Source of the DNA: a virus
Reading direction: 5' to 3' (one strand)
Virus record (IMG/VR): IMGVR_UViG_3300009108_000751
Coordinates: 1-64,000 of that record
Length of the DNA stretch: 64,000 nt
Shown here: piece by piece, positions 1-64,000 of the stretch
How the letters are laid out: each line of letters begins with the position of its first letter
Numbering within the stretch: the stretch's first letter is position 1
Translations under genes and position numbers: made by a program
The notes under the pieces: model-generated
The model's database searches: none
What the model was told of the DNA's origin: nothing
Seen by the model: the letters and a program-made list of their open reading frames with translations, nothing else

Positions 1-1
1 G

Positions 2-655
2 GTTAACGCTTCCGCCGAATACCAGGTGAACGAGATGGATCCGGCACTTCGTGACCGCTTCTTCATCGTAGATCTGGAACCCACCACCGAGGATTGGCTC
101 GAGTGGGCTAAGGATCGCTTGGACGGTGCACTCTGCGAGTTCATCCGACAGAACCCACAACACTTGGAATGCCGGGAGAATGTTGAGGCAGATCGCATCA
201 CTCCTTCCCGCCGCTCTTGGGAGCGCGTCAATCACGCACTGGTCAATGCCAATGTGACGGACAAGCCCGAGGATCCGCTCTTCTACCCGCTCTGCCTCGG
301 CTTGGTCGGTGCAGAAGCTTCGATCGCCTACACGGAGTTCGTCAAGAAGTTCGACCGCCAGATCTCGGCAGAGGATATTCTGGACAAGTGGGGTAACAAG
401 GTCAAAGCTAAGGTGAAGGCTGCTCCTCAAGAGCAACTCAACGGTGTCGTCGAAAAGGTGGTTGACCACGCGGAAAACGGTGACTGGACCCAGAAGCAAG
501 TTGACAACGCGTTCAAGTTCATGAAGTCTCTTCCTGGTGAGTTGGTTATCTCAATGTGGACCAAGATCACGGATCGCAACTTCAAGAACGCCCAGAAGCT
601 TCACAAGCAATGCTCTCAGCTCCTGCTCGAAGTGATCGGTGAAACGAACAACTAA
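2..655 (+). CDS. MoxR-like AAA+ ATPase, C-terminal part (5' end outside window)
   Basis: The reading frame is open to the left edge, so only about 217 C-terminal residues are present. The first visible residues include EYQVNEMDPALRDRF, matching the post-sensor-1/arginine-finger stretch of MoxR-type AAA+ ATPases (ldpALrdRF); Walker A and B would lie upstream. The rest is the helical lid and a long C-terminal tail. MoxR ATPases usually act with VWA-domain partners in chaperone-like or metal-insertion remodelling, and a VWA/metallopeptidase gene lies 0.6 kb downstream. The family call is from motif recognition; the substrate is unknown. Confidence 0.7.
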   Translation, partial: VNASAEYQVNEMDPALRDRFFIVDLEPTTEDWLEWAKDRLDGALCEFIRQNPQHLECRENVEADRITPSRRSWERVNHALVNANVTDKPEDPLFYPLCLGLVGAEASIAYTEFVKKFDRQISAEDILDKWGNKVKAKVKAAPQEQLNGVVEKVVDHAENGDWTQKQVDNAFKFMKSLPGELVISMWTKITDRNFKNAQKLHKQCSQLLLEVIGETNN

Positions 656-656
656 G

Positions 657-887
657 ATGAGTCACGTTGGAGAACCCGAGGGCGAGATTCCTCAGAACAT
701 TTCCTCCGAACCCTCGGGTTCTCCTTTCGTGCCCGGCGACTTAGTCCTTGTAAAGGATACGGCGCAGCAGGGCACGATCACACGTATTCCCTCCCAGTAC
801 TACTCGGAGGTTCACGTGAATGGCCGGAGGATGATGATGCCTAATGAGTGGCTCACGCGGTGTAACTCGGAAAGCCCAGGGTTATAA
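657..887 (+). CDS. small basic protein, possible SH3-like/KOW fold
   Basis: A 76-residue protein starting one base after the stop of the MoxR-like gene. A GTG at 639 in the same frame would give six extra residues, but ATG 657 avoids the overlap. The middle (VPGDLVLVKDTAQQGTITRI) has the spacing of a small beta-barrel SH3/KOW-like domain, which is an inference. Its TAA stop (885-887) lies inside the -10 box of the next promoter. No function assigned. Confidence 0.6.
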   Translation: MSHVGEPEGEIPQNISSEPSGSPFVPGDLVLVKDTAQQGTITRIPSQYYSEVHVNGRRMMMPNEWLTRCNSESPGL

Positions 888-888
888 T
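860..888 (+). promoter_or_regulatory. GTGTAA/TATAAT promoter 1
   Basis: GTGTAA at 860-865, 17-bp spacer, TATAAT at 883-888, then AAGCG. It drives the gene at 908. The -10 contains the stop codon of the preceding gene. Confidence 0.85.
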
Positions 889-907
889 ATAAGCGCAAGG
901 AGGAAAC

Positions 908-1219
908 ATGCAGATTGGCGATCTTATCAAGCCCAAGATGCACCTGGAAGCGCTTAGAGAACCGCATAGAGAGGATCACGGCTTACTTGAAGTGCACACA
1001 CGTTGGGAAGATCCTAAGAAGGAGTTTAAGATTCTCAATAGTCACTCAGGCGAGTTGCATGCGGTTGCGATGATTGTCGGCACGGAACGTGTCCGCAGGC
1101 GCGATCGGCGCAATAAGTCAGGTATCGCGATGATGGTACCCAAGATCAAGTTGCTCATCGGCGGTCAAGTTGCTTTGATCACCAAGGGCAAGTTGGAACA
1201 CCTGTTTGAACCGGTGTAA
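908..1219 (+). CDS. hypothetical protein, 103 aa
   Basis: Starts at ATG 908 behind a strong AGGAGG (898-903) and directly follows promoter 1, so it opens its own transcript. It is basic, with an arginine-rich stretch (VRRRDRRNK) in the second half. No known domain recognised. Its TAA stop is the last three bases of the next GTGTAA box, so the gene end and the next promoter are fused. It sits just upstream of the metallopeptidase/VWA gene. Confidence 0.7.
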   Translation: MQIGDLIKPKMHLEALREPHREDHGLLEVHTRWEDPKKEFKILNSHSGELHAVAMIVGTERVRRRDRRNKSGIAMMVPKIKLLIGGQVALITKGKLEHLFEPV

Positions 1220-1242
1220 CTCTAAAACAGTATAGATATAAT
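1214..1242 (+). promoter_or_regulatory. GTGTAA/TATAAT promoter 2
   Basis: GTGTAA 1214-1219, 17-bp spacer, TATAAT 1237-1242, then AAGGGCG. The TAA of the -35 box is the stop codon of the upstream gene. Drives the metallopeptidase/VWA gene. Confidence 0.85.
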
Positions 1243-1260
1243 AAGGGCGAAGGAGGCTTC

Positions 1261-2583
1261 ATGGCCAAGAAAGAATCAACCGGCGATCTTCCTAAAGCAG
1301 TTCAGGACTACATGGACAAGCTTAAGGTTTCGGCGGAAGAATACGCTCAAAAGGTAGAGGACGCTAAGTCTTTTGACATTGATCCTCACTTGGTTAAGCT
1401 CATGTGGGACGAACCGTTTTATAGCGCTATTAGCCGCCGGATCAGCAAGTCAAGAAGCCTTGACCTCCCGACCGCCGGCGTCTGTGTGATCGATGGTTCA
1501 CCTAGTCTGCTCTGGAACCCGGTCTTCTTCAACGAGATGACTGAGAAAGAGGTGCGCGGTGTCCTGATCCACGAGTTCATGCACTTGATCTACGACCACG
1601 TGACGCTGAGGAAGCGGGATCCCCACATGCTGTGGAACCTGGCCACCGACTGCGCGATCAATAGCATGATCCCAGAAAGCAACCTACCCGTGGACTGTGT
1701 GTTCCCCGGCAAGATGAACCCCAAGGCGGATCCCACCGACCCGATCTGGAATGCGATCGCCTCCTTCCCGAAAGGCCAGAGCTCTGACTGGTACATGAGC
1801 CGGCTGATGGAAGACGAGGACGTCCAGCAGAAGATGGAGGATATCCAGAACGGTGAGGGTGACGCAGCGGAATACGGCTTCGATGACCACGAGGGTTGGG
1901 GCGACATGAGTGACGCTGAGAAGGAGCTGGTGAAAGGCAAGATCCGCGAGATCCTGCGGGACGCGGTGAAGGAAGCTGACGCCAAGAACGGCTGGGGTTC
2001 GGTTCCCTCCGACTGCCGCGAGCAACTGCGCTCAATGGTGAGTAATGAGGTGGACTGGAAAGCGATCCTCCGGCAAACCATTGGCATGGCGCACAGCTCC
2101 GAGCGTACCACCTCCCGCAAGCGGCGCAACCGGAAGTACCGGTTCATGCATCCCGGCGTGAAACGCAAACGGATGGCGCGCGTCCTCGTCGCGATCGATC
2201 AATCGGGCTCCGTGGGTAATGAAGCCCTCGAGCTCCTGTTCGGTGAGCTGGCGTCCCTCGCAAAGCGAGTTGACTTCGACATCGTGCACTTCGACACCTC
2301 CGTGGATGAGAAGAGCCTGACCACCTGGCGGCGCGGACAACGCATCGCGCCCCACCGCACGCGGATGGGTGGTACCGACTTCAACGCTCCCACCGAGTTC
2401 GTCAACAAGCACAAGGGCCAATACGACCTGATGGTGGTGCTCACTGACGGTGAAGCTCCGGAGCCCAAGCCGTGCCTCGTGCGTCGAGCCTGGATCCTCG
2501 TCCCTGGAACCTCGATGTACTTCGACACCCCTGAGACGGTGATCAAGATGAAAGCTGAGAAAGATAAAAAGAATGCTGCGTGA
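1261..2583 (+). CDS. putative metallopeptidase fused to VWA-like domain (DUF2201 type)
   Basis: A 440-residue protein behind AGGAGG. The N-terminal half carries a zinc-peptidase HExxH motif (HEFMHLIYDH, His104/Glu105/His108) followed by WNLATDCAIN, the layout of predicted metallopeptidases of the DUF2201 group. The C-terminal domain is VWA-like, with a MIDAS DQSGS (313-317), a GGTDF further on and a VVLTDG strand. In bacteria such proteins are encoded with a MoxR-type ATPase, and one ends 0.6 kb upstream. The domain call is firm; the role (protein processing, or metal-dependent complex assembly) is inferred from that pairing. Confidence 0.85.
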   Translation: MAKKESTGDLPKAVQDYMDKLKVSAEEYAQKVEDAKSFDIDPHLVKLMWDEPFYSAISRRISKSRSLDLPTAGVCVIDGSPSLLWNPVFFNEMTEKEVRGVLIHEFMHLIYDHVTLRKRDPHMLWNLATDCAINSMIPESNLPVDCVFPGKMNPKADPTDPIWNAIASFPKGQSSDWYMSRLMEDEDVQQKMEDIQNGEGDAAEYGFDDHEGWGDMSDAEKELVKGKIREILRDAVKEADAKNGWGSVPSDCREQLRSMVSNEVDWKAILRQTIGMAHSSERTTSRKRRNRKYRFMHPGVKRKRMARVLVAIDQSGSVGNEALELLFGELASLAKRVDFDIVHFDTSVDEKSLTTWRRGQRIAPHRTRMGGTDFNAPTEFVNKHKGQYDLMVVLTDGEAPEPKPCLVRRAWILVPGTSMYFDTPETVIKMKAEKDKKNAA

Positions 2584-2806
2584 TCTGAGAGATTCTGTTT
2601 GGCACGCCGGCGTGGTGGTTGCCACCGTCAGCTTGAGTGCCGCTTTTCTGGGCGGGATCGGCCTGATCCTGGTTCGAGAAGCTTACCGTGACTGGAAGGG
2701 TGAGAAGATCAAGCCCATCAAAGTGTGGGAGGAGAAGAAGTGGCCCGACAGGGTGATGAAGACTCTTGCTGACGAGGATCCTAAGTCCGGATTGGATGTG
2801 CTATGA
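2573..2806 (+). CDS. small single-pass membrane protein, 77 aa
   Basis: Starts at ATG 2573 and overlaps the end of the VWA gene by 11 bases. Residues about 11-34 (VVVATVSLSAAFLGGIGLIL) form one hydrophobic segment, followed by a basic cytoplasmic-looking tail. It is the first of four consecutive tiny membrane proteins. Such clusters in phages often hold holin, spanin or superinfection-exclusion functions, but nothing specific is recognisable. Confidence 0.65.
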   Translation: MLRDLRDSVWHAGVVVATVSLSAAFLGGIGLILVREAYRDWKGEKIKPIKVWEEKKWPDRVMKTLADEDPKSGLDVL

Positions 2807-2913
2807 TGTGGATTGCTGAGATTGCGATGTGGGTTCTGGCGACCCTGCTCATCACGGGCGGCTTCGCCGCGATCATCGCTAACGCGTTCTTTGGCTACCC
2901 TGACGGAGATTGA
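2803..2913 (+). CDS. tiny membrane protein, 36 aa
   Basis: ATG 2803 overlaps the TGA of the preceding gene in ATGA style, suggesting translational coupling. The 36-residue product is nearly all one hydrophobic helix (WVLATLLITGGFAAIIANAF) and ends in a short acidic tail. No family recognised. Confidence 0.5.
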   Translation: MMWIAEIAMWVLATLLITGGFAAIIANAFFGYPDGD

Positions 2914-2914
2914 C

Positions 2915-3001
2915 GTGCCCGTATGGCTCAACCACACCCTGATGGTTCTGGTCTGTGTCGCAGCATATGTCTTCTCCTTTCTAACACTTTACAAAACTTG
3001 A
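2915..3001 (+). CDS. tiny membrane protein, 28 aa, GTG start
   Basis: GTG 2915 lies six bases after a GGAG (2905-2908), which decides the start; the frame continues upstream but without a good ribosome site. The 28 residues are a single membrane span (LMVLVCVAAYVFSFLTLY). Third in a coupled row of small membrane genes. Real translation is plausible but unproven. Confidence 0.45.
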   Translation: MPVWLNHTLMVLVCVAAYVFSFLTLYKT

Positions 3002-3008
3002 TGAGATT

Positions 3009-3398
3009 ATGACCCTTTTAGAAACACTTGCTTTCTTGTTCGCAATTGCCTATCACGTCCTGATTGCCTGGTTCGGCATCACTACCCTGATCTGGATCTT
3101 TTGGGAACGTCGTACAGTCCGACCGCTGGAAGCCCGGATCAATCGGCTCGATTATGAGATCGAGGAGATCGAGGGGCACGACTTCATGCGAGGTGAGACC
3201 CCTGAAAGCCGAGCGCTACGCAAAGCACGAGACATCGATAAGCTGGCCATGAACGACGAGGAGGAGCGGATCGACAAGTTCCTGCGCAAGTGGGGCTTCT
3301 TTCGCGTGTTCTACCGCGACCCCTACTCCCGCTCAGCAACCCGTTACACCCGAGAACGCCAACGGCTACAAAAGAGCCTTGGCATTGTAGATTCCTGA
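3009..3398 (+). CDS. membrane-anchored protein with charged coiled tail, 129 aa
   Basis: The N-terminus (about residues 3-30, LAFLFAIAYHVLIAWFGITT) is one membrane span. About 95 highly charged, probably helical residues follow (RINRLDYEIEEIE, then DEEERIDKFLRKW). This is the layout of an N-anchored protein with a cytoplasmic or periplasmic helical domain. It starts seven bases after the previous stop. No family recognised. Confidence 0.65.
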   Translation: MTLLETLAFLFAIAYHVLIAWFGITTLIWIFWERRTVRPLEARINRLDYEIEEIEGHDFMRGETPESRALRKARDIDKLAMNDEEERIDKFLRKWGFFRVFYRDPYSRSATRYTRERQRLQKSLGIVDS

Positions 3399-3429
3399 GA
3401 GACACAGTATGATCACCAAAGGAGATCTG

Positions 3430-3720
3430 ATGATCGAAGATAAAGAAGAGCCCCAGATCCGAGACCTGAAGGCGTTGATGGATAAGTGCGGAGACAGCCT
3501 TCCCACACCATGGGACCGCGATTGGGGTGCAGCCTCACCGAGTTACCCATGGCACGTATACGTGGTGTCTCAAGGTCAGAAACCGCACCGCATCTGGTCC
3601 TTCAAGGATCGCCAGAGCGCGCACGATCTGGCTAAGAAGAACCTGCCGACTTACCGCAAGTCCGGAGGCTTCGTGATGGTGCACAACTACCTCACTGGTA
3701 AGTCGATCACGCTCAAATGA
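3430..3720 (+). CDS. hypothetical protein, 96 aa
   Basis: ATG 3430 is chosen over ATG 3409 because AAAGGAG (3418-3424) lies at the right distance for 3430. Soluble, with an acidic N-terminus and an aromatic centre (SYPWHVYVVSQG), otherwise unrecognised. Its stop overlaps the tilS start in ATGA, so the two are probably translated together. Confidence 0.65.
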   Translation: MIEDKEEPQIRDLKALMDKCGDSLPTPWDRDWGAASPSYPWHVYVVSQGQKPHRIWSFKDRQSAHDLAKKNLPTYRKSGGFVMVHNYLTGKSITLK

Positions 3721-4328
3721 TCAAGCTGCTTAGTAAGCTTCCTTGGTCTTTCACGCTCGCCGTCTCCGGCGGGCCTGACTCTATGGCGGCACTCGACTTC
3801 TTCCATCGAGGCAAGAAGGACTTTAGGGTTGTCCACGTTAATCACGGCACAGTGCACGCATCCGAAGCTGAAGAACTGGTAAGGTCTGAGTGCGCACGTC
3901 TCCAGGTGAACTTGCGCGTAGAGAAGGTCATTCGAAAGCGAGACCTGCAGGAGAGCTGGGAAGAGTTCTGGCGCAACGAGCGCTACCGGATCTTCGACAC
4001 AGTCACAGGTCCTGTGCTCACCTGTCACAACCTTGACGACGCGGTCGAGTGGTGGGTTTACACAGCAATGCATGGCCGGCCGCGACTTATTCCCGAGCGC
4101 AACGGCTCCGTGATCCGACCTTTCCTGCTCACTCCCAAGAAGACGCTGAGGAAGTGGTGCAAGGATCACGACGTTGCCTTCTGCGACGATCCGGGCAATG
4201 TCAATGAACAATATATGAGATCCATCGTTCGCCACCAGATAGTGCCTCTGGGCAAGCGGGTCAATCCGGGCCTGGAAAAGGTCGTGAAGAAGATGCTGAT
4301 CGCGCAACACGGCGCGGTGGGCAAGTGA
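3717..4328 (+). CDS. tilS: minimal tRNA(Ile)-lysidine synthetase, PP-loop domain only
   Basis: TilS uses ATP and lysine to turn C34 of tRNA-Ile2 (anticodon CAU) into lysidine, switching it from methionine/AUG to isoleucine/AUA. Motifs in order: PP-loop SGGPDS (17-22), HVNHG (40-44), NERY (87-90), CHNLDDAVE (103-111) and DDPGNVNEQYMRS (157-169) with the Arg-rich helix after it, all typical of the TilS N-terminal catalytic domain. At 203 residues it lacks the C-terminal tRNA-binding domains of cellular enzymes (about 300-470 residues). A tRNA-Ile2(CAU) gene lies 870 bp downstream, strongly suggesting enzyme and substrate travel together. The family call is firm; activity of the short form is inferred. 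Confidence 0.88.
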   Translation: MIKLLSKLPWSFTLAVSGGPDSMAALDFFHRGKKDFRVVHVNHGTVHASEAEELVRSECARLQVNLRVEKVIRKRDLQESWEEFWRNERYRIFDTVTGPVLTCHNLDDAVEWWVYTAMHGRPRLIPERNGSVIRPFLLTPKKTLRKWCKDHDVAFCDDPGNVNEQYMRSIVRHQIVPLGKRVNPGLEKVVKKMLIAQHGAVGK

Positions 4329-4609
4329 GCGAACTCCAAGAAGGGCGACCTGAGGTTGAGCCGGGTGACTTGATCGTGTTCGAGGACGGCACCGATCACC
4401 CGTCAAACTTTCTGGTATGTGAGATCTGCAGGGACAAGGGCGATAGACCAGTACTGCGGGGATTATGGAATAGCGACACCGGCCAGATGGGCGCAGTGCT
4501 TCGAGGTTACGCTGAAGTCATGACTGCCGACATGCTCAAGCAGCACTTTCTAACTCGGTCTACCGACAAGTGGATCCGGGAAGACAAGATCCTGAGGATC
4601 TGGGGATGA
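4325..4609 (+). CDS. hypothetical protein, 94 aa, GTG start
   Basis: GTG 4325 overlaps the tilS stop by four bases (GTGA), implying coupled translation. The sequence starts acidic (EVEPGDLIVFEDGTDHPS) and contains two cysteines three residues apart (CEIC), possibly a metal site or chance. No family recognised; the overlap with tilS is the only functional hint. Confidence 0.6.
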   Translation: MSELQEGRPEVEPGDLIVFEDGTDHPSNFLVCEICRDKGDRPVLRGLWNSDTGQMGAVLRGYAEVMTADMLKQHFLTRSTDKWIREDKILRIWG

Positions 4610-4866
4610 AAATTGAACCGCAAAGCAAGCTAATGCACGCTATCCTGAACGCTGACCGCGTCTTCAAGGGCATTATCGACGGTTCCTACACTCTTACCAC
4701 TGACGGAGGAGTATTTAGATTAGGGCACGGGGAAGACCACTGGCTGTGGAAGGGGCATAATCGAGTAGCCTTCGTAGTTAAACAAGGTGACGAATGGCAC
4801 GTTACAATGCTAGCACCAGAACATATTGACCTACTGGAGGGCCACGATGCTGGAACTACTCCTTAG
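4606..4866 (+). CDS. hypothetical protein, 86 aa
   Basis: ATG 4606 overlaps the TGA of the previous gene. Soluble, with alternating glycine and aromatic residues (GVFRLGHGEDHWLWKGHN) suggesting a small beta-rich fold. No known family. It overlaps the next gene by 20 bases. Confidence 0.55.
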   Translation: MKIEPQSKLMHAILNADRVFKGIIDGSYTLTTDGGVFRLGHGEDHWLWKGHNRVAFVVKQGDEWHVTMLAPEHIDLLEGHDAGTTP

Positions 4867-5152
4867 CCTTGCGTTGACGGCACCGCCGCAATACTATCAT
4901 AAACCCAAACAACCCAAGGCCACTTACCGAAAGGCCGTCCAAAAGCGCCAAGTAGACGGAGTTGTCAGGTATCTCCGCCGGCAAGATCCTGCAGTTATCC
5001 AGCAGGTGATGCGTCGTATGGGCTGGATGTTTCGCACCGAACCGCGGGATGCTTGCCGAAAGAAGAAGAAGTCGGATCTGGAAAAGATCAACGACTGGGA
5101 AATGAGAATGCTGTGTGAAATGGCAGGGCTTCCCTGTTACAAGAAAAGGTAA
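4847..5152 (+). CDS. small exported basic protein, 101 aa
   Basis: ATG 4847 follows GGAGG (4836-4840). The first 13 residues (MLELLLSLALTAP) look like a short signal peptide or membrane anchor, and the mature part is strongly basic (repeated Lys/Arg, three cysteines near the C-terminus). Its end abuts promoter 3, which drives the tRNA. Function unknown; an envelope or periplasmic location is inferred. Confidence 0.6.
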   Translation: MLELLLSLALTAPPQYYHKPKQPKATYRKAVQKRQVDGVVRYLRRQDPAVIQQVMRRMGWMFRTEPRDACRKKKKSDLEKINDWEMRMLCEMAGLPCYKKR

Positions 5153-5181
5153 GTGTAAATCTCCCTCGTGATCGTTATAAT
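5153..5181 (+). promoter_or_regulatory. GTGTAA/TATAAT promoter 3 (tRNA promoter)
   Basis: GTGTAA 5153-5158, 17-bp spacer, TATAAT 5176-5181. The tRNA starts 17 bases after the -10, so this promoter should make the tRNA-Ile2 precursor. Confidence 0.85.
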
Positions 5182-5197
5182 ATAATGTATGAGATAT

Positions 5198-5274
5198 GGG
5201 GGATTAGCTCAATTGGTCAGAGCACTCGACTCATAATCGATAGGTTCTGGGTTCAAGTCCCAGGTCCCCTACCA
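5198..5274 (+). tRNA. tRNA-Ile2 with CAT anticodon (lysidine type)
   Basis: 77 nt with CCA encoded. Acceptor GGGGGAT pairs with GTCCCCT (G1-U72 and U7-G66 wobbles), discriminator A. D-arm GCTC/GAGC, T-arm CTGGG-TTCAAGT-CCCAG. The anticodon loop CTCATAA reads CAT; the surrounding CGACTCATAATCG is the same as in the E. coli minor isoleucine tRNA and unlike initiator or elongator tRNA-Met. It is therefore called Ile2, needing TilS for lysidine at C34. The C27-U43 pair is a mismatch. The phage-borne TilS 870 bp upstream supports the assignment. Confidence 0.88.
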
Positions 5275-5323
5275 ACCAGACCTGAGCACGTCGTCAAACT
5301 GCTCACACGGGAGTTACACAGTC

Positions 5324-5509
5324 ATGGATGTTAGAGCACCCTGTCCTTTCGCCACTTCGATCGCAGCGTATCTCACGTTTCCTAACCCTGGCGCAAAGCC
5401 CAAGGTGTTCGTGACACGTGAGCAGTTGTGTGAGATGAAGTTAGTGGACGCTGAGAAACGCCCAGTGGAACGCAAAGGTTTAGGCGAGAACGTTGATACT
5501 TATGCTTGA
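5324..5509 (+). CDS. hypothetical protein, 61 aa
   Basis: ATG 5324 has a GGGAG about nine bases upstream. Soluble, with a proline-rich middle (FPNPGAKPKVFVTREQL). It could be co-transcribed with the tRNA from promoter 3, since no terminator is evident between them. No family recognised. Confidence 0.5.
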   Translation: MDVRAPCPFATSIAAYLTFPNPGAKPKVFVTREQLCEMKLVDAEKRPVERKGLGENVDTYA

Positions 5510-5598
5510 TGTACGACGAATCCCTTATAGGTGTTATGATGCTGGGCTTTATTGCTTTCGGGATCATGATATCGATGGCGTTTGATGGCGATCTCTGA
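5509..5598 (+). CDS. tiny membrane protein, 29 aa
   Basis: ATG 5509 overlaps the TGA of the previous gene. The product is a single hydrophobic helix (LIGVMMLGFIAFGIMISMAF) with acidic ends. It overlaps the next gene by 14 bases. Typical of phage micro-membrane proteins; function unknown. Confidence 0.4.
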   Translation: MYDESLIGVMMLGFIAFGIMISMAFDGDL

Positions 5599-5899
5599 AG
5601 TACTTCGCCTAAGATACCTCAAGGAACCTGGAGAAGAAATGATGAATGGTGTGACCTACTACACTGTTAGTTATCACATGCAACCGATAGCACACTTCAA
5701 GGATTATAGTGCAGCCGTGAGATTCGCCTCTGAAGAACGTAAGCGTCGGCTTGAGGCAGTCAAAACCCTGGATCCGCCCATGCTAAAGGGTGAAATGCGA
5801 GGAGAAGTTGTCAGCATCAAGTACGGAGTTGCAGTTCAGCAAGTTGATATCGTCTTTGCAGACATGATAGACAGTAGCGAGGAAATCAAGTTTGGCTGA
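5585..5899 (+). CDS. hypothetical protein, 104 aa
   Basis: ATG 5585 is preferred to the in-frame TTG 5582. Soluble alpha/beta-looking protein with a helical, Arg-rich middle (VRFASEERKRRLEAVK). No family recognised. Its last eight bases overlap the next gene. Confidence 0.6.
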   Translation: MAISEVLRLRYLKEPGEEMMNGVTYYTVSYHMQPIAHFKDYSAAVRFASEERKRRLEAVKTLDPPMLKGEMRGEVVSIKYGVAVQQVDIVFADMIDSSEEIKFG

Positions 5900-6179
5900 C
5901 AACACGCGTGCTTTACTAATGCGGGTTTTGACTGGCAAGGGCACAGATCTAGACAAGCTCGACGCAGTTTCTAACTTAATCGCAGAAAAGATGGCGATGT
6001 CCGAAGCAATGTCTGACAAGATAACAGCAGGAAGCTTTGTCCAGGGACACAACGTTCTCAAGCACTTGCTTAGCTTAGATCGTGTTCTCGAGACAATGTC
6101 TCTGATGGAGACTACGGGAGATCACGATGTCCCAGAACTCTGTGTTGTCACTGACGGTGACTGCGTCGGGAAAAACTAA
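5892..6179 (+). CDS. hypothetical helical protein, 95 aa, TTG start
   Basis: TTG 5892 lies behind GAGGA (5879-5883) and overlaps the previous stop by eight bases; ATG 5919 is the alternative. The sequence is mostly amphipathic helix (LDKLDAVSNLIAEKMAMSEAMSD). No family recognised. Confidence 0.55.
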   Translation: MADNTRALLMRVLTGKGTDLDKLDAVSNLIAEKMAMSEAMSDKITAGSFVQGHNVLKHLLSLDRVLETMSLMETTGDHDVPELCVVTDGDCVGKN

Positions 6180-6201
6180 CAAATCAGGCTCAATAGCTCT
6201 T

Positions 6202-6230
6202 GTGTAACATACTTACTAACGTGGTATGAT
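6202..6230 (+). promoter_or_regulatory. GTGTAA/TATGAT promoter 4
   Basis: GTGTAA 6202-6207, 17-bp spacer, TATGAT 6225-6230 (one change from TATAAT). Drives the gene at 6250. Confidence 0.75.
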
Positions 6231-6249
6231 GTACGCGGAGGAAAAAGGT

Positions 6250-6468
6250 ATGGCTTCCTTAAAGCGACAACGAAAAGTTATTAGTCCTCGACAGCGTCCC
6301 CGTCACACCCCACCCAAAGAACTCGTGCTGGAACTACCACTTCCACGTCACGAGAGTATACCCAGGGATCACGACGTTGAAGCGCAAGAAAGCTCGAAAG
6401 AGCAAGGCGAGGTTATCATCAACCTCAACGAAGAAGACGATCCCTGTGTCATCCGTGATGCGTTCTAA
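6250..6468 (+). CDS. basic/acidic low-complexity protein, 72 aa
   Basis: ATG 6250 follows GGAGG and sits just downstream of promoter 4; an upstream in-frame ATG at 6226 overlaps the -10 box and is rejected. The N-terminal half is strongly basic (LKRQRKVISPRQRPRHTPP) and the C-terminal half acidic, as in small disordered nucleic-acid-binding or inhibitor proteins. No family recognised. Confidence 0.55.
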   Translation: MASLKRQRKVISPRQRPRHTPPKELVLELPLPRHESIPRDHDVEAQESSKEQGEVIINLNEEDDPCVIRDAF

Positions 6469-6637
6469 GTTCACCACCGCAGAGATCGAAGAAGTCACTT
6501 TTGAATACCAAAGGATGCTAGATGCCGCGATATCCGACGGCAACAAGAAGAGCATCAATGCCCTAGTCCAAATCATCGCCGACCTTCACGTTTGTGTAAA
6601 ACACGCATCTGATGGTTATAATAAGGATGAAGACTAG
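6458..6637 (+). CDS. hypothetical helical protein, 59 aa
   Basis: ATG 6458 overlaps the end of the preceding gene by 11 bases. Helical and soluble (FTTAEIEEVTFEYQRMLDAA). Its last residues are encoded across promoter 5, so the DNA there serves both as coding sequence and as promoter. No family recognised. Confidence 0.5.
   Translation: MRSKFTTAEIEEVTFEYQRMLDAAISDGNKKSINALVQIIADLHVCVKHASDGYNKDED
6594..6622 (+). promoter_or_regulatory. GTGTAA/TATAAT promoter 5
   Basis: GTGTAA 6594-6599, 17-bp spacer, TATAAT 6617-6622. It lies wholly inside the 3' end of the upstream gene and drives 6647. Confidence 0.85.
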
Positions 6638-6646
6638 GAGATAAAG

Positions 6647-6787
6647 ATGGACGCGATACTCGCTCTCGCTTTACTATTCGGGGTTCCACTACTATCAGCA
6701 CTTTTTATTGTACGTGAGGCGCGCCTTGCGCGCGAGAGGCACGTTGCAAAGCTCCAAGAGGAAAGGGAGAATGAACGATGGATCTGA
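6647..6787 (+). CDS. small N-anchored membrane protein, 46 aa
   Basis: ATG 6647 is preceded by AGGAG. Residues 3-22 (AILALALLFGVPLLSALFIV) are a membrane span, followed by a charged helix (EARLARERHVAKLQEERENE), the layout of a small anchored coiled coil. It overlaps the next gene by ten bases. Function unknown. Confidence 0.55.
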   Translation: MDAILALALLFGVPLLSALFIVREARLARERHVAKLQEERENERWI

Positions 6788-6987
6788 TCCAAGAAGGTAA
6801 TCTGCTCATCCAGCAGGTGACTGACCTGCTCAACGAAGTGAGTCCTGAGAAATGTCCAAGCGGCCCTGAGTTCACTAACTTTCTTGTTGCGAACGCTGAT
6901 CGTCTTCCTACTGACGCGGGCACAATCGTGACGCTCGCTGCAGACCTTGAAGCTCAGTTACTGGAGCACGAAGGCACCGTTCACTGA
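6778..6987 (+). CDS. hypothetical protein, 69 aa
   Basis: ATG 6778, with GGGAGAATG just upstream inside the previous gene. Acidic and helical (LLIQQVTDLLNEVSPEK). No family recognised. Its TGA is one base from promoter 6. Confidence 0.55.
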   Translation: MDLIQEGNLLIQQVTDLLNEVSPEKCPSGPEFTNFLVANADRLPTDAGTIVTLAADLEAQLLEHEGTVH

Positions 6988-6988
6988 T

Positions 6989-7017
6989 GTGTAAGTTCGA
7001 AGCGCTGAGTATATAAT
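6989..7017 (+). promoter_or_regulatory. GTGTAA/TATAAT promoter 6
   Basis: GTGTAA 6989-6994, 17-bp spacer, TATAAT 7012-7017, then ATCAGCG. Drives the CxxC protein at 7039. Confidence 0.85.
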
Positions 7018-7038
7018 ATCAGCGATTGGAGGCAAGGC

Positions 7039-7908
7039 ATGGCTAAGAATACTGATATTCAAAGGCAATTGAATGCAATACGCGACGAGATGCGTGCTCT
7101 TCACGACAGGCGGGACGAGCTGGTCGAAATTGCCAAGGCTCGCGGCATTCAGCGCTTTGAGGATGCGAACGGCTGCGAGAGGTGCCGAGGTCGTGGTTGG
7201 GTGGTAACCTGGGACACGATGGACATCCTCGACGGCTCGGCCGCCGATTACGGTGACTGCCCTGAAAAGTCCTGCACTCCGGAAACACGCAAAGCCTCGG
7301 GCCTCTATCCCGAGAATAATCGCTACGATCACAACCGCTACACGACCTGGGCACACTTTCACGATCTGGCTGAAGCTGAGCGTGACGAGTGGTTCGGGAT
7401 CGATCCGCAGCTGACCATCCTCAACGACAGGTATAACAACACTGAGATGGCGGCGCGCCCCACAAAGGGTAAGCTGGTCGAGGTGATCGCCAAGGCGAGG
7501 TCACGCAACTCCGCTGCAGCCGGTGTGGTAGGCAAGGTGTTCTGGTATGGCTGCAATGACTGGGGCACCATCAAGGTCGGCATACTGGATATCGATGGCA
7601 ACAAGCACTGGACAACTGAGAAGTCTGTCACTGTGCTCAAACAGAAAGCCGGGAAGGAATACGATCCGACATACGACGAGCAGTATCCCCTCCTGTGCAA
7701 GGTGGTGCGAAAATCCAACAAAGCGATCTGCGTCATGACGCCCGGGGCGAGTAAGTTCACCGGCGGTGAGTGGATCCCGTGGTCGCAGATCCTCAATGCT
7801 GATCAGGTTCGAGAACAGATCGGCAATAAGCTTCTGAAGGATGGTTGCCCGGCGACTGTGATGTTACCACCCTGGTTAGCCAAGAAGAAGGGTTACATTC
7901 GTGGCTGA
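7039..7908 (+). CDS. CxxCxGxG-containing protein, 289 aa
   Basis: The N-terminus is a short coiled coil (MRALHDRRDELVEIAKARG). Next comes CERCRGRGW (about residues 49-57) and a second cysteine pair (CPEKSC) some 25 residues later, forming a DnaJ-like zinc knuckle. The remaining 180 residues look like a beta-rich domain without recognised family. Such knuckles occur in phage proteins that bind nucleic acids or unfolded proteins. One of the larger genes of this region, with its own promoter. Confidence 0.6.
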   Translation: MAKNTDIQRQLNAIRDEMRALHDRRDELVEIAKARGIQRFEDANGCERCRGRGWVVTWDTMDILDGSAADYGDCPEKSCTPETRKASGLYPENNRYDHNRYTTWAHFHDLAEAERDEWFGIDPQLTILNDRYNNTEMAARPTKGKLVEVIAKARSRNSAAAGVVGKVFWYGCNDWGTIKVGILDIDGNKHWTTEKSVTVLKQKAGKEYDPTYDEQYPLLCKVVRKSNKAICVMTPGASKFTGGEWIPWSQILNADQVREQIGNKLLKDGCPATVMLPPWLAKKKGYIRG

Positions 7909-8128
7909 GAAAACTCGGCACTATGAGAAGCAGGTTGCGGTGATCATGCCTCGCTGGTGCATCAACATGATTCTCGACCATCTCGATATGCAGTATGACT
8001 CGCTGCAGCAAGAGCAGGACTTCCACAACCGAGTGGGCGATACAAAGTCCCTTGCCAGTGCTCAGGACGAGCTCAAGCTTTACAGTGACGCGATCGACCA
8101 GATCGCAGGCCAACTGGACAATAGCTAA
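7901..8128 (+). CDS. hypothetical helical protein, 75 aa, GTG start
   Basis: GTG 7901 overlaps the end of the preceding gene by eight bases. Mostly amphipathic helix (CINMILDHLDMQYDSLQQEQ). No family recognised; probably co-translated with the CxxC protein. Confidence 0.55.
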   Translation: MAEKTRHYEKQVAVIMPRWCINMILDHLDMQYDSLQQEQDFHNRVGDTKSLASAQDELKLYSDAIDQIAGQLDNS

Positions 8129-8159
8129 ACATTCTCACTTTTCGATTTACAATGACCTC

Positions 8160-8345
8160 ATGGGTAATGGCGTCAAGATAGATCTGAAGGTGGGTGACTG
8201 GATCCTCACGGGCAGATTCAAGAACAAACGAGAAATGGTAAAGACCATCGGCGTTGATCAGCTGGGACAACCCACTGTTAACGGGAAGCCGATGTTGAAG
8301 TTTCGTATTGCGAAGACAATACCCGAAGGGAAGAAGAAAAAGTGA
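8160..8345 (+). CDS. small basic protein, 61 aa
   Basis: ATG 8160 begins a frame with a small beta-barrel look (IDLKVGDWILTGRFKNKREM) and a lysine-rich tail ending in KKKK. No clear ribosome site precedes it, so the start is uncertain. Its stop overlaps the next gene (GTGA). Possibly nucleic-acid binding, by charge only. Confidence 0.5.
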   Translation: MGNGVKIDLKVGDWILTGRFKNKREMVKTIGVDQLGQPTVNGKPMLKFRIAKTIPEGKKKK

Positions 8346-8725
8346 TTGCTACACTGGTGACGATTCTAGCAGCTGCGCCGTTTACTACTTACGTAGATTG
8401 CTCGAACATCGTGGGCTACGATGAGAAGAAGAACGCGTATCTTATGAAGTGCACGTTAGCAGTAGGAGGAGAAGACAAGTCTAAGGCGAATCTGATTCCA
8501 GTCTACTGCATCATGGACCTCAAGGAAAGCGCTTTCATGTGTAAGTTTGATCTAAAGCCTAAGAGCAACTCAGATAACGCTCCCCGCGGTCACACAGGAT
8601 GGTTACCACAACTCCCGCCGGGCGCCGTTTTGCGATCCATCGTTCAGCAGCAAGAACGTTTGCTCCAGCCGATATGCCCACCAGCAGTCCATTCTCCTGA
8701 GCTAAACGACGAGCTCTCTCAATAG
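8342..8725 (+). CDS. exported cysteine-containing protein, 127 aa, overlapping cysK
   Basis: GTG 8342 overlaps the previous stop by four bases. Residues 1-12 (MIATLVTILAAA) resemble a signal peptide, and four cysteines follow (DC, KC, YC, MC), pointing to a periplasmic, disulphide-bonded product. The last 55 codons run antisense through the 3' end of the cysteine synthase gene (8559-8725), so this tail is probably not conserved. Either the overlap is real or the original end was lost when cysK inserted. Confidence 0.5.
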   Translation: MIATLVTILAAAPFTTYVDCSNIVGYDEKKNAYLMKCTLAVGGEDKSKANLIPVYCIMDLKESAFMCKFDLKPKSNSDNAPRGHTGWLPQLPPGAVLRSIVQQQERLLQPICPPAVHSPELNDELSQ

Positions 8726-9434
8726 CATCTGCTGTCGACACCTTCATGACATCATCCATCTTGGCGGGGTCGAGCAAGAAGTCCTGACCGTCGTTGATTC
8801 CCTGAATGCCGTGATTCTGCGCATCTTCCTCTGGGACAACTAGCACGCATTTATACGTGAGGAACTTGGACTTTTCCTTGTGCTCCCACATCCCCATCAT
8901 TGTTCCCCCGGTACCTGCTCCACCCACGAAACCTGACCATGTCATGGTGGATTCTAGCTGAAGGTGAATCTCTGGGCCCGTGGTTTCCCGATGACACGCT
9001 ACGTTGTCGAGGTTCTCAAATTGCATCGGTGACCAGACATCTCCACCGGTGAGCATCATTTGGTCTCTCAAAGCGATTGCTGCCTCGAAGTCACTGTGTC
9101 CCACCTCGACCACTTCTGCACCAAAAGCACGCATCATCTGCTTGCGCTCCTCGCTCATGTTGCACGGCATGATGATCTTCACGGGATTGCCCAACGCTGC
9201 ACCTGCCGCGGCAAGCGCGATGCCCGTGTTGCCTGAGGTGGCTTCGATGAAAGTGGTGTTCTCGCCGAACTCATCGCGCTCCTGTGCACGTTTGACCACG
9301 TACGCGATCATCCGATCCTTGATGCTGCCAGTGGGGTTGTAAGTTTCCAGCTTGGCGTACAGCTGCTTGGAGATCTTGACTAGGGGTGTATTCCCAACAT
9401 TAGTGAAGTAACCGTTTTGCTTCATTCTCATCAT
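8559..9434 (-). CDS. cysK: cysteine synthase (O-acetylserine sulfhydrylase family)
   Basis: PLP enzyme making cysteine from O-acetylserine and sulphide. Visible motifs: NPTGSIKDR with the PLP lysine K39, substrate loop TSGNTG (66-71), QFENLDNVACHRETTGPEI (138-156), phosphate-binding GGAGTGGT (171-178) and GISAGAN (253-259). 291 residues is slightly short of the usual 300-320. It is the only reverse-strand metabolic gene in the left half and no GTGTAA promoter serves it. Three start ATGs are clustered (9434, 9431, 9425). A cargo metabolic gene is inferred; the CysK/CysM distinction and the true sulphur donor cannot be settled from sequence. Confidence 0.88.
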   Translation of the reverse strand: MMRMKQNGYFTNVGNTPLVKISKQLYAKLETYNPTGSIKDRMIAYVVKRAQERDEFGENTTFIEATSGNTGIALAAAGAALGNPVKIIMPCNMSEERKQMMRAFGAEVVEVGHSDFEAAIALRDQMMLTGGDVWSPMQFENLDNVACHRETTGPEIHLQLESTMTWSGFVGGAGTGGTMMGMWEHKEKSKFLTYKCVLVVPEEDAQNHGIQGINDGQDFLLDPAKMDDVMKVSTADAIERARRLAQENGLLVGISAGANVLAAERWIAKRRPAGVVVTILCDRGERYLSCS

Positions 9435-9492
9435 CCTTGAGAATAACTATACTCGCGAACTCAAAGGAGTATAATAGAGTAAAGGAGGCACA

Positions 9493-10197
9493 ATGTCATA
9501 CTTGGGATATGTAAAGCTCATGACAGCGCACTGCAAAGCGTTTGCAAACCCTACGATCTTAGAGGTCGGAGTCGACAGGGGTCAAACCGCGCTTCCCTTG
9601 ATATCCAACTTGCTCCGCTTATCGAGAGACTTCCGGTACGTTGGCGTCGACATAAGGCATGAACCGTGCTTCAGTGAGCAAATATCTCAGATGGAAGGCG
9701 TCAAGACATACCTGGGAGATAACAACCCGGACTTCAACGTCGCCTACACGATAGAAAACAGCCTGGATATTTTGCCCAACCTTGCAAAAGCAGGTAACAA
9801 GTTTGACCTAATCTTGATAGACGGAGATCATAACTACGGTACCGTCAAGCAAGAGCTATCCTACTTGAACGATCTTTCACACACTCACACAATGGTGATC
9901 TGTGACGACTATCGAGGGCGACACGAGAATAACGACAACTTCTACAAAGATTACGAGTCACACAAAAGTATCGATACCTTTATCGACGTTGAGATTCACC
10001 CGTCTAAAAAAGGCGCCAACCAGGCGATCGATGAGTGGCTAGAGGAACAAGAAGGAAAGTGGTGGGCATACAAGCCGCCTCAGTATGAGCCCATCTTTCT
10101 TTGTGGAAGCGGGATTCTACGTCTCCAGTCGGACGAGCACCCCCGCGGGTTTTCACAACAGGACTACGTGATCACTTACCGCGAACCAGAATCCTAA
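9493..10197 (+). CDS. class I SAM-methyltransferase-fold protein (Methyltransf_24-like)
   Basis: 234 residues behind AAAGGAGG and a TATAAT (9470-9475) that lacks the GTGTAA partner. Motif I is ILEVGVDRGQTA (about 20-31), the second acidic strand is YVGVDIR, and DLILIDGDHNYGTVKQEL followed by MVICDDY forms motifs IV-V. This is the pattern of small-molecule or glycan methyltransferases. Related genes occur at 18214, 41474 and 50243. Substrate unknown. Confidence 0.7.
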   Translation: MSYLGYVKLMTAHCKAFANPTILEVGVDRGQTALPLISNLLRLSRDFRYVGVDIRHEPCFSEQISQMEGVKTYLGDNNPDFNVAYTIENSLDILPNLAKAGNKFDLILIDGDHNYGTVKQELSYLNDLSHTHTMVICDDYRGRHENNDNFYKDYESHKSIDTFIDVEIHPSKKGANQAIDEWLEEQEGKWWAYKPPQYEPIFLCGSGILRLQSDEHPRGFSQQDYVITYREPES

Positions 10198-10321
10198 CGC
10201 TTATCTTGCCGGGAGCTCATAATAAAATCTTCTATACTACTAACACCTATAGCGCATAGATAGACGCACGCTATAGCGCACACACCTCAGACCGGCCATG
10301 CGATCCCTGCGTTCTGTGTCA

Positions 10322-10389
10322 TTTTAGCCAACGCGGGCACGTAAGCCGTTTTAGCGAACGCGCACGTCTACGTCATTTTAGCGAACGCG
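10322..10389 (+). repeat. three direct iterons TTTTAGCGAACGCG, 27-bp period
   Basis: Copies at 10322-10335 (TTTTAGCCAACGCG, one change), 10349-10362 and 10376-10389 are spaced exactly 27 bp. Shortened relatives follow: TTTAGGCGAGCG (10399), TTTAGGCCAGCG (10412), TTTTAGCGAA (10491) and TTTTAGAGAGCG (10515). Regular spacing of about 2.5 helical turns suggests cooperative binding by a replication or packaging protein. Confidence 0.75.
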
Positions 10390-10428
10390 TACGCGCGGTT
10401 TAGGCGAGCGGTTTAGGCCAGCGACGCA

Positions 10429-10642
10429 CAGCAGTGGACATTTGTAATCCCCTCCCATATAAGCGAAGGGCAGTGGTCATCGGGCTACCGTTTTAGCGAA
10501 AGTCTGCGCTGTCATTTTAGAGAGCGATTTTAGTCCCGTGACCACTGCTGCTCTACTTAGGCCCCGCGCGCGCCCTTGATGTCACGTTTTGTCTCTCATT
10601 GTCTCATTTTGTCTCTCGAAGACGCAGTCGGACCCACTGCTG
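10429..10642 (+). repeat. CAGCAGTGG / CCACTGCTG inverted repeats
   Basis: CAGCAGTGG (10429-10437) and GCAGTGGTCA (10470-10479) face TGACCACTGC (10539-10548) and CCACTGCTG (10542-10550, 10634-10642). The 10470/10539 pair is a perfect 10-bp inverted repeat with a 59-nt loop containing one partial iteron. Confidence 0.65.
10587..10617 (+). repeat. TTTTGTCTCTC direct pair
   Basis: TTTTGTCTCTC at 10587-10597 and 10607-10617, a 20-bp period, with an intervening ATTGTCTCA half copy. Part of the non-coding repeat block. Confidence 0.5.
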
Positions 10643-10879
10643 CCAGTCACTCACTGCAAATAAAATGTATAAGCAGTTGTACATTATGTCCACTCACTTT
10701 CTCTCAAATAGAGATGAACATTCCCTATAGCGGGGGTACAATATGAACATAGGTTACCTGAGGGAGATCGAGTGATGGCCCTCGACGATCGCGCAGGCCA
10801 GCGTGTGACTCGTGCACTCGTCTCTCCCTCGCTATAGCGCAACCCATTCAAGCGAGCCACCGCCGGTTCGAGCGAGGTA

Positions 10880-11083
10880 GTGTTGATCAATCTAACTGAT
10901 GAAGAGCTCGACGAGATATCGACTTACACAGGTTTGGATATCGCAATGCAGTACCCGCTCGATGCCACGCCCATCATATTCTTCAGTCATGACGGTCAAG
11001 GCGCCGTCAAGTTCGTCACGGTTCTCAAAGATGCTCCGATCGGCTCAGAGTCGGTGTGTAAGTGGGAGGGGGATGGTTTATAA
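10880..11083 (+). CDS. hypothetical acidic protein, 67 aa, GTG start
   Basis: GTG 10880 has GAGG three bases upstream; TTG 10883 is also possible. Acidic (LTDEELDEISTYTGLD) with a beta-strand-rich second half. The TAA stop lies in the -10 box of promoter 7 and the last nine codons are promoter DNA. No family recognised. Confidence 0.55.
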   Translation: MLINLTDEELDEISTYTGLDIAMQYPLDATPIIFFSHDGQGAVKFVTVLKDAPIGSESVCKWEGDGL

Positions 11084-11084
11084 T
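11056..11084 (+). promoter_or_regulatory. GTGTAA/TATAAT promoter 7
   Basis: GTGTAA 11056-11061, 17-bp spacer, TATAAT 11079-11084. It lies inside the end of the upstream gene, whose stop codon is within the -10. Drives 11113 through a leader carrying CCTGGGGAGG. Confidence 0.85.
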
Positions 11085-11112
11085 AGCCGTGAATAAAGCC
11101 TGGGGAGGCACG

Positions 11113-11682
11113 ATGAAAGTAGAAGTTTACAAGAAGTATCGGCACGGCAAGACCTACGTCTCAGGCGAGCTCAAGGGAGCGGGTGTTTACGACTCTGATC
11201 CGGATCTCGAAGTTGATGGGATCGTGTATCCTCACCGTGATCGCGCCATGCTCATGCTCACTGAAGCTGGTGACAGGGGCGAACTGGTCCTCCAGCTCAT
11301 GCTCAGTGAAGCTCAAGTCGACCACCTGAGGGACGTGCTCTATGAGGTGAGTAAGCAGATGATGGTGGATCGGAACCGGCGAGAGCTGGAGGCAGGACAC
11401 GCCCGACAAAAGCGTGTAAGCGCGGAAGAGGCCGGTTATAATAGGGGTGAAGATAACGGAGACGACTTCATGAAGCCTAAACTCTACTCTTTCAAGTTTC
11501 ACCGCAACGAGTTCGGGGATGTTGGCTTCAACCAGATCATGGCCCCAAGCCTTGAGCACGCCATCGAGTTCGCTAAGGACGAGTTCGAAGGTGGAACCGC
11601 AAATCTCAAGGTTGACGTTGACACCTTCAAGGTGGTCGAAGACGTGAACGCTTACTACAACTCATTCCCGCTGATGGATTAG
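11113..11682 (+). CDS. hypothetical protein, 189 aa; apparent in-frame read-through of two small genes
   Basis: ATG 11113 follows CCTGGGGAGG. The first about 100 residues form one unit with a Leu-rich helix (LVLQLMLSEAQVDHLRDVL). The frame then runs without a stop through promoter 8 (encoding KRVSAEEAGYNRG) into what looks like a separate 70-residue gene starting at 11470. In neighbouring genes the promoter or the bases just before it supply a stop, so this is either a natural fusion or loss of a stop. Both units are unrecognised. Confidence 0.55.
   Translation: MKVEVYKKYRHGKTYVSGELKGAGVYDSDPDLEVDGIVYPHRDRAMLMLTEAGDRGELVLQLMLSEAQVDHLRDVLYEVSKQMMVDRNRRELEAGHARQKRVSAEEAGYNRGEDNGDDFMKPKLYSFKFHRNEFGDVGFNQIMAPSLEHAIEFAKDEFEGGTANLKVDVDTFKVVEDVNAYYNSFPLMD
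11414..11442 (+). promoter_or_regulatory. GTGTAA/TATAAT promoter 8 (internal to a coding frame)
   Basis: GTGTAA 11414-11419, 17-bp spacer, TATAAT 11437-11442. The upstream frame passes through it without stopping. Drives the start at 11470. Confidence 0.8.
11470..11682 (+). CDS. nested small protein, 70 aa, from internal start
   Basis: ATG 11470 has GGAG (11459-11462) and its own promoter 8, so this C-terminal part of the 11113 frame is probably made separately. Sequence: MKPKLYSFKFHRNEFGDVGF, then a helix (SLEHAIEFAKDEF) and an acidic tail. The start resembles other one-domain proteins of this cluster that follow a promoter. No family recognised. Confidence 0.55.
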   Translation: MKPKLYSFKFHRNEFGDVGFNQIMAPSLEHAIEFAKDEFEGGTANLKVDVDTFKVVEDVNAYYNSFPLMD

Positions 11683-11691
11683 GAGAAAGCC

Positions 11692-11922
11692 ATGCAGCTC
11701 GCACACGCTCAAGCGATCGTTGAAGAACTTACACAGACTTTAGGTGTTGAAGCCTCTGTTCGAGAGAACTACTCGGGTCGAGGCATGTATGGCCGTACGA
11801 CCGCGGCGGTCAGCACTCACTACTCGGAAGATGTCGTCGCCGCTGCGCGCGATCTCGGCCTTCCGCTCCGTCGCTCCAACCTCAACGTTGACAGCATGGG
11901 CTTGGGCAAGGTGGTTTACTAG
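11692..11922 (+). CDS. hypothetical protein, 76 aa
   Basis: ATG 11692 behind AGGAG. The helix-strand pattern (AQAIVEELTQTLGVEASVRE) and Gly/Tyr/Arg-rich middle (ENYSGRGMYGRTT) suggest a small nucleic-acid-binding or ferredoxin-like fold, inference only. Followed by a decayed GTGTAA box (11925) without a -10, then promoter 9. Confidence 0.55.
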   Translation: MQLAHAQAIVEELTQTLGVEASVRENYSGRGMYGRTTAAVSTHYSEDVVAAARDLGLPLRRSNLNVDSMGLGKVVY

Positions 11923-11961
11923 TGGTGTAAGTCGTTCGACTCTCACGACGACCCAAGAGCT

Positions 11962-11990
11962 GTGTAAGTTCCGGGGCAGCCTGGTATAAT
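11962..11990 (+). promoter_or_regulatory. GTGTAA/TATAAT promoter 9
   Basis: GTGTAA 11962-11967, 17-bp spacer, TATAAT 11985-11990, then ATCCACG. Its leader (GTAAAGAACAAAGCC) is repeated after promoter 10. Confidence 0.85.
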
Positions 11991-12024
11991 ATCCACGTAA
12001 AGAACAAAGCCTAAGGGGCGCAAC

Positions 12025-12354
12025 ATGGCAACCGGCATCTTCATTCCCAAGCGCGAGATCACCGAAGCTATTCAGCGACACTGTGACCGCATTCAAGAAG
12101 AGCTTAGCAACTCCTTCGATATCGGTGACCCAGTTCAGGCCAGGCACGGTCGGGCACTGTGGGACGCTCAGGTCGAGATTGCTCGAGACAGGCTGGAAGC
12201 CAGAATGGAACAAGCCTTGGGCACTGCGGTGGACGACATCATCGTGGAGCTCGACGACGGTGAGTTCTTCGCTCAAGCAGCGCAAGCAATTGACGAGGAG
12301 GAGACCATTCCCGGTGTCCAACAGCTGTCGGAGTTGTGTAAGCCGCAGCGCTGA
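12025..12354 (+). CDS. hypothetical helical protein, 109 aa
   Basis: ATG 12025, leader shared with the gene at 12398. Long amphipathic helices (EITEAIQRHCDRIQEELSNS; EIARDRLEARMEQAL) and an acidic C-terminal third. The last codons cross promoter 10. No family recognised. Confidence 0.6.
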   Translation: MATGIFIPKREITEAIQRHCDRIQEELSNSFDIGDPVQARHGRALWDAQVEIARDRLEARMEQALGTAVDDIIVELDDGEFFAQAAQAIDEEETIPGVQQLSELCKPQR

Positions 12355-12364
12355 GTGTTATAAT
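12336..12364 (+). promoter_or_regulatory. GTGTAA/TATAAT promoter 10
   Basis: GTGTAA 12336-12341, 17-bp spacer, TATAAT 12359-12364, then ATCCACG. Overlaps the end of the upstream gene. Confidence 0.85.
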
Positions 12365-12397
12365 ATCCACGTAAAGAACAAAGCCTGGGGAGGCAAT

Positions 12398-12721
12398 ATG
12401 GTTTTAGAAGTTCAAACTCACAACGATGGTAACATCAACGTTAACGGCACGTGCCTCCAAGGCTACCTCAACGACACTCAGGGCCAGCAGCTGGTCGAGA
12501 AGTTCGGTGAACCCCTGCTCGGATATCCCGAGGACAAGGTCGAGTTCGAGTGGAACCTCCTGATCGAGGGCAAGCCGATCACGATCTACTCGTGGAAGAA
12601 CTACGGCCAGAAGTCGTTCGAGCAGATCCGGGTGTGGAACGTGGGTGGCAAGAACAAGCAAGTGCTCGACCTCCTCCGTCAGGTCGGGCTCAGGCCCAGT
12701 GAGTCACCCAGCTTTTGGTAG
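12398..12721 (+). CDS. hypothetical beta-rich protein, 107 aa
   Basis: ATG 12398 behind CCTGGGGAGG. The sequence alternates short strands and turns (FEWNLLIEGKPITIYSWKNY) and ends in a helix with PSESPSFW. No family recognised. Own promoter, monocistronic layout. Confidence 0.6.
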   Translation: MVLEVQTHNDGNINVNGTCLQGYLNDTQGQQLVEKFGEPLLGYPEDKVEFEWNLLIEGKPITIYSWKNYGQKSFEQIRVWNVGGKNKQVLDLLRQVGLRPSESPSFW

Positions 12722-12722
12722 T

Positions 12723-12751
12723 GTGTAACTCCAAGGGCAGCTGGTTATAAT
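12723..12751 (+). promoter_or_regulatory. GTGTAA/TATAAT promoter 11
   Basis: GTGTAA 12723-12728, 17-bp spacer, TATAAT 12746-12751, then ATAAACG. Drives the RadA-like ATPase. Confidence 0.85.
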
Positions 12752-12790
12752 ATAAACGAAGAAAACGCAAACAACCTGGGGAGGTTCTAA

Positions 12791-13534
12791 ATGCGACTCA
12801 AAACTCAACATGCCGATATCGAACGCGGCGCAAACATTCTCTCGATCGATATTCCGGACCAGCTCAAGAAGCGCTGCAAGACCGGCATCAAGTTTATCGA
12901 TGACGCTTTCGGTGGCAAGGGCATGACCCCATCGGTCTGCACCCTCTTTACCGGTACGCCAGGTGCGGGTAAGACCACGCTCATGCTCCAGCTGGCTGAC
13001 AGCTTAACGCGTCAAGGCCATGTCTGCCTCTTTAACACGGCAGAGGAAAGCCTCTATCAGGTTCGTGGTGTGGTGGATCGGCTCAAGCTACGCAACGGCT
13101 TCGTCTGCGGCCAGGACAACCATGTCCCCACGCTGCTCAAGCACTGTGATGAGATTCGTGAAGCCAACCCTGGTAAGCAACTCTTCGTCATCATCGACTC
13201 GCTTCAAACGCTGGATGATGGGCACTTCAACTCCGGCCGCATTACGACGGCGACGGCTGAACGCTCACTCCAAGCCATCACGGACTACTGCAAAGAGCAT
13301 TACGCCTGCGCAATCGTGGTTGGCCAGGTGACCAAGTCTGGTAAGATGGCGGGTTCTAACAAGCTCAAGCACATGGTGGACGCTCATTGCCACCTGCGCA
13401 TCGAGGACAGCGAGAAGAGTGAGTTCTTCCAGTACCGCGTCTTCGAGGTTCCCAAGAACCGCTTCGGTGGCGCTGGCCACGGATACGTGCTGGACATGAC
13501 GGCACGCGGACTTCGGGAGTACGGCATTCTCTAG
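12791..13534 (+). CDS. RadA/Sms-like RecA-fold ATPase, core domain only
   Basis: 247 residues behind CCTGGGGAGG. Walker A GTPGAGKTT (55-63), an acidic FNTAEES (81-87), Walker B LFVIIDS (131-137), GQVTKSGKMAG (178-188) and the RadA-defining KNRFG (222-226) are in family order. RadA is a branch-migration helicase in recombination. This version lacks the N-terminal zinc finger and C-terminal Lon-like domain of the roughly 450-residue bacterial protein. A role in phage recombination or replication is inferred. A strong stem-loop overlaps its stop. Confidence 0.8.
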   Translation: MRLKTQHADIERGANILSIDIPDQLKKRCKTGIKFIDDAFGGKGMTPSVCTLFTGTPGAGKTTLMLQLADSLTRQGHVCLFNTAEESLYQVRGVVDRLKLRNGFVCGQDNHVPTLLKHCDEIREANPGKQLFVIIDSLQTLDDGHFNSGRITTATAERSLQAITDYCKEHYACAIVVGQVTKSGKMAGSNKLKHMVDAHCHLRIEDSEKSEFFQYRVFEVPKNRFGGAGHGYVLDMTARGLREYGIL

Positions 13535-13588
13535 GCACAACTCTCCCCAGGGGCGGGAGGTGAGGCAACTCCCTCCCGCCGTGCCTAG
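13531..13588 (+). terminator. large stem-loop after the RadA-like gene
   Basis: CTAGGCAC (13531-13538) pairs with GTGCCTAG (13581-13588) and, inside, GGCGGGAGG (13552-13560) with CCTCCCGCC (13572-13580). The structure overlaps the TAG stop. No long T run follows (GGTCTTGTGTG), so it may be a weak terminator or an mRNA-stabilising 3' hairpin rather than a classical terminator. Confidence 0.6.
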
Positions 13589-13597
13589 GGGTCTTGT

Positions 13598-13626
13598 GTG
13601 TAAGATGAGAAGTCATAGGTTATAAT
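13598..13626 (+). promoter_or_regulatory. GTGTAA/TATAAT promoter 12
   Basis: GTGTAA 13598-13603, 17-bp spacer, TATAAT 13621-13626, then AGCCCTGAAGATAA, a leader also seen after promoter 16. Confidence 0.85.
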
Positions 13627-13653
13627 AGCCCTGAAGATAACAAGGAGCTCCTA

Positions 13654-13848
13654 ATGGATCCCAACAAAGTTCACGTCGTCAATGCTTATACTCGCAAAGT
13701 CTACGGTTCGTTTGACCTGGACATTGATGCACGTCAATACATGCGCAACATGCTCCTGAAGGAGTGCGACGGTCCTAATGATGACGACCGCGAGGTGCCA
13801 AAGATCTGGTGCTTCGATGCGCGTGGAGTTGAGACTACATCCTTCTAG
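13654..13848 (+). CDS. hypothetical protein, 64 aa
   Basis: ATG 13654 with AAGGAG upstream. Compact, mixed alpha/beta (VHVVNAYTRKVYGSFDLDID), with a cysteine near the end. TAG stop adjacent to promoter 13. No family recognised. Confidence 0.55.
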   Translation: MDPNKVHVVNAYTRKVYGSFDLDIDARQYMRNMLLKECDGPNDDDREVPKIWCFDARGVETTSF

Positions 13849-13876
13849 GTGTAAGTTTCAGAGAACCTGTTATAAT
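13849..13876 (+). promoter_or_regulatory. GTGTAA/TATAAT promoter 13 (16-bp spacer)
   Basis: GTGTAA 13849-13854, 16-bp spacer, TATAAT 13871-13876, then ATAAGCG. The only copy without a 17-bp spacer. Confidence 0.8.
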
Positions 13877-13907
13877 ATAAGCGAATCATATGCCTGGGGA
13901 GGCAACA

Positions 13908-14177
13908 ATGGCTGAGAATAAAGAATACATTTCTGGCGACTATGTCGCGATCATTGCATCGATGGACGATGTTGAGAGTGTGGATGAACTGGTTGAGATG
14001 GTGAAGGGTGGCCAACGCCCCGAGCATTCCAGCCTCTTCCGCTTTGAGCTGGACACTGACACACCGCAGCTGGTCAACCTGGTCGGTCGCGGTTACTTCT
14101 TCGAGAACGGTTGGAGCATGGACCACACGGTGTCGTGGATCGGTCCGGAAAGCGAGGTCCGCGATGCCCAAGCCTAA
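13908..14177 (+). CDS. hypothetical acidic protein, 89 aa
   Basis: ATG 13908 behind CCTGGGGAGG; an in-frame ATG at 13890 precedes the ribosome site and is rejected. Acidic, with a helix (DVESVDELVEMVKGG) and an aromatic C-terminus. Overlaps the next gene by 14 bases. No family recognised. Confidence 0.6.
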   Translation: MAENKEYISGDYVAIIASMDDVESVDELVEMVKGGQRPEHSSLFRFELDTDTPQLVNLVGRGYFFENGWSMDHTVSWIGPESEVRDAQA

Positions 14178-14382
14178 CAAGTATCTCTACCTCTACGTCG
14201 TCCAAGGCAACTACGGTGGCTATGGATGGGAGGACCTTGCGGAGAGCGAATCCTACCAGGAAGCTCACTACAACCTCAAGGAGTACCGCATCTCAAGTGG
14301 CCCAGCTCCACATCGTATCATTCAGCGACGTGAGCCCAACCCGGCATACTTCAGCAAGCAAATGGCAGCTCCCGGTTTCTAG
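14164..14382 (+). CDS. hypothetical basic aromatic protein, 72 aa
   Basis: ATG 14164 inside the end of the previous gene. Tyrosine- and glycine-rich start (YLYLYVVQGNYGGYGWEDL), then a basic C-terminal half. The TAG stop shares its G with promoter 14. No family recognised. Confidence 0.55.
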   Translation: MPKPNKYLYLYVVQGNYGGYGWEDLAESESYQEAHYNLKEYRISSGPAPHRIIQRREPNPAYFSKQMAAPGF

Positions 14383-14410
14383 TGTAACTTCCCGAGCTAG
14401 TAGTTATAAT
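14382..14410 (+). promoter_or_regulatory. GTGTAA/TATAAT promoter 14
   Basis: GTGTAA 14382-14387, 17-bp spacer, TATAAT 14405-14410. The ATG formed at 14409 is part of the -10 and cannot be the start of its own transcript. Confidence 0.85.
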
Positions 14411-14441
14411 GAAACGTAAAGGCGTTAAAGGGAAGAAGAAG

Positions 14442-14585
14442 ATGAAGAAGATTCCTAAGATTAGACAAAAGCACGTCAAGGAGATGCTGCTCAATCGCAA
14501 GGATGGTGCTCATCACAATCGTTCCAAGGACGTCAAGCGTGGAAGTTCACGCAAACCCAAGCACAAGGGGAAGCAGGAATGGTAG
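14442..14585 (+). CDS. very basic small protein, 47 aa
   Basis: ATG 14442 follows AAAGGGA at about ten bases; upstream in-frame ATG 14409 lies in the promoter. Roughly 40 percent of residues are Lys, Arg or His (MKKIPKIRQKHVKEM; KRGSSRKPKHKGK), so it is probably a nucleic-acid-binding peptide. It overlaps the next gene by seven bases. No family recognised. Confidence 0.5.
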   Translation: MKKIPKIRQKHVKEMLLNRKDGAHHNRSKDVKRGSSRKPKHKGKQEW

Positions 14586-14809
14586 GCAAGAAGGTCAAGT
14601 TGACGGGTAAGAGCCGTCACGGTAAGAACCGGGTTCGTGAGCAAGGTGACGCCTGGGAAGTGGTGGGCGAGAGGGACAGCGTCCAGTTTCGCACCTCGGC
14701 TCCTGGGCCATTCCTCTTACTTCAGTCTGAAAGCACAGGACCTCACGGGCGCCACACTAGATGGGTCAGCTTACAACGTGATCCTGACTTCACCGTGGAG
14801 GTGCTATAA
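14579..14809 (+). CDS. small basic SH3-like protein, 76 aa
   Basis: ATG 14579 overlaps the previous stop, with AAGGGG AAGCAGG upstream. Basic start (GKKVKLTGKSRHGKNRVREQG), then strands (AWEVVGERDSVQF), similar in style to small SH3/Tudor-type folds. Function unknown. Its stop overlaps the next ATG. Confidence 0.55.
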   Translation: MVGKKVKLTGKSRHGKNRVREQGDAWEVVGERDSVQFRTSAPGPFLLLQSESTGPHGRHTRWVSLQRDPDFTVEVL

Positions 14810-14958
14810 TGTTTGACTTCCTGTTCTACCAAGAAGACATTCCCTCAAAGGGCTACCGAGCTGGTGACCTCAAGCCCGGATACGCAATCGCCGCATTGGC
14901 CCTATGCTTCCTGGCTGGCGCCTACCTGGAAGGACTAGAGCAAATGCAACCTTACTAG
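14809..14958 (+). CDS. small membrane protein, 49 aa
   Basis: ATG 14809 overlaps the previous TAA (TAATG). Residues about 23-43 (YAIAALALCFLAGAYL) form one membrane span with a soluble N-terminus. Function unknown. Confidence 0.5.
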   Translation: MFDFLFYQEDIPSKGYRAGDLKPGYAIAALALCFLAGAYLEGLEQMQPY

Positions 14959-14967
14959 CCTATTATA

Positions 14968-14996
14968 GTGTAACCCAAAAGTGGGTAGTGTACAAT
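14968..14996 (+). promoter_or_regulatory. GTGTAA/TACAAT promoter 15
   Basis: GTGTAA 14968-14973, 17-bp spacer, TACAAT 14991-14996, then AGCGGCG. Drives 15021. Confidence 0.8.
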
Positions 14997-15020
14997 AGCG
15001 GCGAATAGGAGGTGCTGGTT

Positions 15021-15218
15021 ATGGATGAATGCAGCATGGTATGTGAGAAGACAGGCGAGGTGCTCGCACGTGAGCCGTTTAGAGAGAACCTGTTGATCAC
15101 GGCTAAAGAGCAAGGCCTGCCAGTTATTAGTAAGCATAGTTTTGCCATTCATGAGAGCACCGTTTTGGTGGATTGTGGGTGTGGTGGAAACATGTATAAG
15201 TGCGGAGTGCAAGCATGA
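15021..15218 (+). CDS. cysteine-rich small protein, 65 aa
   Basis: ATG 15021 has AGGAGG (15007-15012) at eight bases. Five cysteines, including CGCGG and MYKCG near the C-terminus and CSMVC at the start, suggest a metal-binding knuckle. No family recognised. Overlaps the next gene by four bases. Confidence 0.55.
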   Translation: MDECSMVCEKTGEVLAREPFRENLLITAKEQGLPVISKHSFAIHESTVLVDCGCGGNMYKCGVQA

Positions 15219-15343
15219 ACGATAAGCAAGTAGCATTCTTATGCGGCATTGGCACAATCCTGCTCTTTCCCGCTCTTCCTATCATCGCCCTAGCCTTGGG
15301 TGTTGTTGGCTTCTTGTCACTCAAGCCTAAGGGAAGACGATAA
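15215..15343 (+). CDS. small membrane protein, 42 aa
   Basis: ATG 15215 overlaps the previous TGA. Almost entirely hydrophobic (TILLFPALPIIALALGVVGF) with a basic tail (KPKGRR), the topology of a one- or two-span inner-membrane peptide. Its TAA shares an A with the next ATG. Confidence 0.5.
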   Translation: MNDKQVAFLCGIGTILLFPALPIIALALGVVGFLSLKPKGRR

Positions 15344-15477
15344 TGCAGATCGAACTCACACTCCCTCTCCCTCCTCCCGAGTGGATCGAGCGCATGGAAC
15401 GAGAGCAGCAGCCAGAGATCCAGAATGATCCCATGGTGGACTTCGACATCGACGACGGTGTAACCTTCGACCTATAG
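15343..15477 (+). CDS. hypothetical acidic protein, 44 aa
   Basis: ATG 15343 overlaps the preceding stop (TAATG). Starts LTLPLPPPEWIERM, then acidic (DFDIDDGVTFDL). Its end is encoded by promoter 16. No family recognised. Confidence 0.45.
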   Translation: MQIELTLPLPPPEWIERMEREQQPEIQNDPMVDFDIDDGVTFDL

Positions 15478-15486
15478 AGATATAAT
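15458..15486 (+). promoter_or_regulatory. GTGTAA/TATAAT promoter 16
   Basis: GTGTAA 15458-15463, 17-bp spacer, TATAAT 15481-15486, then AGCCCTGAAGATAA. The upstream gene ends within the spacer. Confidence 0.85.
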
Positions 15487-15509
15487 AGCCCTGAAGATAA
15501 GGAGCTACG

Positions 15510-15692
15510 ATGAGCAAGTCACTAACAGCCATCATCAATCGGTTCGGTGCCAAACGCCTCAAGGGCGATGGCTTCACCCAACGTATCCAGTTTAGCTCCT
15601 CCGGACAGGCACAACGTGCCGTGTGGGAGATCAGCAGCTCCACTGGACGGCAGTGCTGGAGCTCGGGTGACATCGTCGAGGTGCTCAAGTAG
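15510..15692 (+). CDS. hypothetical basic protein, 60 aa
   Basis: ATG 15510 behind AAGGAG. Basic and Ser-rich (IINRFGAKRLKGDGFTQRIQ; AVWEISSSTGRQCW). Possibly nucleic-acid binding by charge. Own promoter. No family recognised. Confidence 0.5.
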   Translation: MSKSLTAIINRFGAKRLKGDGFTQRIQFSSSGQAQRAVWEISSSTGRQCWSSGDIVEVLK

Positions 15693-15694
15693 CA

Positions 15695-15723
15695 GTGTAA
15701 GTCTCCAGGGCTAGTGTTATAAT
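15695..15723 (+). promoter_or_regulatory. GTGTAA/TATAAT promoter 17
   Basis: GTGTAA 15695-15700, 17-bp spacer, TATAAT 15718-15723, then AGTCCCGAAGATAA. Confidence 0.85.
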
Positions 15724-15749
15724 AGTCCCGAAGATAAGGAGATACCGGC

Positions 15750-15920
15750 ATGGCACAGTGGGGAAACTTTACTGGCGGAGCGGCACCACTGGACGAAGCG
15801 CCAATGGACAGCGGCCCGATGTCTCCGGAGATGCAACGGCGCGTTTTCGATATTCTGGTTAGTACCGGTTCGGATCCCGCGGCACTCAAGGCTTCAGGTG
15901 AATACCCGAATGTTGTGTAA
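15750..15920 (+). CDS. hypothetical protein, 56 aa
   Basis: ATG 15750 with AAGGAG. Gly/Ala-rich start, then a helix (SPEMQRRVFDILVSTG). Its TAA is the end of the next GTGTAA box. No family recognised. Confidence 0.5.
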   Translation: MAQWGNFTGGAAPLDEAPMDSGPMSPEMQRRVFDILVSTGSDPAALKASGEYPNVV

Positions 15921-15943
15921 CTCCCGTTGGTGGATGTTATAAT
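15915..15943 (+). promoter_or_regulatory. GTGTAA/TATAAT promoter 18
   Basis: GTGTAA 15915-15920 (its TAA is the upstream stop), 17-bp spacer, TATAAT 15938-15943, then AAGGGCG. Confidence 0.85.
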
Positions 15944-15964
15944 AAGGGCGAATAGGAGATGATC

Positions 15965-16132
15965 ATGGCAAGCTCACTCAAAACTTTCAAGGTTGGCTAC
16001 TCCAAGAACGTCGGCTATAAGAAGCACGGCAGTCGCACCGTAAAGGCTCGCAACGCCGAGGAAGCCAAGGTCCGAGTTCGGCACATTGTCGATGGCGCCT
16101 TTGGCCTCTACATTCAGGCTCCTCAAGTATGA
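15965..16132 (+). CDS. hypothetical basic protein, 55 aa
   Basis: ATG 15965 is preferred to 15959 because AGGAG (15954-15958) touches the latter. Basic (GYKKHGSRTVKARNAEEAKV) with a C-terminal strand. The NAEEAKVRVRHIVDGAFG part resembles the helix of small phage proteins with a DUF-type AEEA motif, no more. Overlaps the next gene (ATGA). Confidence 0.5.
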   Translation: MASSLKTFKVGYSKNVGYKKHGSRTVKARNAEEAKVRVRHIVDGAFGLYIQAPQV

Positions 16133-16260
16133 GTTACGTCATCGAATATCAGGACAAGATGGGTCGACGTTTCCGAGCCGTGGTGGCCATGCTCCCGCAT
16201 TGCATCAAGGCTAAGAAAGCTGAGCTTCGTGCTCAAGGCTATAGCATTGTTGGTTACTAG
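16129..16260 (+). CDS. hypothetical basic protein, 43 aa
   Basis: ATG 16129 overlaps the previous TGA. Short strand, then a basic helix (MLPHCIKAKKAELRAQG). TAG stop abuts promoter 19. No family recognised. Confidence 0.45.
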   Translation: MSYVIEYQDKMGRRFRAVVAMLPHCIKAKKAELRAQGYSIVGY

Positions 16261-16289
16261 GTGTAACTCCCGCAAGGGCATGGTACAAT
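16261..16289 (+). promoter_or_regulatory. GTGTAA/TACAAT promoter 19
   Basis: GTGTAA 16261-16266, 17-bp spacer, TACAAT 16284-16289, then AGCCGTGAAGATAA. Confidence 0.8.
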
Positions 16290-16313
16290 AGCCGTGAAGA
16301 TAAGGAGTTAGAG

Positions 16314-16589
16314 ATGGCCATCAAAACTGATAAGAGCGTAGGATATCATCCTGGACAGCTGGTCAAGTTCTTCAACCCCTTCAAGGAGCCGTATGAGGAG
16401 CAGATCGCCGAAGGCATCGTAACCTCAGTGGATCATTGGATGCAGACGTTGACCGTAGGTATCGGCAAGGCTCAAGCCCAGGAAGCTGAGTGGTTCGTCG
16501 GCGGACACCAGGTGGTGAAGATGAACAACCCTCACATCGAGGTCGTCCCCGACAAGGTGACTCAGATCTCCAACGTGAAAGATGTGTAA
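16314..16589 (+). CDS. small beta-rich protein, possible SH3/KOW-like, 91 aa
   Basis: ATG 16314 behind AAGGAG. HPGQLVKFFNPFKEPYEEQI then IVTSVDHWMQTLTVG suggest a small barrel with long loops, in style like the proteins at 657 and 14579. TAA stop is part of promoter 20. Function unknown. Confidence 0.55.
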   Translation: MAIKTDKSVGYHPGQLVKFFNPFKEPYEEQIAEGIVTSVDHWMQTLTVGIGKAQAQEAEWFVGGHQVVKMNNPHIEVVPDKVTQISNVKDV

Positions 16590-16612
16590 CTTCGAGAGCT
16601 GTAAGTTATAAT
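16584..16612 (+). promoter_or_regulatory. GTGTAA/TATAAT promoter 20
   Basis: GTGTAA 16584-16589 (its TAA is the upstream stop), 17-bp spacer, TATAAT 16607-16612, then AGTTCCGAAGATAA. Confidence 0.85.
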
Positions 16613-16636
16613 AGTTCCGAAGATAAGGAGTTAGAG

Positions 16637-16942
16637 ATGACGTTGAATAACATTGACACCCAGTTCGCGGTAGCTCGATCAGAGATCCGTGCCCTGATGA
16701 AGCACGTCAACCCCAACACCACCGTAGGTGGCCAGGCCTGTGACGCCTTGCAAGGTATGATCGATGCGCTGGACTCCATCCAGAACGATAGCTATAAGAG
16801 CTCTGACAGCTTTCATCGCTACCCGCTAGATGTTAGAGATCGGCCTCTGCATGCGGATGACGAACCCACCAATCCTAACTTCCGGGCTTTCAAGGACCTG
16901 GAAGACGACGAGGAAATGCGGCAGACCGAAAGGTTGTGCTAG
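16637..16942 (+). CDS. hypothetical acidic helical protein, 101 aa
   Basis: ATG 16637 behind AAGGAG. Helical N-terminal half (FAVARSEIRALMKHV; ALQGMIDALDSIQ) and a disordered acidic C-terminal half (DLEDDEEMRQTE). No family recognised. Possibly a small decoy or inhibitor, by composition only. Confidence 0.6.
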   Translation: MTLNNIDTQFAVARSEIRALMKHVNPNTTVGGQACDALQGMIDALDSIQNDSYKSSDSFHRYPLDVRDRPLHADDEPTNPNFRAFKDLEDDEEMRQTERLC

Positions 16943-16947
16943 CACCG

Positions 16948-16976
16948 GTGTAACTCGGCGAGCTACCGGTTATAAT
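16948..16976 (+). promoter_or_regulatory. GTGTAA/TATAAT promoter 21
   Basis: GTGTAA 16948-16953, 17-bp spacer, TATAAT 16971-16976, then AAAGACG. Confidence 0.85.
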
Positions 16977-17020
16977 AAAGACGTAATAAGCCAAACAACA
17001 TACCTGGGGAGGTAACAAAC

Positions 17021-17437
17021 ATGGCAAACGCAGAACGCAAAACTTGGATCCACGGATTCTTCCAAAACACATTCAACGCTGAGACTGGCAACTGGCAGCT
17101 CCGTGATAGCCGTAACGAGGCTCTGATCGCAGAAGGTCCCAAGGCCGCTAAGATCGGCAAGCTCGGTGCAGCTATGACCAAGACTGAGAAGGCGTGGGAC
17201 AAGCTCCGCAACCTGGAACGTCAGATGGAACTGGCGCAGCGCGCTTACAGCAAAGCTCACCGCGTGATGTTGGACCTCCAGCTAGACATCGACATGGAAG
17301 AGGCATCTCGGGCTAGCGTGGAAGGACTTCGCGAAGAGACTCGCAAGAGCCTCCTCCGCATCGCTAAGCGACGCAACATCGTTGGCCGTCACAATCTTAC
17401 CAAGGAAGAACTGGTCAATGCGCTAAGTATCGACTAA
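17021..17437 (+). CDS. coiled-coil protein with C-terminal SAP/Rho-N-like motif, 138 aa
   Basis: ATG 17021 behind CCTGGGGAGG. Central helices (AWDKLRNLERQMELAQRAYS) are coiled-coil-like. The last about 35 residues (TRKSLLRIAKRRNIVGR, then LTKEELVNAL) match the helix-turn-helix-like pattern of SAP or Rho-N domains, which bind nucleic acid. A DNA- or RNA-binding role is inferred. It is the largest protein among the tiny genes of this segment. Confidence 0.6.
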   Translation: MANAERKTWIHGFFQNTFNAETGNWQLRDSRNEALIAEGPKAAKIGKLGAAMTKTEKAWDKLRNLERQMELAQRAYSKAHRVMLDLQLDIDMEEASRASVEGLREETRKSLLRIAKRRNIVGRHNLTKEELVNALSID

Positions 17438-17443
17438 GACATC

Positions 17444-17578
17444 ATGGACAGACTAGAGGCAATACTCTTCGTCGTGCTAGGCATCACCGCTTCGGTGGTG
17501 CTTGGCATATTGGGCGAGGCGGTAGAAGAAAGAGTAAGAACCTGGTTGAGAGATCGGAAGTACGGAGATAAGAAGTGA
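17444..17578 (+). CDS. small N-anchored membrane protein, 44 aa
   Basis: ATG 17444, six bases after the previous stop. Membrane span at residues 6-24 (AILFVVLGITASVVLGIL), then a charged helix (EERVRTWLRDRKYGDKK). Same layout as the protein at 6647. TGA shares its A with the next ATG. Confidence 0.5.
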   Translation: MDRLEAILFVVLGITASVVLGILGEAVEERVRTWLRDRKYGDKK

Positions 17579-17709
17579 TGAGAAAGATCGCGGCGAAGAT
17601 CCTATTCCTACTAGCGAGAGTGTTCCTCAGTAGGGGGATGCTAGTGGGACAGTGGTGCCAGAACAAGGCCATACTCCTGCTCAGCGGTGTAAGTGCGCAT
17701 CGCGAGTGA
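17578..17709 (+). CDS. small basic membrane-type protein, 43 aa
   Basis: ATG 17578 overlaps the previous stop. Basic amphipathic start (RKIAAKILFLLARVFLSRG) and a second hydrophobic stretch (AILLLSGV). The last codons are encoded by promoter 22. Function unknown. Confidence 0.4.
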   Translation: MRKIAAKILFLLARVFLSRGMLVGQWCQNKAILLLSGVSAHRE

Positions 17710-17715
17710 TATAAT
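17687..17715 (+). promoter_or_regulatory. GTGTAA/TATAAT promoter 22
   Basis: GTGTAA 17687-17692, 17-bp spacer, TATAAT 17710-17715, then GTCAGCG. This is the last copy; none is seen downstream. Confidence 0.85.
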
Positions 17716-17736
17716 GTCAGCGAATAGGAGATGATC

Positions 17737-17922
17737 ATGGAAGGCTTGTGGCTCTTAGCTGGATTCTTCGTGGTGTGGTTCGTGGTGGCGTTCTTACGGT
17801 CGTTCATCGTGTACGCGTGGAAGAACACGGTCAAGGTGTTCGGCGTGGTCGTGGGCATGTTCGGTGTCCTGGCCCTAGGTGTCGGTGTTGCCGCACTGGT
17901 CGCCGTACTGGTCTTAGCCTAG
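17737..17922 (+). CDS. two-span membrane protein, 61 aa
   Basis: ATG 17737 rather than 17731, because AGGAG (17726-17730) touches the latter. Two hydrophobic segments (LLAGFFVVWFVVAFL and VVVGMFGVLALGVGVAALVA) joined by a short basic loop. Small two-span phage proteins include holins, but no specific holin signature is present. Confidence 0.6.
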   Translation: MEGLWLLAGFFVVWFVVAFLRSFIVYAWKNTVKVFGVVVGMFGVLALGVGVAALVAVLVLA

Positions 17923-18213
17923 TTCCTGCAGAGGGTACTACGCAGGGGGCCTGGACGCAGGGCGCTAGGGGCGCCGGGCCCTTAGGGGGCTAGGCGCAGG
18001 GGGCCCCCGCAAACTGTGTAGGGGGTACCCGGGGTGGGCTTGGCCTAAGTCTAGACTCACTCTGCTCCAGAATTTTCCGGGAACTTTTTTCAATACTAAA
18101 AAGCCCATTTTCACAAAAATCTCTTCGAGAAAATTTTCGAAAACTTTTTCATGCCCGACATTCGCACGGTACAATTATTATAATTAAGCACATGTACTAG
18201 CAGGAGACATGTA
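17923..18213 (+). other. non-coding GC-rich block followed by AT-rich block
   Basis: 17937-18040 is G-rich with repeated AGGGGGC/AGGGGGT units and short palindromes (GGGGGCCCCC, GGCGCC). 18065-18150 is T/A-rich with imperfect palindromes such as TTCGAGAAAATTTTCGAA. A TATAAT at 18179-18184 precedes the gene at 18214, without GTGTAA. No gene fits. It marks the end of the small-gene array and may hold a terminator or recombination junction. Confidence 0.55.
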
Positions 18214-18969
18214 ATGTACGATCTAAGAAAACCAGACGGTACCGGTCGGTTCACCTCAGTCGATGAAGCGATGCGTCACGCCCGGTGGGCGTTCCACTGC
18301 GCTAAGAAAGAACAAAGCAGCATCCCTCTCGATCCCACAAATGAAGCGATCCAGCTCTTGAGCCTTCACGGTATGTCAGGATACATGTACCGTCACTTGC
18401 TCAATAACTTGTGTTCTAGGCAGGGAATCACTTACGGGGAGGTAGGTACGTGGAACGGAAGCACCTGGCTCTCAGCGATCTACAATAATCCGCATATCAC
18501 AGCGTGGACATGCGATAACTGGAGTGAGTTCGGTGGGCCTCAGGCGCAGTTTATTGAGAACTACAAGGTAGTTGGCCGATGGAAAGGCCAGGCAGATATT
18601 TTCAAGAACTCAAATCACAACTCACATGAAGAAGATTTCAGAAAGCTAGATTTCGGCATACATGGCCCAATCGACATCTACTTCTTTGATGGGCCGCACA
18701 GCCGAGAAGACCAGAAGGATGGTATCGTCTTAGCGTGGGACGCTCTGGCGCCCATTTCTATCGTCTTAGTCGATGACTGGAACTTGCAGAAGGCGCGCGA
18801 CGGCACATATATGGCATTTGATCAGGTAGGCGCTAACATTCACATGCAAGTCGAGGTTCACACGCCCCCAGACGGGTGGGTCGCATGCGATTGGTCTAAA
18901 CAGACCAAGACAAGATTCGAAACGTCTGAATGGCACAACGGCGCAGCGCTGTTCGTAATCTCTAAGTAG
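18214..18969 (+). CDS. class I SAM-methyltransferase-fold protein, 251 aa
   Basis: ATG 18214 behind CAGGAG. The core reads YGEVGTWNGSTWLSAIYNN (motif I, about residues 74-92), then IDIYFFDGPHSREDQKDG and IVLVDDW (motifs IV-V). The layout equals the genes at 9493, 41474 and 50243 (acid-rich DGxH then a hydrophobic strand and DD). The glycine loop of motif I is less canonical (EVGTWNG). Substrate unknown; glycan or small-molecule methylation is likely. Its end overlaps the reverse-strand gene by eight bases. Confidence 0.65.
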   Translation: MYDLRKPDGTGRFTSVDEAMRHARWAFHCAKKEQSSIPLDPTNEAIQLLSLHGMSGYMYRHLLNNLCSRQGITYGEVGTWNGSTWLSAIYNNPHITAWTCDNWSEFGGPQAQFIENYKVVGRWKGQADIFKNSNHNSHEEDFRKLDFGIHGPIDIYFFDGPHSREDQKDGIVLAWDALAPISIVLVDDWNLQKARDGTYMAFDQVGANIHMQVEVHTPPDGWVACDWSKQTKTRFETSEWHNGAALFVISK

Positions 18970-19558
18970 CACACACCGCTAGACACGCGAGACACAGCCC
19001 GAACACCAGTGTATTCACTACCCTCTCCTCAGTGCGCCTTAAGGCTCGCTTAGTACGGCGCTTCCATCGCCTTCTGCTCTTCTTCGTCGTGATTCTAAAC
19101 ATCCATGAGAACAGCTGCCAGAGTCCCGAGGTTGCTGCGCATATGCAGCGCCAGACCCAATCCACTAAAACCATCATCCCTTGACCGAATGATTCTACGT
19201 GAGAAGGGTCTAACGCGCGCAAGTGTCGAGTGATCTCCGCGGGAGTCGTACGAAACCACTCTTTGCCGGGAACATCCGTTATATGCCTACTCTTCAGTCT
19301 GCTATGCAAGGAGCGCTCTAATAGGGAGGCGTGTTCGCATGAGATCTCCAATAGGAGGATGGGGGTTTCCGCGTTAGACGCCCCGAGCTGCTGCGCTATC
19401 CTACGCTCCGCACTGCCTGCGCGCGTCATGCCCACCTTGATCGGATAGGGACCGGCTGCGCGTTGATACGAGGAGAATGTGTAAGCGTACACCCGTTCGC
19501 TCCCGCGACCCATGCGCCTCGCGCCCTCTGTGATGACTCTGCGTTTCTTTTTTGCCAT
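18962..19558 (-). CDS. T5orf172/GIY-YIG-type domain protein with C-terminal hydrophobic segments
   Basis: 198 residues. Residues about 23-105 (VYAYTFSSYQR, then YPIKVGMT, HSRLKSRHI, GKEWFRTT) match the T5orf172/Mug113 branch of GIY-YIG nucleases: KVGMT replaces the second half-motif and GKEWF is the distal motif. Next come a hydrophobic stretch (GMMVLVDWVWRCICAATSGL), an Arg/Lys-rich segment and another hydrophobic C-terminus, unusual for a nuclease. Convergent with the preceding gene. Homing-type or defence nuclease possible. Confidence 0.65.
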   Translation of the reverse strand: MAKKKRRVITEGARRMGRGSERVYAYTFSSYQRAAGPYPIKVGMTRAGSAERRIAQQLGASNAETPILLLEISCEHASLLERSLHSRLKSRHITDVPGKEWFRTTPAEITRHLRALDPSHVESFGQGMMVLVDWVWRCICAATSGLWQLFSWMFRITTKKSRRRWKRRTKRALRRTEERVVNTLVFGLCLACLAVCAT

Positions 19559-19849
19559 GACTATATCTTACTGTGAGGGTGGACCGTTGTTTTAGCCTGA
19601 GAGGGGGTCTGAGAGGGTTGAGATTGGTTCGGGTTTGATTTAATGGGATGATTTGGGTGTATACGAAGCCCCTATAAAAAAATGTCTTTAAAAGTTACCG
19701 GGCGAGATCGGCATAAGATTTGACAAAATCTTTGAGATCTGACTGGTTTCCTCTCTCATCTAAAGATTGTATAATAATAGCAGCCTTTTTGCATATTTAA
19801 AATATGAAAACCTGCACTTTTCAAGTGCGCGTCGCCCAAGGGATTTAAA
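19559..19849 (+). other. non-coding region upstream of the leader-peptide gene cluster
   Basis: No gene seen. On the plus strand there is TATAAT (19770-19775) without a recognisable -35, a palindrome CATATTTAAAATATG (19792-19806) and a short hairpin GCACTT-TTC-AAGTGC (19814-19828) just before the ATG at 19850. It is the boundary between the GC-richer left part and the AT-richer right part, and divides divergent genes, so promoters for both directions should lie here. Confidence 0.5.
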
Positions 19850-20833
19850 ATGAAGATAAATGAAGTAGGCCTCCGAGCTATTATTGAAGAAGAACTCAAA
19901 GCTTTCAAAGATCGAAAAAACGTCGCCAACTCGAAACATCCTTCGGATGTGGAACCTGTTGAAGATCCAAATGTTAATGGAATACTCTCAGATGATTTTG
20001 AGCATGTCCCGGAAGATGTCCCCGCAGATGTTGAAAAACCGCAGGCGCGCGTCCAAGACTTGACACCGATCGTTAAAGAGCGCCGATACAGCCTTCGTGC
20101 CTTATTGGAACAGGATCAAGGTGTTACCGCAGAAGATGATCTAGATGGGTGGGCCAAGCAGCCAAAAAATGCTAAAATAGTCCAGGCATGGGCGGATGTC
20201 TTTAAAACAGCAGGAACTACGAAATCAGGAACTGACGATCAGCGCCATGAAACACATAAAATCTTAGCTGCCGTAATGGGACATCCAAAAATAGGTAAAG
20301 ACGAGGATCTAACTACTGTTATGCACAAAATCCAACGGTGGTACCCAGGGCAAGAACGCGGTGAGGTTGAGATAGGTTATGACTTTGATGAGCTTATTGC
20401 CGGCATTCAGAATGCAGCTACATATGCTGGGTATGCTACGGGCGGTAGAGATTCTGCAGGTGAAGTTGATATCAATGAAGCACGTTTTGCAGGCGGGCTT
20501 GGCTTTTCTAACGGTGGCATTTCAGAAGCACATTGTGGATGTGGTGCACCAGATATGAGTATGTCTCACGTCCCATCAGACCACGTTGTAATGGATCTTG
20601 CGGCCGCGGCCAAAGAAGATGAAGAAGTTCGCGATCTAGATCATAGCGATGACGAAGGATCAATGGCTCGATCTCAGTTACGACGTTCTGCTAAATACTC
20701 CCAGAAACTCGAACACATGATTCGTGAATCCGATGACCTTCCTGAGTGGGTTGAGTCCAAGATTACTAAAGCCTCGGACTATCTCGGTTCTGTATATCAC
20801 TACTTGGATTATGAGATCAACGGGAAAAAATAA
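19850..20833 (+). CDS. leader-bearing hypothetical protein, 327 aa (candidate virion protein)
   Basis: Begins MKINEVGLRAIIEEELKAF, closely resembling the start of the gene at 24837 and of a third kind seen at 20836 and 22576. The rest is acidic and largely unrecognised, with a Gly-rich CGCG segment (SEAHCGCGAPDMS) near residue 225. A short amphipathic MKI...EEL leader recalls capsid-targeting peptides of T4 internal head proteins, cut by the prohead protease after Glu. That parallel is an inference. First gene of the block starting after the 19.6-kb boundary. Confidence 0.6.
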   Translation: MKINEVGLRAIIEEELKAFKDRKNVANSKHPSDVEPVEDPNVNGILSDDFEHVPEDVPADVEKPQARVQDLTPIVKERRYSLRALLEQDQGVTAEDDLDGWAKQPKNAKIVQAWADVFKTAGTTKSGTDDQRHETHKILAAVMGHPKIGKDEDLTTVMHKIQRWYPGQERGEVEIGYDFDELIAGIQNAATYAGYATGGRDSAGEVDINEARFAGGLGFSNGGISEAHCGCGAPDMSMSHVPSDHVVMDLAAAAKEDEEVRDLDHSDDEGSMARSQLRRSAKYSQKLEHMIRESDDLPEWVESKITKASDYLGSVYHYLDYEINGKK

Positions 20834-20835
20834 GC

Positions 20836-22575
20836 ATGAAGGTTTCTCTCTCCTCTCTTAATACCCTCCTCGAGCAGGTTGAGGAAAAAAACGATATCAT
20901 ACTTTCTGCAGACCGCGGAGATTTCCAGGATGTTATGAAGGGTGATCCCTTTGACTACGAGTATAGCCCGGAGAAAGATAATTTTACAGTTATCGGCCTT
21001 AATAGCAAGCGTGAAAGACTAAGTGATAAAAAAGTTGATCGCCTGGAGAAGGCTGTCGGGAAAAGCTTTGATTCTTCATCTAAAGCTTACCAGACTTTAT
21101 TTAAAAGGATGTCAAAAAAGAAGCCGTCAGGAGCAGTAAAATCATCTGCCGATAAAGATGAAAGAGCCAGAGCCCTTAGCAGACATACGTCTAAATCTGT
21201 AAATGACAGACTTAGATCTCTTAACAGCGAGACAGATCCTGACTTTTTAAAAGCAGAAGCTAAGCGCCTTATATCAGGTACAGGAGTAGAGACTGCGGTC
21301 AAAAAACTTTACTTAAATGCTCTCACATCAAAGGCATGGTTTAATGACTTTAAAAGTGAGTCTCAAAAGGGATTTGATTCGTATAAAGGTGAGCTCAGCT
21401 GGAAGTCGACCGTGATGAAAGTAAAGATAGGAATCGTCTTAACTTTGTGGTTTATAGTCATGGCCGGCGCCTTTGTCCTTAGTGGTGGTACGACTGCTAA
21501 GGCGATGCCGGCTGCAGCTGTTTGGCTGTTCGAGATTTTACTGACCGCTTCCGATATGATTGCCGTTGAGGAGGCTGAGTCTTTATTGCAATCTTGGGAT
21601 TCTGATGAATTTCAAGATTTCGGATTAGCACTATATCCTCTTTTTCTTCTTCCGGAAGTAAAAACTCGCAAAGATCTAAGAAGGCAAGTTGCGAACCTGA
21701 TTGGAGATGACATTCTCCAGCCTTTCGCTTATATTGAATCACCTAGTTTATTCGCAGCGTCGGGTACCGGTTCTTACGAGAAAGAATCAGATGCTACTAT
21801 TCTCTACGATGAGATGGATGGCTTTACCTCAAAGGGAGCTTGGGGAGTTGAAGGTTCTTCCGGAGAAGCTATTGTAGCAGATATCATAAAAAGACGTTCT
21901 GGAAAGCTAGGTGGAAAAAACGACTTGCACAAGCTCTATGACGAGTTCAGCAAGGCCGTAGAGAAGAGAGAAGGACCTCGGGTTCCTGAGCGCCGCGGGG
22001 ATACTATATACTATCACGATCTTATCGACTGGATAGAGGATGAGACTAAGGGTCTTTGGGGCGGTACTCAGTTTGGTGGTGAAGGAAAACTACAAAACGT
22101 TGCCGGGATGGTTCGAAAAGCCCTTAGAGATAATAAAAAAGAAAGATACTCGCCGGGAACGATTCCGGGAGAAACATCCGATGATGCTGCCACGCTTTAC
22201 ACAGCAATGGCAGGAGAAGATATACAGCTTATACCTGGATGGCTTGAAGCTTGGGGCACAGATGAAGATGCCATCGATGGAGTGCTAGATCGTCGAAAAA
22301 GTGATATTCCTGAGCTCTATGCAGAGTTTAATACTTACCTTGCCAGAAAGGGTGAAGCCGATGATGGCGACTTGATTGACTGGCTAAAAGGTGAAGGTGA
22401 GACAAGGTCTGCACAGATAGTTATTAAAGCTCTCAAAGACGAGGGCATGGAAAGATATAAACCTGGTGAACGCCGAAAGTCATCAAAGAGAGATTCTGAA
22501 CGCCGAAATGCATTGCGAACATTGACCCCTGCTGAATTAGATGACTTCAGGGACACCGGGGACGGAGATACATAA
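20836..22575 (+). CDS. leader-bearing membrane/annexin-like repeat protein, 579 aa (candidate virion protein)
   Basis: Starts MKVSLSSLNTLLEQVEEK, two bases after the previous stop. Two hydrophobic helices lie at about residues 195-245 (IGIVLTLWFIVMAGAFVL; AAAVWLFEILLTA). The C-terminal half has two related units: DATILYDEMDGFTSKGAWG...IIKRRSGK and AATLYTAMAG...GTDEDAIDGVLDRRK, each followed by DLIDW and ERY-PG. GTDEDAIDGVL (474-484) resembles the annexin repeat consensus (GTDEdaLi.iL..R). Function unknown; a structural or ejected protein is inferred from length, leader and neighbours. Confidence 0.6.
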   Translation: MKVSLSSLNTLLEQVEEKNDIILSADRGDFQDVMKGDPFDYEYSPEKDNFTVIGLNSKRERLSDKKVDRLEKAVGKSFDSSSKAYQTLFKRMSKKKPSGAVKSSADKDERARALSRHTSKSVNDRLRSLNSETDPDFLKAEAKRLISGTGVETAVKKLYLNALTSKAWFNDFKSESQKGFDSYKGELSWKSTVMKVKIGIVLTLWFIVMAGAFVLSGGTTAKAMPAAAVWLFEILLTASDMIAVEEAESLLQSWDSDEFQDFGLALYPLFLLPEVKTRKDLRRQVANLIGDDILQPFAYIESPSLFAASGTGSYEKESDATILYDEMDGFTSKGAWGVEGSSGEAIVADIIKRRSGKLGGKNDLHKLYDEFSKAVEKREGPRVPERRGDTIYYHDLIDWIEDETKGLWGGTQFGGEGKLQNVAGMVRKALRDNKKERYSPGTIPGETSDDAATLYTAMAGEDIQLIPGWLEAWGTDEDAIDGVLDRRKSDIPELYAEFNTYLARKGEADDGDLIDWLKGEGETRSAQIVIKALKDEGMERYKPGERRKSSKRDSERRNALRTLTPAELDDFRDTGDGDT

Positions 22576-24837
22576 ATGAAAATAAAACTAAATCTTAGCT
22601 CGCTGAATGAAGAACTAGAAACAAGCAAAGACCCACTTAACGAGGTACTAAGGCAATTAGGCAGCTTTTGGAAGCACCTCTCTACGGCTGGTAAATTAGT
22701 AAGACTTGACGACTTTGCAGACGTGGTTAGTAGATCAAGAAGAGTACTCGATAATCTTGAACTACCTAGAAAATTGGCCGCGGCAGGACTTGACAGTAAA
22801 GTCATTTTTAGAAATATTTTTGATTCTAACCCACAGCTTGAAAAACAAATGAATGAAGTTATTGCATCTGTTGTGGATCAACTAAGAAGAGGAGAAGCTG
22901 TCCCTCTCGGGGATGGAAGAACTTCTACAGGAGCTGCACGGATCTCTTTTGACGGAAGCGTAGATTTCCCGGAAGGCCTAATTGATGCTTCTGGAAAGCC
23001 TATTCCTAGCGGCCCTACCCCCATTAAAATTTACATGGCAATCGACAAAGACGGAGTTATTGAGGGATCTGCAGGTATCGGTGCAACAGGACGACGTCGT
23101 TCAATGAAGTCGTGGAAAGAAAGCGGAGGAAAAGCAAGTTCGGGTACCCGGGCGGCAACCCGAAGAGGTGCTGATGCTGCCGACCAGACCTCTTCCCTAC
23201 ACCCCGAGGATCTAAAGTGGTTGGAGGAGAATAACATCGATAATGCGTCTGCGAGAGAGTTCTATGAAAAGAAGGTGCTTAGTATCAGAACGACAATTGC
23301 ATCGGACCCGGCGGCCGCCGAGGTTTTGATTCCTTATTTGGAAGCAATTCAAACAATTGTTAAAAGAATACAAGATGGCAATGTGGTGGTTCTAAACGCA
23401 GATCAGACCAAGAAGATCTTCAACAAGATGGAAAACAAGATAGTTCAAGCAGCCGAAGATGCTGGCAAGATTAAGCCTGGTGAAGAATTATATCTTCCTC
23501 TAGTAGATGAGGCCGGAAGGGTAGTCATTAATCAAGATGGGCAAACGGCGATCATTGTCTTGGGAGAGGGTGAAACCGTTTATGCAACTGGTAGAGTAGC
23601 AGATATTAGATACACTAAGTCGGGACAGTCCAGGCTCTCAGGAGGAGGAGAGCTGAACGTGCTCAAGCTAGCTGACGAGCTCGGGGAGATGGTACAGGCT
23701 ATGGAAAACCTTAATAATGCTAACAGAACTTTTTATCAAGCGTGGAAAAGATTTCAAGAACGATGGGAAGCGGCCGGAGACGACAGGTGGCGTAAATTTG
23801 ATATTCTTCTTAAATGGAGGGAGGAGGCCTGGGAAGGGTATAAGAATATTTTTAATCAAGAGTTTAAATTATGGATGGTACCCTGGGCAGATGATGCAAT
23901 CAAGTTCAGTGATCTACCTGCCTGGAAGAAAGCTATGGCCGGTGTTGATTTCTTTGGCGGGTTTGGTGGGACAAAGATGTTCGCGGCTGGGTTGACCTCG
24001 ATCCTACGATCATCAGGAAAAGTGTCCAGATCTTATGGGTTAGGTGCATCAAGAAGTGCTGCAAAGCTATTTCTAGTGATACAGGGTAGCTACTACGCGA
24101 TGATGACTTTCTGGATTATAACGTACATCTTGTCAGACAGCCTCGAGGAAGAGAGAAAAAACTATGAATTTGTCATGAATCCTCCGGAGGGTGCTGATGC
24201 TCGAAAACTTCTAATTGAGTACCTCCATAGCCTAACGGATTTTTATAAAAAACATAATGAGGTCATGCCAAAATGGAATGTGGATATGTCTCTACAGCAA
24301 CTTCGATATGCTGTCAAAGAAACTCATAAAAATTATTTAAAGATTGTTGAGGATAAGTCCGGGGCTTCTCCAGCGGAAATATATTCCTTTCACCAAAATG
24401 TTGGTATTCCATTAATTCCTGATAGTGTCTGGGATTTGGTAGAGAATTATTATGGTGATGTTGAAAATATTGCTGATCTTTCTCCTGAAGATCGAAAGAT
24501 AGCTAATGATGAACATCGGGAAGCAGGAAGCGCTCTTGATAAAATCCAGCAAACTTCTGATGATGCTCTCGAAAAGGTTCGAGGGCTAGGGGTGGATTTC
24601 GGTGTAGGAAAAGAAAAGGCAAAGAGGGGTCAGAAACCTAGGCCTAAGATTGATCCTAAAGCTAAAACACCAACACAGGGAACACCAAGCGATCCGGGCA
24701 CACAGGATAGCTCTTTAGGAGATCTATCTGGGATTGATGATTCCCTTTTTGAAATCTTTAACACTGGAAAACCTATAAGTATTAAAGTTAAAAGCTCCTC
24801 GCCGCGGGTGAGAGTTAATATTACGGAGAAGAAGTAA
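22576..24837 (+). CDS. large leader-bearing protein, 753 aa (candidate virion protein)
   Basis: Directly follows the previous stop and starts MKIKLNLSSLNEELETS, sharing the LSSLN core with the protein at 20836. Mostly helical, with one strong membrane segment late in the protein (LFLVIQGSYYAMMTFWIITYIL, about residues 495-515), an Ala/Gly/Arg-rich linker near 185 and a Lys/Pro-rich linker (KAKRGQKPRPKIDPKAK) before the acidic C-terminus. No family recognised. The size and layout would suit an ejected internal virion protein that inserts into the host membrane, but this is a guess. Confidence 0.55.
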   Translation: MKIKLNLSSLNEELETSKDPLNEVLRQLGSFWKHLSTAGKLVRLDDFADVVSRSRRVLDNLELPRKLAAAGLDSKVIFRNIFDSNPQLEKQMNEVIASVVDQLRRGEAVPLGDGRTSTGAARISFDGSVDFPEGLIDASGKPIPSGPTPIKIYMAIDKDGVIEGSAGIGATGRRRSMKSWKESGGKASSGTRAATRRGADAADQTSSLHPEDLKWLEENNIDNASAREFYEKKVLSIRTTIASDPAAAEVLIPYLEAIQTIVKRIQDGNVVVLNADQTKKIFNKMENKIVQAAEDAGKIKPGEELYLPLVDEAGRVVINQDGQTAIIVLGEGETVYATGRVADIRYTKSGQSRLSGGGELNVLKLADELGEMVQAMENLNNANRTFYQAWKRFQERWEAAGDDRWRKFDILLKWREEAWEGYKNIFNQEFKLWMVPWADDAIKFSDLPAWKKAMAGVDFFGGFGGTKMFAAGLTSILRSSGKVSRSYGLGASRSAAKLFLVIQGSYYAMMTFWIITYILSDSLEEERKNYEFVMNPPEGADARKLLIEYLHSLTDFYKKHNEVMPKWNVDMSLQQLRYAVKETHKNYLKIVEDKSGASPAEIYSFHQNVGIPLIPDSVWDLVENYYGDVENIADLSPEDRKIANDEHREAGSALDKIQQTSDDALEKVRGLGVDFGVGKEKAKRGQKPRPKIDPKAKTPTQGTPSDPGTQDSSLGDLSGIDDSLFEIFNTGKPISIKVKSSSPRVRVNITEKK

Positions 24838-25196
24838 TGAAGATCAATGCGACACAACTGAGGAAGATTATCCTCCAAGAGATGTGCGATATGCACCGCC
24901 AACATGACACACATGATCAAGGTCATGAAGATTTAATGTCTGCAGTAATGGTCGCTGCTGGTGATTGCCCAATCAAGGCCAGAGCTCTTCTTCAAAGAAT
25001 GCTGCAGCATGTTGAACCCAGGGCTCATGAGAAAGAAGCGGGTATGCGTCAAGATATCCCTAATCCTGCAACTTCTGGTGAAATTCCTCGAGGTGAAAGA
25101 CTGATGGGTGACGATGCTTACATGGAGCAAAAGAAACCTACTGCAGTTGATGGACCAGGATTCTCTAAGGGCATATTTGGCCCTGGATTTAGATAA
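24837..25196 (+). CDS. leader-bearing small protein, 119 aa
   Basis: ATG 24837 overlaps the previous TAA (TAATG). Starts MKINATQLRKIILQEMCDMH, clearly of the same leader type as the gene at 19850. His-rich stretch next (MHRQHDTHDQGHED), then a helix (ALLQRMLQHVEP) and a Gly/Pro-rich tail. Probably co-translated with the three preceding genes. Virion association is inferred. Confidence 0.6.
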   Translation: MKINATQLRKIILQEMCDMHRQHDTHDQGHEDLMSAVMVAAGDCPIKARALLQRMLQHVEPRAHEKEAGMRQDIPNPATSGEIPRGERLMGDDAYMEQKKPTAVDGPGFSKGIFGPGFR

Positions 25197-25208
25197 AAAA
25201 ATTATACG

Positions 25209-25245
25209 TTCTCTCTTTTCTCTGTAATTATAAAATAAGAGAGAA
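25209..25245 (+). promoter_or_regulatory. stem-loop over the ribosome site of the next gene
   Basis: TTCTCTCTT (25209-25217) pairs perfectly with AAGAGAGAA (25237-25245), a 19-nt A/T loop between. The right arm contains the purine stretch that would serve as ribosome site for the TTG at 25252, so folding could hide it. It could instead be a simple transcript-end hairpin. Confidence 0.4.
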
Positions 25246-25251
25246 TGAGCC

Positions 25252-25548
25252 TTGAGCAAGATACCATCTCACAAAAAACAATCTAAAGCTCTTAAGAAAA
25301 AGAGAAAAGATAAACAGAGATATCAGAGAATTAATAAGAAGAAAGAATCTGAGAAGATCTTTCAAAAAGAGATGTCTAGACAATTAGAAAAAGTAGAGAA
25401 TTTTATCTCTAACATGCCTAAATCTTGCACATCTTGTAGTAAGCAATTTGATCCTTCAAGCGATGACCATCTAGATGATTGGAATCTCACGATATCAGAG
25501 GGTGCAATGTCTTTAGTTTGCAAGGAATGCGGAGAAGGTAATGACTGA
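25252..25548 (+). CDS. lysine-rich zinc-ribbon-like protein, 98 aa, TTG start
   Basis: The frame opens with TTG 25252, seven bases after AGAGAG. The first half is very basic and coiled (KQSKALKKKRKDKQRYQRIN). The second half has CTSC and CKEC about 38 residues apart, giving a four-Cys zinc ribbon. A DNA- or RNA-binding role is inferred. Overlaps the next gene by eight bases. Confidence 0.55.
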   Translation: MSKIPSHKKQSKALKKKRKDKQRYQRINKKKESEKIFQKEMSRQLEKVENFISNMPKSCTSCSKQFDPSSDDHLDDWNLTISEGAMSLVCKECGEGND

Positions 25549-25783
25549 ACGTAGAAGATTCAATCCCCAAACTATGGCAAAAGAACTTGCCTACATTAAA
25601 CTTAAGATCAATGAGGTCTTAACTAACGATGATATGCCCGTCATGGGAAAAGATATCGATAAGATAAATAGAGAGATTGAATTTCTGCGTGAGAATCAAA
25701 AGTCCCTAAAGAAAAATACTTCTCTTCTAGTCTGGTGCGTACCTGTTCTACTTTTTATCGATATTTTACTAAGATTTTTTTAG
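25541..25783 (+). CDS. C-tail-anchored small protein, 80 aa
   Basis: ATG 25541 overlaps the previous stop. Soluble helical part (KIDKINREIEFLRENQKSLK) followed by one terminal membrane span (LLVWCVPVLLFIDILLRFF). Coiled-coil plus C-tail anchor. Same general design as the next gene. Function unknown. Confidence 0.6.
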   Translation: MTERRRFNPQTMAKELAYIKLKINEVLTNDDMPVMGKDIDKINREIEFLRENQKSLKKNTSLLVWCVPVLLFIDILLRFF

Positions 25784-25794
25784 CTAAAAATTAT

Positions 25795-25822
25795 AACTTC
25801 TCTTTTCCTGTAAGAAGTTTTT
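25795..25822 (+). terminator. rho-independent-like terminator
   Basis: AACTTCT (25795-25801) pairs with AGAAGTT (25813-25819), loop of 11, followed by TTT. Modest stem, in the gap after the C-tail-anchored gene and before the gene at 25897. Confidence 0.45.
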
Positions 25823-25896
25823 AAACCTAGTCTGTCACCTGGTTTAAGCATCACAAAGCACCAGCGGCTTATATTTACATTTGTGAGGAGAATAAA

Positions 25897-26352
25897 ATGC
25901 CAGAGCTACCCACAGCTATACTGAATAAGTTGTCTCAGATCGAGTCCCTGCTTAGTTCTTCACACGTTCTTAATGGTGGCTTTGAAAAACTGGTTCAAGA
26001 CGTTCAGCATACTAATGATCAGCTCGGCGAAGTCAAAGAATCCTTAGAAGCTATGAATAACACCATTAATGATCCGGAGAGTGGGGTTCGATCCCGTGTA
26101 AGAGACTTAGAGGCAGAATCTCAGAGGCGTTGGCTATTTGTCCAAGAAGCCCAGCATAAGATGGATGAATTTGACGATCTCCTCTCATGGAAAAGAGATG
26201 TTGAAGACAAGGTAAAAACTATTGATCTTCATAACTTAGAGCTAGATAGGCTCAAAATATGGCAGTCCAATCTTAGTAAATTGCAATGGCTTTTCGGTTC
26301 GACACTCGCCATCCTTATAATTCAAGCGCTTTTTGGGGTATTATTACCTTAA
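25897..26352 (+). CDS. coiled-coil, C-tail-anchored protein, 151 aa
   Basis: ATG 25897 behind GAGGAG. Long heptad-like helix (LVQDVQHTNDQLGEVKESLE and AESQRRWLFVQEAQHKMDEF) and a C-terminal membrane span (LFGSTLAILIIQALFGVLLP). The form resembles phage spanin- or exclusion-type proteins, but no motif decides it. It immediately precedes the kinase module, with six bases between. Confidence 0.6.
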   Translation: MPELPTAILNKLSQIESLLSSSHVLNGGFEKLVQDVQHTNDQLGEVKESLEAMNNTINDPESGVRSRVRDLEAESQRRWLFVQEAQHKMDEFDDLLSWKRDVEDKVKTIDLHNLELDRLKIWQSNLSKLQWLFGSTLAILIIQALFGVLLP

Positions 26353-26358
26353 GCGACC

Positions 26359-27528
26359 ATGAGTACTTTTAGAAAACACAAATCTATAGCAGATCGATCA
26401 GCCACCGATCGATCGCGCCATAAGCAAAAAATTGAAAAAGCTTTAAAAGAAGGTATTCGAAATATCGTTGCCGAAGAGTCCATTATTGGCCAAGATGGTA
26501 AGAAAAAAGTTCGGATTCCTGTAAAGGGCATAAAAGAATACCAATTTATCTACGGTGACAACTCTAAAAAGGTTGGTTCCGCACCGGGCAAAGATATTCA
26601 CAGAGGTCAAAAGATTGCTGAGGATAAGGAAGGCAAGAAATCAGGTAACAAGCCTGGGGATAAACCAGGTGAGGAGTTCTACGACGTAGAGATTACATTA
26701 GAGGAGCTTGCAGAATACCTCTTTAGTGATCTTGAGCTTCCTGATCTAGATAAGAAGAAATTTAAGTTTCTGTCGTCCGACACTTTTAGAAGAAAAGGTG
26801 TTCGGCCTAAAGGTATTAGGCCGCGCCTCTCTAAGAAAGAGACTCTTAAACAGAAGATTCGTCGAAAGAAAATGTCTCAAAAAGCTGGGACCTTTAACGA
26901 AGAAGAAGATGAAAGATTTCCTTTTCATGAAGATGATCTTCGATACAAGCATTTCAAAGTAAAAGAAACAGAGATCTCATCTGCAGCAATATTTTTCATT
27001 ATGGATATCTCAGGTTCAATGAGTACTGAAAAGAAGTACATTGCCCGGAGCTTCTTCTTTCTTCTCTACCAGTTTTTGCGACACAAATATGATAATGTTG
27101 AAGTTGTATTTATTGCTCATACAACCACGGCAAAAGAAGTCAGTGAGAATGATTTCTTCAGTCTAGCACCATCCGGTGGAACATTTATCTCACCTGCACT
27201 TGATCTTACACTCGAGGTCGTTGAGAAAAGATATCACCCCAGCAATTGGAATATATACTCTTTTCATTGTTCAGATGGGGATAACTGGTCAGAAGATGAG
27301 GAAAAAGCTTTCAATGCTTCTAAGAAACTTAAGTCAATATCACAGCTTTACGCTTTTTGTGAAATAGATCCTAACGGTGAGTCATCACAGTGGCGCCAGA
27401 ATAATAATTCTAGAATGTGGGAAATTTATCAACCACTTGTAGACAAAGCTTTTAAGACTTTAAAGATGGTTAATGCTAAAGATATCTGGCCTTCATTTAA
27501 GAAGCTTTTTGGTGGGAGATCAGAATAA
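26359..27528 (+). CDS. yeaH: DUF444 / UPF0229 (YeaH-type) VWA protein
   Basis: 389 residues (E. coli YeaH about 427). The C-terminal VWA-like domain reads MDISGSM (DISGS 216-220), then FFFLLYQFLRHKYDNVEVVF, HTTTAKEV and SDGDNWS, which are DUF444 hallmarks. The N-terminal half is Lys/Arg-rich with a Gly/Lys linker (EGKKSGNKPGDKPGEE). In bacteria YeaH is encoded with the PrkA/YeaG kinase and often SpoVR, and works in starvation/stress signalling. Here SpoVR follows with a one-base overlap and PrkA after that. Family call firm. Confidence 0.9.
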   Translation: MSTFRKHKSIADRSATDRSRHKQKIEKALKEGIRNIVAEESIIGQDGKKKVRIPVKGIKEYQFIYGDNSKKVGSAPGKDIHRGQKIAEDKEGKKSGNKPGDKPGEEFYDVEITLEELAEYLFSDLELPDLDKKKFKFLSSDTFRRKGVRPKGIRPRLSKKETLKQKIRRKKMSQKAGTFNEEEDERFPFHEDDLRYKHFKVKETEISSAAIFFIMDISGSMSTEKKYIARSFFFLLYQFLRHKYDNVEVVFIAHTTTAKEVSENDFFSLAPSGGTFISPALDLTLEVVEKRYHPSNWNIYSFHCSDGDNWSEDEEKAFNASKKLKSISQLYAFCEIDPNGESSQWRQNNNSRMWEIYQPLVDKAFKTLKMVNAKDIWPSFKKLFGGRSE

Positions 27529-28835
27529 TGGGATGGACATTTGAAGAACTCCATGCATGGGACGAAAAAATTGTTAAGCTAGCCAAGAAATATAACCTTG
27601 ACTGGTATCCAATTGACTACGAAGTTTGCGACTATCATGATATGATCGGTTACATGTCATACATTGGAATGCCCACTCACTACCAGCATTGGTCGTACGG
27701 CAAGTCCTTTGAACGAACACACACCATGTATAACCTCGGCATGGAGGGATTACCCTACGAGATGATCATCAATAGCGATCCCTCGATATCGTATTTGATG
27801 ACTGAGAACCCTCTTCCTTTGCAAGTTCTTATCATGGCACACTGCGTTGGTCACTCCGACTTCTTCAAAAATAATCGGATGTTTAAGCATACCGATGCAG
27901 CTAATGTGATATCAAGGTTTCGTAATTCTGCAAAGAGGATCAAGAAATATTCTGACAATCCTCACATCGGTGTTGAAGCTGTTGAAAAAGTAATAGATGC
28001 ATGTCATGCTTTAAAGTATCATAACTATCGCGAGTTTGGAATTAGTCGAAAATCTCATCAAGAAATAAAGCAAGCCTATGTTGATATTGCTAACTTTAAA
28101 CCTGAGAAACTCCCAGAAGATTTTGATATCAATAAGATCCCATTAGAGCCTGACTATGATATTCTTGGATTTATAGGAAAACATTCTAGAAATTTAGAGG
28201 ACTGGGAAAGAGATATTATTGATATTGTTCGTCAAGAATCAATGTACTTTATGCCGCAGGCAATGACAAAAATAATGAATGAAGGATGGGCATCATTTTG
28301 GCACTATAAAATAATGTCAGAGCTTGATCTCCCGCAAGAGTTTCACTTGTCTTTTCTTAAATTTCATAATCAGGTTCTCCGGCCAATGGTAGGAAGAATT
28401 AATCCCTATCATCTAGGATTCACAATTTTTAAATGGATTGAGAAAAATAAAGGGCTAGAGGAATGTTTTATAGCAAGGTCTTCTCATAATGACGAATCTT
28501 TTATCAGGTCATATCTCAACAAAGAAATATGTGAAGAACTTAATCTTTTCTCTTACTCTAAAAAGAAAAAAGAATGGACGATAGACGATATATCGGATCA
28601 AGATGGCTGGAAACAGATTAGATCCGATCTCATAAAAAATGTAGGCCTTAACTCTTTGCCAAATATTTATGTCAAGGAGCTTCAAAAGGATCAAACGCTG
28701 GTTTTAGAACACGAGCATGATGGTAGGGATCTAGATCTAGATTACGCACACAATGTATGTGATCATCTTTTAGACCTGTGGGGCGATGACTTTAAATTCT
28801 TTACTGTTATCGAAGATGAGCCTTTCGAGATTTAA
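27528..28835 (+). CDS. spoVR: SpoVR/YcgB family protein
   Basis: 435 residues (E. coli YcgB 510). Starts on the last base of the DUF444 stop (TAATG). Diagnostic motifs: VCDYHDMIGYMSYIGMPTHYQHW near residue 30, AHCVGHSDFFKNN near 105 and NEGWASFWHY (251-260), the SpoVR signature. Biochemistry of SpoVR is not established; in Bacillus it affects spore cortex, and in enterobacteria it is co-regulated with yeaGH. The middle gene of a complete three-gene stress module in what appears to be a phage. Confidence 0.92.
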   Translation: MGWTFEELHAWDEKIVKLAKKYNLDWYPIDYEVCDYHDMIGYMSYIGMPTHYQHWSYGKSFERTHTMYNLGMEGLPYEMIINSDPSISYLMTENPLPLQVLIMAHCVGHSDFFKNNRMFKHTDAANVISRFRNSAKRIKKYSDNPHIGVEAVEKVIDACHALKYHNYREFGISRKSHQEIKQAYVDIANFKPEKLPEDFDINKIPLEPDYDILGFIGKHSRNLEDWERDIIDIVRQESMYFMPQAMTKIMNEGWASFWHYKIMSELDLPQEFHLSFLKFHNQVLRPMVGRINPYHLGFTIFKWIEKNKGLEECFIARSSHNDESFIRSYLNKEICEELNLFSYSKKKKEWTIDDISDQDGWKQIRSDLIKNVGLNSLPNIYVKELQKDQTLVLEHEHDGRDLDLDYAHNVCDHLLDLWGDDFKFFTVIEDEPFEI

Positions 28836-28881
28836 ACTCCTACATATTAGTGTGTATTATTGAAAGTGTGGAGCATCAAGA

Positions 28882-30813
28882 ATGACTAAATCTAAATTTG
28901 CTGATTTAATTAGCCAGCAGAGATCTGAAAAGAAGGATGTATCCTTTAAGGGTACTTTTCTAGAATATCTGGAAGTTGTTGAGAAAAATCCAAAGATTGC
29001 AGCCTTGGCTCATAGAAGACTTTTTGATGTTCTTGCAGAAGACGGTATTGAAGTACTAGATGAAACAGATGAGAGATGCCGCCGCCTATTTGATAGTGAA
29101 AAGACAAAGACTTACAACTATTTCCAACCGCATTTCTTCGGCATGGAAAGATCTCTAGCAAAAGTGATGAGATTCCTCAGTTCTGCTGCTATGAAGGGTG
29201 AGGAAAGTCGACAAGTACTTCTACTCCTAGGCCCGGTCGGCGCCGGAAAATCTGCCCTGATCGAACACATTAAAAGAGGCCTAGAAAGAGCAGAGCATAT
29301 CTATCATTTAGATGGCTGCCCAATCAGAGAAGAACCTCTACATCTCGTACCTCGCTCTCTCCGCAGCAAGTTTGAGGAAATGCTCGGCATTAAAATAGAA
29401 GGCGATCTTTGCCCTGTATGTCGACACCGACTTTTAGAAGAGTTTGGTGGGAAATATGAGAATTTTCCTGTAAAACAATCCTCTTTCTCAATTAGAGGTA
29501 GAAGAGGTGTAGGTGTTGTACCCCCTGTCGATGCCAACACTCAAGATACTTCAATTCTTATAGGCTCAGAGGACATCTCGAAGTTGGATCTGTATCCCGA
29601 GGATGATCCCAGAGTGCTTTCCTTGAACGGGGCCTTTAATGTTGGTAACAGAGGTATCGTTGAGTTCGTAGAGGTCTTTAAGAATGAGATTGAATTTCTA
29701 CACACAATGATCACGGCAACACAGGAGAAGGCAGTTCCCTCTCCTGGTAAAGGTGCCATGATTTACTTTGACGGTGTCATCCTTGCACACTGCAACGAAG
29801 CGGAATGGAACCGATTTAAATCCACACACACAAATGAAGCTATACTTGATCGAATCGTCAAGGTTAATGTCCCGTACTGCCTAGAACTTGACGAGGAGGT
29901 AAAGATTTACCAGAAGATGTTGAAGATGTCTGATTTCGATGCCCACATTGCACCACACACACTTGAGGTTGCATCGATGTTTGCAGTTATGTCTCGATTA
30001 AAACCTTCTGGTAAAGTTGATCCTTTGGTTAAGATGAAGATTTATAACGGGGAGGACATCATCGAAAAGGGAAGAGTCAAGAAGGTCGACATCAAAGATC
30101 TTCGTGAGGAATCCCGCGATGAAGGTATGACCGGTATCTCAACACGCTTCATCACCAAAGCGATCGATTCAGCGCTTTCTGATTCTGATAGAAATATGGT
30201 TACCCCAATTTCAGTTAGAGATTCCCTTATCAAGCAAGTCAAAGAACAGATTATCGATGAGGAAGCTAGAGAGCGCTATCTCCAATACCTTCAAAAAGAT
30301 CTTCATGAAGAATACTTAAGGATCTTGGAGAAGGAGATTACCAAGGCTTTTGTAAGTGCTTACGAAGAACAAGCAGAGGCCCTTTTTGATAACTACCTTG
30401 ATCATGCCGAGGCTTATGTTAATAAGTCAAGAGTAAAAGATAAGGTGACACGTGAAGAGATGGAGCCAGATGAAAACTTCATGAAATCCATCGAGGAAAA
30501 TATTGGCATTACAGGCTCTGCTAGAGACGGATTTAGATCTGATGTTACTACTTACATGTTTACTCTTCTTCGCGCTAAAAAGAAGATTGACTGGAAAGCT
30601 TATGGCCCTCTCAAGGAAGCCATTGAGAATAAACTGATGTCATCTGTAAAAGATATGTCCAGAATTGTTACAAAGTCAAAATCCCGCGATAATAAACAGC
30701 AAAAGAAATACGGTGATATGGTGTCTACGCTTATCGAAGACTACGGCTACAATGAAGATTCTGCAGAAGAAGTAATTAAATTTGCGGCCAATAATCTCTG
30801 GAGAGATGGTTAA
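28882..30813 (+). CDS. prkA: PrkA/YeaG serine protein kinase (AAA+ domain)
   Basis: 643 residues, the same length as E. coli YeaG (644). AAA+ Walker A GPVGAGKS (117-124), MIYFDGVILAHCNEAEWNRF as sensor region, ILDRIVKVNVPYCL as arginine-finger part; PrkA-specific C-terminal domain with REEMEPDENFMKSIEENIGI and NKLM. PrkA phosphorylates protein targets and, with YeaH and SpoVR, is induced by nutrient stress; proteolytic activity was also proposed. Full length with motifs intact, so probably active. A short gap (47 bases) with its own ribosome site separates it from spoVR. Confidence 0.93.
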   Translation: MTKSKFADLISQQRSEKKDVSFKGTFLEYLEVVEKNPKIAALAHRRLFDVLAEDGIEVLDETDERCRRLFDSEKTKTYNYFQPHFFGMERSLAKVMRFLSSAAMKGEESRQVLLLLGPVGAGKSALIEHIKRGLERAEHIYHLDGCPIREEPLHLVPRSLRSKFEEMLGIKIEGDLCPVCRHRLLEEFGGKYENFPVKQSSFSIRGRRGVGVVPPVDANTQDTSILIGSEDISKLDLYPEDDPRVLSLNGAFNVGNRGIVEFVEVFKNEIEFLHTMITATQEKAVPSPGKGAMIYFDGVILAHCNEAEWNRFKSTHTNEAILDRIVKVNVPYCLELDEEVKIYQKMLKMSDFDAHIAPHTLEVASMFAVMSRLKPSGKVDPLVKMKIYNGEDIIEKGRVKKVDIKDLREESRDEGMTGISTRFITKAIDSALSDSDRNMVTPISVRDSLIKQVKEQIIDEEARERYLQYLQKDLHEEYLRILEKEITKAFVSAYEEQAEALFDNYLDHAEAYVNKSRVKDKVTREEMEPDENFMKSIEENIGITGSARDGFRSDVTTYMFTLLRAKKKIDWKAYGPLKEAIENKLMSSVKDMSRIVTKSKSRDNKQQKKYGDMVSTLIEDYGYNEDSAEEVIKFAANNLWRDG

Positions 30814-30827
30814 ACCCGCGTGGAAAA

Positions 30828-32153
30828 ATGAGATCCCGAGTAGAGAGAAAAAATCTAAAGAAGGAATCAAGACAGTTCTTAAAAAACCTTGAAGCTCTTA
30901 CTCGTATTCAAGAGCGCAACTCAAAGGTTGCATTTTTAATGTCTAATTCCCCAAGAACTTCTGGAAGCATTCTTCTTTCTTTGCTTTCTTATTCACCTGC
31001 AAACAGAACTGAAAATATTTTCAAGCAGATCGTGATTAATCACGTCTTAAAATGTGAAAAAACATCTGCAATGTCATCTTCTACTATGATTAAAATGCTT
31101 ATAGACCTAACCAGGAAATCTGATAATCTAAGCAGCATGGGTATCAAAGATAAAGAAAAATCTATAAGAAAAGATGTAGATGACATATTTGATGCCATTC
31201 AGGAAAAAATGTCTAGGCCAACTTTGAGAACCTTAGAGGATTACCTAAAAATAAATTTTGACAAAACAACATCTTCTCTTGTTTTGGAGTCTCTAAAATT
31301 ATCAGGAATGTCAGGAAAGTTATCTTTTGAGCATAGCAATATTCCTAATCCCATTATAGAATCTAATGCCAGCTATATCTTTGAAATAGAACCAGACCCT
31401 AACCTTCTTTTACAGTCAGACTTCATGTGGGCAAAAAAAGATGTTTCTGTCTTGTGCATAGAAGGCTTTATAGAAAAAGTTTCCGAAATAGATGTAATAC
31501 TTTCTTCATTAGCAGAAAGAAAAGGTAATGCAGTCATTATCTGTCTCGGATACTCTCCTGAAGTTGTCTCAACTATTATAGCGAACAACGCCCGCGGAAC
31601 ATTTAATGTAATGCTTTGTAAGCCCAGCCAAGAAGAAGAAGCCATAAATGATATTTTCGACATGTCAGCCGCATCAGGATCATGCTTCTACGGATTCCAG
31701 ACAGGTACAATATCTACTTCATTTTCTCCCGAGCACCTAGATAGCACAAATGAAGAGGTCGTAATAACTGAGAATAAGATAAGCATCAAAAGCTCTATAT
31801 CCAAGAATTCTGCTAACACAAGGGCAGAAAAGATAAGAGAGCAGCTCGGTGAGAGTGATTTAAAAGATGACTACCTTAAAAGAAGAATAACCTCGCTTAC
31901 ATCCAACCAGGTTAAAATAAATCTGCCTGAAAAAACGTCACAGGAAAAATTTAGTCAAATTGAGAAAATTGATACTGCACTTAGATGTGCCAATGCGATT
32001 ACTAGATTTGGGATAATCGATATTCCGGAATCAAGCATTATACCAGGTAGCGGACGACAGATAGCATCTTCAATTTACATTGGATGCAAATATGGATATG
32101 AATTATTTAAGCAGTTATCTTCTATCGACACTGCGATCGTTTTAGATGACTAA
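30828..32153 (+). CDS. divergent, shortened GroEL-like chaperonin, apparently ATPase-dead
   Basis: 441 residues (GroEL 548). By eye, three stretches line up with GroEL: KQIVINHVLKCEKTSAMSSS with the segment ending in GDGTTT; an apical part (EGFIEKVSEIDVILSSLAER, AVIICLGYSPEVVSTI, NNARGTFNVMLCKPS) with REMLPVLEAV, LLIIAEDVEGEALATLVV, NTMRGIVKVAAVKAP; and RAEKIREQLGESDLKDDYLK, ALRCANAITRFGII with [34 protein letters not shown]. The catalytic GDGTTT is SAMSSST here, Asp398 appears to be Thr, and AGGG is lost. A fold-retaining, non-ATPase chaperonin is inferred. It directly follows prkA (14 bases). Confidence 0.6.
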   Translation: MRSRVERKNLKKESRQFLKNLEALTRIQERNSKVAFLMSNSPRTSGSILLSLLSYSPANRTENIFKQIVINHVLKCEKTSAMSSSTMIKMLIDLTRKSDNLSSMGIKDKEKSIRKDVDDIFDAIQEKMSRPTLRTLEDYLKINFDKTTSSLVLESLKLSGMSGKLSFEHSNIPNPIIESNASYIFEIEPDPNLLLQSDFMWAKKDVSVLCIEGFIEKVSEIDVILSSLAERKGNAVIICLGYSPEVVSTIIANNARGTFNVMLCKPSQEEEAINDIFDMSAASGSCFYGFQTGTISTSFSPEHLDSTNEEVVITENKISIKSSISKNSANTRAEKIREQLGESDLKDDYLKRRITSLTSNQVKINLPEKTSQEKFSQIEKIDTALRCANAITRFGIIDIPESSIIPGSGRQIASSIYIGCKYGYELFKQLSSIDTAIVLDD

Positions 32154-32164
32154 GGAGAGAAAAA

Positions 32165-32386
32165 ATGAGTTTGCAAAATGATGTAACTTACAGCGTAAAA
32201 GCAATTATCGAAGAGGTAAAAGCACAGATTGAAAGAAATTTCAATACAGCAATCAACAATAATATGCTGACTATCGACAAGGAAAAGCTTCCTGGAATTT
32301 GTAAGCTTGCTAATGATTCAGTAGATCAGGCTTTCATTGAGAAATCTGACTTGCTAATTAACGCTCTTAGACGCCATAGCAAGTAG
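32165..32386 (+). CDS. hypothetical helical protein, 73 aa
   Basis: ATG 32165 behind AAGGAGAG, 11 bases after the chaperonin-like gene. Wholly helical (YSVKAIIEEVKAQIERNF; LANDSVDQAFIEKSDLL). It is not GroES-like: no mobile loop and no beta-barrel pattern. No family recognised. Confidence 0.6.
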   Translation: MSLQNDVTYSVKAIIEEVKAQIERNFNTAINNNMLTIDKEKLPGICKLANDSVDQAFIEKSDLLINALRRHSK

Positions 32387-32390
32387 TTTA

Positions 32391-32867
32391 ATGAAAAGTG
32401 CTGAGAAGCATTTAATTCAATGCCACTGTATTCTGCCCCAGTACAGAGGCAAGCCAGACCCTGTTTTTCATAAGTTTACAGTTTTTTCTATTCTTGAAAA
32501 CGATAAGGTAGTTGAAAAGCTGGCACAGTGTCCAAACTGCGGCGTCATTCACAAAGTTGTAGATGTTTGCAAAAGTGAGATTGCGTCAGGAAAAGATGAA
32601 ACAAAGTCTATCATTGAAATTAAAGACATTAAGTTCGGATTACCACCTCGCCTAGTTGAAATTCTAGAATCCTATAGCTGTGATCTTCCTGCATGGGAGC
32701 ATGCACAGTTTATATTAGATGAAAAAAGGTGGGGAGAAAAAGTAAGAGTTTCCTACGAGGAAAATGAGGATGATACTTTTGCAAAGTTTCTGGTATTTGT
32801 AGATGAAGACCAGTATAGGATATCTTCGTCATCAAGTCAAAGCTTTTTAGGAGATAGTGATGAGTGA
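32391..32867 (+). CDS. conserved phage-type protein with zinc-knuckle, 158 aa
   Basis: Contains HLIQCHCILPQYRGKPDPVF, VFHKFTVFSIL, CPNCGVIHKVVDVCKSEI and ILESYSCDLPAWEHAQFIL. This sequence style (CHC-ILPQ, CPNCG, ESYxCDLPxWEH) recalls hypothetical proteins of marine T4-like phages, judged from memory and not checked. A cysteine-based metal site is likely. Function not known. Overlaps the next gene by eight bases. Confidence 0.65.
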   Translation: MKSAEKHLIQCHCILPQYRGKPDPVFHKFTVFSILENDKVVEKLAQCPNCGVIHKVVDVCKSEIASGKDETKSIIEIKDIKFGLPPRLVEILESYSCDLPAWEHAQFILDEKRWGEKVRVSYEENEDDTFAKFLVFVDEDQYRISSSSSQSFLGDSDE

Positions 32868-33114
32868 AATAAAGAAATACGGTGAAAATGATACTGATAA
32901 ATGGGTAAAAGAAATGTCTATGTCTCGAGAGATAGTCCTAGAAATTCTTAGGCATGGCGTAAGTCAATCCCAGATAAATCAGATAATTGGCCTCCTGGCT
33001 CTTGAGCTTGAGAATAGAGAGCTTCTAACAGGATATAGAGGCATCTATAAGATGTCCCAAGGTGAAACAGTCGAGGGTGTTAAATCTACCTCAAAGATTA
33101 TTCTAGATAGCTAA
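32860..33114 (+). CDS. hypothetical helical protein, 84 aa
   Basis: ATG 32860 is preferred over GTG 32857; TAGGAG lies six bases upstream. Helical (MSREIVLEILRHGVSQSQIN, LLALELENRELLTGYR). A short HTH-like or RNA-polymerase-binding accessory protein is conceivable because it sits among phage regulators, but no family is recognised. Confidence 0.55.
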   Translation: MSEIKKYGENDTDKWVKEMSMSREIVLEILRHGVSQSQINQIIGLLALELENRELLTGYRGIYKMSQGETVEGVKSTSKIILDS

Positions 33115-33157
33115 AATACATACATTTCAATATTTACTCTTCGATGAGGGCTCTCAA

Positions 33158-33868
33158 ATGACAAGAGTGAATAGATTGCTTAACAGGAATATCTGGGACA
33201 CGGTCTGCGATGATCCTTCGTGCGGTGAATTCAAAGTAGAACTCAAACCTGAGATAAGAAAAGCGCTTCTTAGAATCGCGTATGACTTTCTTGAGTCGAT
33301 TGATCCTAAGATGACATTTACTGATATCACGCTCACAGGATCTATGGCAAACTACAATTATACAGACCAAAGCGATCTGGATCTCCACATACTTTTTGAT
33401 TTCTCTTCAATGGGGGAAACCGGAGAACTCATTCAAGATCTTTTCAATGCTAAGCGTCGATTATGGAATGATGCACATGATATAAAGATTAAGGATCACG
33501 ACGTTGAACTCTACGCACAAGATTCTAAGGAGCCCCACCATTCTACAGGGGTTTTCTCTGTTTTAAGAAACAAGTGGCTTGTCGTCCCCCAGAGAACCAA
33601 TCCTGAGATCGACGAGGAGTATGTCCTTAAAAAATCACAAGATATTATGGATAGAATAGACCATGTAGTAGAATTAGAAGAAAAAAGAAAAGCCCTGGAT
33701 ATTGCCAAAGACAAGATTATGAAAATGAGAAAAGCAGGTCTTGAGAGAAAAGGCGAATTTGCTGAGGAAAATTTAATTTTTAAAACTCTGCGAAACACCG
33801 GGTACATTGGAAAGTTAAACGATGCCATACGTAATGAATATGATCGTTCTGTTTCATTAGATCAATAG
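33158..33868 (+). CDS. nucleotidyltransferase-fold protein, 236 aa
   Basis: The active-site pattern LTGSMANYNYTDQSDLDLHI has GS (61-62) and DLDLH (73-77), matching the GS...DxD core of the DNA polymerase beta-like nucleotidyltransferases, with a third carboxylate expected in VELYAQD (about 115-121). C-terminal helical, with EEKRKALDIAKDKIMKMRKA. Such proteins act as tRNA-modifying, antitoxin-like AMPylating or small-molecule transferases. Substrate unknown. Upstream of the Hc1-like gene. Confidence 0.75.
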   Translation: MTRVNRLLNRNIWDTVCDDPSCGEFKVELKPEIRKALLRIAYDFLESIDPKMTFTDITLTGSMANYNYTDQSDLDLHILFDFSSMGETGELIQDLFNAKRRLWNDAHDIKIKDHDVELYAQDSKEPHHSTGVFSVLRNKWLVVPQRTNPEIDEEYVLKKSQDIMDRIDHVVELEEKRKALDIAKDKIMKMRKAGLERKGEFAEENLIFKTLRNTGYIGKLNDAIRNEYDRSVSLDQ

Positions 33869-33889
33869 CTACGCGAAAGGAAGTAGGAA

Positions 33890-34072
33890 ATGAGCAAAGT
33901 CATAGATAAGTGGGAAGAATTGAAAGTTCTGATAGAGAGCTTGGAGCTGGATATTCACAAGAATGCCCGAGGAAACAAAAGTGCAGGAACTCGTGCACGA
34001 AAAGGATTGCGTCTCTTGAAGAACGCAGCAGCAGACTTAGTCAAGACTTCGCTAGAAGAAGGCAAAGACTAA
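33890..34072 (+). CDS. Hc1/histone H1-like DNA-binding protein, 60 aa
   Basis: The sequence KNARGNKSAGTRARKGLRLL followed by KNAAADLVKTSL matches the histone-H1-like Hc1 pattern (N-K-AGTRARK-L..LK...) known from chlamydiae and Bacteroidetes-type small histones. The N-terminal part is an acidic helix (EELKVLIESLELDIH). It would bind and compact DNA. AGGAAG ribosome site before ATG 33890. It directly precedes the tmRNA gene (14 bases). Confidence 0.6.
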   Translation: MSKVIDKWEELKVLIESLELDIHKNARGNKSAGTRARKGLRLLKNAAADLVKTSLEEGKD

Positions 34073-34086
34073 ATTTAAACTTTGAT

Positions 34087-34408
34087 GGGGCCGACACGGT
34101 ATCGACGTGGTCGGATGTTGAAGGTGATGCAAGTCCTGGAGGTGCCCGGCCAGGTAAAAAGGCACAAAATAATAATCGCAAACGACGATTTTGATATATA
34201 CGCAATCGCTGCTTAAAAACCAGTAGATGTGTGAGGCGGCAACAGCCAATAAACAGAAAGTTGCTTGAGATAAGGTTCGACTTACTCCTTTTAAAAGTAA
34301 GCATTTTTTTGAGATGAGCTTGCTGGAGCCAAAAACCAGCTAAACTTGTAAATGAATCCCTACAATTGATGGTTGCGGACGCGGGTTCGATTCCCGCCGG
34401 CTCCACCA
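34087..34408 (+). ncRNA. ssrA: tmRNA (ssrA), complete one-piece form
   Basis: The 5' end GGGGCCGACACGGTATCGACG and the 3' end CCCGCCGGCTCCACCA are tmRNA ends. The acceptor GGGGCCG pairs with CGGCTCC and has a G3-U70 wobble, the alanine identity signal; T-arm GCGGG-TTCGATT-CCCGC; CCA encoded. A tag frame starts at GCA 34178 and ends at TAA 34214-34216: ANDDFDIYAIAA. Length 322 nt, normal for one-piece tmRNA (about 350). It rescues stalled ribosomes and tags nascent peptides for proteolysis. Between tag and 3' end the sequence should hold pseudoknots, not resolved by eye. Confidence 0.95.
34178..34216 (+). other. tmRNA tag reading frame ANDDFDIYAIAA
   Basis: Resume codon GCA (34178-34180), stop TAA (34214-34216). 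Twelve tag residues against ten in E. coli (ANDENYALAA). The start AND is kept; the end is YAIAA, where YALAA is usual. The C-terminal AA should still be read by ClpXP-type proteases. Confidence 0.9.
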
Positions 34409-34440
34409 TTGTTTATCAAAATAAATAGAAAGAAAGATAC

Positions 34441-34683
34441 TTAATCAGGAAGGGAAGACTTAAGCTTGCCCAGAATACTTTTCTCTATTTGGCAGATTCT
34501 CATTCGTGTCAAGTCAAACACTTCCCCAATTTCCTGCAATGTCTTAGGACCTTCTTTGGCACTTATCAAAACACAATTAAAGTCTTTTTTGCAGTCGATC
34601 CAATTTTTACACTCTTTTTTGCGACATGGCATGTTTTTATCAGAGTGCGCATCAAAACATGTTTGCTTTAAAAAAATACTCAT
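34441..34683 (-). CDS. small sigma-70 region-4-like protein, 80 aa
   Basis: Reverse strand, opposing the tmRNA. The C-terminal part (TLQEIGEVFDLTRMRICQIE followed by KSILGKL) is the helix-turn-helix of sigma-70 region 4, which recognises -35 boxes. The N-terminal half is cysteine-rich (CRKKECKNWIDC, then CVLI) rather than sigma region 2 or 3. It could be an anti-sigma-like competitor or an alternative sigma fragment redirecting host RNA polymerase. A GG purine ribosome site is not distinct. Confidence 0.75.
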   Translation of the reverse strand: MSIFLKQTCFDAHSDKNMPCRKKECKNWIDCKKDFNCVLISAKEGPKTLQEIGEVFDLTRMRICQIEKSILGKLKSSLPD

Positions 34684-34710
34684 AAATTTAACTCGAGAGA
34701 CGGAGACATT

Positions 34711-36024
34711 GTGAAAAAGACATTTATTCTTGATACTAACGTTCTTCTCTATGATGCAGAATGTCTGCTGTCCTTTGATGATAATAATATAATCATTCCT
34801 CTAATTGTTTTAGAAGAATTAGATGATCATAAGCGCAGACCTGACGAAGTAGGAAAAAATGCGCGAAAATCAGTTAGGCTTCTCGATAAGTTTAGAGAGA
34901 AAGGATCCTTAAGCGAAGGGATCGAGCTGGATAGCGGCGGAACGCTTACTATCCTGGGAAGCGAACAGATTACATGTCCTTTCCCAGCAGACTTAGATAA
35001 AAGCTCTGTAGATAACGTAATTCTTGCGATGACAAAATGCCTCCAAGATACTCGAGAAGAAAAAGTAATACTTGTAACAAAGGACATAAACGTAAGAGTG
35101 AAATGTGATGCCCTGGGAATCACATGTGAAGATTTCAATAAGCACAAGATAATCGACAAATCAGAAGGGCTTTACACAGGGGTAAGGAGGCTAAGTGCGC
35201 CGCAATCCTTGATTGACAAAGTCTATACAGATCGAGAGATACCTGTCCCTGAAGAAATCATTGGTGAAGAACTTTACGCAAACGAATTCATAGTAATGAA
35301 AGATGAAAGTACCGGTCAGGGCTCAGCAATCGTTCGACATATTAAGAAATCTAATACGCTCAGACTTATTCCAGAAATAAAAAGCTCCTGGGGCTTAATT
35401 CCTAGAAACAAGGAGCAGAAATTTTCATTTGATATACTTTTCGATGACAATATTAAGCTCATTACGTTGGTAGGAAAAGCCGGAACTGGGAAAACGTTGC
35501 TTGCAGCATCTGCAGCACTAGAGCAAGCATTCTCTAAAGACGGTAAGTATAAAAAGGTGGTTATCTCCCGCCCCGTCCAGGCTGTAGGCAAAGATATCGG
35601 ATATCTCCCGGGAGATATCTACGATAAGATGGCACCCTGGATTGCACCAATAAGGGACAATCTCCGGTATCTTTTCGGAGACGATAAAGACACGCTGGAC
35701 ATGTACATTGAAAGCGGAAAGATAGAGATTGAAGCCATAACTTACATCAGAGGAAGATCGATCTCCGACGCGATTATAATAATTGATGAAGCACAAAATC
35801 TAACAACTCATGAGCTTAAGACAATCATCACCCGGGTAGGTGAAAACACAAAGATAATATTGACAGGTGATGTTGATCAAATCGATAATACATACCTGGA
35901 TGCCACATCAAACGGCTTAAGTTACACGGTGGAAAAATTTAAAGAATATGATATTTCTGCACATGTAACGCTCTTAAAGGGTGAAAGATCAGAGCTGGCA
36001 AGCTTAGGCGCTGAAATCCTATAA
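34711..36024 (+). CDS. phoH: PIN-PhoH fusion ATPase (PhoH2 type)
   Basis: 437 residues, GTG start behind GGAGAC. The N-terminal PIN nuclease reads FILDTNVLLYD (5-15), VLEELDDHK and AKCL-type distal acids (DKSSVDNVILAMTKC). Then comes a PhoH ATPase: Walker A GKAGTGKT (255-262), RPVQAVGKDIGYLPGD, IIIDEAQNLTTHELKTIITRVG and GDVDQID. PhoH2 proteins are sequence-specific RNA helicase/ribonucleases. A common gene of large myophages. Divergent from the sigma-like gene and 300 bp from the tmRNA, so an RNA-decay role next to ribosome rescue is a reasonable inference. Confidence 0.92.
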   Translation: MKKTFILDTNVLLYDAECLLSFDDNNIIIPLIVLEELDDHKRRPDEVGKNARKSVRLLDKFREKGSLSEGIELDSGGTLTILGSEQITCPFPADLDKSSVDNVILAMTKCLQDTREEKVILVTKDINVRVKCDALGITCEDFNKHKIIDKSEGLYTGVRRLSAPQSLIDKVYTDREIPVPEEIIGEELYANEFIVMKDESTGQGSAIVRHIKKSNTLRLIPEIKSSWGLIPRNKEQKFSFDILFDDNIKLITLVGKAGTGKTLLAASAALEQAFSKDGKYKKVVISRPVQAVGKDIGYLPGDIYDKMAPWIAPIRDNLRYLFGDDKDTLDMYIESGKIEIEAITYIRGRSISDAIIIIDEAQNLTTHELKTIITRVGENTKIILTGDVDQIDNTYLDATSNGLSYTVEKFKEYDISAHVTLLKGERSELASLGAEIL

Positions 36025-36045
36025 TTTAATCTCCTGCACGTTATA

Positions 36046-37998
36046 ATGAATAAAACGACCAGGAGTGTACAGTCTGCTATGTTCAATACCAGCCTTTTTG
36101 ATACAAAACCCCAGATAAAAATCCCCGCTGAAGCTAAAGTAGTTTTTGTTTCAGATATGTTTGTTGAAGATTACGTTGGAGGTGCGGAACTTACTTCCGA
36201 AGCTTTAATCCAATCATCTCCCTTTACTGTCTATAAGCTTCACTCCAAAGACGTGAATTTGGATACTCTTTCCCAGGGTCACGACAAGTTCTGGATATTT
36301 GGTAACTTCTCGGCGATGGACTACAAGCTGATCCCGTCTATTGTTGCTAATATGAGATATGCGATCTTAGAATATGATTATAAGTTCTGCAGGTATCGAT
36401 CACCCGAAAAGCACCTGGAAATAGAAGGAAATAAATGCGACTGTCATGAGCACATTCATGGAAAAATAGTCTCTGCATTGTTTGAGGGTGCAAAATCTAT
36501 ATGGTGGATGTCTGAAAAGCAGATGGAAATCCAGCATTCTCGATTTCCCTTTCTGTCTAAGAAGCCAAACACAGTATTATCGTCAGTTTTTGATGAGGAT
36601 TTTTTCTTAACTGCAAAAGCCTTGCGCACTAAGCACAAAGATAAAAAAAGCAATAACTGGATTGTTATGGGATCTGCTTCTTGGATAAAAGGAGTAGATG
36701 ATGCAAAAAAATATTGTGAAGATAACAATTTAGAATATGAGGTTGTCTGGAACCTTCCTTATGAAGAGTGTTTAGATAAGTTAGCTAGCAGTAAAGGCCT
36801 GGTATTTCTCCCCAAGGGGGCTGATACATGTCCCCGACTTGTAATCGAGGCAAAGATTTTGGGTTGCGAACTAGTCTTGAATGACAATGTTCAACATAAA
36901 GATGAGGAATGGTTTTCAACTGATGATATGATCGATACTGAGTCATATCTTTACGCTGCAAGAGATAGATTCTGGAATGGGATTAAGAGCGATATGGAGT
37001 TTAAAACAACAATAAGCGGTTACACTACAACTAAGGATTGCATCGAGCAAAATTATCCCTGGAAAGAATGCATTACATCTATGTTGGGTTTTTGTAATGA
37101 AGTAGTAGTAGTTGATGGAGGATCCAAGGATGGGACTTGGGAAGAGCTGAAATCCTGGTCTGAAAAGGAAGAAAAGCTTGTAATTCATCAAGAAGTTAGA
37201 GATTGGAATCATGAGCGGTTCGCCGTATTTGACGGACTCCAGAAGGCTCTTGCAAGATCTCTTTGCACAGGCGAATACTGCTGGCAAATGGACTGTGATG
37301 AAGTTGTTCATGAAAATGATTATGAAAAGATAATCGGGTTATGTAGAAACTTTCCTCACAATATTGATCTTATAGCAATGCCTGTTATAGAGTTTTGGGG
37401 AGGTCCTGAGAAGGTCCGTGCCGATATTTTTCCCTGGAAGTGGAGAGTAAGTAGGAATAAACCTCACATTACTCACGGAATTCCAGCAAATTTAAGAAAG
37501 TTCGATGAGAACGGACATGTATATTCAGCACCAGGCTCGGACGGATGTGACTACATTAGGTCTGATAGTTTCCAGATTGTCCCGTGTGGAAATTTCTATA
37601 CACAGGATGTGGATAATGTTAGACAGCAAGTTAACGTAAACTACCAAGCAAAAGAAGCATACCAGAATTGGTTCAACCAGGTTCTCGATGCTTTCCCATG
37701 CGTTTACCACTTTTCATGGTGGGATCTTGAGCGAAAAATTAGAACATACCGAGATTACTGGGGGAAACACTGGAAGTCACTTTATAACGAGGGGAAAGAA
37801 GATACTTCTGAGAATAATATGATGTTTGACACCCCGTGGAGTGAAGTAACAGAAGAAATGATCGTGGAAAGAGCTGCCTTAATGAAAGAAAAGTTAGGTG
37901 GCTGGGTATGGCACACCAAGTGGAATGGTGAGGATGAAACTACGCACATTGAATGCAGCAAGGACCTTCCGGAAGTGATCAAAAAATGGATCAACTAA
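36046..37998 (+). CDS. bifunctional glycosyltransferase: GT-B part plus GT2 part, 650 aa
   Basis: Residues about 30-310 are a short GT-B-like part (FVSDMFVEDYVGGAEL, IVMGSASWIKGV, PRLVIEAKILGCELVLN). Residues about 320-600 are GT2-like: SGYTTTKDCIEQNYPWKECI, VVVDGGSKDGTW, then YCWQMDCDEVV with the metal-binding acidic residues. A GTP-like TATAAT overlaps the ATG (36042-36047), so the true start may be later. It opens the glycan operon. Donor and acceptor sugars unknown. Confidence 0.8.
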   Translation: MNKTTRSVQSAMFNTSLFDTKPQIKIPAEAKVVFVSDMFVEDYVGGAELTSEALIQSSPFTVYKLHSKDVNLDTLSQGHDKFWIFGNFSAMDYKLIPSIVANMRYAILEYDYKFCRYRSPEKHLEIEGNKCDCHEHIHGKIVSALFEGAKSIWWMSEKQMEIQHSRFPFLSKKPNTVLSSVFDEDFFLTAKALRTKHKDKKSNNWIVMGSASWIKGVDDAKKYCEDNNLEYEVVWNLPYEECLDKLASSKGLVFLPKGADTCPRLVIEAKILGCELVLNDNVQHKDEEWFSTDDMIDTESYLYAARDRFWNGIKSDMEFKTTISGYTTTKDCIEQNYPWKECITSMLGFCNEVVVVDGGSKDGTWEELKSWSEKEEKLVIHQEVRDWNHERFAVFDGLQKALARSLCTGEYCWQMDCDEVVHENDYEKIIGLCRNFPHNIDLIAMPVIEFWGGPEKVRADIFPWKWRVSRNKPHITHGIPANLRKFDENGHVYSAPGSDGCDYIRSDSFQIVPCGNFYTQDVDNVRQQVNVNYQAKEAYQNWFNQVLDAFPCVYHFSWWDLERKIRTYRDYWGKHWKSLYNEGKEDTSENNMMFDTPWSEVTEEMIVERAALMKEKLGGWVWHTKWNGEDETTHIECSKDLPEVIKKWIN

Positions 37999-38705
37999 AA
38001 GTAGTATTTATTGTTCCTTCTTACAATATTTCTACTAATATTTCCAAGCTATTAGGATCTCTAACTGAGCAGGAAAATAAAAACTGGGAGTGCATCATAA
38101 TAGATGATATCTCAACAGATGATACTTGGGAAAGTCTAAAAAAACATACAAATAATGACGATAGAGTCTCAGTCATAAAAAACGAAGAGAAAAAATACGC
38201 TCTTCGAAATATTGTAGACCACGCCCGAAAACTACAATTTGATGAAAATATTATTATTGCTGTAGTTGATGGCGATGACTCTCTTTGTAACCCTAAAACA
38301 GTTGATATCCTTCTAAATGAGTACGAAAAAGGTAGTCAAGTAGTTTGGACAGCACATCGTTGGGACACAAACGGAATGAACATCTCAGGACCAATCCCGC
38401 ATCACATTAATCCCTACTTTTGGCCCTGGAGATCATCTCATTTAAGAACATTCAAGGCGTCGCTACTGAGCAAGATAAGTGATAGAAACTTTAAAAACAT
38501 AAGAGGTGAGTGGTTTAAGAGAGGATATGATCAAGCACTTATGCTACCCTTGATGTACGTAGCAGATTTGTTTACTTACGTTCCTGAAGTCTGCTACCTC
38601 TACAATATAGACTCTTCGTCAATTCCCTCGGAAGAACGTAATTGGTGTGAAAGAGACCAGATATCAACAATCAATTTTGTTCGGGCAAGAGGGTTTGTTA
38701 AATGA
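37986..38705 (+). CDS. GT2-family glycosyltransferase, 239 aa
   Basis: ATG 37986 overlaps the end of the previous gene. IVPSYNISTNISKLLGSL, IIIDDISTDDTWESL and VVDGDDSL (DxD-type metal motif) in order define a GT-A, family-2 enzyme. The C-terminus has RGYDQALMLPLMYVAD, including the catalytic acid region. Donor unknown. Four-base overlap with the next gene. Confidence 0.82.
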   Translation: MDQLKVVFIVPSYNISTNISKLLGSLTEQENKNWECIIIDDISTDDTWESLKKHTNNDDRVSVIKNEEKKYALRNIVDHARKLQFDENIIIAVVDGDDSLCNPKTVDILLNEYEKGSQVVWTAHRWDTNGMNISGPIPHHINPYFWPWRSSHLRTFKASLLSKISDRNFKNIRGEWFKRGYDQALMLPLMYVADLFTYVPEVCYLYNIDSSSIPSEERNWCERDQISTINFVRARGFVK

Positions 38706-39595
38706 GATTTCTATTCGATAACATAGATTTCAATTCTAATTCTGGCCCAAATAGCTTTGGAAGAAAGCTAGCACTCTCGCTAATAAAAAGAGGGCACACC
38801 ATCAATAGTACAGATGAGGTAGACGTCCAGCTATCATTTATTCAGGCAACACAAAAAGTTGCACCACTAATCCAGAGATTGGACGGAATATACTTCAACT
38901 CCGACCAAGACTGGAAAAAACTAAATGATCCTATCAAGAAAACATACGATGCTGCTGATGGTGTAGTCTATCAATCTAATTTTAATAAGATGCTGACTGA
39001 GAAATATTTCGGACTAAAAGAAGTGAGCACAGTTATTCACAATGGTACAGATCTTAATGCTATAGAGGCGATAGAGCCGCTAAAAAATGCTACTATTGAT
39101 AATTTTGAGAATGTGTGGTGCTGCGCTTCTTCTTGGCGCCCTCATAAAAGATTAACTGAAAATATTAGATATTTTCGAGAGCATTCGTCTGAGAATGACT
39201 GTCTAGTAATAGCCGGAGATAATGCAGATCTTGAAATTAATCATGACAGGATTTTCTTTTGTGGAAATCTGCAATGGGACCAGCTTATCTCTCTCTATAA
39301 AAGATCAAGATACTTCCTTCACTTAGCACTAATGGATCACTGTCCAAATGTAGTTATTGATGCTCGAGCATCTGGGTGCCACATTATTTGTGCAAGTTCT
39401 GGGGGAACTAGTGAGATAGCAGGATTAGATTCCACGATAGTTCAAGACATGACGTGGGATTACTCACCATTTAAGCTTTACTCACCCCCTGCTTTGGATT
39501 TTACTAAAACCGTGACCGGAAACATAGAATCAAATTTAGATGTAAATTATTGTGCAGATCAATATATTCAATTTGCGGAGACTCTAGTTTTATGA
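38702..39595 (+). CDS. GT-B (GT4-like) glycosyltransferase, 297 aa
   Basis: GT-B form: N-terminal acceptor half (GPNSFGRKLALSLIKRGH), then VWCCASSWRPHKRL and the C-terminal nucleotide-sugar half SGCHIICASSGGTSEIAG, where an E/N-x-x-A/G sugar-phosphate loop is expected. Smaller than usual (350-400). Overlaps both neighbours by four bases. Confidence 0.72.
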   Translation: MRFLFDNIDFNSNSGPNSFGRKLALSLIKRGHTINSTDEVDVQLSFIQATQKVAPLIQRLDGIYFNSDQDWKKLNDPIKKTYDAADGVVYQSNFNKMLTEKYFGLKEVSTVIHNGTDLNAIEAIEPLKNATIDNFENVWCCASSWRPHKRLTENIRYFREHSSENDCLVIAGDNADLEINHDRIFFCGNLQWDQLISLYKRSRYFLHLALMDHCPNVVIDARASGCHIICASSGGTSEIAGLDSTIVQDMTWDYSPFKLYSPPALDFTKTVTGNIESNLDVNYCADQYIQFAETLVL

Positions 39596-40509
39596 AGATT
39601 TTTGTATTGGCACCAAGAGAAAATTGGATTTGTGATCGAATAGCTGATGAGTGGAAGAGGAATACTAGAGATATTTCTACCGACAACATAGAAGAAGCAG
39701 ATGTTATCTGGTTGCTTGCAGGCTGGTGCTGGAACCACATACCTCAGCAATTGCTGGCTACCAAGAAGGTAGTTTTGACTGTGCACCACATCGTCCCTGA
39801 AAAATTTAGCGAGCAAAAACAGCAAGAATTCGCTTTTAGAGACCAGTTTATTGATGCTTATCATGTTCCTAATCGAAAGACAGCAGATCTGGTAAGTCAA
39901 ATGACGAGCAAACCTATTTTTATTGCTTGTTATTGGTATGATCCAGAATCCTGGAAAGAGATGCCTCGAGAAGAATGCAAGAAGTCTCTTGGTCTACCTG
40001 AGGAAAAGTTCATCGTAGGGTCTTTTCAACGGGATACTGAGGGTGGAACTCGGAGCCCTAAGCTGGAAAAAGGTCCTGATCTTTTCTGTGATTATTTATC
40101 CATTTTAAAAAATGAGAAAGATATTCATGTTCTCCTCGGAGGATGGAGAAGGGAATACGTTATTGATCGGTTAGAGGCAGAAAAAATACCCTATACTTTT
40201 ATTGAGAAAGCATCTTTAGAAATGCTAGGGACCATGTATAATGCATGTGATCTTTATGTTGTAGGGTCTCGCTATGAAGGAGGCCCCCAAGCTATTCTTG
40301 AAGCAGCGTCAACTAAAACCCCTATAATTTCACGAGATGTTGGAATTGCAATTGATGTTCTTGATCCCTACTGTATTGTGGATATTCCCTGCCAGTCTTG
40401 GATCCCCCACCAAGAAAGTGTTGAGAGAAATTATAAAAATGTTCAAAAATTCAATATTATGAATCACAAGAACAACTATCTGCAAATGTTTGAGAGAATT
40501 AATAAATGA
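39592..40509 (+). CDS. GT4-like glycosyltransferase, 305 aa
   Basis: ATG 39592 overlaps the previous TGA; 14 upstream in-frame residues are rejected. Reads FVLAPRENWICDRIADEW, KFIVGSFQRDTEGG, then YVVGSRYEGGPQAILEAAST with the E-x7-E sugar-phosphate region of GT4. Acceptor unknown. Overlaps Gmd by four bases. Confidence 0.78.
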   Translation: MKIFVLAPRENWICDRIADEWKRNTRDISTDNIEEADVIWLLAGWCWNHIPQQLLATKKVVLTVHHIVPEKFSEQKQQEFAFRDQFIDAYHVPNRKTADLVSQMTSKPIFIACYWYDPESWKEMPREECKKSLGLPEEKFIVGSFQRDTEGGTRSPKLEKGPDLFCDYLSILKNEKDIHVLLGGWRREYVIDRLEAEKIPYTFIEKASLEMLGTMYNACDLYVVGSRYEGGPQAILEAASTKTPIISRDVGIAIDVLDPYCIVDIPCQSWIPHQESVERNYKNVQKFNIMNHKNNYLQMFERINK

Positions 40510-41477
40510 ACAAGCGCGCACTAATTACCGGAATTAACGGGATGGATGGAAGTCATTTAGCGGATCTTTTGCTCGATAAGGGTTATGAAGTTTTCGGCAT
40601 GGAGAGAAGGTCTTCATCTAAAAACAGGTCAAATACCCAGCATCTTGAAGGAAATATTTCCTTTGTAAACGGTGACCTGACTGATCAAAATTCCCTTATG
40701 AGGGTTTTAAAAGATTGCAAACCTAACGAAATCTATAACCTAGGAGCCCAGTCTTTTGTGGGTGAAAGCTGGAATACACCTGAGCATACATCAAATGTAA
40801 CAGGACTGGGTGTCCTACGAATGCTCGAGGCAATTAGGGAAACTGACAAGAATATTAAATTCTACCAGGCCAGCAGTTCAGAGATGTTCGGCAGAATGGT
40901 AGAGAATCCAGCGAGGGAAACTACGCCTTTTTATCCTCGAAGTCCTTACGGGGTTTCCAAGCTTTATGGACACTGGATCACTAAGAATTATCGAGAATCA
41001 TATGAGATGTTTGCATGCTCTGGCATTCTGTTCAACCACGAGTCAGAGCGCCGCGGCCATGAATTCGTAACTAGAAAGATATCAGATGGCGTTGCAAAGA
41101 TTCACCTAGGCCTAGCTGATCATATTTCTCTCGGTACTCTTGATTCTAAGCGTGACTGGGGATACGCTCCTGACTATGTAGCAGCAATGTGGTTAATGAT
41201 GCAGCAAGACAACCCAGAGGACTTTGTTATCTCCACTGGAGAGACCCACTCTATAAGAGAATTTTTAGATGTAGCATTTTCTTGTATCGGTATTACCGAC
41301 TGGAAAGATTATATTAAGCAGGATCCAAGGTTTATGCGACCTGCAGAAGTCGACGTGCTTAGAGGGGATTCTTCTCAGGCATTGAGTAAATTAGGGTGGA
41401 AGCCTAAAACAACATTTAAGGAGCTTGTGGAAAAAATGGTACGTCATGACATTAAGCTCTTAGGGGGTTCCTCATGA
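40506..41477 (+). CDS. gmd: GDP-mannose 4,6-dehydratase
   Basis: 323 residues (family 320-370). Rossmann GINGMDGSHLADLL (9-22), RRSSSKNRSN near 35, catalytic SSSEMFG and YPRSPYGVSKLYG (Tyr/Lys pair), and the GMD-type NHESERRGHEFVTRKI. It makes GDP-4-keto-6-deoxymannose, precursor of fucose, rhamnose or perosamine. No fucose synthase or aminotransferase is seen next to it, so the later fate is open. Overlaps both neighbours by four bases. Confidence 0.88.
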   Translation: MNKRALITGINGMDGSHLADLLLDKGYEVFGMERRSSSKNRSNTQHLEGNISFVNGDLTDQNSLMRVLKDCKPNEIYNLGAQSFVGESWNTPEHTSNVTGLGVLRMLEAIRETDKNIKFYQASSSEMFGRMVENPARETTPFYPRSPYGVSKLYGHWITKNYRESYEMFACSGILFNHESERRGHEFVTRKISDGVAKIHLGLADHISLGTLDSKRDWGYAPDYVAAMWLMMQQDNPEDFVISTGETHSIREFLDVAFSCIGITDWKDYIKQDPRFMRPAEVDVLRGDSSQALSKLGWKPKTTFKELVEKMVRHDIKLLGGSS

Positions 41478-42256
41478 GCCAGAGCCATATCATAGACTTT
41501 TCTAAACTCACAACAGGGGCGCAAGAATTGACTATTCCAGAAAGAACTGGAAACATAAAAAAAGTGATGATTCATGAAAAACTTAAGTCTCTTGGATTGT
41601 CTGTAGAAGATTTAAGACTCGGAGATTTTGATCAGATAGGTGAATTGACTGCTAAGAAAAAGAGGGATCCAGGTTCTGAACTTTACAAATCAGTTGGAGC
41701 ATTTTTTAGACCTAACTATGAACGCGGGATTTTAATTTATTCTCTCATTAAGCACTACAATATCAAGTCTTTTCTGGAGATAGGTTTTGGAAGAGGATAT
41801 GGGACTATGTGTGCCGCCTTAGCCATGTCCGAAAACGGAGGAGGAAAGATAACATCTATCGACCCAAATTTTGACCAAGACTTTCTGAATCAATTATCGA
41901 ATGTCTTTCCCCAAGAGTGGTTCCAAATGATGCAGTTCATTCAGGGTAAATCACAAGATTATCTTCCTACTACTGAAGAAAAATTTGATTTCATCTATAT
42001 TGATGGAGACCACACTTATGCTGCAACAAAAAGAGACTGGGAGCTTTGCAAAGATCGATATAATAAGCTTCTCCTCTTTGATGACTACCATCTTCCTGGG
42101 AAAGTTCAAAAAGACATTGAGTGCTCAAATCTTATTGATCAAATTGAGGATGATTCTAAAGAGTTGATCATCCAGGATAGAAGAATATTCCTCGATGACA
42201 GGGGATATACAGATGATCAAATTGATTATGGGCAGGTTCTTTTAACTAAGACATAA
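41474..42256 (+). CDS. class I SAM methyltransferase-fold protein, 260 aa
   Basis: Motif I FLEIGFGRGYGTM (about 96-108), ITSIDPNFD, then FDFIYIDGDHTYAATKRDW and LLLFDDY. Same pattern as 9493 and 18214; here within the glycan operon, so probably a sugar O- or N-methyltransferase. No substrate-specific residue visible. Confidence 0.75.
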   Translation: MSQSHIIDFSKLTTGAQELTIPERTGNIKKVMIHEKLKSLGLSVEDLRLGDFDQIGELTAKKKRDPGSELYKSVGAFFRPNYERGILIYSLIKHYNIKSFLEIGFGRGYGTMCAALAMSENGGGKITSIDPNFDQDFLNQLSNVFPQEWFQMMQFIQGKSQDYLPTTEEKFDFIYIDGDHTYAATKRDWELCKDRYNKLLLFDDYHLPGKVQKDIECSNLIDQIEDDSKELIIQDRRIFLDDRGYTDDQIDYGQVLLTKT

Positions 42257-42257
42257 G

Positions 42258-43154
42258 ATGAAGATACTGATCAATCGCAAACCAGTAATTGGACCGTGGG
42301 GAGGGGGCAACTTATTCGTATCCTCTTTTTGCGATTATATGAAAAGAAAAGGTCATTCAATCGTACACCAGCTTGATGAAGACATTGACATTATTTTCAT
42401 GCAAGATCCTCGTTATAGCGATCTAGGAATTTCAGTTAATGAAATATCTGCATTTAAGAATGACCACCCAGGTGTACGAGTAGTTCATCGAGTAAATGAG
42501 TGTGATGCCCGAAAGGGAACTAATGACATGGATCAAATTTTAAGGGCTTGTAGCACTATCACAGATCATACTATTTTTGTATCTAATTGGATGAAAGATT
42601 ACCATCAAGCAAAAGGCTGGAAATGCCCTAAAAACTCTGTGGTCTACAATGGTGTCAATACAGCACACTTTAGGCCTGTCGAAAAACTTAAGAACAACAA
42701 GATAAATTTAGTTACACACCACTGGTCTGATAACCCGCTTAAAGGTGCTGATATTTATGATGCAATCGATACATGGGTGGGCGAAAATGATGAATACACG
42801 TTCACGTACATTGGGAGATATTCTAGGCCTCTCAAGAATACCAAGCTAATTCCACCCTTGTCAGGAAAGGATCTGGGGGATGAGCTAGGAAGATATGATA
42901 TCTACATTAGTGGATCTAGGTTTGATCCTGGGCCAAACCATATCATTGAAAGTATTGCCGCAGGACTTCCTACAATTGTTCATGCCAGTGGTGGAGGAGC
43001 TGTGGAGTTCGCAGGTGAAGATTATTCCTTTTCTAGTTTTAGTGATATGATTAAGCTAATTCAGGCAGTTCCTAACAAAGATCACCCTTTAGTTCCTCAG
43101 GATTGGGATACATGCATGGAAAATGTCTTGAAAATTATAGAGGAGAAAACATGA
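42258..43154 (+). CDS. GT4-like glycosyltransferase, 298 aa
   Basis: GT-B: PWGGGNLFVSSFCDYMKRKG acceptor half, NSVVYNGVNTAHF, then the donor-binding half DIYISGSRFDPGPNHIIESI and AAGLPTIVHASGGG. Donor and acceptor unknown. ATGA overlap with the next gene. Confidence 0.75.
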   Translation: MKILINRKPVIGPWGGGNLFVSSFCDYMKRKGHSIVHQLDEDIDIIFMQDPRYSDLGISVNEISAFKNDHPGVRVVHRVNECDARKGTNDMDQILRACSTITDHTIFVSNWMKDYHQAKGWKCPKNSVVYNGVNTAHFRPVEKLKNNKINLVTHHWSDNPLKGADIYDAIDTWVGENDEYTFTYIGRYSRPLKNTKLIPPLSGKDLGDELGRYDIYISGSRFDPGPNHIIESIAAGLPTIVHASGGGAVEFAGEDYSFSSFSDMIKLIQAVPNKDHPLVPQDWDTCMENVLKIIEEKT

Positions 43155-43609
43155 TCCTTATTTCGCATCGAGGAAATCTTTTGGGGCCCGACGCTAATAC
43201 TGAAAATAATCCATCTCAAGTAAGTAAAGTATTAGACATGGGATTCGAAGCAGAGATTGATGTCTGGAATATCAATGGAAATTGGTTTCTGGGGCATGAT
43301 AATCCGCAGTATCCTATTGACCCTATTTTTCTTAGAAATACTGCTCTTTGGTGTCATGCCAAAAATCTTGAAGCCCTGGATTTAATGACCAGAATGGGTG
43401 TCCACTGTTTTTGGCATCAAACTGACGACTATACACTTACATCAAGCGGATTCCTTTGGACGTACCCAGGAAAGCCTTACACATCACGATCTATTGCAGT
43501 TAATCCTGAGAAAATCACAGATAATGTAAGGTTGTGCTATGGCGTTTGCAGTGATTGGGTATTGAAATTTAGAGAGGAGTTGCAGAATGATCAAATGCGT
43601 ATTGTTTGA
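43151..43609 (+). CDS. GDPD-like (PLC-like TIM-barrel) phosphodiesterase, shortened, 152 aa
   Basis: ATG 43151 behind GAGGAGAA. Begins ILISHRGN, then FEAEIDVWNINGNWFLGHD: the HRG...E.D.....G.....HD pattern of glycerophosphodiester phosphodiesterases. Only about 150 residues, half of a full barrel (about 240), so the C-terminal part is missing or minimal. Could split glycerol-phosphate esters during glycan or lipid building; inference. Overlaps the next gene by 23 bases. Confidence 0.65.
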   Translation: MILISHRGNLLGPDANTENNPSQVSKVLDMGFEAEIDVWNINGNWFLGHDNPQYPIDPIFLRNTALWCHAKNLEALDLMTRMGVHCFWHQTDDYTLTSSGFLWTYPGKPYTSRSIAVNPEKITDNVRLCYGVCSDWVLKFREELQNDQMRIV

Positions 43610-44219
43610 TTTAGATGGCGTTCTAGTAGACGCTTGCGAGTGGCACTACGAAGCCTTGAATTTAGCTCTTCAAGAAGTTGCAGGCATAGAGATAGGAAGA
43701 GATGAGCACGAGTCTACCTTTAATGGTCTTCCTACTAGGACCAAGCTTAACATGCTAACAGAGCAAGGAAGGTTAAGCTCTAGTGATCACGATGCAGTGT
43801 GGAATAAAAAGCAAGATGTCACAGAAGATGTCATTAAGGGAAAATCTCTTGAAAGGGGTGGCCCAGACGAATCTAAAGTGGAGCTTATTTCGATGCTCAA
43901 GGCAGAAAATATAAAAATGGGATGTGTTACAAATAGCATCAAGAGGTCAGCTATTCTTATGCTGGACTCAACAGGGCAACTTGGCACCGGTCTTGAAATA
44001 ATAGTGACTAATGAGGATGTAGAAAATCCCAAACCTGACCCCGAGGGATATCTCAAGGCAATGACTCATTTTGGCTTTGAGGCTGAAGAATTTCTAATCG
44101 TAGAAGATTCAGATAAAGGTTATCAGGCTGCCTCGGCATCGGGCGCCCATATCATGAGAGTTGCAAATGCAACAGAAGTAACTTTTGAAGCAGTCAAAGC
44201 CCACATAGAAAGCTTATAA
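43587..44219 (+). CDS. HAD-superfamily phosphatase/phosphoglucomutase-like, 210 aa
   Basis: FDLDGVLVDACEWHYEALN (motif I, Asp8/Asp10), GCVTNSIKRSAIL (motif II) and NPKPDPEGYLKAM plus IVEDSDKGYQAA (motifs III, IV). This is the beta-phosphoglucomutase-like HAD class. Probably a sugar-phosphate phosphatase or mutase for nucleotide-sugar making. One base between it and the nucleotidyltransferase that follows. Confidence 0.85.
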   Translation: MIKCVLFDLDGVLVDACEWHYEALNLALQEVAGIEIGRDEHESTFNGLPTRTKLNMLTEQGRLSSSDHDAVWNKKQDVTEDVIKGKSLERGGPDESKVELISMLKAENIKMGCVTNSIKRSAILMLDSTGQLGTGLEIIVTNEDVENPKPDPEGYLKAMTHFGFEAEEFLIVEDSDKGYQAASASGAHIMRVANATEVTFEAVKAHIESL

Positions 44220-44220
44220 A

Positions 44221-44937
44221 ATGAAGATATTGATTCCAATGGCGGGAGAGGGATCTCGCTTTAAAAAAGAGGGATATACGTTTCCCAAACCCTTGATTGA
44301 TGTCAATGGCAAGCCGATGATTCAGTGCGTCGTAGAAAACCTAGACTTTGATGCAGAATACATTTTCCTGGTTAGAAAAGAGCACCTTGAAAAGTATGAG
44401 ATAGCTTCTTTGCTGGATGTCATTACAAATGGAAGAAGCACTGTTGTCATAGTAGATGAGCTTACAGAAGGTGCCGCCTGCACTGCGCTGTTAGCTGAGA
44501 AGTACATTGATAGTGATGAGGAGCTCTTAATAGCCAACTCTGATCAAGTGATTGAGTATAGCAAAGAAAACTTCAACACACTTAGAAGATTCGCATCTAT
44601 ACACGCGATGGTTTATACTTTCAATGCAGTCCATCCAAAGTGGAGTTTTGTCAAGGTCAATTCAAGAGGAGTTGCTACAGAAGTTGCTGAGAAGAATCCT
44701 ATTTCCGACATCGCAACATGTGGCATCTACTACTACAAGAAAGGTTCTGACTTTGTTCGCTATGCCAAACAAATGATTGAGAAGGATATTCGTGTCAACA
44801 ATGAATTCTACATATGCCCAGTATACAACGAACTCATTCAGGATAACAAGACTTTAATCCCTTACTTTGTCCATAAGATGCACGGGCTAGGGACGCCCGA
44901 AGACCTTAATAAGTACTTGTCCGGAAATGGAACCTAA
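44221..44937 (+). CDS. sugar-phosphate nucleotidyltransferase, 238 aa
   Basis: MAGEGSRFKKEGYTFPKPLI (7-26) with the nucleotide-binding Gly-rich loop and signature Lys is typical of sugar-1-phosphate nucleotidyltransferases. IANSDQVIEY gives the metal Asp; CGIYYYKKGSDF follows. It likely activates a sugar or polyol phosphate as an NDP- or CDP- derivative. Coupled to the HAD phosphatase upstream. Confidence 0.85.
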   Translation: MKILIPMAGEGSRFKKEGYTFPKPLIDVNGKPMIQCVVENLDFDAEYIFLVRKEHLEKYEIASLLDVITNGRSTVVIVDELTEGAACTALLAEKYIDSDEELLIANSDQVIEYSKENFNTLRRFASIHAMVYTFNAVHPKWSFVKVNSRGVATEVAEKNPISDIATCGIYYYKKGSDFVRYAKQMIEKDIRVNNEFYICPVYNELIQDNKTLIPYFVHKMHGLGTPEDLNKYLSGNGT

Positions 44938-45772
44938 GATTATGAAAAAGTCTTGTACGATCTTACTCCAGAGAAACTTACCTGAAGTCACAAACAAGTT
45001 CGCTGAAAATCTCATGAAATACAATTCAGATCTAACAGACTTCTACGTTGTAGAAAGCGGCTCTGACGATGATAAACTAACTAGTCATAAGACATTTCAT
45101 GCCAATTGGGAAGATGCAAGGATCAATGGCTTGAGGACAGGACGAGGTTTTAACTATGCCTTGAAAGAGCTTTTAGATCGAGGCCTAAATTATGACTATG
45201 TGATGATGGCAACAGGCGATGCTGAAATAGCCGAAGAGCCCGTGATCGATATCTTGATAAAAGAATTCGAAGAAAATCCAAGATTAGGCATCCTGTCTCC
45301 GATAACATGGAACTGGGGTGAAAGAGTTACTAAATTTAAAAACCAAAAAGCGACCAAAGCAATGAGCATTCCCATACCTCACATATGCTGGATGTTTCGG
45401 AGAGAGTGCATCGAAGACCTAATAGATGGAAGAGAGCCCTCTGTATACGAGGAGTTTCTGTACGATGGCACCAACTTCAGGTGTTATGCTGCAGATACAG
45501 AGCTCAAGATGCGTGCCTACGCTAAAGACTGGGCTTTTGGAATTACATCAAAAACTTCTCACAAAGAAGACTATGATCTTACAGACCAAAACTATGTTGC
45601 CATGAAAACTGACTCCCACAATAAGCACAGAGAGCTAATGTGGAAGGAAGGCTTGGAGTGGATGAAGAGAAAGTATGGATTTGATGATAAGTACGGGCTC
45701 ATGAATTTGCTTCGCAAAGAATACGATGGTTTTTTTAATAGAAATCCTGACATGTTAAAATTGAAATATTGA
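44927..45772 (+). CDS. GT2-like glycosyltransferase, 281 aa
   Basis: ATG 44927 overlaps the previous gene by 11 bases; ATG 44942 is an equally possible start with a similar lack of ribosome site. TILLQRNLPEVTNKFAENL, FYVVESGSDDDK, VMMATGDAEIAEEPV (DxE-type metal motif) and PHICWMFRRECI support a divergent GT-A fold. Substrates unknown. Confidence 0.65.
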   Translation: MEPKIMKKSCTILLQRNLPEVTNKFAENLMKYNSDLTDFYVVESGSDDDKLTSHKTFHANWEDARINGLRTGRGFNYALKELLDRGLNYDYVMMATGDAEIAEEPVIDILIKEFEENPRLGILSPITWNWGERVTKFKNQKATKAMSIPIPHICWMFRRECIEDLIDGREPSVYEEFLYDGTNFRCYAADTELKMRAYAKDWAFGITSKTSHKEDYDLTDQNYVAMKTDSHNKHRELMWKEGLEWMKRKYGFDDKYGLMNLLRKEYDGFFNRNPDMLKLKY

Positions 45773-45788
45773 ATAAAGAGGAAGAAAT

Positions 45789-47498
45789 ATGTTGATACTA
45801 GGATTGCCTTCATTCCATCATAGTGGATGGGGTCTTGTGAAAGACGGGGTACCCCTTCGAGCCGTCCAGGAGGAGCGCCTGAACAGAATTAAGCATTATC
45901 CTTACTATACAGATTTAATAAAGCACCCTATGTCTTTAGGGGTAGAATACCTGTTTAGAGGATTTGATTTCTCTGTTGCTGACTGTGACGCCGCGACGAT
46001 ACCAATGCTTCCTAGGGATAATAGTCTAAAGCATCTTGAAATGTATGTTGTTGACAGTGTGGACGAAGTTATAAATAGAAATCTTAAGGCGGACTATAAC
46101 CAGGTTCTTAAGTTTATCAAGTCTCAAGGCTTTAATGGAAAGATAGTTTTTGTAAATCACCAGCTTTCACATGCTGCATATGCATATAATCTTTCTGGTT
46201 ATGAGTCATGTGATATTCTTTCATATGATGGTGCAGGATGCGGCGATCCTCCAGAAGTGGTAGTAGCCTATCATGTTGATAATCACGAATATAAAAGAGT
46301 TTTTTCCTATCGGGTTCCTCACAGCTTAGGACATGTTTACAGTAATACCACTAATCGTATTTTTGGAGAGAGATCTGATGGATGTGAAGGTAAGGTGATG
46401 GGATTAGCACCGTATGGATCACCACGTCCAGAGCTAAAAATGCTCACGCACAATCCTGATGAAAACATGTACGTGTCAACGTATCAGAATACAACAAAAA
46501 TGCAGTATTCAGGTGTAGAGCCCCACGCGTCCATCTTTGGCCTGAGGCAGTCAAACATACCTCAGCGAGAAAGTAGGAAAAAATGGGATTTTGAAGATGC
46601 TGAAGATAATTTTTATGCAGACCTTGCAGCATCCGCACAGAACTCTGTCGAAGAAGCAGGGATTCATTATGTTAAAAGACTTAATTCCGAAACAGGGGAA
46701 GAAAATCTATGCCTCACAGGAGGGGTAGCTCTTAATAGCTGTCTAAACGGGCTTATAAGAAGAAACAATATATACTCTTCAACATTTGCTCCTCCAGCTT
46801 GTCATGACGGAGGTCATGGTCTTGGTGCCCCACTTTTCTACAGTAATTTTGTTTCACCCATAAAGTCTGAGCGCGTAAAAAGCGATTTCTTTGGTTATCC
46901 CTACACGACAGATGACTGTGTGGAAGCAGCAAATGAACTTGGCGCTTCTTTTGAGAGGTTTGATAATCTCGACAAGCTCGGTGAAGATATTGCACGAACA
47001 GTTGCAGATCAAAAAATTATTGCCATCTTTAATGAAGGATCGGAGTTCGGTCCAAGAGCGCTAGGACATCGAAGTATTGTTGTGGATCCTCGTACAGCAG
47101 AAATGAAAGATGTGCTCAATGCAAGAGTTAAGTTTAGAGAAGCTTATCGACCTTTTGCACCAATAGTTTTAAAAGATCATGCATTGGAATTTTTTGAATT
47201 CGATGAGTCTGACTTTATGCTTTTTGTAGCGAAGGGCACTGATCGAGCCAAGAAAGAAGTTCCTGCTGTTATTCACGTAGACGGAACAGCAAGAATGCAA
47301 ACTGTAACAGAGGAGAATCAGCCATTTCACAGTATGCTTTCTCACTTTAATAAGCTTACAGGAACTCCAGTTCTTCTAAATACTAGTTTCAATATTGCGG
47401 GCGAACCTATTGTTGAAACACCCCAGGATGCAATTAGGTGCTTCATGGGAACCTCTATTGATGTGCTTTACTTAAACTTGTTGAAAATAACCAAATAG
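45789..47498 (+). CDS. carbamoyltransferase (NodU/CmcH family)
   Basis: 569 residues, usual length. GLPSFHHSGWGLVKDGVPL and AVQEERLNRIKHYP start the ASKHA-type N-domain; VNHQLSHAAYAYN and LSYDGAGCGDPPE follow; LTGGVALNS; then the C-terminal FNEGSEFGPRALGHRSIV and LNTSFNIAGEPIVET. It transfers carbamoyl from carbamoyl phosphate via carbamoyl-adenylate to a hydroxyl, here probably on a sugar. Rare in phages. Behind GAGGAAG. Confidence 0.92.
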   Translation: MLILGLPSFHHSGWGLVKDGVPLRAVQEERLNRIKHYPYYTDLIKHPMSLGVEYLFRGFDFSVADCDAATIPMLPRDNSLKHLEMYVVDSVDEVINRNLKADYNQVLKFIKSQGFNGKIVFVNHQLSHAAYAYNLSGYESCDILSYDGAGCGDPPEVVVAYHVDNHEYKRVFSYRVPHSLGHVYSNTTNRIFGERSDGCEGKVMGLAPYGSPRPELKMLTHNPDENMYVSTYQNTTKMQYSGVEPHASIFGLRQSNIPQRESRKKWDFEDAEDNFYADLAASAQNSVEEAGIHYVKRLNSETGEENLCLTGGVALNSCLNGLIRRNNIYSSTFAPPACHDGGHGLGAPLFYSNFVSPIKSERVKSDFFGYPYTTDDCVEAANELGASFERFDNLDKLGEDIARTVADQKIIAIFNEGSEFGPRALGHRSIVVDPRTAEMKDVLNARVKFREAYRPFAPIVLKDHALEFFEFDESDFMLFVAKGTDRAKKEVPAVIHVDGTARMQTVTEENQPFHSMLSHFNKLTGTPVLLNTSFNIAGEPIVETPQDAIRCFMGTSIDVLYLNLLKITK

Positions 47499-47524
47499 GC
47501 ATTTGTAAAAGTGCTTCCCGTGCA

Positions 47525-48358
47525 ATGTTCAACATAGAAGGAAATTCAGGATGTGAGATCAGGGTTTTTAACAAAGCAGATCAGGCTTTTGTAAGAAAAA
47601 AATCGGCCGGCCCAGGCTACGACCAGCGCCTGCTGGCCCAAGCTGAAAAGCAGAAGAAGTTTAAAAAGTATTTGACTTCTTTAGAAAATATATGTGTACC
47701 TGATGTTGTCGAAGTCGGAGATGACAGCTTTGTCATGAGCTTCTTTCACGGGGATGACGCAGTAACCTTCCTGGATAATTGCAGTGTCCAGCAACTTGAT
47801 TCCCTTGTAGGCACGCTAACTAAATTTATCGAACACGAAATCAGCGCCTCTTCGGAATCTCTTTTCGATAAAGATATCTTTCTCGATAAGTTCCTGACGG
47901 TTGAAAAGAAAATCAACCATTCAGAATTAGATTTCGATAAGATCAGGTCTTACTTTGAGTCTCTTCCAGTTAAACCTATTCCAGCAGGAACTTGCCACGG
48001 AGACTTAACATTTTCAAATATCTTGTTTAGCAAGAGCGACAAAATATGTCTGATCGACTTTCTTGATACGTTTTATGAGACACCTTTGCAAGACATGGTA
48101 AAAATTCGACAAGATACGGTGTATAATTGGACTAAGCTAATGTGTAGCCAAAATCATGATGATACAAGGTATGGTATGGTAATGAGTTATTTAGACAGTA
48201 AACTTCATGCTTTTTTCAAGCAGTATGACTTTTATGATGTGTATTACAAGCCTTTCCAGATCATGAACCACTTGAGGATTCTTCCTTATGCCAAAAACCA
48301 GATAGTTAAAAATCATGTGACGACAAAATTGAAAGAAATGGTGGCAGCATGGACCTAA
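47525..48358 (+). CDS. APH/choline-kinase-like small-molecule kinase, 277 aa
   Basis: Catalytic loop CHGDLTFSNILF (H158-G-D160) and metal-binding CLIDFLD mark the aminoglycoside-phosphotransferase/choline-kinase fold. The N-terminal ATP lobe is divergent, with VRKKSAGPGYDQRLLAQAEK. Together with the downstream nucleotidyltransferase it could phosphorylate and then activate an alcohol such as choline, ethanolamine or a sugar; this is inference from order. Confidence 0.75.
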   Translation: MFNIEGNSGCEIRVFNKADQAFVRKKSAGPGYDQRLLAQAEKQKKFKKYLTSLENICVPDVVEVGDDSFVMSFFHGDDAVTFLDNCSVQQLDSLVGTLTKFIEHEISASSESLFDKDIFLDKFLTVEKKINHSELDFDKIRSYFESLPVKPIPAGTCHGDLTFSNILFSKSDKICLIDFLDTFYETPLQDMVKIRQDTVYNWTKLMCSQNHDDTRYGMVMSYLDSKLHAFFKQYDFYDVYYKPFQIMNHLRILPYAKNQIVKNHVTTKLKEMVAAWT

Positions 48359-49410
48359 TCATACCAGCAGCAGGAAAGTCTAGCAGATTTCCCAATATGA
48401 GGCCAAAGTGGCTGCTCACCCAGCCAGATGGTAAGCTAATGGTAATATCAGCAATTAGCGGCCTGGAATTAGATAAGTTTGCTAACATCTACTTGATTGT
48501 CTTGAAAGAGCATCTTGAGAAATATAATTGCGAAGCCGGAATTAAAAAGGCATTTGAAGAAGAGGGGCTGATTGAAAAGCTTAATCTAGTAGTTCTAGAA
48601 GAACCAACTTCCAGCCAGCCAGAAACAGTTTATCAAGCTCTAAAATCTGAAAACATAGAAGGCTCATTTTTCATTAAAGATTCTGACAATTATTTTCATA
48701 CTCCCATTGTTGATCAAAATTCTGTCTGCACTTTTAATTTACATGACATGGATAGCGTAAACCCAGGAAACAAAAGCTACATTTCAAAAAATGAAAAAGG
48801 CTTTGTAACAAATATTGTAGAAAAACAGATCATATCTTCGGAGTTTTGCTGCGGAGGTTATACCTTTAAAGATCCCAAAGATTTCATCGCAGCTTATGAA
48901 ATCTTAAAAGACAGTAAAAATCTCTATCTCTCCCATTTAATCTTTTACCTAATTCTAGAAGGCAGAGTATTTGTTAGCACATCGGCTAGAAATTATGTAG
49001 ACTGGGGTACCCTTAGGGAATGGAACGCATATAAAACAAGATTTGCAACGATTTTTCTTGACATAGATGGAGTGCTTGTAAAAAACTCAGGCAAATATTT
49101 TGAACCTCGATGGGGAGAGACAGAACCAATCACCCCTAATAAGAGTATTATTAATGAGCTTTACGATTCTGGGAATGTTGAAATAATTTTAACTACTTCA
49201 AGAGGTTATGAATTTGAAGATGCAACCAGGCACCAACTTGACCAAAATGGAATAAAATATCATCGATTAATAATGGGGCTTATGCACTGTAGAAGAATAA
49301 TAGTAAATGACTTTGCAGATTCAAATCCTTATCCGTCTTGTAGTGCAGTCAATATTAAAAGAAATGACAAAGATCATCTTCGAAAAATGATCGAGTCTAT
49401 TATGAATTAA
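48349..49410 (+). CDS. nucleotidyltransferase-HAD phosphatase fusion, 353 aa
   Basis: Residues 1-220: IIPAAGKSSRFPNMRPKWLL, a nucleotidyltransferase signature, and FFIKDSDNYFHT with metal acids. Residues about 230-353: FATIFLDIDGVLVKNSGKYF, IILTTSRGYEFEDATRHQLD and IIVNDFADS, a HAD phosphatase. The two-domain arrangement places activation and dephosphorylation of one intermediate in one chain. Overlaps the upstream kinase by ten bases. Confidence 0.85.
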   Translation: MDLIIPAAGKSSRFPNMRPKWLLTQPDGKLMVISAISGLELDKFANIYLIVLKEHLEKYNCEAGIKKAFEEEGLIEKLNLVVLEEPTSSQPETVYQALKSENIEGSFFIKDSDNYFHTPIVDQNSVCTFNLHDMDSVNPGNKSYISKNEKGFVTNIVEKQIISSEFCCGGYTFKDPKDFIAAYEILKDSKNLYLSHLIFYLILEGRVFVSTSARNYVDWGTLREWNAYKTRFATIFLDIDGVLVKNSGKYFEPRWGETEPITPNKSIINELYDSGNVEIILTTSRGYEFEDATRHQLDQNGIKYHRLIMGLMHCRRIIVNDFADSNPYPSCSAVNIKRNDKDHLRKMIESIMN

Positions 49411-49421
49411 GAGAGGTGTGC

Positions 49422-50213
49422 ATGAGTGTGAAACTCGGAGTCGCAATATCAGTTTATAATAAGGGCGCATTTGTTGCCACTAATCTCAATGTATTTGAGA
49501 ATGTCTGGAAAGATGTGAATCCTTATGTGGCAGTATCTTGCAATGATCCTGAAACTTTTCAAAAACTTTCTAGCTTAAAAATTGACAAACTCGTAGAAGG
49601 TCTAGATATACCTGTAAGAGGCAAGAATGATCTAAGGCTAAGGCAGTATGATACGATCAAAAAATCAGTTTCGGCTGCCGCCGAAAATTCTGACTATTTG
49701 ATTCATTGGCACGGAGATGCATTCGCGCTCGATCCTGCCCCCATACTAGAGATAGTCAGACACATGCAGGAAAACAACTTGCTTTTTTCTGGCAGGGGAT
49801 TTTGGAAGGATTGCACTAATCCGAAAATTCCTGACGGGGATATCGATGATCATTTCTTTATTTTGAATTCAGAGCACGTGAGAGAGTCCGGGCTATATAA
49901 TGACGATGACCAGATAGAATATGTTTCTAGGCTAACAATGCAAGGACTGTGCTCAGAGGGAATACTTTCGCACTTAATTCAAAAAGCTGTTCCCAAAGAC
50001 AAAGTATTCATATATTCGGATATGAGCGAGTGTGAAGTTTTACCATCTAAAAGAAGAGATTCGAGATACAAAGATAATATTGCTCACCGAACCTTACCCC
50101 CTGTCAATCTGGACCCCAATCGTAAATTTTTACACTGTGATGATATGAATCATCTAGAGAGAATATTTTCTGAGCTAGGAATAGACACAGATCTTATCGT
50201 GAAACAATTTTAG
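49422..50213 (+). CDS. putative glycosyltransferase, 263 aa
   Basis: ATG 49422 behind AGAGAGG; two upstream in-frame codons (GTG 49416) are rejected. GVAISVYNKGAFVATNLNVF, YLIHWHGDAFALDP (a D-x-x-A-x-D metal-like site) and HFFILNSEHVRESG fit a GT-A-type, capsular-polysaccharide transferase-like enzyme. More divergent than neighbouring GT2 enzymes. Confidence 0.55.
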   Translation: MSVKLGVAISVYNKGAFVATNLNVFENVWKDVNPYVAVSCNDPETFQKLSSLKIDKLVEGLDIPVRGKNDLRLRQYDTIKKSVSAAAENSDYLIHWHGDAFALDPAPILEIVRHMQENNLLFSGRGFWKDCTNPKIPDGDIDDHFFILNSEHVRESGLYNDDDQIEYVSRLTMQGLCSEGILSHLIQKAVPKDKVFIYSDMSECEVLPSKRRDSRYKDNIAHRTLPPVNLDPNRKFLHCDDMNHLERIFSELGIDTDLIVKQF

Positions 50214-50242
50214 AAAAAACAAATCGAAAGAGAGAAATTTAA

Positions 50243-50923
50243 ATGTTCAACCAGCAACTAGCATATCAAATGTACGGGGTTACGAATGAAACTGATCTTC
50301 GGATGAAGCTCTACGGAACCAGAACAGACTTGTCACAGGGTGAAGTTGATGCCATCACAGAGTGCTTAGGAGAGTTTGATTCTCCTCGCTACTGTGAGAT
50401 AGGAGTTTATTTCGGAGGAAACTTCAAGATAATCAATGAGTGGCTGAGAGAAAATAAAGATGAATTCCACATGTACGGTGTCGACTTATTCGAAGATCTC
50501 CAAAGTGAAATCCAGCAAGGGCAGACACATGATCTTTATAATAAGTGGAATATTCTCAATGTAGCATTTTGCAAAGAGCTTGAAAATGCTCTCCAGAATC
50601 TAGGGTGCAAAGATTTCACGCTTCACAAAGGAAGATCTGAGAATGAAACCAAAGTTCTTCCTGAAAAATGTGATGTTTTTTTCATCGATGGAAATCACAC
50701 TTATGCACAAACGCTAGCCGACGCAGAAGCATGCCTTGAGAATTGCAAAGAAGGATCTTACCTGATTTTTCATAATGCATCTGACAATATTCAACCAGAC
50801 CCACAGTATGTTGCAATCGATGGGGGTCCATGGGCAGTATGCGAGCTTTTAAAATCTAGAGAAAATTTAACATACAAGAAAATTATTGATCGTTGTGCAA
50901 TTATAAGGGTAGAAAATGTCTAG
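50243..50923 (+). CDS. class I SAM methyltransferase-fold protein, 226 aa
   Basis: CEIGVYFGGNFKIINEWL (motif I), MYGVDLFEDL, CDVFFIDGNHTYAQTLADAE and YLIFHNASD. Pattern as at 9493, 18214 and 41474; DGNH replaces DGDH and the DD after the last strand is HN. Probably acts on a glycan. Overlaps the next gene by eight bases. Confidence 0.7.
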   Translation: MFNQQLAYQMYGVTNETDLRMKLYGTRTDLSQGEVDAITECLGEFDSPRYCEIGVYFGGNFKIINEWLRENKDEFHMYGVDLFEDLQSEIQQGQTHDLYNKWNILNVAFCKELENALQNLGCKDFTLHKGRSENETKVLPEKCDVFFIDGNHTYAQTLADAEACLENCKEGSYLIFHNASDNIQPDPQYVAIDGGPWAVCELLKSRENLTYKKIIDRCAIIRVENV

Positions 50924-51692
50924 CATAGAGGTTACTTTACATGTAACATCTTACAATAGGCCTCACCGACTAAAGTCCTGCATTGATTCATTTTTTAAAT
51001 CATCCACTTATGACATGTCTAAACTGGAAATGATCATAGTGGACAATGGGTCTACAGACAAAAATGTCATAGAATACATTAAGAATCTAGACCCGCCGTG
51101 CCAAAAATACTCTTATGTACTGAACCCTAAAAATGACTACCCAAGCTGCCTAAGGTATGCCAAGATCCAGGCTAGAGAGATAGCTCTTGGAAATATTTTT
51201 ATAGATTGCCCTGATGATCACCTGTTTGTTGTTCGATCTAACTGGCTTGAGACCTGCATTGATCACCTGGAAAAAGATAAGACAGCTGGATGCACTGTTC
51301 ATTTTGCGCAACCTGGCTATCGATTTTTAAAACAAAACAATAAGATGACAAAAAACGAAAAGAGCGAAAAATTCTTCAGGTCGCACTTAAAAGGGTATGC
51401 AGACTACCACGTTATGAAAAAAGATGTTTATGAGAAGCTAGGGCCCTACGCCCATACTCTTGGTAGAAAAGCTGAAGATGAATACATGGTAAGAGCCCTG
51501 GAAAACGGGTATTTTAGAAATCTCATAAAATTCCCAGTAGCAATAGTAAATGATGACCTTTATGAAAGCGTTGATGTCGTAGATCAAAAAGATTATGAGG
51601 AAATTTTCAAGGACCTAGAGATACCTGTTTCAAATGAGCAGCTAACAGAGCTGGGTCTTCGCCTAGGCGCAATTCAAGGGATGAAAAAATGA
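50916..51692 (+). CDS. GT2-family glycosyltransferase, 258 aa
   Basis: LHVTSYNRPHRLKSCIDSFF, IIVDNGSTDKNVIEYI and IFIDCPDDHLF (the DDH acidic metal site) are GT2 features. C-terminal LGRKAEDEYMVRALENG contains the catalytic acidic ED. Substrates unknown. Overlaps the next gene by four bases. Confidence 0.82.
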   Translation: MSSIEVTLHVTSYNRPHRLKSCIDSFFKSSTYDMSKLEMIIVDNGSTDKNVIEYIKNLDPPCQKYSYVLNPKNDYPSCLRYAKIQAREIALGNIFIDCPDDHLFVVRSNWLETCIDHLEKDKTAGCTVHFAQPGYRFLKQNNKMTKNEKSEKFFRSHLKGYADYHVMKKDVYEKLGPYAHTLGRKAEDEYMVRALENGYFRNLIKFPVAIVNDDLYESVDVVDQKDYEEIFKDLEIPVSNEQLTELGLRLGAIQGMKK

Positions 51693-52801
51693 AACTAGCT
51701 TTCATTATCGATAAGACGCAAACATTCCAAGCAGTTGCAGGCGCCTTATATGAAGCCCTCGCCCGTGGCCACGAATGCTCTTTGTTTTGTAATTTCTCTG
51801 TAAGCGATTTAGGTGTGATTTTAAATGCCACCCCTAAGATAACTGATTTTCCAAACCTTAAGTGGATCCAGCACCCTGATAAAGACTGGCTTATCCAAAA
51901 TCTTGCATCTGGAAGAAAAGAATATGACGCTGTCATTGGAATAAATCTTTTCAACAAAGGCTGGAAAAGATTATATGAAAATGACCAGATGAAAAACTAT
52001 AGCCTTGAGTATTGCTGGAATGAAATCTACAACCAGGTAAATCCCTTCAATAGCAAAACAGTCTTGCTATGCAATACTGATACCTCTAAACAGATAATTG
52101 AAGATCTGTCATCTTATTCTTTCTTGGAATCTAATGGAAGCCCGTGGCTAGAGTTTCTGTCCAGGTTTTCCCAGGATGGCTCGGAGAATAGAAGAATAAC
52201 TTTCCTAGCCCCCCACAACAGTCTATACATTAGACATGACAGACTAGGGAAAAGCGTAGAGTCAATCTTATCTAGGCTGAGATCATGGTGTGATGAAAAT
52301 AGATTTGAGCTAATATTGAAATCAAGGGCAAAATATAGTCACAACTTCAAGAATTCGGTTAGATTTGACCGTGTTGTAAGTGACAGTGATGCATCAAGTC
52401 ACATCGCCTTGTACTCTAGCTCGAGCGCCGCGATACATTTTTGCTCGTCAGCGATTAATGAGCTTTCTTTTCTAGAGACGCCTTATTTGGCGCTTGCGCC
52501 CGATTTCCAAAAGCAGCTTCATCCCGACAGGATCCATCACCCCGGCATACAGAGAATTCATCAGGCTTACTATAGCGGGGACATATTCGATGGAATTCAC
52601 TGCGATGGTTTAAGTTCTAATGAGATGGATTCTGAGTTAATCACTAAAAAGCTTGAGAAATTACTCCACTCTAAAAAAGACTGGAAAAGCTTTCAGCAGT
52701 CTCACTTCCCAGGAAAACACCAGGGTGCATCAAGCCGAATAATGGATCGAATAGAGGAAGACCATGTCAAACTTAAGCAGTCTTCAAGTAACAACAAATA
52801 A
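51689..52801 (+). CDS. putative GT-B-like/CDP-glycerol transferase-like protein, 370 aa
   Basis: The C-terminal half reads FLAPHNSLYIRHDRLGK, FELILKSRAKYSHNF, HIALYSSSSAAIHFCSS and FLETPYLALAPDFQK, resembling the late part of CDP-glycerol glycerophosphotransferase and related GT-B folds (SSsa.eal...P.i). The N-terminal half is a plain Rossmann-like domain. Moderately confident of the fold, not of the substrate. Overlaps both neighbours. Confidence 0.5.
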   Translation: MKLAFIIDKTQTFQAVAGALYEALARGHECSLFCNFSVSDLGVILNATPKITDFPNLKWIQHPDKDWLIQNLASGRKEYDAVIGINLFNKGWKRLYENDQMKNYSLEYCWNEIYNQVNPFNSKTVLLCNTDTSKQIIEDLSSYSFLESNGSPWLEFLSRFSQDGSENRRITFLAPHNSLYIRHDRLGKSVESILSRLRSWCDENRFELILKSRAKYSHNFKNSVRFDRVVSDSDASSHIALYSSSSAAIHFCSSAINELSFLETPYLALAPDFQKQLHPDRIHHPGIQRIHQAYYSGDIFDGIHCDGLSSNEMDSELITKKLEKLLHSKKDWKSFQQSHFPGKHQGASSRIMDRIEEDHVKLKQSSSNNK

Positions 52802-53753
52802 TCTTTTAAACTGGGTTTTTCAAGACAAAGATGGCGTCATTAAGGATAAGCCTGGCTTTGTATTTGATATGTTCGCTGATCACTTGGAGTCGACGTATGA
52901 AGCGTGGGATATCGCGGGTCCAACTCGAGTAATCGAATTATGCGAACTTGATCAAAAAGATTATTCAGATCCTGACATAGATTTCATTTTGCAAATACAG
53001 GCTGAGATAGCTAAGAGCGAAATCTTTGCAGCCTTTCTGGTCCACGGAAGCTGTGCCGACCTCAGGATGATCCCTGGGTGGAGTGATTTTGACTCTATTG
53101 GAATCCTGAAGCATGAGTCTCTTTCAAGGCCTAGCAGAGTAAAGACATTCAATACTTGTCAAAAGATTGATCACATGATGAGGTCTCTGGATCCGTACCA
53201 GCACCACGGAATTCATTTCATACATGAAAAAGAGCTAAGGTCATTTCCTGATCTTTATCTTCCGGTTGAATTACTTAAAGATTCAAAATGCCTACTAGGA
53301 AACAAATCTATTAGCATAGAAAAAGCGGTCTCAAGATCCCAGGAGATAGCTAGATTTCTAGGAATAGTAAAGACGCTGTCTTCTGCTGCAACATCTGGGA
53401 TCTTAAAACATCACGCCAAAAATGGAAGATATCTCTTAGAGAACTATAAAGATCCGGAGACAATGTACCAGCTCAAGTACCTCATGTGTGTTGTCATGCT
53501 TTTACCCACACTGTGGCTAAACCTTCGAGGAAACTATTGCCGAAAGTCAGAATCTTATGAGTTAATAAGGCGGCACTTCACAGAAGAAGATCTTGAGTTT
53601 TTGGAGGCTTGTTCTTCCGTAAGATTCGGGTGGAAGAAAAGCTATCACATCGGCAATGTTATACCCGAACAGATAAAGAAAGCTCTAGGAATTAACTACC
53701 TCACAAGAGCTGCCAAATTTGCTAAGCTTCTGGAGAGCAGCCTTGACACTTGA
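52764..53753 (+). CDS. nucleotidyltransferase-fold protein, 329 aa
   Basis: LVHGSCADLRMIPGWSDFDS has GS (95-96) and SDFD (107-110), the Pol-beta-type nucleotidyltransferase core with two carboxylates. Long helical C-terminus. Its neighbour at 53743 has a weaker copy of the core, so the two may be paralogues. In glycan clusters such proteins may be phosphocholine- or nucleotidyl-like transferases. Overlaps the upstream gene by 38 bases. Confidence 0.65.
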   Translation: MSNLSSLQVTTNNLLNWVFQDKDGVIKDKPGFVFDMFADHLESTYEAWDIAGPTRVIELCELDQKDYSDPDIDFILQIQAEIAKSEIFAAFLVHGSCADLRMIPGWSDFDSIGILKHESLSRPSRVKTFNTCQKIDHMMRSLDPYQHHGIHFIHEKELRSFPDLYLPVELLKDSKCLLGNKSISIEKAVSRSQEIARFLGIVKTLSSAATSGILKHHAKNGRYLLENYKDPETMYQLKYLMCVVMLLPTLWLNLRGNYCRKSESYELIRRHFTEEDLEFLEACSSVRFGWKKSYHIGNVIPEQIKKALGINYLTRAAKFAKLLESSLDT

Positions 53754-54609
53754 GGGAAAAACATATGAAGATTACCAGGATGTAATTCGAAAATTCTGTA
53801 GTGATAATCCTGAGCTTACTATCTACTTGGCGGGTGAGATAAGTCATCCCGGAATATCTGATCTTGACTTCGTGGTAGTGGATGATTTTCCTGTTGTTTC
53901 TTCTGATGTAGAAGAGTTTCTAATGGGCGGTAATGTGATTGTCATGCCTAAAGATTGCATGTCTAGAATTACTATGATTGAGAACTTCAATTTAAACCTT
54001 GTTCAAGGGGAAAAAACTGATCTTGTTAGAAGTAATAGCGATCACTTTAAGATTGTAGAAATTCTGGAATGGCTTCCTGAAAGAATATTGCTTTTGGAAA
54101 GCCTCGATATTGAATCACTTTCTCCTCACCAAATACTTCTTTATTTAAAGTCTGCAGACAGATCCATTAAAAACGTAGAATCAATAACGGGAAAAGAATT
54201 TGTTCGTGTTTCGACAGATAATCTACGAAGCAATTTCAAAGTTATTAATCTGCAGCAAGTACTAAAATCTTACTTAGCAGCCTGTGAAGCTGCATGGGAA
54301 GAATTTTCTTCTTTTTGCAAGGTGCTTGAATCCTCAATCATTGGAAATGCAAAGATCTCAAGCTATTATAAGTTTGATCACAATCGTTTTCCAATACTCT
54401 TAAGCTATCTAAATCAACTAGCCGCGGAAGAATCAAAGCTAGCAGTAAAACTCAGAGAAAGAATGTCGATCGATAAGTTTGAATGTAAATTTGATCAAGA
54501 TTTTTTACAATTCATAAGAAAGAGATTTTCTTTGATTGGCGAAGTGTATGACTTCCATGTTTCTAAAGGAAGTAAAAGCGGGATGATAAAGTATGGCTGG
54601 CTCCTCTGA
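53743..54609 (+). CDS. divergent nucleotidyltransferase-like protein, 288 aa, TTG start
   Basis: TTG 53743 is chosen because GGAGAG (about 53731) precedes it; a TTG at 53719 is also in frame. YLAGEISHPGISDLDFVVVD gives a GE..-SDLDF core, with Glu replacing the Ser of GS, so activity is doubtful. The remainder is helical. Likely paralogue of 52764 that has lost the GS motif. Confidence 0.5.
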   Translation: MTLEGKTYEDYQDVIRKFCSDNPELTIYLAGEISHPGISDLDFVVVDDFPVVSSDVEEFLMGGNVIVMPKDCMSRITMIENFNLNLVQGEKTDLVRSNSDHFKIVEILEWLPERILLLESLDIESLSPHQILLYLKSADRSIKNVESITGKEFVRVSTDNLRSNFKVINLQQVLKSYLAACEAAWEEFSSFCKVLESSIIGNAKISSYYKFDHNRFPILLSYLNQLAAEESKLAVKLRERMSIDKFECKFDQDFLQFIRKRFSLIGEVYDFHVSKGSKSGMIKYGWLL

Positions 54610-55753
54610 ATCAGGAAAAGTATTAGTCGTTCACTGTATTGATACTGAGGGTCCAATCGGTGGTGATGTTAGGCGTCGACCTGACGGATCTAAAGAGTTT
54701 ATGGATAACTGGGGCGACATTAAGTCGTCTCTCCGAGAGATAACATGCCCAGAGTTTAGAGAAAAGCACATTGACTCAGAGGGAAATCCATACGTTTATA
54801 ACTGGTTCATCATGGACTTTATGGGCTTTAAGACTAATCCAAAGAACAGGGTTCAAGAATTTCATGACACATATGATAACATAAAGTTGCTAAATACTTC
54901 ACATGATTTTTTCCATTGGCACTACCATCAACCTCCAAAAACAGGGATCGGTGACCAGTGGAGTCCTGACTGGGATGAGTCTGATATCCACTATGAGATT
55001 CTCGGGCGCAGAGCTTTAGAGAGGAATGACTTTCCTGAGGTTTATCGCGCCGGAGGAACGATCGAAGACAACAAGTGCTCTCATTGGCTTGAAGATCACT
55101 TTATGCTTGACTATTCCAATCGTGTGTCACATAGGTCTACTCCTACTACGAACATCTTTGACTTTAACTGGTTCGGCGCCCCGTCGCACTGGGGATACTA
55201 TCACCCAAGTGAAGATGATCTAACTCAGCCTGGAAAGATGAAGAGAATGATTGCTCGATCTGTGGATCTTGAGTCTAGGTTGCACCGACTAGAGCAGTGG
55301 CAGGTGGATGAAGCATTTTCTTATGCAAAGCAGTTCGACCAGCCAGTACTTCTCTCGTATTTCAGTCACGACCATCGAGACATGAGACCTGAGACTTATC
55401 GGGCGATTCAAATGATCGAGAAAGCTGCTGCTAAGTTTAATGTGCCTTTCTCATATTGTGATGCCAAAGCTGCCTTGCAGCATATCGCAAAGATCCAGCC
55501 TGAGAAAGTAGAGGTCAATATCAGACAATACCCAGAAGAAATAGCTTTTTCTTTCTCTTCCCGACCCTACCAGAAAAAGGCTTTTATTTTCGCTCTCACA
55601 TCGTCGAATAAGTTCGAGCATATTGAGGGGGCGGTACACAAAGAAGGAAACTCTTGGTCTTGTTCGGTTCCCCTGAAGCCAGATTACAAATCCATCGCCA
55701 CCGCCGGTCACTCGCGGTCTGGTGATAAGTTTGTGAAAGTGGTAGAGCTTTGA
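54593..55753 (+). CDS. NodB-type polysaccharide deacetylase-like protein, 386 aa
   Basis: CIDTEGPIGGD (the acidic DTE pair), FHWHYHQPPK (histidine metal site), YRAGGTIED and LLSYFSHDHRDM resemble the NodB/carbohydrate-esterase-4 fold in order. Its 386 residues include a beta-rich C-terminal domain (IAFSFSSRPYQ, GAVHKEG). It would remove acetyl or related groups from a sugar polymer. Overlaps both neighbours. Confidence 0.65.
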   Translation: MAGSSESGKVLVVHCIDTEGPIGGDVRRRPDGSKEFMDNWGDIKSSLREITCPEFREKHIDSEGNPYVYNWFIMDFMGFKTNPKNRVQEFHDTYDNIKLLNTSHDFFHWHYHQPPKTGIGDQWSPDWDESDIHYEILGRRALERNDFPEVYRAGGTIEDNKCSHWLEDHFMLDYSNRVSHRSTPTTNIFDFNWFGAPSHWGYYHPSEDDLTQPGKMKRMIARSVDLESRLHRLEQWQVDEAFSYAKQFDQPVLLSYFSHDHRDMRPETYRAIQMIEKAAAKFNVPFSYCDAKAALQHIAKIQPEKVEVNIRQYPEEIAFSFSSRPYQKKAFIFALTSSNKFEHIEGAVHKEGNSWSCSVPLKPDYKSIATAGHSRSGDKFVKVVEL

Positions 55754-56325
55754 GAATATTGACTGTCATTCCAGCTCGAGGAGGAAGCAAGCGCCTTCAT
55801 AGAAAGAACATCTATCCTATTCTCGGACGGCCCCTCATGAGCTATGCGATCGAAGCTTGCAAAGGAAGTCAGTACCTGGATGATCAAAACATATACGTCT
55901 CGACTGAGGATGAAGAAATTGCAGGAGTTGCTATTCAATATGGTGCAAAAGTAATCGATCGACCTGACGAGCTATCCGAAGATCACGTCTGGACACAAGA
56001 TGTACTCTCACACGCCCTAGAATGGTCCGAGAGACAAACGGGAGATGAGTTTGATGTGTTGGTAAGAGTGCAAGCAAACTCTCCCCAGATAACATCTGAG
56101 AAGATCGATGAGTGCATAAAAAAGCTACAAGATCATGATCTTTGGGAAGTTTTCACTGTTGATGAGGAAGGAATCGAGGACGCCGCAGTACATGTCATGC
56201 TAAGAAGATGCGTAAATCAAAAAGCACTGTCAGTGTATAAAGGTGTAGTTATAACTGATTACATAGATGTTCACACAATAGATGACGTAAGGGTCATTGA
56301 GGATAAGATGATGAGAAAGCTATAA
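55750..56325 (+). CDS. neuA: CMP-nonulosonic acid (sialic-type) cytidylyltransferase
   Basis: TTG start overlapping the previous TGA. VIPARGGSKRLHRKNIYPIL is the signature of NeuA/PseF/LegF and KdsB-type enzymes, followed by GRPLMSYAIEACKGSQYLDD, STEDEEIAGVA and LVRVQANSPQITSEKID. 191 residues (family about 225). It couples a nonulosonic acid to CMP. NeuB is 2.1 kb downstream, consistent with one pathway. Confidence 0.88.
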   Translation: MRILTVIPARGGSKRLHRKNIYPILGRPLMSYAIEACKGSQYLDDQNIYVSTEDEEIAGVAIQYGAKVIDRPDELSEDHVWTQDVLSHALEWSERQTGDEFDVLVRVQANSPQITSEKIDECIKKLQDHDLWEVFTVDEEGIEDAAVHVMLRRCVNQKALSVYKGVVITDYIDVHTIDDVRVIEDKMMRKL

Positions 56326-56326
56326 G

Positions 56327-57016
56327 ATGGAAAAAAAGCCGGGCATCCTCGTCAGTGTAATCATTACTTGCTATAACCTCGAAAAATACATTAGCCGGGC
56401 AATCAATAGCTGTATCAACCAGACGCTACCAGAAAAACAATATGAGGTTATTGTTGTGGATGATTGCTCCACGGATAGTTCATGGGAAGTAATCTCACAA
56501 TTCCAGGGCCTCGTAACGGCTATCAAGTCTGAAAAGAATGGCGGTGTATCTGCGGCATCTAACAAGGGGATATCTGCTAGCAGTGGAAAGTATGTGGTCC
56601 GGGTTGATGGCGATGATTTTATTAATAAGAATTTTCTTCACACAATGTCAGAAGTTTTAGAGTGGAACGATGATATCGGTTTTGTCTATTGTGATCAGAT
56701 TGTTGTTGAGAAAGACTTGAGTCGCAAGCAAGAAATTAATACGCTTGATAAACTTCTTGATCACGGCGCTGGAGTGATGTTTAGGCGAAGGTACCTAGAC
56801 GCCGTTGGTTTTTACGATGAGACGCTCCGAAACAGAGAAGACTATGATCTCATTCTACGCTATATTAAAAACTTTGACGGTCACCGATTAAGATTACCTT
56901 ATTACAGGTATTGTAAGCGACAAGGTTCCCTTTCATCCCATGCAGAGCAACGCCAATTGCTAAAGAATGAAATCGATAAAAAGCTTAAGTCCCAGGAAGA
57001 GTTAAAAGATGAGTGA
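56327..57016 (+). CDS. GT2-family glycosyltransferase, 229 aa
   Basis: SVIITCYNLEKYISRAINSC, VIVVDDCSTDSSWEVI and VVRVDGDDFINKNFLHTM give all GT2 motifs, with NREDYDLILRYI supplying the catalytic ED. Standard size. One base separates it from neuA. Donor unknown; a CMP-nonulosonic acid transferase would belong to other families. Confidence 0.88.
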   Translation: MEKKPGILVSVIITCYNLEKYISRAINSCINQTLPEKQYEVIVVDDCSTDSSWEVISQFQGLVTAIKSEKNGGVSAASNKGISASSGKYVVRVDGDDFINKNFLHTMSEVLEWNDDIGFVYCDQIVVEKDLSRKQEINTLDKLLDHGAGVMFRRRYLDAVGFYDETLRNREDYDLILRYIKNFDGHRLRLPYYRYCKRQGSLSSHAEQRQLLKNEIDKKLKSQEELKDE

Positions 57017-57878
57017 ATTAGAAGATCTCCCGGATCACGGGCTATCAAGAAAAGAAATTCTGAACATCCAGGCTCAAATGAATGCTTTTATAGACAAGCA
57101 TGAGCACCGCTCTGTAAATTACCGGCTCGGTATGCATCAAATTAGAGACCTGGAGATTGAAAGTCATTTTCTTTTTAACCGCTGGTCAATGACCAAAGAT
57201 TTAGAAAAAAGATGGCAGTCAGTGTGGGAGAGTTCAAAAAGATTGAGAGAGATGCTTATCGAAAGCAAAGCCGGAAAAAAAGATATTAGAGTTCTTGATA
57301 TCGGGTGTGGTCACTGTGCGTACTGGCCTATTCTAAGCAAATATAATGTCACAAAATTCACAGGAATAGATTTGTTTGACCTAACTACTATAGCCAGAGT
57401 CCAGGAATCATTAGGAGGCCTGTTCGAGCCTAAGGTGGCGCAACCAGTGTTAGGGACCGTATTGAGTAGCGAGAATATCGGCCTATTTGAGGTAGGCAAA
57501 GTCTTCGATAAAAATCTTCTAATTCCTGAAAGCGCCGAAGTATCAAACTATTTTGCTGCAATGCTGATGGTATGCGCAACATCCGTCGGCGCCTTAAGCG
57601 CATTAAACAACTTAGATCTTACTCACAAGCTGATCAAAAATATGTTACCTGATGCTAGCACTCGTCTTTTAATGTCGAAGGCTGAGAATTTTGAGGCTAT
57701 GCTAGGAGAAGATGAAAAATTTGATATCATCATGTGCGCCGGCGCCCATCCAGGGAAACCAATTCCCGGTGAAGGTGGAGGTGGCAAAAACATAGGAGTG
57801 CCGCCAGATCTTCTTGATAAAATAGCAGCAAAGCACTTAGCCTCCGGAGGTGCAGTAGCACATGTGCATAATGTTTAG
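57009..57878 (+). CDS. SAM-dependent methyltransferase-like protein, 289 aa
   Basis: VLDIGCGHCAYWPIL (motif I) and FTGIDLFDL (motif II) are clear; the later part (FDIIMCAGAHPGKPIPGEGG) is atypical. The helical N-terminal domain has HEHRSVNYRLGMHQIRDLEI. Probably methylates a glycan part. Overlaps the upstream gene by eight bases and precedes neuB by nine. Confidence 0.65.
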   Translation: MSELEDLPDHGLSRKEILNIQAQMNAFIDKHEHRSVNYRLGMHQIRDLEIESHFLFNRWSMTKDLEKRWQSVWESSKRLREMLIESKAGKKDIRVLDIGCGHCAYWPILSKYNVTKFTGIDLFDLTTIARVQESLGGLFEPKVAQPVLGTVLSSENIGLFEVGKVFDKNLLIPESAEVSNYFAAMLMVCATSVGALSALNNLDLTHKLIKNMLPDASTRLLMSKAENFEAMLGEDEKFDIIMCAGAHPGKPIPGEGGGGKNIGVPPDLLDKIAAKHLASGGAVAHVHNV

Positions 57879-57887
57879 GATACATCA

Positions 57888-58961
57888 ATGAATGAATTAG
57901 ATTTTCTGTGGGAAAAAATAAGATCAGGGAAACCTTTTTTCATCGCAGAGGCAGGGGTAAATCACTTAGGGTCTCTTGATCTCGGTGAGCGCCTTATTAA
58001 GGAAGCCGCAATGGCAGGAGCTCACGCAATAAAGTTCCAGTCATATAAGGCAGCAAATCTCTGTACGAAAGATGCGCCTAGATTCTGGGACTGGGAAGGC
58101 GAGCTCGAAGAGGATGGATCACAATTTGATTCTTACTCTCATTTAGATTCTTTCGGGGAAGCTGAGCATGCTGAACTAAAGAGAATGTGCGATGAGTATG
58201 ACATTGAGTTTATGTCTACTCCGTTTGATGATGAAGCTACAGACTACTTAGATAGAGTCGGCATCAATGCTTATAAGATTGCATCATGTGATGTTACCAA
58301 TCACCCCCTTTTAAAGCATGTGGGATCGAAGAAAAAGATTGTAATGCTATCCACGGGAGCGGCTAGCTTACAGGACATAGAAGAAGCAGTTGAAGTTCTA
58401 GAAGAAGCAGGAACAGACAAGATTGTTATTATGCACTGCAATCTAAAGTATCCTACTGATCCTGATCAAATAAACCTGTCAATGATCAAGTCAATTCAGG
58501 AAAAGTTCGGGGAAAAATATGCATACGGACTTTCAGATCATACTATGACTGTTGAGACGCCTGCATTCAGCCTTATGCTCGGTGCAAACGTAGTCGAAAA
58601 ACACTACACTGTAGACAAGACGCTCGATAAAAGCGCCGACCATTGGCTTTCTGTGGATCCAGCCCAAGTTAAAGAAATTGTTCGTCTTATGGACCTGTCA
58701 CATGTAATGATGGGTACATCTGAAGTTAAAGAATGTACTGAAAGTGAAGAGCGCGCCAAAATGTATGCTCGAAGAAGCGTCGTATCTCTAAAGCCCATTA
58801 AGGCCGGAGAAGTTTTCACATCTGATAATATTGGGTGCAAGCGACCGGGCACTGGGATATCACCAAAGATGTTTGATAAGATTTTAGGTACTACTGCAGC
58901 GCAAGACATTAAAGATGACACTCTTTTGACAACTGACGATTTGACAGAGCTAGGAAAATAA
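57888..58961 (+). CDS. neuB: N-acetylneuraminate synthase family (NeuB/PseI/LegI)
   Basis: 357 residues, full length. PFFIAEAGVNHLGSL (17-31), AHAIKFQSYKAANL, FMSTPFDDEATDYL, YKIASCDVTNHPLL, GLSDHTM and EKHYTVDKTLDKSADH are NeuB barrel motifs; the C-terminal SAF (antifreeze-like) domain has ARRSVVSLKPIKAGEVFTSD. It joins PEP with a 6-deoxy- or N-acetyl hexosamine to give a nonulosonic acid. No NeuC or Pse/Leg precursor enzyme is recognised, so the exact acid is unknown. Confidence 0.92.
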   Translation: MNELDFLWEKIRSGKPFFIAEAGVNHLGSLDLGERLIKEAAMAGAHAIKFQSYKAANLCTKDAPRFWDWEGELEEDGSQFDSYSHLDSFGEAEHAELKRMCDEYDIEFMSTPFDDEATDYLDRVGINAYKIASCDVTNHPLLKHVGSKKKIVMLSTGAASLQDIEEAVEVLEEAGTDKIVIMHCNLKYPTDPDQINLSMIKSIQEKFGEKYAYGLSDHTMTVETPAFSLMLGANVVEKHYTVDKTLDKSADHWLSVDPAQVKEIVRLMDLSHVMMGTSEVKECTESEERAKMYARRSVVSLKPIKAGEVFTSDNIGCKRPGTGISPKMFDKILGTTAAQDIKDDTLLTTDDLTELGK

Positions 58962-58962
58962 T

Positions 58963-59820
58963 ATGAAGATTGGTATTTGCGGCCAAGGTTTTGTAGGAAC
59001 TGCTGTTCGAGAGGGCATGAGAGATTTTTTTGATCTTGCCACTTATGACAAGTTTAAAGCGGAGGACTTTGCAGTCGAGAGCCTTGCAGTGCTTGCTCGA
59101 GACTGTGAGGTTATTTTTGTTTGCTTGCCAACACCGATGAGAAAGTCAGGTGAGTGCGACACAAGAATAGTCGAAGGTGTTGTAAAAGAGATCGATGAGA
59201 TTTGTGGAGCAAATAATCTTGAAAATCGCGTAGCTGTGATCAAGTCAACTATTCCGCCAGGCACTACAGCAGGTCTCAACAAAGTAGTAAAAAACATCCA
59301 GGTTGTTTTTAATCCAGAGTTTTTGACAGAAGCCAATGCAATCAACGATTACAAGAATCAGACCAGAATTATTTTAGGTGGCCCAAGACCTGGAACTTCG
59401 AAAATGAAGACAATATTTGCGAAGGCTTTTCCTAACGCATCGATCATTAAGACGGGATCCAATACTGCCGAGATGGTTAAATACTTTACTAACTGCTTTC
59501 TTGCCACCAAAGTTAGCTTTTCTAATGAGCTACGTCAGATTTGCGAGAAGTCTAAAGTTGATTATGACAAGGTCGTAGAATACGGTCTTTACGACCCGAG
59601 AATAGGGAAGTCTCACTTTTCATCTCCTGGCCCAGATGGCTCATACGGTTTCGGAGGTCACTGCTTTCCAAAAGATATCAATGCCTTAATGTTTCTTGCA
59701 AGAGAAAAAGGCATCGATCCCAGTGTATTGCAAGCTGTCTGGGCTAAAAATCTTGAGGTAAGATCCCCTGAGCATCGTGATTGGGAAGCAATGTCTGGTA
59801 GAGCGGTGTCGGAGGATTAA
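58963..59820 (+). CDS. UDP-glucose/GDP-mannose dehydrogenase family, short form
   Basis: IGICGQGFVGTAV (NAD site), CEVIFVCLPTPM, AVIKSTIPPGTT, NPEFLTEANAIND, NTAEMVKYFTN and the catalytic Cys in YGFGGHCFPKD (C234). At 285 residues it stops about 50 residues after the Cys; the C-terminal nucleotide-binding domain of 390-440-residue enzymes is missing. Either it is a minimal form, or it acts on another substrate. Would make a uronic acid. Shares one base with the next ATG. Confidence 0.85.
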   Translation: MKIGICGQGFVGTAVREGMRDFFDLATYDKFKAEDFAVESLAVLARDCEVIFVCLPTPMRKSGECDTRIVEGVVKEIDEICGANNLENRVAVIKSTIPPGTTAGLNKVVKNIQVVFNPEFLTEANAINDYKNQTRIILGGPRPGTSKMKTIFAKAFPNASIIKTGSNTAEMVKYFTNCFLATKVSFSNELRQICEKSKVDYDKVVEYGLYDPRIGKSHFSSPGPDGSYGFGGHCFPKDINALMFLAREKGIDPSVLQAVWAKNLEVRSPEHRDWEAMSGRAVSED

Positions 59821-60701
59821 TGAAAGCTCTGGTTACCGGCGGGTGCGGATTTATCGGTTCTCACATAGTCGAAGAACTCCTGTCCATGGGCAATAGGGTT
59901 ATCGTGATTGATGATGAGTCTGCTAACGAGAATCATAATTTCTATAAGTTCGATGGCGCAGAATATCATAAGCTTGATATCTGTGATGATACCACGTCAA
60001 GTCTTTACGAAGGAGTGGATGTCGTGTTTCATCTTGCAGCAAGATCAAGGATTCAGCCGACCATCGACGATCCTTCAGGAGCATTTGATGTTAATGTTCT
60101 CGGAACATCTCGGGTTCTTAATCATGCTAAAAATGCAGGCGTTAAAAAGGTAATCTACTCTAGTAGCTCTTCTTGCTATGGTCACAAGAATAAGCCTCCG
60201 CACCACGAGGAGATGACACCTGACTGTCTTACACCTTACTCTCTTTCAAAGAAGCAGGGTGAAGAGCTCTGCAAGATGTTCTCAGACCTATACGGTTTAA
60301 GCACAATAACATTACGCTATTTTAATGTGTATGGTCCAAGGGAGCCGTTGAAAGGCCAATACGCCCCTGTTGTAGGCCTTTTCAAGCGCATGAAAGAAAC
60401 AGGTGAGAAGCTAACCATTGTAGGAGATGGTGAACAGCGAAGAGATTTTACGTACATTAAAGATGTCGTTCGAGCTAACATCATGTCTGCAGACTCCAAA
60501 GTTCATCATGGTCTCTTCAATATTGGTACAGGTAGAAACTACTCCATTAATCAGGTAGCAGATCTTGTCGGAGGAGAGAAGTCTTACATTCCTTCTCGAT
60601 CTGGTGAAGCCCGCGAGACTATGGCTGATATCTCCAAGGCCACGCAAATCCTAGGGTGGTCACCTAGCCACCGATTAGAAGATACTGTACTTTCTTATTA
60701 G
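59820..60701 (+). CDS. NAD-dependent sugar epimerase/dehydratase (extended SDR)
   Basis: VTGGCGFIGSHIVEEL (5-20), VVFHLAARSRIQPTID, VIYSSSSSCYGHKNKP and YSLSKKQGEEL (Tyr/Lys catalytic pair) define extended SDR epimerases of the GalE/uronate 4-epimerase type. Following a UDP-sugar dehydrogenase it may convert UDP-glucuronate to UDP-galacturonate. ATG overlaps the TAA of the dehydrogenase (TAATG). Confidence 0.88.
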   Translation: MKALVTGGCGFIGSHIVEELLSMGNRVIVIDDESANENHNFYKFDGAEYHKLDICDDTTSSLYEGVDVVFHLAARSRIQPTIDDPSGAFDVNVLGTSRVLNHAKNAGVKKVIYSSSSSCYGHKNKPPHHEEMTPDCLTPYSLSKKQGEELCKMFSDLYGLSTITLRYFNVYGPREPLKGQYAPVVGLFKRMKETGEKLTIVGDGEQRRDFTYIKDVVRANIMSADSKVHHGLFNIGTGRNYSINQVADLVGGEKSYIPSRSGEARETMADISKATQILGWSPSHRLEDTVLSY

Positions 60702-60719
60702 TTGGTATACTATTAGAAT

Positions 60720-61544
60720 ATGATATTCCCTACCGGTAAACCCCATATCTCATTTTCTGAGCTCTTTGCTTGGAAAGAATGCCCGTATCGGCATAAACTT
60801 TTACATATTGACAAGCTCGGTTCTTTTGAGCCCTCACCCTATCTTGGTTTTGGAACCGGTGTTCATGCTTCTTGCGAAGAGTATATCGAATCTAGAGAGA
60901 TGAATAAGGAGTTAGCTTTCAAGGAGATCGACGATTACTGGGATGAGAATCAAGAGGGGATCACAGCCTATATTAAGGCCAACGGTTTTTGTAAGTATTC
61001 ACCTGAGCGTGAGCAGTGGAAGCAGATAGCCTCTGACATTCTCGACGATGTCCCTGGTTTCTTAGACGAGACTTTTCCTGGGTGGAAAGGTGTTCAAGCT
61101 GAGGAAGACCTCTACGAATCAATCCAGAATGATGAGATGCAGTTCAAGGGTTTCATCGATGCAGTTATCATCAATAAGAATAAGAAGGGACAGCCAAAGA
61201 TATGGCTCCTTGACTGGAAAACTGCCGGCTGGGGATGGAGACCTCAAAAGAAGCAGGATTTTAATTACCAAATGCAGCTTCTTCTTTACAAGCACTTTTG
61301 GTCTGAGAAACACAATGTCAATCCCAAAGATGTAAAGATAGGCTTTGTCCTCCTCAAGAGAGACGGGAAGAACGGAAAGCGCTGCGAGCTGGTTGAAGTT
61401 TCTGGTTCTGAGGCTAAGCTAGAGAAGGCAACCAAGGTTGTAAGATCCATGCTCGCTGCAGTGCGCAAGGGCTTCTTTCCAAAAAATTACAGTGCATGCC
61501 GATGGTGTGAGTTTAAAGGTACGGAGCACTGTAGCGGTTCTTGA
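60720..61544 (+). CDS. PD-(D/E)XK nuclease, Cas4/RecB-like with Fe-S cysteines
   Basis: 274 residues. One Cys in WKECPYRHK (near residue 20) and three in CRWCEFKGTEHC at the C-terminus form the Cas4/AddB-type 4Fe-4S clasp; nuclease motif IWLLDWKTAG (D-x-K) with an earlier Glu/Asp (QFKGFIDAVI). An exonuclease in recombination or end processing. It interrupts the glycan operon between an epimerase and a glycosyltransferase. TATACT (60706-60711) nearby, so it may be separately expressed. Confidence 0.82.
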   Translation: MIFPTGKPHISFSELFAWKECPYRHKLLHIDKLGSFEPSPYLGFGTGVHASCEEYIESREMNKELAFKEIDDYWDENQEGITAYIKANGFCKYSPEREQWKQIASDILDDVPGFLDETFPGWKGVQAEEDLYESIQNDEMQFKGFIDAVIINKNKKGQPKIWLLDWKTAGWGWRPQKKQDFNYQMQLLLYKHFWSEKHNVNPKDVKIGFVLLKRDGKNGKRCELVEVSGSEAKLEKATKVVRSMLAAVRKGFFPKNYSACRWCEFKGTEHCSGS

Positions 61545-61598
61545 TTTTTTATAAAAATTAATAGTGTGTGTATGATAATACGCAACCCTGAGGACTAG

Positions 61599-62864
61599 AT
61601 GAAAAAGAAGAAAATTCTATTGTTGAGCGATCACTTATTAAGCACGTCAGGTGTTGGGTGTCAATCTAGGTTTTTATCGCTTGGGCTAGCCCAAAAGGGT
61701 GATTGGACAATCAGGCAACTCGGTGCTGCCATTAAGCACGAAAGTTATGACATGGCACAACCCCACCCGGATATCTTAATTAAGCCCGTCGACGGTTTCG
61801 GCAACAGAGACATGATTCGACAGCTTTTGGCAGTTGAAAAGCCAGATGTGCTTCTGCTTTTCACAGATCCGCGATTTTTTGTCTGGATTTGGCAGATGGA
61901 AGATGAGATACATCAGGTTTGTCCCATCGCATATTGGCATGTGTGGGATAACGATCCATATCCGGAGTTTAATAATGTGTTCTACCAGTCAACAGATCTT
62001 ATTAACTGCCACTCCTACAAGACTTATGAGCTTGTTAGTCAGAGACACCCGACAAAAACTAATTTTATACCTCATGCTCTTCCGGAAGACATTTACTTTC
62101 CTATGAAACCCGAGGAGGTTAAGTCAAATAAAAAGCTTCTTTTAGGTGAAGATAGACTAGATCACTTTACTGGAATCTGGATTAATCGAAACGCTAAGCG
62201 CAAAAGACCGAATGATGTCTTGATGTCTTGGAAGATGTTTTTAGATGACCTGGAAAAAAAGCACGGTCATAGAAATGCAACTTTGATCATGCACACTGAC
62301 CCTTTTGATCAAGAGGGCCCAAATCTACAGAGCACAATGGAGCTACTTGGTATTGTAGATAACGTCTCTATATCAGCGCAGAGGATAGACTTTAATCAAA
62401 TGAATGTCCTTCATAACATATCTGATTTCTGTGTCAATATTGCTCTGAATGAAGGATTTGGGTTAACCACCCTAGAATCAATGCAGTGTGGAAAACCGAT
62501 AATCGCACTTAAGACAGGAGGCCTAACAAGGCAGGTAGTAGATCATAGAGATGGATCTGAGAACGGAATAGCGCTAGATCCTGATGTTAGATCTCTTGTG
62601 GGGAGTCAAATGGTCCCCTATATTTACGAAGACTACTGCAAAAATGAAAGTACTTCTGAGGCTTTTATGAAGATGTATGAGCTCGGACCAGAAGGTAGAA
62701 AGAAACTAGGGCAAAAAGCTAGAGAATATGTGCTGTCAGAATTCAAGCTTGAAAAGACTGTTGATTTGTGGGATGAGAGCTTAACAAAGCTCATCGAAGA
62801 CTGGAAAAATGACAGGGAAAAAATCTATAAACCCTGGAGAATGAAAGAGATGTCAGGAAAATGA
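61599..62864 (+). CDS. GT4-family glycosyltransferase, 421 aa
   Basis: Full-size GT-B enzyme: ILLLSDHLLSTSGVGCQSRF, WHVWDNDPYPEFNN, NFIPHALPEDIYFPM, FTGIWINRNAKRKRP and CVNIALNEGFGLTTLESMQC with the E-x7-E motif, then GKPIIALKTGGLTRQVVD. Upstream, TATGATAAT (61571) may be a promoter. Four-base overlap with the next gene. Substrates unknown. Confidence 0.9.
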   Translation: MKKKKILLLSDHLLSTSGVGCQSRFLSLGLAQKGDWTIRQLGAAIKHESYDMAQPHPDILIKPVDGFGNRDMIRQLLAVEKPDVLLLFTDPRFFVWIWQMEDEIHQVCPIAYWHVWDNDPYPEFNNVFYQSTDLINCHSYKTYELVSQRHPTKTNFIPHALPEDIYFPMKPEEVKSNKKLLLGEDRLDHFTGIWINRNAKRKRPNDVLMSWKMFLDDLEKKHGHRNATLIMHTDPFDQEGPNLQSTMELLGIVDNVSISAQRIDFNQMNVLHNISDFCVNIALNEGFGLTTLESMQCGKPIIALKTGGLTRQVVDHRDGSENGIALDPDVRSLVGSQMVPYIYEDYCKNESTSEAFMKMYELGPEGRKKLGQKAREYVLSEFKLEKTVDLWDESLTKLIEDWKNDREKIYKPWRMKEMSGK

Positions 62865-64000
62865 GAAAAGTTGTTTTAAGAGCACCTGTTCTTACACAAA
62901 GTGGATACGGAGTTCACAGCAGGCAAGTGGCACGCTGGCTCATCGGCTTAGCAGAAACTAACCAGATCAACTTGACAATTCAATGCGTGCCCTGGGGTGA
63001 TACTACGTGGTTTACTAATGGCGATGCACTTGAGGGATTAATTAATAAGATTTTCAAATATTCGGGAGGAGAGGTTCAAGATGCCGACGTTTCCTTCCAA
63101 GTGATTCTTCCAAATGAGTGGCAAAATATTGCCAAGTATAATGTGGGAATAACTGCAGGAATAGAGACAGATAGGTGCCATCCCAGCTGGATAAACGCAG
63201 TAAACTCTATGCACGCTGTAGTAGTACCGTCAGAGCATGCCAAGAAATGCTTTACAAATACGGGAAGAATAAACAAGGATATTATTGTTATTCCTGAGTC
63301 TTTCCCGGATGTTCTCACCCAAGAACCAGATCTTGAAAAATTTGACTTTAACACCGACTTCAATTTTCTTGTTTTCGGGCAGCTTACAGCCATGAATTTT
63401 CAAGATGATAGAAAAAATATTTTCAACACGCTTAAGGTTCTGGTCAATACTTTCAAAGATAAGGAAGATGTCGGGATTATTCTAAAGTCTAATGTAGGTC
63501 GATCTACAATCATGGATTTTAAGCAAATTCAGGGAGTTTTGACTGCACTCTTAAAATCTATAGGGCACAAAGGAAGTCCAAAAGTTTATCTCTTGCATGG
63601 AAATATGTCTGATGACGATCTACGTGATCTTTATAAGCACCCGAAAGTTAAAGCCCTTGTAACGATGACAAGAGGAGAAGGCTTTGGCCTACCGATCTTA
63701 GAATCAGCTGCATGCGGAGTTCCTGTCGCCGCCACACGCTGGTCAGCCCATACTGATTACATGAAAAGAGATTCTTATTTGAATATCAAATACGATCTTG
63801 TAGAGGTTAGCGATTCCAGAGTTGACGGTAATCTGTTTATCAAGGGAATGAAGTGGGCAGAAGCAAGTGAAAAATCTGCATCTGAGGAGTTAGAAAAGCT
63901 TTATAAGTATTATTCTGTTTATGATAAAAGAGCTCGTGCACACCAGGAGGTAATCCTTGAAAGTCACAGCTTTGATTCGATTCAGGGCAAATACCAAGAG
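62861..64000 (+). CDS. GT4-family glycosyltransferase (3' end outside window)
   Basis: ATG 62861 overlaps the previous TGA. The frame is open to the right edge, giving at least 380 residues. APVLTQSGYGVHSRQVARWL, GIETDRCHPSWINAVNSM, VIPESF, FLVFGQLTAMNFQDDRKN and TRGEGFGLPILESAACGVPV carry all GT4 features. The glycan block therefore continues beyond the window. Confidence 0.88.
   Translation, partial: MRKVVLRAPVLTQSGYGVHSRQVARWLIGLAETNQINLTIQCVPWGDTTWFTNGDALEGLINKIFKYSGGEVQDADVSFQVILPNEWQNIAKYNVGITAGIETDRCHPSWINAVNSMHAVVVPSEHAKKCFTNTGRINKDIIVIPESFPDVLTQEPDLEKFDFNTDFNFLVFGQLTAMNFQDDRKNIFNTLKVLVNTFKDKEDVGIILKSNVGRSTIMDFKQIQGVLTALLKSIGHKGSPKVYLLHGNMSDDDLRDLYKHPKVKALVTMTRGEGFGLPILESAACGVPVAATRWSAHTDYMKRDSYLNIKYDLVEVSDSRVDGNLFIKGMKWAEASEKSASEELEKLYKYYSVYDKRARAHQEVILESHSFDSIQGKYQE

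Follow-up and report, generated by a model that had tools for sequence, protein, structure and literature searches.

Lysidine at a single base of a tRNA sets both the amino acid that the tRNA carries and the codon that it reads, and the bacterial tRNA(Ile2) lysidine synthetases (TilS) are thought to need their C-terminal domains for telling tRNA-Ile2 from tRNA-Met. Two classes of TilS have been described – type I, in which the N-terminal domain (NTD) is followed by CTD1 and CTD2, and type II, with NTD and CTD1; in type I enzymes, residues of CTD2 are needed for lysidinylation, and bacterial enzymes of this type reject tRNA-Met through contacts with the acceptor stem (PMC12514573).

Both the enzyme and its substrate have also been met in viruses. 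TilS is encoded by pelagimyophages (PMC7029224), by the Ralstonia phage RsoM2USA (349 aa; PMC8504454) and by the Pseudomonas jumbo phage MIJ3, whose TilS was reported in 2019 with no link drawn to its CAU tRNAs (PMC6892783), and chlorovirus TilS has been proposed to raise AUA decoding capacity (PMC7589089). On the substrate side, T4-like phages carry tRNA-Ile2(CAU) (PMC1524935), and lysidine (k2C) is borne by a vibriophage tRNA(CAU), as reviewed in PMC13191261. TilS and tRNA-Ile2 in phages, and the argument from AUA, had thus all been published before (PMC6892783, PMC7029224, PMC8504454, PMC1524935, PMC7589089), and the statement in an earlier, sequence-only reading of the present locus that no such enzyme–substrate pair was described in phages went too far, as genes for each partner had been reported. 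What stands is narrower: in the literature searched (preprints excluded, few subscription papers), we found no description of a one-domain TilS class or of a tilS–tRNA cassette.

The window analysed here – 64,000 nucleotides, the first 64 kb of the 235,681-base virus record IMGVR_UViG_3300009108_000751 – encodes a one-domain TilS with intact motifs and a predicted TilS fold, together with an Ile2-like tRNA (Table 1), and across viral loci the two genes are linked recurrently and in a CAU-specific manner. We consider it highly probable that the protein is a tRNA(Ile2) lysidine synthetase of a viral, one-domain kind whose substrate is the tRNA-Ile2(CAU) encoded by the phage itself, enzyme and tRNA being kept as an AUA-decoding module.

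Since one of its proteins matches phrog_138, a major head protein family of PHROGs, we regard the record as that of a tailed phage; a megablast search with window 30–54 kb found no close phage genomes in GenBank. The G+C content is 52.7% in window 1–20000 vs ~40% at 20–60 kb; this shift marks a mosaic boundary, and the tilS–tRNA pair is on its GC-rich side. Apart from the CAU tRNA, the whole 235.7-kb record contains a tmRNA and a single tRNA-Ser; in 5/91 non-redundant viral TilS loci, too, a tmRNA is present no more than 10 kb away. Relatives of the PALP gene that follows the pair in the window are present in 16 of the TilS loci.

Table 1. Features of the window discussed in the text, with positions counted from its first nucleotide.
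Feature	Position	Strand	Basis
tilS, single-domain tRNA(Ile2) lysidine synthetase (predicted), 203 aa, ATG start	3717..4328	+	TIGR02432, PDB TilS matches, AF2, viral clade
PP-loop motif SGGPDS (residues 17-22), ATP pyrophosphatase site	3765..3782	+	Aligns with S32-S37 of A. aeolicus TilS
HNLDDAVE motif (residues 104-111)	4026..4049	+	H104, D108, E111 = H133, D137, E140 of A. aeolicus TilS
RSIVRH motif (residues 168-173)	4218..4235	+	R172 = R205 of A. aeolicus TilS
Three small overlapping ORFs between tilS and tRNA, outside TilS	4325-4609, 4606-4866, 4847-5152	+	No significant Pfam family
tRNA-Ile2(CAU), encoded CCA, predicted TilS substrate	5198..5274	+	ARAGORN, Rfam; identity features
Anticodon loop CTCATAA, C34 = predicted lysidine site	5230..5236	+	Same loop in 27/27 adjacent cassette tRNAs
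PLP-dependent cysteine-synthase-type enzyme	8559-9434	-	PALP, 2.7e-57
Class-24 methyltransferase, adjoining the PALP gene	9493-10197
Complete one-piece tmRNA gene, tag ANDDFDIYAIAA	34087-34408	+	ARAGORN, Rfam

The 203-aa product passes the TIGR02432 (lysidine_TilS_N) model (101.5 bits, where 93.6 are required), matches Pfam ATP_bind_3 at E=2.2e-30, and finds its only significant PDB sequence matches in the three solved TilS enzymes. Its residues map to A. aeolicus TilS, and so the catalytic motifs picked out in the sequence-only reading are indeed present. The check set for them beforehand – the existence of homologues with intact motifs – also came out positively: across 52 viral sequences the catalytic residues are invariant, with S17, G18, G19, D21 and S22 of the PP-loop fixed (position 20 varies), R168 and R172 likewise, and no variation at H104, D108 and E111. 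We infer that the protein is catalytically active, with the reservation that, as CTD2 is needed in type I enzymes, one devoid of C-terminal domains could be inactive or weak.

An AF2 model of the protein (pLDDT 94.2, pTM 0.90) has TilS structures as its top PDB fold matches (1ni5, 2e89 and 1wy5, TM 0.82-0.84), followed by TtuA at TM 0.68-0.75. The second place of TtuA lends something to the idea of a different PP-loop tRNA enzyme of TilS ancestry, whether a thiolase akin to TtuA or a base modifier of unknown kind; a function away from tRNA, for instance a transcriptional one, can draw on MIJ3, which has TilS together with FtsH and whose authors cite the transcriptional role of TilS–HprT in B. 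subtilis (PMC6892783). Either is very improbable in our view, given that the TilS model is passed whereas those of TtuA and LarE reach ~15 bits, far under their cut-offs, that TilS structures head the fold ranking, and that the association with CAU tRNA described below is specific.

The protein ends at residue 203, where bacterial TilS run on for ~80 to 250 residues (CTD1/CTD2), and judged by its sequence it fits neither of the two described types, having one domain only. The loss of the C-terminal tRNA-binding domains noted earlier is thus confirmed, the next ORFs being likewise without a TilS domain. A split TilS, with the C-terminal domains encoded in the following ORFs, was considered and rejected, as none of the three has a family match. 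The tilS ORF overlaps both flanking ORFs by a few bases.

Relatives of the protein were sought in several collections. A scan of GenBank phages retrieved the PA5oct/MIJ3 group and two megaphages, all at ~42% identity and of near-equal length. PHROGs has no family for the window protein and a single-protein scan of IMG/VR with it returned no relatives; profile scans of IMG/VR returned ~500 each (495 in one). We read 194 of the IMG/VR-relative loci, 193 of them with a complete ORF, and every complete viral TilS (193/193) is single-domain, at 195-240 aa. Among the nearest matches in bacterial genomes, 76 of the 78 complete ones measure 281-458 aa; the two short ones (L101 and L102) fall within the viral clade and have a CAU tRNA 310 and 525 bp from tilS, respectively. 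When 96 viral-type and 25 bacterial rows were placed in one tree, a branch with support 99 set all viral-type TilS apart from the bacterial ones, the viral set having been chosen by similarity to a viral profile, so that other viral TilS families (e.g. the 349-residue RsoM2USA protein) may fall outside it.

The CAU tRNA of the window begins 869 bp downstream of tilS according to ARAGORN and Rfam, in agreement with the ~870 bp first estimated. Its assignment as tRNA-Ile2 had initially been based on the CTCATAA loop, which does not carry that weight: the loop is common to the fMet, elongator Met and Ile2 tRNAs of E. coli, and cannot alone identify Ile2. Other identity features do favour it. The elements of bacterial isoleucine identity – A73, U12-A23 and C29-G41 (PMC9976931) – can all be read from positions 5198-5274, and A37 and A38 are present alongside the CAU anticodon. 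The methionine determinants U4-A69 and A5-U68 are absent, as are the initiator features C1xA72 and a GGG:CCC stem. The determinants C4-G69/C5-G68 of the E. coli enzyme are replaced by G4-C69 and G5-C68, and these determinants are reported not to be conserved outside gamma-proteobacteria (PMC12069591). By overall identity, the tRNA body is closest to phage tRNA-Ile(GAU) (83-84%), followed by E. coli Ile2 (78%), elongator Met (75%) and fMet (73%), and a model of the cassette tRNAs scores E. coli Ile2 at 85 bits, Met-e at 79.7 and fMet at 54. The features of the body would thus favour isoleucine. Folded alone, the tRNA has an uninformative z of -1.5; no sigma-70 consensus promoter of its own was found, a result at chance level.

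That the two genes form a unit is supported by their arrangement elsewhere, counted on 91 non-redundant loci (clusters at 90% identity). The distance between tilS and a CAU tRNA is at most 50 bp in 26/91, at most 150 bp in 29/91, at most 1 kb in 37/91 and at most 10 kb in 54/91, and when clustering is done at 50% identity, 10/20 clusters have one within 50 bp. All 29 CAU tRNAs within 150 bp are on the tilS strand (22 downstream, 7 upstream). The proximity is a matter of anticodon: CAU accounts for 27/45 tRNAs within 60 bp of tilS vs 31/299 of those farther away (odds ratio 13, p=7e-13), and in one locus with 40 tRNAs in 20 kb (L082), three of them CAU, the one adjoining tilS is Ile2-type. The first base of the tRNA abuts the tilS stop codon in three loci (L055, L060 and L065), and in two more the 3′ end of the tilS ORF shares 39 bases with the tRNA gene (L051 10583-10657, L086 10601-10677), so that releasing the tRNA would sever the message for TilS, possibly as a form of built-in regulation. 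On the tree, adjacency was gained or lost no fewer than 16 times, so the linkage is not one inherited accident. Around 78 bacterial tilS genes taken as a control, a CAU tRNA occurs within 3 kb in 6, the nearest at 1.26 kb. The pairing of enzyme and substrate first proposed for the window alone hence recurs, often with direct adjacency, in many viral lineages.

The linkage has its exceptions. In 37/91 clusters, many of them short contigs, no CAU tRNA was found within the flanks examined; among larger TilS-bearing records one is present somewhere in 20-21/25, and in three sizeable records it was absent at the threshold used. A clade of ~21 viral TilS (L075, L085, L092, L209 and others) has no CAU tRNA nearby; some larger members (G005, G007 and G008) have a distant one, and in others none was found. 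At least one TilS-bearing megaphage also has a tRNA-Ile(UAU), which reads AUA without lysidine.

In the window itself the pair is non-adjacent, with three ORFs intervening, and in its nearest neighbours on the tree (L038, L021, L024 and L101) the tRNA is 0.3-1.2 kb from tilS. The window tRNA is identical at 77/77 positions to the one that overlaps tilS in L086/L090/L091; the TilS of L086 is only 39% identical to that of the window. Replication-type genes at window 26-31 kb are common to L086-group phages, and tilS and the tRNA, at 3.7-5.3 kb, lie away from them.

The 869 bp that separate the two genes in the window would suit ordinary cargo, with tilS and the tRNA as separate passengers of a variable region, the tRNA modified by host TilS and the short protein decaying or redundant. 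Such an arrangement has parallels in T4 and like phages, which have tRNA-Ile2 with no TilS reported (PMC1524935), and in the lysidine present on a vibriophage tRNA(CAU) (PMC13191261). We consider it improbable here, for a decaying or redundant passenger sits poorly with catalytic residues that stay the same throughout 52 diverged sequences, with a length uniform in 193/193, and with an adjacency that is CAU-specific and has seen many gains or losses.

How an enzyme of one domain would recognize its tRNA was approached by comparing the 27 distinct adjacent CAU tRNAs with 272 other phage tRNAs from the same loci. At 27-43, a G-C or C-G pair is present in 2/27 of the former vs 110/272 of the latter (p=6e-4) and a non-Watson-Crick one in 15/27 vs 47/272 (p=3e-5), the adjacent tRNAs not being phylogenetically independent; a G27xU43 pair is one reported determinant of E. 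coli TilS (PMC12069591). The 4-69 pair, in turn, is G-C in 12/21 and C-G in 8/21 adjacent cassette tRNAs. Retention of the loop and of a weak 27-43 pair, but not of the acceptor-stem determinants, fits a reading of the anticodon arm, and independence from the acceptor stem is what the absence of CTD2 leads one to expect. Without CTD1 and CTD2, the enzyme most likely reads the anticodon arm only.

The same missing domains are those by which type I TilS reject tRNA-Met (PMC12514573), which gives some footing to a quite different substrate: the one-domain enzyme might mainly lysidinylate the host elongator or initiator tRNA-Met, throttling or reprogramming host translation, with the neighbouring tRNA incidental. 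This is improbable, since it leaves the over-representation of Ile2-type CAU tRNAs beside tilS unexplained – 23/27 adjacent ones are nearer E. coli Ile2 than Met tRNAs, 4/27 being nearer elongator Met – and the window tRNA retains the isoleucine features A73, U12-A23, C29-G41, A37 and A38. The phage's own tRNA-Ile2 would accordingly remain the probable substrate of choice.

What the module is for bears on codon usage. The share of AUA among codons rises from 0.72% over the first 20 kb to ~2% at 20-80 kb, and is 13.8 of 1000 over the whole record, so the rightward increase in AUA described in the sequence-only reading is real; it does not exceed the expectation from base composition. AUA provides 22.8% of isoleucine codons vs 33.9% expected from fourfold-degenerate sites, and enrichment of AUA was rejected, since none of the 20-kb bins reaches the usage predicted from fourfold sites. 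AUA use thus follows base composition; should the host rarely use AUA, the phage would have a genuine need to decode it. Hosts normally possess their own TilS. Considering this, and the lysidine on a vibriophage tRNA(CAU), the benefit of a phage-borne enzyme that had been argued for cannot be an absolute need; rather, supply or specificity would be what matters.

We propose that the enzyme uses ATP to activate the anticodon base C34 and then attaches lysine, and that the tRNA bearing lysidine at C34 would be charged with isoleucine rather than methionine and would read AUA in place of AUG. Enzyme and substrate tRNA, kept together as a module and probably co-transcribed in many relatives, would secure AUA decoding during infection independently of the supply or specificity of host TilS, and herein would lie any gain in fitness. 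A broader proposal, which we hold slightly likelier to be right than wrong, is that these proteins form a third TilS class, exclusive to viruses as sampled, which has shed every domain that reads the tRNA body, recognizes the anticodon arm only and moves across many phage lineages in one AUA-decoding cassette with the tRNA that it modifies. Widespread viral TilS without C-terminal domains make the minimal need for Ile2/Met discrimination directly testable, and as the same enzyme is carried by the cultured phages MIJ3, PA5oct and Callisto, such a test is practical. A recurring cassette of enzyme and tRNA would show that phages carry whole decoding modules, beyond tRNA genes, which bears on why phages carry tRNAs at all.

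Set against known systems, the window protein shares its catalytic domain, motifs and fold with bacterial TilS (PDB 3a2k, 1ni5 and 1wy5), which differ in possessing CTD1 or CTD1+CTD2, in a sampled length of 281-458 aa and in having no CAU tRNA adjacent. Chlorovirus TilS resembles it in the role in AUA decoding proposed for it; it belongs to a virus of a eukaryotic alga and was proposed to act on tRNA-Met (PMC7589089). The T4-like and vibriophage tRNAs(CAU) represent phage tRNAs of the lysidine type, for which the two papers cited describe no linked phage TilS (PMC1524935, PMC13191261); conversely, the pelagimyophage and RsoM2USA papers do not link TilS to a phage tRNA-Ile2 (PMC7029224, PMC8504454), and the RsoM2USA enzyme is two-domain in size, unlike the one-domain form of the window. 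In the MIJ3/PA5oct group (Wroclawvirus), TilS is likewise a one-domain protein of 203 aa, 42-43% identical to that of the window, although several kb lie between the tRNA cluster and tilS in MIJ3 and its authors annotated the CAU tRNAs as tRNA-Met and, where we see AUA decoding, suggested a function in host viability (PMC6892783). Two of the MIJ3 CAU tRNAs have Ile2-type features, with 87.1 and 79.6 bits by the cassette model: the "tRNA-Met" genes at 6831-6907 and 7312-7388 look like Ile2, and the one at 9442-9518 is initiator-like.
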